A stretch of DNA of 21,393 nucleotides from positions 1 to 21,393 of the IMG/VR virus record IMGVR_UViG_3300018417_000089. One strand, 5' to 3'. A model generated the notes under the pieces. That model had not been told where the DNA came from and ran no database searches. It saw only the letters and a program-made list of their open reading frames with translations. Positions 1 to 21,393 of this stretch are shown piece by piece. The DNA comes from a virus. The position numbers and the translations under genes are program-made. Positions within the stretch are counted from its first letter, which is position 1; the number at the start of each line of letters is the position of its first letter.

Positions 1-146
1 TCAATGTTGTTACACAGTAATCCCAGATCATATGCATTAATACCCGCAATGGTTGGAAACTTCACATAATATAAATTTGATTTTGTCAGTCCTCTTCCTT
101 CGGATATAAGTGATTTAAACTCGTCTATGTTACCCAATTTAAGCAT
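1..146 (-). CDS. Tail-tube-fold protein (gp54/gp19/gp3-like), C-terminus cut off by window edge
   Basis: The first 48 codons are visible, starting at ATG 146-144; the rest lies left of the window. The N-terminus reads MLKLGNIDEFKSLI, then LTKSNLYYVKFP and DLGLLCNNI. A short leader helix, then an 'xxNxYxVxFP' first strand and a later 'LxxLCxxI' segment are typical of the phage tail-tube fold shared by tube protein gp19, tube initiator gp54 and tube terminator gp3. The start overlaps the stop of the upstream gene by 8 bases (ATGCTTAA), so it is translated with the gp2-like gene. Position beside gp2/gp4 favours gp3; nearness of gp48, the partner of gp54 in T4, favours gp54. The fragment is too short to choose. 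Confidence 0.6.
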   Translation of the reverse strand, partial: MLKLGNIDEFKSLISEGRGLTKSNLYYVKFPTIAGINAYDLGLLCNNI

Positions 147-723
147 TGATCTTCATCCTAGAATCTTTGTATACTTGCCCTTTGTTACCTTTCCACTGTG
201 CAGTGGGTAAAAAAGTTGCAATTTCCCATTCTGGAGCAGGAACCATAGCAAATTGACCTTCAACCTGTGATGTCAAATAATGTTTGAAACACGGTTTGAA
301 ATATTTCATTTGTGCTGCTCGGTTTAAAAAACTATATTTTACTTTGAACCTTGTAGTGTCGTCATATTTTTTGTTATTTGTTACGCCCATTAACTCATCA
401 AGAAATTTGGCTCTTAATGGTATAGGTAAATAATGAAGGTTCATCCCATAGAATCCTTTTTCGGCGGGTCCTACTGCAATAATCAAAGGGAACGAATCCC
501 AATACGGCAATGTGTCTCTGTGTTTGGCATCATAAAAGAACATAAACATATTACCAGTTATAGTTCTATTTTTAGACACAATGGGTTCCTCACGCATCAG
601 TTCACGCCGGTTGACTCGCATCCTTTGAACTTTATTGCGAAACCACGCACGTGACTCTTTAGTTCGTGGAGTAATACCAGCACGAAATGCTTCTTGTTCG
701 ACGGTTTGGAACAGGTTTGACAC
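139..723 (-). CDS. Conserved T4-like phage protein, candidate DNA-end protector (gp2-like)
   Basis: A 194-aa protein starting at GTG (723-721). No ATG or other usual start occurs in frame between the upstream stop (TAG) and this GTG, and the conserved-looking block ITPRTKESRAWFRNKV (about residues 17-32) needs this start. An AAGG lies about 11 bases upstream. Other distinctive blocks are FFYDAKHRDTLPYWDSFPL (62-80) and GFYGMNLHYLPIPLRAKFLD (90-109), which I recognise from a protein conserved in marine T4-like phages. In T4 the genes 3, 2 and 4 lie together on the strand opposite gene 53, as here. The gp2 (DNA-end protector of the packaged head) name rests mostly on that position, not on a recalled T4 sequence match. 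It lies 36 bases after gp4 and overlaps the next gene. Confidence 0.6.
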   Translation of the reverse strand: MSNLFQTVEQEAFRAGITPRTKESRAWFRNKVQRMRVNRRELMREEPIVSKNRTITGNMFMFFYDAKHRDTLPYWDSFPLIIAVGPAEKGFYGMNLHYLPIPLRAKFLDELMGVTNNKKYDDTTRFKVKYSFLNRAAQMKYFKPCFKHYLTSQVEGQFAMVPAPEWEIATFLPTAQWKGNKGQVYKDSRMKINA

Positions 724-759
724 TATTTTAGTACCTTGTGATTTAAATGTCTCATATGT

Positions 760-1248
760 CTATTTAGTCTTTTTTCTTCTATATGGTTTCATTTTCTTTA
801 ATGGTTTTAATGTTTTTGGCATTATACCCATCGATTGCAATTCGATCTCAGTCCATATTTCAAAGTGCCACTTGCGGTCTTTGCAATATTCTGCAGCTGC
901 ATCCCATTTGTTTTGGTTTTTAATATATGTCAATCCTTCACTGATATACCTTTTGGTTCGTTTATCGCCCTTGGGTGGCATGGTGTCTTTATGTGGTTTT
1001 ACCTCAACCAATGATGTCTTACCATCGCGCCATTGAACCAAGAAATCCATATAATATCGGTGGTATTTTCTATCGACTTCGTACCAATATGGTATAACCA
1101 CTTCTTCACTTGACCATGATTTGACATTTGGGTCTTTATCAAAATACATCATGCAGTATTTTTCCCACATACTTCTATAAATCACATTGTTAGGATCACC
1201 AGTGTATTTTGAGGAGTTTTTGACTTTATATCTTCCAGAGTATGCCAT
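760..1248 (-). CDS. gp4: Head completion nuclease gp4
   Basis: A 162-aa protein matching T4 gp4 (gp50/65) closely in length and at several places: MAYSGRY at the N-terminus, SKYTGDPNNVIYRSMWEK (13-30), VIPYW (51-55), then YMDFLV (66-71) and SLVEVKPHKD (79-88). D68, E82 and K84 form a PD-(D/E)xK type nuclease core of the TnsA/Holliday-resolvase kind. The family is needed to finish the DNA-filled head so that tails can join. The C-terminus is strongly basic (KPLKKMKPYRRKKTK), fitting DNA contact. It is the first gene of the leftward unit, about 30 bases downstream of a minus-strand late-promoter-like TCTAAATA. No strong Shine-Dalgarno sequence is visible before its ATG. Confidence 0.95.
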   Translation of the reverse strand: MAYSGRYKVKNSSKYTGDPNNVIYRSMWEKYCMMYFDKDPNVKSWSSEEVVIPYWYEVDRKYHRYYMDFLVQWRDGKTSLVEVKPHKDTMPPKGDKRTKRYISEGLTYIKNQNKWDAAAEYCKDRKWHFEIWTEIELQSMGIMPKTLKPLKKMKPYRRKKTK

Positions 1249-1255
1249 AAATCAC

Positions 1256-1263
1256 TATAAATA
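1256..1263 (+). promoter_or_regulatory. T4-type late promoter for the gp48 operon
   Basis: Perfect TATAAATA, followed by one more A, in the 46-base gap between divergent genes. In T4 this octamer is the whole late promoter, recognised by host RNA polymerase with gp55 and gp33. It ends 31 bases before the gp48 ATG, similar to the spacing of the other three perfect copies in this window. Confidence 0.85.
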
Positions 1264-1278
1264 ACTGTATTAAAATCT

Positions 1279-1286
1279 TATTTAGA
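1279..1286 (-). promoter_or_regulatory. Probable late promoter for the leftward gp4 operon (one mismatch)
   Basis: Read on the minus strand this is TCTAAATA, one base from the TATAAATA consensus. It ends about 30 bases before the gp4 start, the spacing seen at the perfect plus-strand copies. It sits between the plus-strand promoter and gp48, so the two start signals overlap back to back and the transcripts would share about 15-20 bases of complementary leader. The mismatch makes it less certain. Confidence 0.5.
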
Positions 1287-1294
1287 GTACCTTA

Positions 1295-2494
1295 ATGGAA
1301 GACAGTCTGACAACAAAAAACTCAAATGAGTTTACTCAAGAGAATTTAGAAGAGATTGTTATCTCAGAAGAAACTGCTGATGATCAAGAAAATAAGACGC
1401 CTGATAATAGTGATGGCGTCGTAGATAAAAAGAGATCATTTAAATACCCTCTTACAATTTCTAATGACTTTCCTGCGAAAATCATATTCAAGGTGTTCGA
1501 GATAAATGATGACAGTATATTTGAAAAATCTGGTATCGCGGTTGAAAAGGTTTGGGATCAATTGAAATCAGGATTAACCGAGGGTTTTGATGATACTGTT
1601 GATACGGTGGGGACCTTTGTTAACAAGGGCTTGTCATATGTTTATGGTTTAGAATCAGTGGGTAATGAATATGTCACTCCAAAAGAGGCTAAACGAACAC
1701 TCGATGATGCTGAGACAACACAACCACAAATTCAAACTTACGAAAATAAAGGCGTAGGCACACAAATAGGGTCCGTAACATTACCATTACAACGACCACT
1801 ACGATATTCAGATGTTGCACAGTATGAAGGTGCTAGTTTAGGTATAATTGGTGGTATGATGAACGACGTTTTGAGTGGTAACAATCCATTTGAAGGCATA
1901 TCTTCTAACGGCAAACTAAAATCTACTGCGGGTGCACTCGCAGCACAAGTTGTTGCACGAGGCCTTGGAACAGTTGCCGGTGCTACAATTGGTTCAAAGG
2001 GTGGTATTGGTGGTGCAATACTTGGTGGTATCGCTGGTAGTAACACTGGAGAACAATTGGGTGGTGCTACCAAGAATGCAACTAGGATATCATCTGCGCC
2101 TAATTTCAGAACACTATTTAATCATGTCGACATAAGAAACTTTTCTTTTGATTTTAAAATGATTGCTACATCTAAAGAAGAATCAGTTGCAATTAATAAT
2201 ATTATAAAACTATTTCGTCAAGAATTATATCCTGAGAAAATACCATTGGGTGCCACTGGTTTACCATTTGCATATAAGTTTCCTAATGTATTTGAAATTG
2301 AAGTTAAAAATAGATTTGACAACACTATGGGTTTCAAATTCCAAAGATGTTATCTCAGAAATGTACAGACAGTATTTAATGAGACTGCAACCGGCGTGTA
2401 TGATGATGGCAATTTCATTGAAGTCAGTATAACTTTAGACTTCGTAGAAATAGTAGCTCTTGATAAACAAAAGATAAGAGATGAGGGTTATTAA
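1295..2494 (+). CDS. gp48: Baseplate tail tube cap gp48
   Basis: A 399-aa protein (T4 gp48 is about 364 aa). In the family this protein sits on the hub, caps the baseplate and starts tail-tube assembly. Visible parts: an acidic, disordered N-terminus (1-45); a strand FKYPLTISNDFPAKIIFKVF (49-68); a segment with QRPLRYSDVAQYEGASLGII (166-185); a long glycine-rich hydrophobic stretch with repeated GxxxG spacing (about 213-257); and a tube-like C-terminal domain, APNFRTLFNHVDIRNFSFDF (268-287) to the end, with the FxFKM strand shared by gp48 and gp54. Its stop overlaps the gp53 start by one base (TAATG). First gene of the rightward late unit. Only a weak AGAG-type ribosome site is seen. The glycine-rich insert is odd and is discussed separately. 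Confidence 0.85.
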   Translation: MEDSLTTKNSNEFTQENLEEIVISEETADDQENKTPDNSDGVVDKKRSFKYPLTISNDFPAKIIFKVFEINDDSIFEKSGIAVEKVWDQLKSGLTEGFDDTVDTVGTFVNKGLSYVYGLESVGNEYVTPKEAKRTLDDAETTQPQIQTYENKGVGTQIGSVTLPLQRPLRYSDVAQYEGASLGIIGGMMNDVLSGNNPFEGISSNGKLKSTAGALAAQVVARGLGTVAGATIGSKGGIGGAILGGIAGSNTGEQLGGATKNATRISSAPNFRTLFNHVDIRNFSFDFKMIATSKEESVAINNIIKLFRQELYPEKIPLGATGLPFAYKFPNVFEIEVKNRFDNTMGFKFQRCYLRNVQTVFNETATGVYDDGNFIEVSITLDFVEIVALDKQKIRDEGY

Positions 2495-3258
2495 TGTCTA
2501 ACTATTTTAAAAGTTTTCCAAAGGCCTTATACTTATTTGGAGATGAAACAACACCAGTTGCATACCAAGATCTATCAACTTTCAATAATTACATTAATTT
2601 GATATCTGAAGAGATTAGTGCATATATTGAATATGAAATACAAGATTTTGAAAGACCTGACAGTTTAGCTTACAAATTGTATGGCAACAGTCAGTACGAC
2701 TGGACATTTTTTTCAATAAATGATAATATTCGCGAAGGTGGTTGGCCTTTATCATTGCAAGATGCATTTGATCTTGCAACACAGAAAAAATACAAAGATT
2801 GGACATGTAAAGTATCATTTAACTTCAACAGTGCTGATAGTGCTGCTACCTTAGCCGATTTATATCCTGTTGGCCAGGAGGTTAAACTAACCGGCGGTTC
2901 AGGTGGTATCATGTATGTCAAATCTAAAAACTTACAGGTTGGGGAGATAACTGTTTATTCTAAAAATTATAGTTTCGACAGTGATTTCAGTGCAAGTTCT
3001 GCACTGTCTTACTCTATGGATTCTAATACATTGCCCCTTGCAAGTGTAGTAAGAGAAGCATACGGCACCTATGAATATCGAAACACAAACAAAGAACCCA
3101 TTGATTATTTTTTTGATACCGAGGTTGTTCCTAAAATACAGGTAACCAATCTTGACAAACTGATAGAAGACAATGACAAACTGAAACGCATTCGCATTAT
3201 CAAAAAAGAACTTATAGGGAATGTAGTCGGGAAATATAAATCGTTAATCGGTAGATAA
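2494..3258 (+). CDS. gp53: Baseplate wedge subunit gp53
   Basis: A 254-aa protein; T4 gp53 is 196 aa. The match is clear at RPDSLAYKLYGNSQYDWTFF (54-73) followed by SINDNIREGGWPLS, corresponding to the 'RPEELANAIYGNPQLYW' block of T4 gp53, and at the C-terminus DNDKLKRIRIIKKELIGNVV (225-244), which matches T4 'ENEKLRQIKIIAKSDI'. gp53 ties wedges to the hub and to each other during dome-to-star assembly. The extra length comes from the middle (about 105-190), a beta-rich, Ser/Ala-rich piece with LYPVGQEVKLTGGSGG that is absent in T4. Starts one base inside the gp48 stop and ends 2 bases before the gp27-like gene. Confidence 0.9.
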   Translation: MSNYFKSFPKALYLFGDETTPVAYQDLSTFNNYINLISEEISAYIEYEIQDFERPDSLAYKLYGNSQYDWTFFSINDNIREGGWPLSLQDAFDLATQKKYKDWTCKVSFNFNSADSAATLADLYPVGQEVKLTGGSGGIMYVKSKNLQVGEITVYSKNYSFDSDFSASSALSYSMDSNTLPLASVVREAYGTYEYRNTNKEPIDYFFDTEVVPKIQVTNLDKLIEDNDKLKRIRIIKKELIGNVVGKYKSLIGR

Positions 3259-3260
3259 AA

Positions 3261-4613
3261 ATGTCTCAAGTTAAATTTGCTATTGTCGAAGCCGTTGTTG
3301 TTACTACTATATCTGATGGGAATGAAATTGAGATTGATATTAAACCCAACATTATTGAGTTTCAAACATTCGAACACATCTCTAAACCTTATGTTGATGC
3401 GACATTATCATTTGTTGATGATTTTGGGTTGTTGAATCAACTTGCCTTTCGTGGTACTGAAAGATTTCGCATCACGTTTGGTCAAACTGATGATATTCAC
3501 GCTCCATTATATACCAAATTCTTCTTTGTTAACAAGATTACCGATGTTCTTAAATCTAATGATCGAAGTGAAATACTATCAGTAGATCTTGTTGAAGACA
3601 TTTTGTATATTGATTCGATTAAACAACTTAGTCGTTCATTTACGGCACCTATTGAAGAGATCATCGAGGAAATATGTTCAACAGAATTGAGTAAAACTGT
3701 CATTCGTGACGATTTTGCTGGTTCTGCACAGGGCCCTCGCAAAATTGTAGTGCCTTACATGAGTCCTTTACAAACAATAGAGTGGTTAAAAACTCGAGCA
3801 ACAACCAGAACTGGTTCGCCCATATACCTGAGAGCCTCTATATTTTCTAACAATCTATTTTTGTGTGATTTCGACACGTTGGTTAAAAGAAATGTTGTCA
3901 ACGAAAAGTTGCCGTTGAGATATACTTCAGCGGAAGCCATGGTAGATGATGTTGATGAAAGGTCCAGAGCATATTTCAATGTACTAACATACAAAGAAAT
4001 CAATAGTGGGGACATGATGTTAGACTATGAGAATGGTAACGTTGGTTCGTACTATGCCAATCTTGATGTTGCCAGTGGTATCACGTCTGGCAGTCACATT
4101 TCTGTTCGCGATATTATCACCGAGTTCTATTCTACTAATATTATAGCCTCAAATGTTGCACAACAAATATTTGATCCTACTCTAAAAATAGGTGATAAGT
4201 TATCAGACGAGTATGATTCATTGAGTATATTTCAGGTCACATCATCCAACACGTACAATCAGTTTATGAGTTATCATGACGAGACTGTACTGGTTGATCA
4301 AGACAATAACATCACCGAATCTAAACTTAAGATTAAAAATAAAATCATTCGTTCTATCTTAAAAAAGAACGTTATTGATATTGGTATCGAAGGCAGAATG
4401 GTGTTTGAGTCTAGAATCTCACCTGGCAATAAGATACGAGTCATATTCTTAAACTCCGATACTGCATCCACTAATAATGATACTGCCTCACAAATAGACA
4501 GACGAAAGTCTGGGGATTATTTTATATTGGCAGTCAATCACATATTCAAGGATGCCGGACATTTCACACAAATGCGGTTAACTAAAATCAATGAAGCGCC
4601 CAAAGTAATATGA
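3261..4613 (+). CDS. gp27: Baseplate hub protein gp27-like
   Basis: A 450-aa protein (T4 gp27 is 391 aa). gp27 trimers form the torus joining the spike to the tube. The first 200 residues show two tube-like beta domains (IIEFQTFEHISKPYVDATLS, 31-50; then FRITFGQ). SPLQTIEWLKTRATT followed by GSPIYLR (about 168-190) is the hub-family block in which a helix precedes a partner-binding domain. The end, RISPGNKIRVIFLN ... YFILAVNHIFKDAGHFTQMR, follows the T4 gp27 ending 'LTPGVKIIFND ... [20 protein letters not shown]'. The stop overlaps the next start as ATGA, so hub and spike-base proteins are probably translated in step. It is 3-6 domains' worth of the same layout as gp27, with a longer C-terminal half. 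Confidence 0.8.
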   Translation: MSQVKFAIVEAVVVTTISDGNEIEIDIKPNIIEFQTFEHISKPYVDATLSFVDDFGLLNQLAFRGTERFRITFGQTDDIHAPLYTKFFFVNKITDVLKSNDRSEILSVDLVEDILYIDSIKQLSRSFTAPIEEIIEEICSTELSKTVIRDDFAGSAQGPRKIVVPYMSPLQTIEWLKTRATTRTGSPIYLRASIFSNNLFLCDFDTLVKRNVVNEKLPLRYTSAEAMVDDVDERSRAYFNVLTYKEINSGDMMLDYENGNVGSYYANLDVASGITSGSHISVRDIITEFYSTNIIASNVAQQIFDPTLKIGDKLSDEYDSLSIFQVTSSNTYNQFMSYHDETVLVDQDNNITESKLKIKNKIIRSILKKNVIDIGIEGRMVFESRISPGNKIRVIFLNSDTASTNNDTASQIDRRKSGDYFILAVNHIFKDAGHFTQMRLTKINEAPKVI

Positions 4614-5494
4614 ATGTAATAAGACCTATACAAAAACAGTACTATGGTGATGACAACCGATGGTTTCTTGGTTATATCATTAATTCTGCGCCGCCTGCTG
4701 GACTTGAGGGTAGAGTTAAGGTTCGTATCATTGGCGTACACAATCCATCGACCAACGAGGTACCCGAAAAGGATTTACCATGGGCCCAGGTATTAATACC
4801 CACTACCGAGGGTGGTTCATCTGGTATTGGCAGGATACCCAATCTAAACAAGGGTGCATTTGTATTTGGTATATTTCTAGATGGTGTTGCATCACAAATA
4901 CCATTGGTGTTGGGTTCGTTACCTCACACAGAATTACCAACAGCAATTCAATCGGAACGCCGATCAGATTTATTAGACACGTTTAATTATGATCAAAAAC
5001 GTATTCAAAATGTTTCTATATCAACTATTCTTAAAGATGATGAATCAGATGCTGGCATACCTATAAGAAGGCAACAGTCTATGAAATTCTTTATTGACAA
5101 TGGTTATACTGTTATGCATGCCGCCGCAATCACCGGCGCCCTTGAGATTGCATCTCAGTTTAAAACTTATGGTTCAGGTACAACGACTACCAACACAGGC
5201 CCTACGACCGTAGGGATTGCAAACTGGAAGGTAGATTCATCGGTTGGTAATCGTTATGCTGGATTAATAAAATTCGCCAACTCATACAAACCAGCAACAG
5301 ATTGGAAACTATATTCTGTTCAACTACAGTATGTTTTATTTGAATTACGTACTCGTTTCAATCTTGCAAACTCAAAACTCCTTGTCACAGATAATATCAA
5401 AGACGCATCACAGATAGTGAATAAATACTATCTCAAACAAACAACACAAACAGATCAGGCTGCAACAAGAGCCTATGATGAGGTTATGGTATAA
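4610..5494 (+). CDS. gp5: Baseplate hub gp5-like protein: OB-fold plus tail lysozyme-like domain
   Basis: A 294-aa protein; T4 gp5 is 575 aa. Residues 15-105 are the gp5 OB-fold: RWFLGYIINS, GLEGRVKVRIIGVHNPS, DLPWAQVLIPTTEGGSSGIG and GAFVFGIFLDG are its hallmark strands. Residues 155-290 resemble the tail lysozyme domain Phage_lysozyme2 (MKFFIDNGYTVMHAAAITGA, GIANW at 202-206, then a helix ending LQYVLFELRTRF). That family usually has 'GNxxxESG' with the catalytic Glu; here the matching piece is GALEIAS (176-182), putting Ala181 at the Glu position, although E179 lies two residues away. The beta-helical needle of T4 gp5 is absent and is found three genes on. It overlaps gp27 by 4 bases and stops one base before the amidase start. 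Confidence 0.85.
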   Translation: MNVIRPIQKQYYGDDNRWFLGYIINSAPPAGLEGRVKVRIIGVHNPSTNEVPEKDLPWAQVLIPTTEGGSSGIGRIPNLNKGAFVFGIFLDGVASQIPLVLGSLPHTELPTAIQSERRSDLLDTFNYDQKRIQNVSISTILKDDESDAGIPIRRQQSMKFFIDNGYTVMHAAAITGALEIASQFKTYGSGTTTTNTGPTTVGIANWKVDSSVGNRYAGLIKFANSYKPATDWKLYSVQLQYVLFELRTRFNLANSKLLVTDNIKDASQIVNKYYLKQTTQTDQAATRAYDEVMV

Positions 5495-5495
5495 T

Positions 5496-7460
5496 ATGGC
5501 TGAAATTGTTGATCCCAAGACTGGAAAAGTTAGAAATGTTTCTCAACGAAAAGCTAACAGTCTTTCCGAGACATACTCCGAAGAAATCAAAAAGACGGTC
5601 TCCCAAGAGGCCAAAAGTATTTCGGACAAAGGTTTAAATAAAACTGCCGCTGATGCTGCCGAATCATTCAAAAACGCCGGTGCCACAGTTGGTGGACAAA
5701 TATCAGGCCAAGTAAATGCAGGACTTCTTAACCTAGAATCCAAGGTTGATGGTTATAAACAAGAACTCACAGATGCCAAAGATACTGTCACAGGTATATT
5801 AGAAGGTGATGCCGCTGCAATTGATAATCTAAAAACAGATATTGTCAATTCTGCCATGTCTGCCATCAGTTCAAAACTAGGAACCAAAGTCACAATTGAA
5901 TTCTCTGAACCAGATTCAGACACTGGTATTGTAACACCCATCACCGCCTCTCTTAATGCAGAAAACAATGGTGCAGATACTATCGCCGGAGTACTTGCAA
6001 TCATCACTGGTTTGGGTATATCTGCTGATGGATTTGCAAATAACTTTGAAGGAGAATTACAGAATGCTCTGGGTGTTAATAGTCCGGAAGGCCTTGTGTC
6101 TGTAACAGATAAAATCAAAGATAAAGTTGGTGCATTCACATCCACAACTATTAATCAATTATCAACAGATGCCATTACCTCAGTCACCAATGAACTCAAA
6201 CAAACCGTAAACAATTCCTTGGCATCTGGAAATGCTAATATCAATAAGTCAATTACCTATATTTCTTCCGTAAGTGACGGAGGAACAGGCAATCCTCCAA
6301 CCACTACAACCACCACCGTTCAAACCAACGTGGGAGGAGGACTCACTACATATACAGATTCAGCAGAGTTTAATCTCGCTATAGGTAAACAAGACTCAGA
6401 CGGTCTCTTAGATATTGCCAAACTTGTCACAAAAGATATTGAAACTAAAATCAACCCAACCAAACTAAAAACCAGTCTGTCAGAACTCTCAAACAATACC
6501 CAAGACGGTGACACAATACTATCATCAGTTAATAACGCCGAACAGACAAGATCAGACTATTCTATAAACGTTGAAAGATATAAAGGAATAGTTTCAAACA
6601 GAGTGGCGGGAGGTTCTTCATTGGGCGTGGTGCAGGGACTGTCTCTCAAAACGCTGACAACAATCCGTCAAACGGTCAAAAACGTTGCACCCAAACTCTC
6701 AGATGCTGAAGTAGAAAATCTCATTGCATTATCGCAGGGAGACGCCGTTGACATGTCAAATGCTATCAAATTACTTCAAGACAACACAGATCTTACATAC
6801 AAAGAGGCACAAAGATTTCTTAAATCGATTGACACGACGATCACCAATTCGACGAGATTACCGCCAGACACTGTGATTCTCTCTGAACCATATGTTATTG
6901 GGAGTTATTCAAAGAATTGGAACAAGGGGTTGAATGATCCAGTATTTCCTTACATTTCATCCACTGCAGAACTGCAAGCTGAGATTGCGATCATTGAGAA
7001 GTCTCGAACTGTCGACAAAGTTATTGTGCATTGGACTGAGACACACACGAACAAGAATATTGGTAGTGAAGAGATTAACGAATGGCACCTTAAAGCTGGA
7101 TTAGATGGAATTGGTTATCATTATGTTTGTCGCAGGGATGGATCGTTACAGAGGGGAAGACCGATTAGTTTGGATGGTCAACACACTCCTGACAATGATA
7201 ATGGTACTATTGGGTTTGTATTTGTTGGGGGGATTAATGCACCTACTGGCACACCGAATGAGGAGAACTTTTTATCTTCTCAAAGCTTGACACGATCTCA
7301 GATTAATACTTTTGATCATTTTTGTAGAACTTTGTATAATGTACATCCTGGCATTAAGATTTTTGGACACAATGAAGTAGATGAAACGGGATTAAATGTT
7401 GATCCGGGCTTTGATGTTTCGGATTATGTTTTAACAAGATTTGGAAAAACAAATGACTAA
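5496..7460 (+). CDS. Tail-associated N-acetylmuramoyl-L-alanine amidase
   Basis: A 654-aa protein. ATG 5496 is chosen over an upstream in-frame ATG at 5475 because it lies just after the gp5 stop and has GAGG 12 bases upstream. Residues 1-260 are Ala/Ser/Lys-rich and largely helical, with a hydrophobic stretch TIAGVLAIITGLGIS; then a Pro/Thr linker (about 268-285, NPPTTTTTT); a helical middle; and a C-terminal Amidase_2/PGRP domain (about 490-654). Like T7 lysozyme it has VIVHW (H512), INEWHL, GIGYHYVCRRDG (Y541), IGFVFVGGIN, FGHNE (H625) and DPGFD (D636). H512, H625 and D636 should bind zinc and Y541 is the T7 Tyr46 equivalent. The usual Lys two residues before that Asp is Asn634. It should cut peptide cross-links from glycan during infection. 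Its last 8 bases overlap the spike gene. Confidence 0.85.
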   Translation: MAEIVDPKTGKVRNVSQRKANSLSETYSEEIKKTVSQEAKSISDKGLNKTAADAAESFKNAGATVGGQISGQVNAGLLNLESKVDGYKQELTDAKDTVTGILEGDAAAIDNLKTDIVNSAMSAISSKLGTKVTIEFSEPDSDTGIVTPITASLNAENNGADTIAGVLAIITGLGISADGFANNFEGELQNALGVNSPEGLVSVTDKIKDKVGAFTSTTINQLSTDAITSVTNELKQTVNNSLASGNANINKSITYISSVSDGGTGNPPTTTTTTVQTNVGGGLTTYTDSAEFNLAIGKQDSDGLLDIAKLVTKDIETKINPTKLKTSLSELSNNTQDGDTILSSVNNAEQTRSDYSINVERYKGIVSNRVAGGSSLGVVQGLSLKTLTTIRQTVKNVAPKLSDAEVENLIALSQGDAVDMSNAIKLLQDNTDLTYKEAQRFLKSIDTTITNSTRLPPDTVILSEPYVIGSYSKNWNKGLNDPVFPYISSTAELQAEIAIIEKSRTVDKVIVHWTETHTNKNIGSEEINEWHLKAGLDGIGYHYVCRRDGSLQRGRPISLDGQHTPDNDNGTIGFVFVGGINAPTGTPNEENFLSSQSLTRSQINTFDHFCRTLYNVHPGIKIFGHNEVDETGLNVDPGFDVSDYVLTRFGKTND

Positions 7461-8901
7461 TACAGTTGATGATATTGCGGGCAGGAAAAAATACCTAAAT
7501 GAAGGTGCTGAAGATACTCAGGGAGTACCAAGGGAGGGTATGAGCGATCCTACGGGAGAATATCCTAAACGGGATTATTTCTTTGGTAGTAGTGTGAATA
7601 AAGCTGCAGTGGGCGCAAAGGTGAATAATCTTGCACTTGGTGGTAGCGAACTTGGTATTGATTTAGATTTACCACCCCAGAAACCTAGTGAATATCCGTT
7701 TAATCAGGTACAAGAAACTCAGAGTGGTCATGTTATTGAAATAGATGATACGCCTGGCGGAGAAAGGGTGTTAATAAAACATCGCACTGGTGCAGGAATG
7801 GAATTACGAGCAGATGGATCTGTTTTAATATCATCTAAGAACCAAAGTGTTACGGTTACTGGTGGCGATGCCACAGTTATTGTAGAGGGTGAGGGAAATT
7901 TAATCTACAAAGGTGACGTTAATCTAAGGGTAGCTGGAGATTTCAATGTTGATGTTGATGGCAACTATAATCTAGAAATTGCCGGTGATAAAATTGAGAA
8001 TATTAAAGGAAGACATAATAAGAAAGTTTTTCGGGATGTAAATGTTGACATTCATGGAAGTCGTGTTAGTAAGACAATTGGAGCTATAGCAGAAACTACT
8101 TTAACACGTTATGACGTACTTGTCAAGGGCCCCGCGAATTATAGAAGTACTGGTACTACAGAAATTACTGGCAGTAATCTAATTACTACAGCAGTTAATG
8201 AATGGACAGCTGCTGCGAGTACTGCAAATATTACCGCCAGACATATTTCTATGATAGGACATAAAGGAACTATTGGGGGACCATTGATTGATTATTATGG
8301 CAAGACATATGGGGGTTTGCCCGGTGCTGTAACGAATATTGCGACCTTCTATGGGGCGCTCGTAGGACGCGCCACAGAGGCGTTACATGCAGACTATAGT
8401 ATGTACTCGGAAATGTCTGGATACGCCGTTGGCGCGGTTCAGGCAGCGTCTGCGGTTAGCTTAGGAGGAACAGCACCAGTACCAAAACCACCCAAACCAG
8501 GAATTATGCCATATACCCCATTGCCTCAAACAGCACCATTACCAGCACCTCCTATAGTAGAATTAATGTTGGCCACAAGTTCTTATGGAGTACGTAATGT
8601 AGAGATAGATCCTTTGTTACGAGAAAAAATGGAGAAGAACGATGAGTATGCAGAACTGTTTAATTTTGACCCAGATATACATGAAATCAGATCAAAACTA
8701 AGAAGTCCTGCTAATCTTAATAACAGCAAGTTCACATCATACTTGGTAAGTGAAAATTTACTGAACAAAGATTTTGCCAAGACGCTTCCTTCTAATATAG
8801 GAAGATCTGCAAATAAAACTGGTACTATACGATTTGGTGTAGAGTTATTAGGAAACAACCCTATTGATAATAGAAGTAAACGTTTTAAGGTAACAAAATG
8901 A
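7453..8901 (+). CDS. Beta-helical central spike protein (gp5 C-terminal/VgrG-like)
   Basis: A 482-aa protein. ATG 7453 is preferred over TTG 7441 because GGA stands 8 bases before it and it gives the ATGACTAA overlap with the amidase stop. From residue 84, the string NQVQETQSGHVIEIDDTPGG leads into RVLIKH and GMELRADGSVLISS, the entry of gp5/VgrG needles. Glycines then recur every eight residues (162, 170, 178, 186, 202, 210) in VAG, VDG, IAG, IKG, IHG, IG, the octapeptide repeat that in T4 gp5 winds three chains into a beta-prism. Residues about 340-370 are Pro-rich (VPKPPKPGIMPYTPLPQ) and the last 110 residues are a separate, mixed domain. It would be the needle attached to the OB-fold hub protein. 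No PAAR tip is seen. Confidence 0.8.
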   Translation: MTNTVDDIAGRKKYLNEGAEDTQGVPREGMSDPTGEYPKRDYFFGSSVNKAAVGAKVNNLALGGSELGIDLDLPPQKPSEYPFNQVQETQSGHVIEIDDTPGGERVLIKHRTGAGMELRADGSVLISSKNQSVTVTGGDATVIVEGEGNLIYKGDVNLRVAGDFNVDVDGNYNLEIAGDKIENIKGRHNKKVFRDVNVDIHGSRVSKTIGAIAETTLTRYDVLVKGPANYRSTGTTEITGSNLITTAVNEWTAAASTANITARHISMIGHKGTIGGPLIDYYGKTYGGLPGAVTNIATFYGALVGRATEALHADYSMYSEMSGYAVGAVQAASAVSLGGTAPVPKPPKPGIMPYTPLPQTAPLPAPPIVELMLATSSYGVRNVEIDPLLREKMEKNDEYAELFNFDPDIHEIRSKLRSPANLNNSKFTSYLVSENLLNKDFAKTLPSNIGRSANKTGTIRFGVELLGNNPIDNRSKRFKVTK

Positions 8902-9524
8902 AAATATTGATTGATCCGAAATATGATCCTACTGGTAAAGAAGTTACATCTAAATTAAAACTCGGACCAGGAATTACTATGGCCAAGTTTTTGGGAGCAA
9001 GGGGTTCTAGAACACAACTCAAAAAACTCTATAATGAAGGTTTTAATGGCGCTCCTGATTTTAACCAAATAGCACGTAACCTTGTATTACATTCTCATAT
9101 CATACAGACTGTAACATCTAATATAGAATATAGTCAACACCGTTTGATTGTTAGTGAAGGAATTTATGAACCCAACCCAAAATTTGATAGTAGCGGAAAT
9201 TATATCGGGGAGAAACCGTCAGGTATATTAGCTTTGAGAAGAACCGGCCAGGCAGTCGTTTATCAGTTAGTTAATAGAAAGGGAAAAACTGACCCCGTAA
9301 AAACTTTTGATTTAGCGGTTTTCTGGAAAGACTATATTGGTTATGATAAACTTACGTTAGATTACGATACATTTGATCCTAATGGCGAATTGACTTGTCA
9401 GATTGTTATAGAAACTCCTAATGTACCCGAGTCATATGATGTTACATATAAAGGTGTTATAGAGACCCGATATAATGGAGAATTGCAAACTGTTAATGAA
9501 TTGTTAGAAATTCTCCCGAATTAG
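8898..9524 (+). CDS. Hub-operon protein with apparent inactive M15-type peptidase fold
   Basis: A 208-aa protein overlapping the spike stop by 4 bases (ATGA). No confident family by sequence. Its order of parts follows the Peptidase_M15_3/YcbK fold: ITMAKFLGARGSRTQ (26-40) like 'FTLAEFTRS'; a helix DFNQIARNLVLHSHIIQTV (54-72); RLIVSEGIYEPNP (82-94) like 'IRVTSGYRSPxLN'; LRRTGQAVVYQLV (113-125) where 'SxHxxGxAxD' is expected; and YDKLTLDYD ... CQIVIET where 'FDQLILE ... WVHVS' is expected. The metal ligands are not present: Arg114 stands for His and Val121 for Asp. The link is my inference from pattern order. If right, the protein is a structural or glycan-binding derivative on the spike/hub. 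No signal peptide or membrane segment is seen. Confidence 0.55.
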   Translation: MKILIDPKYDPTGKEVTSKLKLGPGITMAKFLGARGSRTQLKKLYNEGFNGAPDFNQIARNLVLHSHIIQTVTSNIEYSQHRLIVSEGIYEPNPKFDSSGNYIGEKPSGILALRRTGQAVVYQLVNRKGKTDPVKTFDLAVFWKDYIGYDKLTLDYDTFDPNGELTCQIVIETPNVPESYDVTYKGVIETRYNGELQTVNELLEILPN

Positions 9525-9525
9525 T

Positions 9526-9533
9526 TATAAATA
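9526..9533 (+). promoter_or_regulatory. T4-type late promoter for gp25-gp6
   Basis: Perfect TATAAATA one base after the stop of the preceding gene, 25 bases before the gp25 ATG. The bases after it (AACAGTATAAC) resemble those after the promoter at 11966. Confidence 0.85.
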
Positions 9534-9558
9534 AACAGTATAACACAGAGCGACTCTA

Positions 9559-10140
9559 ATGGCAATAACTAACGAAGAAGGAAATTTATCGAATAGTCCC
9601 CGCGTGACTATGACTCGTCCCTATTCGGATTTTGATTTAACGTTTAACGCTAGAACAACAACTGATGGAGACGTGTTTAAAAAAACTGATGCAGCTTCTG
9701 TTAAACAAGCGTTAAAGTCTTTGTTATTAACTAATGCTTTTGAGAAACCTTATAGACCTCAGTATGGAGGGAACTTAAGTGGGTTATTATTTGAACCTGC
9801 TGATGAAAATACGGGAGAAGAATTAAGTTCGCGTATAAAGGACGCTATTAATAGGTATGAACCAAGGGTTAAAATACTTAACCTAAAAATTGTTTCGCAA
9901 CCAAATTTGAACAAAATAAAGATTTTGTTGGAGTTTCGTGTTATCTCTACGGGTATAGTAGATGTTCTACAACTCGTATTGGGAGCGGTTGAAGTATGTG
10001 ATCCACCTTACTTAAAGGCACCTCCGACTACAGCTTTTATAGAAGATTATATTCTGACAGAAAGTTTATTAATAATTCGAACCGAATCTGGTTTAAATTT
10101 AATCTTTGATGATGATGAAGATCTATACGAAGACGACTAA
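9559..10140 (+). CDS. gp25: Baseplate wedge subunit gp25
   Basis: A 193-aa protein of the GPW/gp25 family; T4 gp25 is 132 aa. Evidence: RPYSDFDLTF (20-29), VKQALKSLLLTNAFEKPYRP (48-67), GLLFEP (75-80), and the family's EPR signature in RYEPRVKILNL (99-109). gp25 nucleates sheath assembly and, with two gp6 chains, forms the wedge core bundle. About 45 residues beyond the normal fold are added at the C-terminus, reading TESLLIIRTESGLNLIFDDD then all-acidic ending EDLYEDD. It is followed after 18 bases by gp6, which has its own AGGA 9 bases before the start. The ribosome site of gp25 itself is weak (CAGAGCG). Confidence 0.93.
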   Translation: MAITNEEGNLSNSPRVTMTRPYSDFDLTFNARTTTDGDVFKKTDAASVKQALKSLLLTNAFEKPYRPQYGGNLSGLLFEPADENTGEELSSRIKDAINRYEPRVKILNLKIVSQPNLNKIKILLEFRVISTGIVDVLQLVLGAVEVCDPPYLKAPPTTAFIEDYILTESLLIIRTESGLNLIFDDDEDLYEDD

Positions 10141-10158
10141 CATACAGGAAAAGATACG

Positions 10159-11970
10159 ATGGCAACAACAATAAAATCTACAGATTTAGATTTTGATACT
10201 ATAAAAAATAATCTGAAAATTTTTCTGGCACAAAGTCCGGAATTTTCGGACTATAATTTTGAGGCGAGTGGTCTTTCTTCTATATTAGATGTTCTAGCTT
10301 ATAATACACATTATAACGCATTGACGGCAAATTTTGCTTTGAATGAATCTTTTCTGAGTACTGCACAATTAAGAAGCAGTGTTGTGAATCTTGCAAGCAG
10401 TTTAGGTTATAGTGTTGGAAGTCGTACAGCGTCCTGTGCGGTGGTTAATATGTACGTAGTGAATAGTCTTGTACCTGAGAGTATGACCTTACCAGCAGGT
10501 TTTAAATTTACTTCTACCATTAATAATAAGTCCTATACCTTTAAGACAAGGGATACTTTAATAGCAACCAATAACGGTAGTAATCAATATTATTTTCAGT
10601 TAGGCGAAAATCAAAATGTGACTTTATATGAAGGAGTGGAACAAAGGAAAATTTTTATCGCAGGCCCGGCAAACGAAAATGAGACATATGTACTTCCTAC
10701 CACAAATTTAGATCTAGACACTGTACAGGTTCGTGTTTATGCGGATACTAGTACAACCGTCTATACGACTTATACTGCTATTAAAAATGTTGTTAATATA
10801 AACAAAGATTCTACAATTTTTGTGGTGAAAGAAACTCCCAATGGTCAGTATGAGTTAACTTTTGGTAATGGCGCTCGGTTAGGAAAATTTCCCAAAGTTG
10901 GTAATAAGATTGAAGTCTTATATGATCAAGTAGCCGGTCCGGATGCAAATGGAGGAAGAACCTTTACTCCGGTTAATACAATTTTTGATGCGGCAAACAA
11001 TGCTTTGACATTAAATGTTGTAACCGTTGTGGGAAGTATGAGTGGTCAATTAAAAGAACCTATAGCAAGTATTAGAAAAAATGCCCCCTACCTTTATGCT
11101 ACTCAGAACCGAATGGTGACAGCAGCTGATTATTCTTCTCTGGTAAAAAGAAAGTTTAGTAATGTTATTACTGATGTTCAATCGTGGGGTGGGGAAGATA
11201 ATATTCCTCCGGAATATGGTTCAGTTTTTTTGAGTATATTATTTAATACAGATAATCTTGATACTCAGACCGAGACAAAAAATTCTATAATTGATATTGC
11301 AAAAAATTTATCCGTGGCTTCTTTTAATGTGAAATTCCTTGATCCTGTTAGCACATATTTAGAATTACAAACAAGGTTTCAATGGAATCCAAATCTTACA
11401 GGGTTTACTCAAACAGCCATAGAAAAACTTGTTACTAGCGCTACCGAAAAATATTTTAATGATGAATTAACAGGTTTTGATGAATCATTCAGGAAATCGA
11501 ATCTACTAACCATAATAGACGATACAGATCCTTCTATATTGTCTTCAAGAACAGATGTGGTAATGCAGAATCGTTTTATTCCGGAAAGCGGTGTTGTGAG
11601 TTACTCTATTAAATTTCCCACAAGCATTGCTATTCCTGATGATGTTAACTATATTATCGATAGTTCAATCTTTGTCATGTCAAACTCAAATAAAAAAGCA
11701 TTTTTAAGAAACCGATTAAAGTCTTCTATTATAGAAGTTGTGGATGTTCAGACAGGAACGAACCTGTTCGATAATGTGGGAGAATATGATTCTGTTTCGG
11801 GTGTATTAACTTTAAGTAATTTTACCGGAACTTTATCGGGTAACAATGGATATATAAAAATTACGGCAGTGCCATCAAACCAGTCTACCCTTAATGCAGT
11901 GCGTAATAATCTTATAACGTTTGATGCCACGGCTTCAACTAGTACTGCAATTATTACAGATACCTTATAA
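10159..11970 (+). CDS. gp6: Baseplate wedge subunit gp6 (gpJ-like)
   Basis: A 603-aa protein; T4 gp6 is 660 aa. The N-terminal block is the strong family mark: IKNNLKIFLAQSPEFSDYNF (15-34), GLSSILDVLAYNTHYNALTA (38-57), NFALNESFLSTAQLRSSV and NLASSLGYS. A middle beta part includes ELTFGNGARLGKFP and a gpJ-type domain, RKNAPYLYATQNRMVTAADY, then SLVKRKFSNVITDVQSWGGE, the usual piece in which the chain enters the wedge core. gp6 dimers form the inner ring that holds the six wedges together and drives the hexagon-to-star change. The stop codon lies inside the next late promoter (11966-11973). Confidence 0.93.
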   Translation: MATTIKSTDLDFDTIKNNLKIFLAQSPEFSDYNFEASGLSSILDVLAYNTHYNALTANFALNESFLSTAQLRSSVVNLASSLGYSVGSRTASCAVVNMYVVNSLVPESMTLPAGFKFTSTINNKSYTFKTRDTLIATNNGSNQYYFQLGENQNVTLYEGVEQRKIFIAGPANENETYVLPTTNLDLDTVQVRVYADTSTTVYTTYTAIKNVVNINKDSTIFVVKETPNGQYELTFGNGARLGKFPKVGNKIEVLYDQVAGPDANGGRTFTPVNTIFDAANNALTLNVVTVVGSMSGQLKEPIASIRKNAPYLYATQNRMVTAADYSSLVKRKFSNVITDVQSWGGEDNIPPEYGSVFLSILFNTDNLDTQTETKNSIIDIAKNLSVASFNVKFLDPVSTYLELQTRFQWNPNLTGFTQTAIEKLVTSATEKYFNDELTGFDESFRKSNLLTIIDDTDPSILSSRTDVVMQNRFIPESGVVSYSIKFPTSIAIPDDVNYIIDSSIFVMSNSNKKAFLRNRLKSSIIEVVDVQTGTNLFDNVGEYDSVSGVLTLSNFTGTLSGNNGYIKITAVPSNQSTLNAVRNNLITFDATASTSTAIITDTL

Positions 11971-11973
11971 ATA
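11966..11973 (+). promoter_or_regulatory. T4-type late promoter for gp8 and downstream genes
   Basis: Perfect TATAAATA; its bases 3-5 are the TAA stop of gp6. It ends 25 bases before the gp8 ATG. Followed by AGAACAGTTAAC, similar to the sequence after the 9526 promoter. Confidence 0.85.
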
Positions 11974-11998
11974 AGAACAGTTAACTAAGAGAATAAAG

Positions 11999-13354
11999 AT
12001 GACCTCATCCGTGACAGATAATTTTAAACGACACTTACTCAATGAATTTAAGAATGAAATTGATGGTAGTGATGTTCAATACTATATGGGTCTAGCACGA
12101 AGCGACAATTTTGTGGTTGGGGAAGACCAATCTTCTCTGTATTTTCAGTCTCAGTTAAGACATACTATGCAGAGTGTGAAAATTTTATCCTCTAACTCTT
12201 TTGTTGTTCCTCACATACCGTGGTCTAGCGGTGTTAGTTATAGTCAGTATGATGAGGCTGATTTGAATACTAATTTCTATGTGGTCAATTCATCCAATGA
12301 AGTGTTTGTCTGTATTCAGACCGGCAAAGTTGCGGATGGCACCATCAGACCAAGTACCGTTGAACCAACTTCGGGTTCGTTAGCATCTAGTTTTAAAACT
12401 TCTGATGGATACATCTGGAGACAGGTTGCAATGTTAAGTAATGTTGCAATATCAAATTTTTTAACCTCAGATTGGATGCCAATTAAAACGATTGTTGATC
12501 AATCTCCCAACTTATCCATTCCTCAAGATTCCGATCAGAGAGACTTACAAAATCTTGCGGTTCCGGGCGAGATCATAAATTTAGTTATAGACAGTGGAGG
12601 CACTGGTTACACTACAGCTCCTACAATTACTATTACAGGTAACGGTTCGAGTGCAAGTTTTACATGCAATATCAATGCGGGTAAAATTGTGCGGATTAAT
12701 ATTGATTCCGACGACAATGGTATTATTAGTCACGGTAGTGGTTATGACTATGCGTCCGTAGTATTGTCAGATGGTGATGCAGTCATAAGACCAGTAATTG
12801 GATCTCCTGATGGTATTAACGCTGACCCCATAAAAACTTTAAAAGCTAAATCATTAATGGTTCAAGCGGATTTTGTGGGGAGTGAAAATAACACCATTCA
12901 AGCGAATTCAGAATTCAATCAGATGTTCTTACTAAAAGATCCCAAACAATATGGTAGTTCGTCTGCATTTGTTGGTAATACAGGCAATGCACTAAAAAGT
13001 TTTACGGTCTCTTCTGTTATTGGAGATTGGAACGATAACAATATGATGTTCTCAGATCTTGTTGGAGGAACAAAAAAAGGTAAGGTTTTTTATTATTCCG
13101 GAAACACCCTTTATTATTATCAGGACGAAGAAACTGGATTTAACTCATTTGAAACTGGGGCCATCGTATCAGTAAACAATGCGGGAATTACCGCAACAGT
13201 TGATGCGATTATAAATCCAGATATTGATGCATATTCAGGTGATATTTTGTACATAAATAACATAAACACAGATTTAACAAGCAACGAAACTTTAGGAATT
13301 ACTAGAGTTTCAACACAAACCGAAGACACCAAAGTTATTATTCAGTTAGGATAA
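11999..13354 (+). CDS. gp8: Baseplate wedge subunit gp8-like
   Basis: A 451-aa protein; T4 gp8 is 334 aa. Similar order to gp8: an N-terminal helix (FKRHLLNEFKNEI), YYMGLARSDNF (28-38) like T4 'IFITFGRSEPW', HTMQSVKILSSNSFVVPHIPWSSGVSYS in pieces (55-82), FYVVNSSNEVFVCIQ (93-107) like 'IVVCNSAPYN...VYRCL', EPTSGS, and DGYIWRQVAML (136-146) like 'GDGYVWEYLF'. A strand-rich insert of about 85 residues from 190 (VIDSGGTGYTTAPTITITGN, later GSGYDYASVVL) is the common GxGYxxAPTVTITG repeat and is not in T4 gp8. gp8 dimers link gp10/gp7 and gp6 in the wedge. The stop is 3 bases before the next start, with AGGA inside the stop region. Confidence 0.8.
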   Translation: MTSSVTDNFKRHLLNEFKNEIDGSDVQYYMGLARSDNFVVGEDQSSLYFQSQLRHTMQSVKILSSNSFVVPHIPWSSGVSYSQYDEADLNTNFYVVNSSNEVFVCIQTGKVADGTIRPSTVEPTSGSLASSFKTSDGYIWRQVAMLSNVAISNFLTSDWMPIKTIVDQSPNLSIPQDSDQRDLQNLAVPGEIINLVIDSGGTGYTTAPTITITGNGSSASFTCNINAGKIVRINIDSDDNGIISHGSGYDYASVVLSDGDAVIRPVIGSPDGINADPIKTLKAKSLMVQADFVGSENNTIQANSEFNQMFLLKDPKQYGSSSAFVGNTGNALKSFTVSSVIGDWNDNNMMFSDLVGGTKKGKVFYYSGNTLYYYQDEETGFNSFETGAIVSVNNAGITATVDAIINPDIDAYSGDILYINNINTDLTSNETLGITRVSTQTEDTKVIIQLG

Positions 13355-13357
13355 AAA

Positions 13358-16300
13358 ATGGCAAGCACATTTACGAGTTCAACACTACCGCAATTATATA
13401 AAGATGATTATGATTCAGCTGATAATTATCATCAGATTTTATTTAATTCGGGTAGAGCCCTTCAAGCAAGAGAATTGACACAACTACAAACTTTAATCTA
13501 TGAAGAAATGGGTAGATTTGGTAGTAATGTGTTTAAAGAAGGTTCAGCCGTATCGTTTGGTAACATTGCGATAAACGCTTCCTATGATTTTATTCAGATA
13601 GAAACTGTTACGGGCGGTGCATTTGCAGATATTCCGGTGGGCACTGTTTTCACGGAGGCTGGTTCAAATATTAAGGTTAAAGTTTTACAAGTTTTACCTG
13701 CCGAAACACTTGTAAACCCAGACACCCTGTTTGTAACTTATATTAATGGTGGTGGAACAGCGATAAACGGCACACCTCCGACGGTATCAGTCGGTGGGGA
13801 ATTGCTTGGTGGAAATTTTACTCTTACAGTTCATGAGTCAGGTCAAAATGATGCACCATTTCCAACCGGCCGAGCAGTTAAACTTGATGTCGATCAGGGA
13901 GATTTTTTTGTTATGGGTAGATTTGTGCATTCTAACGCACAATCAATCATTTTATCACCAACATCTCAAATTGTCAACACTATTGTCGGTTTTAAAATAA
14001 TTCAGGAAGTAATTACCGTTAATGATACCCAAGATTTGTACGATAACGCTGGAAGTAGTCCAAATCTTGCGTCACCGGGCGCTGATCGTTATCGAATTCG
14101 ATTAGAATTGGTCGAAAAGGATCCTAATAATGATACTGATACCTTTGTATTTCTTGCTCGGATAGAAAATTCTAAAATTGTTGAGACTGTAGATGTTTTA
14201 GATTCATATAATAAAATTAATGATGTTCTTGCACTAAGAACAGAAGAAGAATCCGGTGACTACATTGTAAATCCGTTTACAATCGGGTTTGATTCAGCGG
14301 ATGCTGAAAATTTAAGCTTGACTATATCAGAAGGTACTGCATATGTCAATGGTTATCGTGTAGAAAACCCATCTCCTACAAAACTTATCGTTCCTCGTTC
14401 TATTGGAGACGGTGAATTGGTCAATAATGACGTTATTCCTGTCACGTATGGAAACTATGTTTTAATTGACAGTACTACAGCGCTCCCAACATTTGATTAT
14501 TCTCAGGTTAATATTTGTTCGGACACTATAGGTTCTAGTGTCATAGGGACCTGTAGAATTCGGGGCGTTGAACCGTCTGGTTCTCAGTTGAAAATGTACT
14601 TATTTGACATTGAAATTAATCCAAATGAAAATTTCAACACTGCTAAGAGTATTACTCAATTTGGCGCTGGTGACACACAACTATTAAACACAAATGGTAC
14701 TTCGGCACAATTATTTGGTTCAACAGATAATGATCTGTTATTCCAGACTTCTAGACCTAGACCAAGTAGTTTTAGTGACATAATCATTACTACACAAAAA
14801 TCTGTTACCAAAATTGCAGAAGTTACTGGCAACACAATCACTCTCGATAATTTGCCTGGAGGTGAAACATATGAAAATTCTTCCCAATGGATAATTGTTG
14901 AGATATCCGGAGCAAACGGACCGGCATTCATACCAACTACTGTCACTGGCATTGGGACAAACGCGGTAACCATATCAGATCCTTTAATTGCCGATGGTGA
15001 AGCGTACCAGATCATACACTATGTTAAAAATTCTTCAGCTACTCAGAAAAGTAAAAGTTTAACAAGCCTTTCCGGATATTTTGATGTGGTATCAGGAGAA
15101 GTAGATTTGGGTCTTCCCGATGTGTCTCAAGTTGAAGTTGTTAAGGTTGTTGGCGCTGGTCCGGATGTTACCACTGGACCAGACTGTTCTGAAAGGTTTA
15201 TTCTTGACGATGGTCAAAGAGACAACTATTACCAAAACGGTAAACTAATATTGAAGGGTGGAGAAACCGATCCTACTCGTGTTTATGTTGAATTTACATA
15301 TTGGGCTCGAGGCGGCATTGGCGGTGCGTTCTATTCACCACAAAATTATTCCGCCTCAACCTATGGTAACATTCCGGATCATGTGTTACAAGATGGTTCT
15401 GTAATCAGTCTGCGTAACTATTTAGATTTTAGACCTGATAAAGATGCGGCCGGAAACTTTTCAAATATTTCCTTTTTACCAACCTCTGGCACTTCAATTA
15501 GTGCTGATGTTACATACCATCTTCCAAGGGCAGATAAAGTTCTTATTACACAAGAAGGTGACTTACAAGTTTTGATGGGGCAACAATCAAGAGATCCTCA
15601 ACTCAAAAAAACTCCGGATAATGCACTAGAACTTTATCAGGTATTGATGAATGCAAATACTATCGATGAAAATGATGTACAAATCAAACCCATCGAACAT
15701 AAACTGTATACTATGGCAGACATTGCAAAACTGGATGACAAAATAGAAAATCTTAAAGAATATACAGAACTTAACATTGCAGAATTGAGAGCTTTCCACA
15801 CACCCAGTCTAGACAGTGCAGGATTAGAACGGCCAGACTCTGGTATCGTAGTAGATAATGGAGAAGATCAAACTGGATCGGCGACGGAAGATGGTGACTA
15901 TTCTGCATCTTTGGATCCTGAAAATCAATTGATCAGACCTATGGTTGATGAAGACAATATTCGTTTGGTTATTGAAACCCTGTCCGGTGTTAATTATGGC
16001 AATAGTAATGTAGTTAAAAAAGGCGATAATGTTTATTTGGGTTATGATTCTGCTGAATGGAAATTCCAAAATTTGGCATCTAGATCTATTAAGGTAAATC
16101 CTTACGGTATGGTTGATAATGTGGGTGTTATTAAACTTTCACCTTCCACTGATGAATGGAAAGAATCTAAAGAAGAAGCAATCAAAGCCGTTGTCGGAAC
16201 TTCTAAACTAGACACCAAACAAGCTTTCTTATGGAACAGCTGGCAATGGAACTGGAAAGGACGAAATGATGAAGATTTGTGGATCAGTGATGATACAAAA

Positions 16301-18799
16301 TCTGGATTCGTTTCTAATGGAATTCGAAGAAGACTTGCCAAAAAAATAAGCGACTCATATAATTCCACACGTTTTAACAATCGGTCTAATCGTGGTTATG
16401 TTCGTAGAGTGGTCGCGAGAGACTCATTAAGAATGAGAATCGGCAATCGTTTTGTAGATGTTGCATTGATTCCTTGGATAAGATCTAGAAAAATCTTTTT
16501 CCATGCCAAAGGATTAACACCTAATACTAAATTTACCCCATTCTTTGATGGTGTTGATGTATCAGCGTGGTGTAAATCAGAAACTTCTTTTGTAGCGTTT
16601 TCTGATAGAAATGATGATCTTGGTAATCAGAACACATACAATTCTTTGACACAACATCCAGAAGGTACTGAGGAGTTAATTTCAAATTCTCAGGGTGAAT
16701 GTATAGGATCATTTTTTATTCCTAACTTAAAACCAGTTTACTATCTTCCAAAGAAATTTCAATCGAGGAGATTACGTAATTCTTATCTAAGATTTAGGGC
16801 TGGTATTCGAGAATTTAAACTTTTGGATATCAATGAGAATGATTGGTCTAAAGCGAACAGTAAGGCTTTTGCTTACTATAGCGTTGTTGGTGCATTAAAC
16901 AACAAAACAAATCATATGTTAACTACACGGGGGTATCAGACCACATTACCTTTGGGATTAGGGTTTTCAAGTTTTCCTTCTGCATATTCTCCACGAGATT
17001 TAAAAAATTCTTTGGATGCTCAAAATGCTTCGATAGGTATAATTAATGCTCAACTAGCGGGTAAGTATAGTCCAATAACCGAACCATTAACTTCGGGACA
17101 ATTAACAACTCTTGACGCTAATGGTGAAATGTCACAAGTGTTATCAGATTACATTAATGTTAACAACAATCAGTACTCTAATAACTATAGTGCACCGAAC
17201 GCTTTACCACAAAACCCGCTTGCACAAACATTTTATGTCGACAATCAATTTGGTGTTGTGTTAACTAAGATATCATTATTCTTTAAGAGTAAGTCGCAAG
17301 ATGATTTACCAGTATCGATACATTTAAGGCCGGTTATTAATGGTAAGCCTTCCAACACTGATATTGTTCCAGATAGTCATGTTTTCAAAAATGCAACTGA
17401 AGTAAATGTCGCAAGTTTCGGTGACGTGTTTACTATGTCTAAAATTAAAAGCGATTATGAAACTGAGTTTGTTTTTGATGAACCTGTATTCTTACAACCT
17501 TGGACAAGTTATGCTGTGGTAATTACTTCACCTTCTGAAGATTATGAAATATTCTCGGCAAAGACCAAGGATTATGTGTTAGGCAACTCTGGTAAAAGTA
17601 TTAGTACTCAGGCCGGTTCTGGGAGTTTATTCTTACCTCAAAATGGTGTTGTCTGGTTAGAAAGTAAAAACCAAGATTTAATGATGCGTTTGGCTCGTGC
17701 ACAGTTTAATATTTCGGGCGGTAGTTTATTCTTGAAAAACGCACCTTTACCCGCAAAACAATTAGAACCCAATCCAATAAGATTAAACGGAACTACTAGT
17801 GTTTATGTTAAAGCTCCATGTCATGGTTTGGCTGTTGGAGATACTGTACAACTTGCTAATTGTGAAGATGTCAGTAATATTACTGCGGCAACATTAAACA
17901 CTACACATATTGTGGATGCCATAGATGCAGATGGTTATCAATTTGTAATTGGTACTACAGCAACTGAATCTGTTAGTGGGGGTGGTGATCAATGTCTCTC
18001 TTCTAGAAACTTGGTATTTGATGTGGTAAATCCAAACATGGAAAGTATTATTCCAAACTTTACTTCACTAGACTATTCTGCGAAGTTTATTTCTGGAGCA
18101 CATGTTTCTCAACCAACGTCAGAAAGGTTTTTGCCTAATGGTTTGGGTGGAGCAATCATCAGTGCGAAATTTGAAAAGATAACACCAGATCAGAACACAG
18201 AATTTGATAAACCCAGAGCAGTCTATAATAGCAGTGTGGTTGATGCCACGAGTCATTTAGGATCAACAACTGCTGGTGATACAGAATCTGTTTATATGAA
18301 AATAGATTTTAAATCCTCTAACGATTATGTGTCTCCAATCTTAGATCTTTCTAGATGTTCTTTAACAGTCGCAGGTGAATGTATTTTTGATGGGAATCAA
18401 ACACCAAGCCTTCATCCGGTTGCAGAAACATCGCCTTCTGGTGGTACAGATGGTCCTAAACATATCACAACTCCTATAACTCTTGAAGTGCCTGGGGTTT
18501 CGATGGATGTTAGAGCCGAAGTTACTGTACCACCTGATGCAAACATTGATTTTTACTACAGAACTGCAACTGCAGATCAGAATATTTCAGAGGTTCCTTG
18601 GAGATATCAACCGCCTGTTAATCCTATTCCCAATTCTACATCGGGTACGGTTCAAGCGCAGTGGTTGCCTGGAGGAAAGAACGGGAGTTTAGATCCATTT
18701 ATGCAATCACAGACCAAGTTTGTAATGCGGGGTCAAGGTAAAGGACCTTCTATCCAATTGGGCACTGGTGGTATTTTGACAAGGATACATGCCGTATAA
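13358..18799 (+). CDS. Large DUF4815-type baseplate/wedge structural protein
   Basis: A 1813-aa protein, the largest gene here. The N-terminus has the DUF4815 mark FNSGRALQARELTQLQTLIY (about 30-49) followed by GRFGSNVFKEGSAVSFG. About 650-815 contain the second mark: GGIGGAFYSP, IPDHVLQDGSVISLRNYLDF, RPDKD, YHLPRADKVLI, then KLYTMADIAKLDDKIENLKE and YTELNIAELRAF. Later parts: a beta-rich middle with WMNSW-like Trp-rich patches (WNSWQWNWKG), a repeat-like domain LAVGDTVQLANCEDVSNITA ... TTHIVDAIDADGYQF (about 1487-1530), and a terminal domain ending GQGKGPSIQLGTGGILTRIH. It sits where T4 has gp7/gp10 relative to gp8, so a gp7-like wedge or gp10-like fibre-base role is likely, but I cannot assign one. 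No signal peptide. Confidence 0.75.
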   Translation: MASTFTSSTLPQLYKDDYDSADNYHQILFNSGRALQARELTQLQTLIYEEMGRFGSNVFKEGSAVSFGNIAINASYDFIQIETVTGGAFADIPVGTVFTEAGSNIKVKVLQVLPAETLVNPDTLFVTYINGGGTAINGTPPTVSVGGELLGGNFTLTVHESGQNDAPFPTGRAVKLDVDQGDFFVMGRFVHSNAQSIILSPTSQIVNTIVGFKIIQEVITVNDTQDLYDNAGSSPNLASPGADRYRIRLELVEKDPNNDTDTFVFLARIENSKIVETVDVLDSYNKINDVLALRTEEESGDYIVNPFTIGFDSADAENLSLTISEGTAYVNGYRVENPSPTKLIVPRSIGDGELVNNDVIPVTYGNYVLIDSTTALPTFDYSQVNICSDTIGSSVIGTCRIRGVEPSGSQLKMYLFDIEINPNENFNTAKSITQFGAGDTQLLNTNGTSAQLFGSTDNDLLFQTSRPRPSSFSDIIITTQKSVTKIAEVTGNTITLDNLPGGETYENSSQWIIVEISGANGPAFIPTTVTGIGTNAVTISDPLIADGEAYQIIHYVKNSSATQKSKSLTSLSGYFDVVSGEVDLGLPDVSQVEVVKVVGAGPDVTTGPDCSERFILDDGQRDNYYQNGKLILKGGETDPTRVYVEFTYWARGGIGGAFYSPQNYSASTYGNIPDHVLQDGSVISLRNYLDFRPDKDAAGNFSNISFLPTSGTSISADVTYHLPRADKVLITQEGDLQVLMGQQSRDPQLKKTPDNALELYQVLMNANTIDENDVQIKPIEHKLYTMADIAKLDDKIENLKEYTELNIAELRAFHTPSLDSAGLERPDSGIVVDNGEDQTGSATEDGDYSASLDPENQLIRPMVDEDNIRLVIETLSGVNYGNSNVVKKGDNVYLGYDSAEWKFQNLASRSIKVNPYGMVDNVGVIKLSPSTDEWKESKEEAIKAVVGTSKLDTKQAFLWNSWQWNWKGRNDEDLWISDDTKSGFVSNGIRRRLAKKISDSYNSTRFNNRSNRGYVRRVVARDSLRMRIGNRFVDVALIPWIRSRKIFFHAKGLTPNTKFTPFFDGVDVSAWCKSETSFVAFSDRNDDLGNQNTYNSLTQHPEGTEELISNSQGECIGSFFIPNLKPVYYLPKKFQSRRLRNSYLRFRAGIREFKLLDINENDWSKANSKAFAYYSVVGALNNKTNHMLTTRGYQTTLPLGLGFSSFPSAYSPRDLKNSLDAQNASIGIINAQLAGKYSPITEPLTSGQLTTLDANGEMSQVLSDYINVNNNQYSNNYSAPNALPQNPLAQTFYVDNQFGVVLTKISLFFKSKSQDDLPVSIHLRPVINGKPSNTDIVPDSHVFKNATEVNVASFGDVFTMSKIKSDYETEFVFDEPVFLQPWTSYAVVITSPSEDYEIFSAKTKDYVLGNSGKSISTQAGSGSLFLPQNGVVWLESKNQDLMMRLARAQFNISGGSLFLKNAPLPAKQLEPNPIRLNGTTSVYVKAPCHGLAVGDTVQLANCEDVSNITAATLNTTHIVDAIDADGYQFVIGTTATESVSGGGDQCLSSRNLVFDVVNPNMESIIPNFTSLDYSAKFISGAHVSQPTSERFLPNGLGGAIISAKFEKITPDQNTEFDKPRAVYNSSVVDATSHLGSTTAGDTESVYMKIDFKSSNDYVSPILDLSRCSLTVAGECIFDGNQTPSLHPVAETSPSGGTDGPKHITTPITLEVPGVSMDVRAEVTVPPDANIDFYYRTATADQNISEVPWRYQPPVNPIPNSTSGTVQAQWLPGGKNGSLDPFMQSQTKFVMRGQGKGPSIQLGTGGILTRIHAV

Positions 18800-18801
18800 T
18801 T

Positions 18802-19035
18802 ATGAAAGAATATCTTGAAGTTTCAGGTCATCCGGGCTTAGTTCGTGATCCAGATAACAACGCGATTTTGTCCGTTGATTTTGAAAAAATCGAACGAGCT
18901 CGAAGACTGAAAAAAGAAAAGCTGACCCAAGAACAAATTCAAAGAACGTTTGACAGTAGATTGAGTTCTCTTGAATCTGATATATCTGAAATTAAAGAGG
19001 TTCTAAATTCCATAGCAAAAAACTTATATAAATAA
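18802..19035 (+). CDS. Small coiled-coil virion-cluster protein, function unknown
   Basis: A 77-aa protein starting 2 bases after the previous stop. The N-terminal half, YLEVSGHPGLVRDPDNNAIL (4-23), is a block I recognise from a short conserved protein of T4-like marine phages, with no assigned role. The second half (about 28-77) is a charged helix with heptad-like spacing, ARRLKKEKLTQEQIQ then LSSLESDISEIKEVLNSIAK, so it should form a coiled coil. Conservation next to structural genes suggests a chaperone or a small structural or assembly part. The next late promoter lies inside its last codons. Confidence 0.7.
   Translation: MKEYLEVSGHPGLVRDPDNNAILSVDFEKIERARRLKKEKLTQEQIQRTFDSRLSSLESDISEIKEVLNSIAKNLYK
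19027..19034 (+). promoter_or_regulatory. T4-type late promoter for the Tyr-repeat structural gene
   Basis: Perfect TATAAATA overlapping the final codons of the 77-aa gene (its TAA stop is 19033-19035). It ends 28 bases before ATG 19063. The region between them (ACACTGATTATAAGTTTTAA) has no clear Shine-Dalgarno sequence. Confidence 0.85.
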
Positions 19036-19062
19036 ACCATACACTGATTATAAGTTTTAATA

Positions 19063-21393
19063 ATGTCTCTTAGACCATTTAAATTTGCCAATGATGCTAC
19101 CAATACGGGTGCAATTAAGCAATTCTCTAAACCTGAACGGCAATATCTTGCCTATAGGACGGGAAAATATCTTACCGATATGGTCGAAGGAGATCCTTCA
19201 ACGCTAACCATTACACCTACAGCAACCACCGTCAACGTTGGTACTTATGTAGACACAATCTATAATCCTGACGTTCCTAGTGAATTTCCGAGAACACGTT
19301 CACGAACATATTACGGTAAAGCTAATTCCTCAGATGATGTTAATAAATTTAGTTATGTGAATCCTGTTACACTACCGTCATTAGTTTATACTGACGATAC
19401 TGTCGAAATAACCGTTACGGTTGATTGTTCTGAGACTCAAAATAGATTTGATGAAATACAATCATCAATTTCGTTTAATACTTCGGCTTCTAATTATAAT
19501 ATAGATTCGATTGTCACTTCTCCTACAGCTACAACAATTGATGATCTATCAGTTTCTTGGGAAAATTTTTCAACTGGATTAACACCACAACAATATTCAG
19601 TAACGTATACACTATCATTTACTAATATTGGTTACATGTTGGTTTCTATTAGTTCATCAGCTTTAGATTCAAACAATGTGCAACCAACATCAACTGATAT
19701 TTACTCTTCTTTTATTAGAGTCGAAAGATCTGATTCGCCGGGATTATCTGAAATACAAACTTCAATTTATCAAGAAAATATGGTGACACCGTTAGAGGAC
19801 GGTGAAAATAAAAGATATCCCATTTATTACGATGTTTACCGTAGAGGGTTGAAAGAAAGTAATAATGTAGAATTGGACAACATGACTGTGGGCGTCCTAA
19901 ACAATATGATGGAAGACGAATTGCCTGGGACATATCGCTTGTCAGCAGATTCGCCTGGTGATGATTGGCAAATTTATTTAGAAAATGTTTTTATTGATAC
20001 AAGATATGATGGAAGTTCGACCGCATATTCTATATGGTTGAGAACAGAATACGAAACAATTCCAGTCCGAACAAATCCTTTAGTAGTTAGACGTGCTGGA
20101 CCTAACAATCGCTTTGATGGTCTTCAAGCGATGAATGATGAACAGATAGATTTTACCTTCGGGGAAAGAGCTAAAAGAATTATTATGGAATCTGGCGTTG
20201 GCACATATCAATTGAGGTCTAGTGAACAAGGCGCACCTACGGATGCTGGCACATGGGTCGCTAGAGGCGTTGCAATTGATACTCGTTTAACATTTAGAGC
20301 GGATGAAGGGTACACTGGATTTGTTGACTATGAAAGAACGTATGACTCAACATATATTGGTGATACCATATATGAAGGAGATTATGAAGGAACATATCTT
20401 GTAGAATATGAAACTGAATATGAATCGACATATTCTACAGAGTATGAAACAGCATTTCAACTTCAGTATACTGGAAACTATTCTACAGATTATGAGGGAC
20501 TATATGAAACAGGTTATTTGAACGAATATTCTGTTGAATATCTTCAAGAATATGGTGCAATTGATTTCGAAGCCTTTGATGGATATGAACCGGATCGTGA
20601 ATTATATCAAGCCGAATATGAAGGTATTATTGACATTGAAAATTATAATGCTGATTATGATGGGTCTCCAGCTGAATATGTTGCTACATATAACGTAGAC
20701 TATAGTGGTGATTATCAAACAGATTATATTGGTGGTTACGAAAGAGACGATTTTGAATTTTATTCTGGAGTGTATATCGGTGATTATTTAACCGAGTTTG
20801 AAGCTTACGATGGTGAATACATTGGTACTTTTGAGATTACTAATTATAATACCGAATTCTTAACATACGAAGTCTTTGGTGGCGAGTACATTGGTACCTA
20901 TGATGGAGAATACATTGGTACGTTTGAGATTACCAATTATAATACCGAATTCTTAACATATGAAAACTTTGGTGGCGAGTACATTGGTACCTATGATGGA
21001 GAATACATTGGTACGTTTGAAACTGCAAATTACAACACTGAATTTTTGACATATGCTGTTTTTGGTGGGGAATATATTGGCACGTTTGAAGGTGAAACAT
21101 ATACGACAGATTTCTTATCTTATACCGAGTTTGCTGGACAATATCTAGGAACTGATTTTGAAGAGTTTTCAATAACTAATTACACTGGTTTTGAAAGTTT
21201 TAGTGGTGACATTATTACAACAGATTTCGAATTTTTCGAATCTACTCCTTATCAAGGCTTCGAATCTTTCACGGGTTCATATACTGGAACTGATTTTGAA
21301 TCTTTTTCAGTCACCAATTATCAAGGCTTCGAATCTTTCACGGGTTCATATACTGGAACTGATTTTGAATCTTTTTCAGTCTCCAATTATCAA
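19063..21393 (+). CDS. Giant Tyr/Gly-repeat virion structural protein, C-terminus beyond window
   Basis: An open frame of 777 codons from ATG 19063 to the last base, with no stop. The start lies 28 bases after a perfect late promoter. Residues 1-70 (MSLRPFKFANDATNTGAIKQ, then ERQYLAYRTGKYLTDM, GTYVDTIYNPDVP) resemble the N-terminus of a large structural protein of marine T4-like phages. About 75-240 look like an Ig-like beta domain. 240-415 form a globular region with RVLN-type strands, including YPIYYDVYRRGLKES, LPGTYRLSADSPGDDWQIYL and a near-repeat RIIMESGVGTYQLRSSEQGA with TWVARGVAIDTR. From residue 417 to the end nearly every third to fifth residue is Tyr or Phe and the rest are mostly Gly, Glu, Asp, Thr, Ser. 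A long fibre or rod on the baseplate or neck is likely; no enzyme motif is seen. Confidence 0.82.
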   Translation, partial: MSLRPFKFANDATNTGAIKQFSKPERQYLAYRTGKYLTDMVEGDPSTLTITPTATTVNVGTYVDTIYNPDVPSEFPRTRSRTYYGKANSSDDVNKFSYVNPVTLPSLVYTDDTVEITVTVDCSETQNRFDEIQSSISFNTSASNYNIDSIVTSPTATTIDDLSVSWENFSTGLTPQQYSVTYTLSFTNIGYMLVSISSSALDSNNVQPTSTDIYSSFIRVERSDSPGLSEIQTSIYQENMVTPLEDGENKRYPIYYDVYRRGLKESNNVELDNMTVGVLNNMMEDELPGTYRLSADSPGDDWQIYLENVFIDTRYDGSSTAYSIWLRTEYETIPVRTNPLVVRRAGPNNRFDGLQAMNDEQIDFTFGERAKRIIMESGVGTYQLRSSEQGAPTDAGTWVARGVAIDTRLTFRADEGYTGFVDYERTYDSTYIGDTIYEGDYEGTYLVEYETEYESTYSTEYETAFQLQYTGNYSTDYEGLYETGYLNEYSVEYLQEYGAIDFEAFDGYEPDRELYQAEYEGIIDIENYNADYDGSPAEYVATYNVDYSGDYQTDYIGGYERDDFEFYSGVYIGDYLTEFEAYDGEYIGTFEITNYNTEFLTYEVFGGEYIGTYDGEYIGTFEITNYNTEFLTYENFGGEYIGTYDGEYIGTFETANYNTEFLTYAVFGGEYIGTFEGETYTTDFLSYTEFAGQYLGTDFEEFSITNYTGFESFSGDIITTDFEFFESTPYQGFESFTGSYTGTDFESFSVTNYQGFESFTGSYTGTDFESFSVSNYQ
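20371..20553 (+). repeat. Fifteen consecutive 4-residue Tyr repeats (12-base period) in the structural gene
   Basis: Codons for residues 437-497 read as an unbroken run of [Tyr/Phe]-x-x-x: YEGD, YEGT, YLVE, YETE, YEST, YSTE, YETA, FQLQ, YTGN, YSTD, YEGL, YETG, YLNE, YSVE, YLQE, then Tyr. The DNA has a loose 12-base period set by TAT. Spacing loosens afterwards but aromatic residues stay frequent. Confidence 0.9.
20812..21090 (+). repeat. Three tandem 93-base (31-aa) repeats
   Basis: Units begin at 20812, 20905 and 20998, each starting with GGT/GGA GAA TAC. The unit is GEYIGTFEITNYNTEFLTY, then two variable residues and FGGEYIGTYD. Units 1 and 2 differ at 6 of 93 bases by hand alignment; unit 3 is more diverged and ends GTFE. 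Reading frame is kept throughout. Confidence 0.93.
21181..21393 (+). repeat. Tandem 69-base (23-aa) repeats running off the window
   Basis: Units begin at 21181, 21250, 21319 and 21388 (last one cut after 6 bases). The second and third differ by a single base (A/T, Thr to Ser) over 69 bases, so they duplicated very recently; the first (YTGFESFSGD...) is diverged but has the same length. Unit: YQGFESFTGSYTGTDFESF, then SV, Thr/Ser and Asn. Confidence 0.92.

Follow-up and report, generated by a model that had tools for sequence, protein, structure and literature searches.

Genomic setting of the aromatic repeat

The window analysed here is the entire 21,393-bp IMG/VR record IMGVR_UViG_3300018417_000089, a fragment. 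Its plus strand carries the wedge genes of a T4-type baseplate at 9559–13354 (gp25-like, gp6-like and phrog_438, the last gp8-like; PHROG and Pfam matches), followed by two structural genes. A DUF4815 protein at 13358–18799 (PF16075, E 5e-50; phrog_358, E 1e-287) is, by gene order, the upstream gene of a conserved block, and a small virion structural protein at 18802–19035 (phrog_473, E 7e-13) precedes the fibre gene in many loci of the family described below. The final plus-strand ORF, at 19063–21393, stays open for 777 aa up to the window end; because the record stops at 21393, inside the gene, the fibre gene is cut, retaining its N-terminal anchor and most of one arm of its shaft. Pfam gave no match for this gene, and PHROGs none that was meaningful. 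The late structural setting proposed in a preliminary description of this DNA is borne out by these upstream genes. Further upstream, at 4610–8901, central-spike functions are apparently spread over three ORFs: 4610–5494, 5475–7460 (amidase-bearing; Amidase_2) and 7441–8901 (weak gp5 OB and beta-helix matches).

The putative outgoing arm of the shaft occupies residues 417–777 (20311–21393, plus strand), where the preliminary description had noted closely spaced Tyr and Phe and almost no Lys, Cys or Pro. This repeat is real, lies in an open frame and far exceeds shuffled controls. Its composition includes 57 Tyr, 34 Phe, 51 Glu, 26 Asp, 42 Gly and 47 Thr, with three Pro and no Lys, Cys, Trp, His or Met. 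The in-phase run of aromatics has a length of 16 (maximum 9 among 5000 shuffles), and aromatic pairs are enriched at spacings of 4 (46 versus 22.5±3.5 in shuffles) and 23 (39 versus 21.3±3.5). Fifteen 4-residue units at residues 437–496 are present as first described, and the period-4 run covers 20371–20562. In the distal half the period shifts, with a 23-residue protein period and tandem DNA repeats of 93 bp (20809–21080) and 69 bp (21249–21393). Extending the repeat beyond the window with a near-identical contig, L003, gives a net charge of −83 over residues 417–840, in agreement with the strongly negative shaft that had been anticipated.

The full gene, whose recovery the preliminary description had advised, was obtained from L003 (99% identical); the same gene is present at 99–100% identity in this contig and in a second, L004. 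In L003 the first reading frame (ORF1, 1019 aa) comprises an N-terminal domain to residue ~416, the repeat to ~836 and a non-repeat domain of ~183 residues. A second frame (ORF2, 508 aa) starts at a TAATG overlap with ORF1, also carries aromatic repeat and ends in the family closing strand, here VETWTLYVRIA. The window's clade thus encodes its shaft in two consecutive genes: ORF1 provides the anchor, one arm and a terminal domain, and ORF2 the other arm and the closing strand, which sits on a separate chain, outside the window. Split genes were found in three contigs (L140, L141 and L142), and the closing strand recurs in ORF2 of L141 and L142. Because these two contigs show the same plan (1040+482 aa and 987+539 aa, respectively) with different junctions, the split is no assembly accident. 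A programmed frameshift between the two ORFs found no support, since the junction varies among the three contigs (the ORFs overlap by 1 base in L140, whereas their starts are separated in L141 and L142) and the frames differ. Nor does the earlier doubt about whether the repeat is translated in frame find support, as the frame is open in the window, L003 and L004 and the two-gene layout recurs in two further contigs. Contrary to the earlier description as a giant protein, ORF1 is not giant by itself.

An undescribed family with a three-module anchor

Relatives were detected in viral contigs with a DNA pattern of five [Y/F]-x-G-x units, which is blind to the N-terminal domain. At least 120 stretches matched, and an N-domain profile was common to 78 repeat ORFs among the matches listed, a set that includes the window's own copies and duplicate records. 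The family occurs in at least about 60 uncultured contigs, and a single record (Phage C48C1) among 50,697 from phages carries it. This agrees with the preliminary description, which pointed to similar repeats elsewhere among phages. The window group aligned with the family N-domain of short members at Prob 100 and E 2.8e-62 (hhalign), and the family profile found domains in the window and L003 at 1e-51 and 3e-23.

Members share one plan, in which an N-domain of three modules is followed by the aromatic-repeat shaft and then by a strand at the C-terminus. The three modules are related and follow the pattern RPLK...KEMSDxEI...RNRI..GIGxYxL..P..GTW...DTR...YLWxKT. In the window gene, module 1 (residues ~1–69; 19063–19269) was delimited by a profile–profile match and family profile matches. 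It is followed by an inserted domain of ~160 residues (residues ~70–229; 19270–19749) that was unaligned in the profile comparison and is without counterpart in most family members; it is peculiar to the window's side and also occurs in L075 and L109. Module 2 (residues ~230–335; 19750–20067), which ends in the strand AYSIWLRT, was assigned from profile matches and the AlphaFold module pattern in two relatives, L095 and L039. Module 3 (residues ~336–416; 20068–20310; GVGTYQLRSSEQGAPTDAGTWVARGVAIDTR) was assigned from profile matches and the L039 model, and its strand continues into the shaft, so that the period-4 repeat starts directly after the anchor.

The family profile returned only weak or composition-type matches from PHROGs and Pfam and nothing credible from the PDB. 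Foldseek at E≤0.001 against the PDB and BFVD gave no match for the family models, which are monomers with flexible arms for which sensitivity is possibly lowered. Cellular genomes yielded no confirmed relative, and searches of the open-access literature on tyrosine or tetrapeptide repeats turned up no description of this family. The protein belongs to an undescribed family of uncultured phages, and the earlier statement that it has no described fold stands across Pfam, PHROGs, PDB and BFVD.

Several apparent relationships were discarded. KVP40 gp34 was unsupported (tblastn E 0.3; hhalign Prob 0.1, E 0.4), matches to S-RIM2 and an Enterococcus phage reflected repeat composition or were unannotated, and the glycofibril chains TLP-4 and OCM3 in the PDB were low-complexity matches to a VTGN query, not to the window protein.

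Gene neighbourhoods point to a tail fibre. Downstream in L003 lie an L-shaped-fibre assembly gene and further tail-fibre genes, and in C48C1 a tail-fibre assembly gene lies directly upstream of the fibre gene. A globular insert in the C48C1 protein (residues 1831–2067) matches a Vibrio phage structural protein (E 4e-19) that is itself encoded beside long-tail-fibre genes. From the upstream baseplate genes, the nearby fibre and assembly genes and this insert match, we infer that the product is a baseplate-anchored tail fibre, perhaps glycosylated. A separate ORF in L003 (18077–22330, at least 1418 aa) is a tail-fibre-like repeat protein with a Pfam Phycobilisome match (2.7e-6, above the curated cut-off) that is perhaps due to chance or to a helical fibre module.

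Evidence for a proposed hairpin-shaped shaft

The anchor itself suggests how the shaft may be arranged. Modules 1 and 2 each close with a strand such as YLWRKT, whereas module 3 lacks one after DTR; a like strand (TVSLWVRTA) instead forms the end of the protein, beyond the whole repeat. AlphaFold2 monomer models were read from strand positions and confidence. For L095 (32 sequences), the N-domain was modelled at pLDDT >86, mostly >90, and the C-terminal strand at 88–97; mid-repeat values were below 50. The short member L039 was modelled over nearly its whole chain (mean pLDDT 86.6, pTM 0.81), with a strand leaving at 239–267, a turn at 268–283 and a strand returning at 284–315. The structure prediction called for in the preliminary description, run here on relatives, produced a hairpin in L039 but left the middle of the longer L095 shaft at low confidence. 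In these models, with pairing read from strand positions rather than coordinates, the C-terminal strand is predicted to sit in an extended hairpin of module 3, with the shaft inserted between the paired strands; a shaft so inserted must return to its base.

Sequence features along the shaft point the same way. The middle of the shaft is marked by a turn motif like V-L-Y-Y-S-G-Y-V-G-G, and in the 23 members with one clear turn motif the lengths of the outgoing (35–293 residues) and return (27–285 residues) arms correlate at r=0.99998. Outgoing minus return length is 8 in 20 of the 23 and 7 or 9 in the other three, the value of 8 depending on the chosen end cuts. When the motif from 12 short members was matched to 41 longer ones, 16 of these had their best match no more than 1 residue from the centre, where chance predicts 0.6 (P=8e-20, a value that assumes independent members, which related sequences are not wholly). 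The aromatic positions are also mirrored: the register i+j=N+8 was best in most irregularly spaced members, above interval-shuffled nulls and with z up to 10.5, while in purely period-4 members N+8 is indistinguishable from N+12. No mirrored signal was seen in several long single-chain members (L057, L015, L025 and C48C1). At N+8, Tyr lies opposite Tyr, and the same strand face also carries the residue two positions further on, which is mostly Gly.

Because the anchor, the position of the shaft between the module 3 strands, the central turn and the matching outward and backward aromatics all fit a hairpin, we consider it likely that the window repeat forms the outgoing arm of a hairpin-shaped, baseplate-anchored tail-fibre shaft from this undescribed family. 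Tandem pairs of hairpin genes, each with its own anchor, occur in L011, L014, L025, L027, L040, L051, L064, L110, L123 and others, which suggests mixed fibres or two fibre types.

Support for the hairpin is good across the family and partial for the window's clade, where we infer part of it. The arms there are roughly equal, at 434/490, 448/464 and 495/521 residues. At the basal end of the shaft, L140, L141 and L142 all mirror best at an offset of +33; the z-score exceeds the null maximum in L140 (5.3 versus 5.0) and lies below it in L141 and L142 (5.4 versus 7), which are nearly identical to each other in this region. Distally the mirrored pattern is absent, and the two arms carry their repeat blocks in the same order. 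At 0.33 nm per residue, an extended beta arm of 434 residues would measure ~143 nm, of the order of the T4 long tail fibre.

The terminal domain of ORF1 varies within the clade. A direct scan with the L003 C-terminal domain found no homologue outside its own contig; L141, reached via the glycosyltransferase search described below, carries one, and the domain is conserved between L140 and L141. In L142 (ORF1 at 2953–5913; 2933–6052 in L141) the terminal domain is unrelated and shorter, at 82 residues, despite very similar anchors and arms in the two contigs. Exchange of a tip module between these C-termini appears likely, and, such exchange being usual for receptor-binding tips, the domain may be one.

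Alternative architectures and known fibres

The main rival reading, above all where the distal octads of the window's clade are concerned, is a trimeric beta-helix that runs one way, as in the T4 gp5 spike, and in which a pair of tetrads would make one octapeptide and the chains would end distally. The C-terminal triple-stranded beta-helix of gp5 does share a short Gly-containing period (8 = 2 × 4), a slender rod and a T4-type tail with the window protein. Octad blocks in L141 (TPTFTGSY and SQTFEGTA) and the same-order distal blocks in the window's clade also speak for such a helix. So do the period-4 VTGN repeats of Synechococcus phage S-RIM2 SWTG_00067 (L126, 10408–16146), which lies at a comparable locus 3′ of the small structural gene and has an x-x-G-x period; they align weakly to gp5 chains (E 0.002–0.18, composition-driven). 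The S-RIM2 protein differs in its long Val/Leu-Thr-Gly-Asn tetrads, aliphatic in place of Tyr/Phe, and in its N-terminus; tblastn did not find the family N-domain in S-RIM2. We regard the gp5-like helix as improbable, since a one-way chain without a central turn leaves the turn, the equal arms, the mirrored register and the C-terminal strand in the anchor hairpin unexplained, and the window's aromatic repeat found no gp5-like match in the PDB.

The beta-solenoid with stacked Tyr ladders, raised as one possibility in the preliminary description, now seems unlikelier still. Regular aromatic spacing is what such a rod would show, and the distal 23- and 31-residue periods could be coils, but neither a central turn nor equal arms would be required. 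The AlphaFold models, with L039 folded as a hairpin and no regular solenoid in either L039 or L095, together with the C-terminal strand in the module 3 hairpin, the turn and the mirrored aromatics, favour an antiparallel beta-hairpin, and no solenoid was matched in the PDB or BFVD at E≤0.001. Least probable of all, and very much so, is an amyloid-like adhesin secreted from infected cells rather than built into the virion. The repeats are beta-prone and rich in Tyr, Gly, Asn and Thr, and pelagimyophages have been reported to carry the curli export genes CsgF and CsgG, with a speculated role in cell capture (PMC7029224). Against this, the gene lies in a baseplate and fibre block and has a structured anchor domain, and CsgG was not matched in 15 records, 14 of them fragments, although four control genomes did match.

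A hairpin shaft would most closely resemble the T4 gp37 needle, located in the distal part of the T4-type fibre, in which the stem (882–931 and 960–1009) is inserted in the collar domain and the tip in the stem (PMC6957217). As in its D10/D11 part, the family's shaft would be an insertion running out and back in two equal arms with a small far tip. The family differs in its arms of up to ~290 residues (possibly more) versus 50, its aromatic tetrads, its N-terminal anchor, the enzyme genes downstream and, in the window's clade, the division of the arms between two genes. The window repeat also has no His among residues 417–777 and so contains no HxH iron sites. A PDB search with the family profile gave no gp37 chain up to E 10, and Foldseek (E≤0.001) did not recover gp37 either; the two would resemble each other in topology, with homology not found.

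The single family member among phage records, WJE88074.1 of Phage C48C1 (Kyanoviridae, OQ984149; annotated as a hypothetical protein), shows 38% N-domain identity and shares the upstream genes, the three downstream genes and the C-terminal closing strand. It differs in its single 3347-aa chain, whose repeats are rich in Arg and which has several globular inserts and no mirrored signal.

A conserved downstream gene block

The fibre gene or genes are followed, in order, by genes for an unknown protein of ~150 aa, a protein of ~240 aa and one of ~220 aa. In the 34 family loci that extend 2.4 kb or more downstream, these were kept in 34, 34 and 32, respectively. The block is present in L003; the window itself stops before it. 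Searching the other way, with the ~240-aa protein as the sole starting point, recovered 31 contigs, several of which are near-identical; each of the 31 carried an aromatic-repeat gene directly upstream with the same neighbours.

The ~240-aa protein is probably a GT-A glycosyltransferase. Its D82-x-D84 (DXD) is invariant in 21 aligned members, and its Pfam matches, to GT2, GT8 and Nucleotid_trans families, are consistent, though weak and below curated cut-offs (PF03407, 5e-4; PF01501, 1.4e-3; PF00535, 2.2e-3). The nearest PDB chains, of glycogenin-1, were not significant (E 0.1) and give a hint of likeness; glycogenin glucosylates a tyrosine. The ~220-aa protein is possibly a 2OG-Fe(II) oxygenase, with an invariant H133-x-N135, conserved H194 and R202, and a phrog_81 match in one member (E 0.004); comparison with six S-RIM2 oxygenases by hhalign was not significant. 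Every aligned member of this family (L003 15812–16495 and relatives) has H-x-N where H-x-D/E is usual, a substitution that an iron-binding oxygenase would not normally carry. Among the phage records, C48C1 alone has the two enzymes, together with the fibre. They are predicted to act on the fibre, though they may have another target.

Proposed model and implications

In the model we propose, the shaft would be a giant antiparallel beta-hairpin with Tyr/Phe against Tyr/Phe across the strands and the small tetrad residue, mostly Gly, on the same face. The anchor would bind the baseplate, several hairpins may pack through aromatic-into-glycine contacts, the exchangeable ORF1 terminal domain would form the distal receptor-binding tip, and the downstream enzymes could modify the shaft, O-glycosylation being one possibility. 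A broader proposal, which we advance tentatively and hold to be rather doubtful, is that these proteins represent a new class of fibre: beta-hairpins of one or two chains, whose arms measure from tens to several hundred residues, with cross-strand Tyr-Tyr and Gly-Gly ladders and strictly matched arm lengths, glycosylated (perhaps on Tyr or Thr) and perhaps hydroxylated by dedicated phage enzymes from the same block.

The fixed gene block predicts enzymatic modification of the fibre; searches of the open-access literature, including work on fibre modification by a glycosyltransferase and a dioxygenase, turned up no account of such a pairing. The hairpin principle may also be useful for designed protein fibres. 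If the equal-arm rule is true, it would be a strong evolutionary constraint, in which a length change on one strand needs a match on the other, and it can be checked in any new genome. On the proposed reading, a shaft fibre, possibly the host-recognition arm, would be identified for uncultured phages that are nearly missing from records and annotation libraries.
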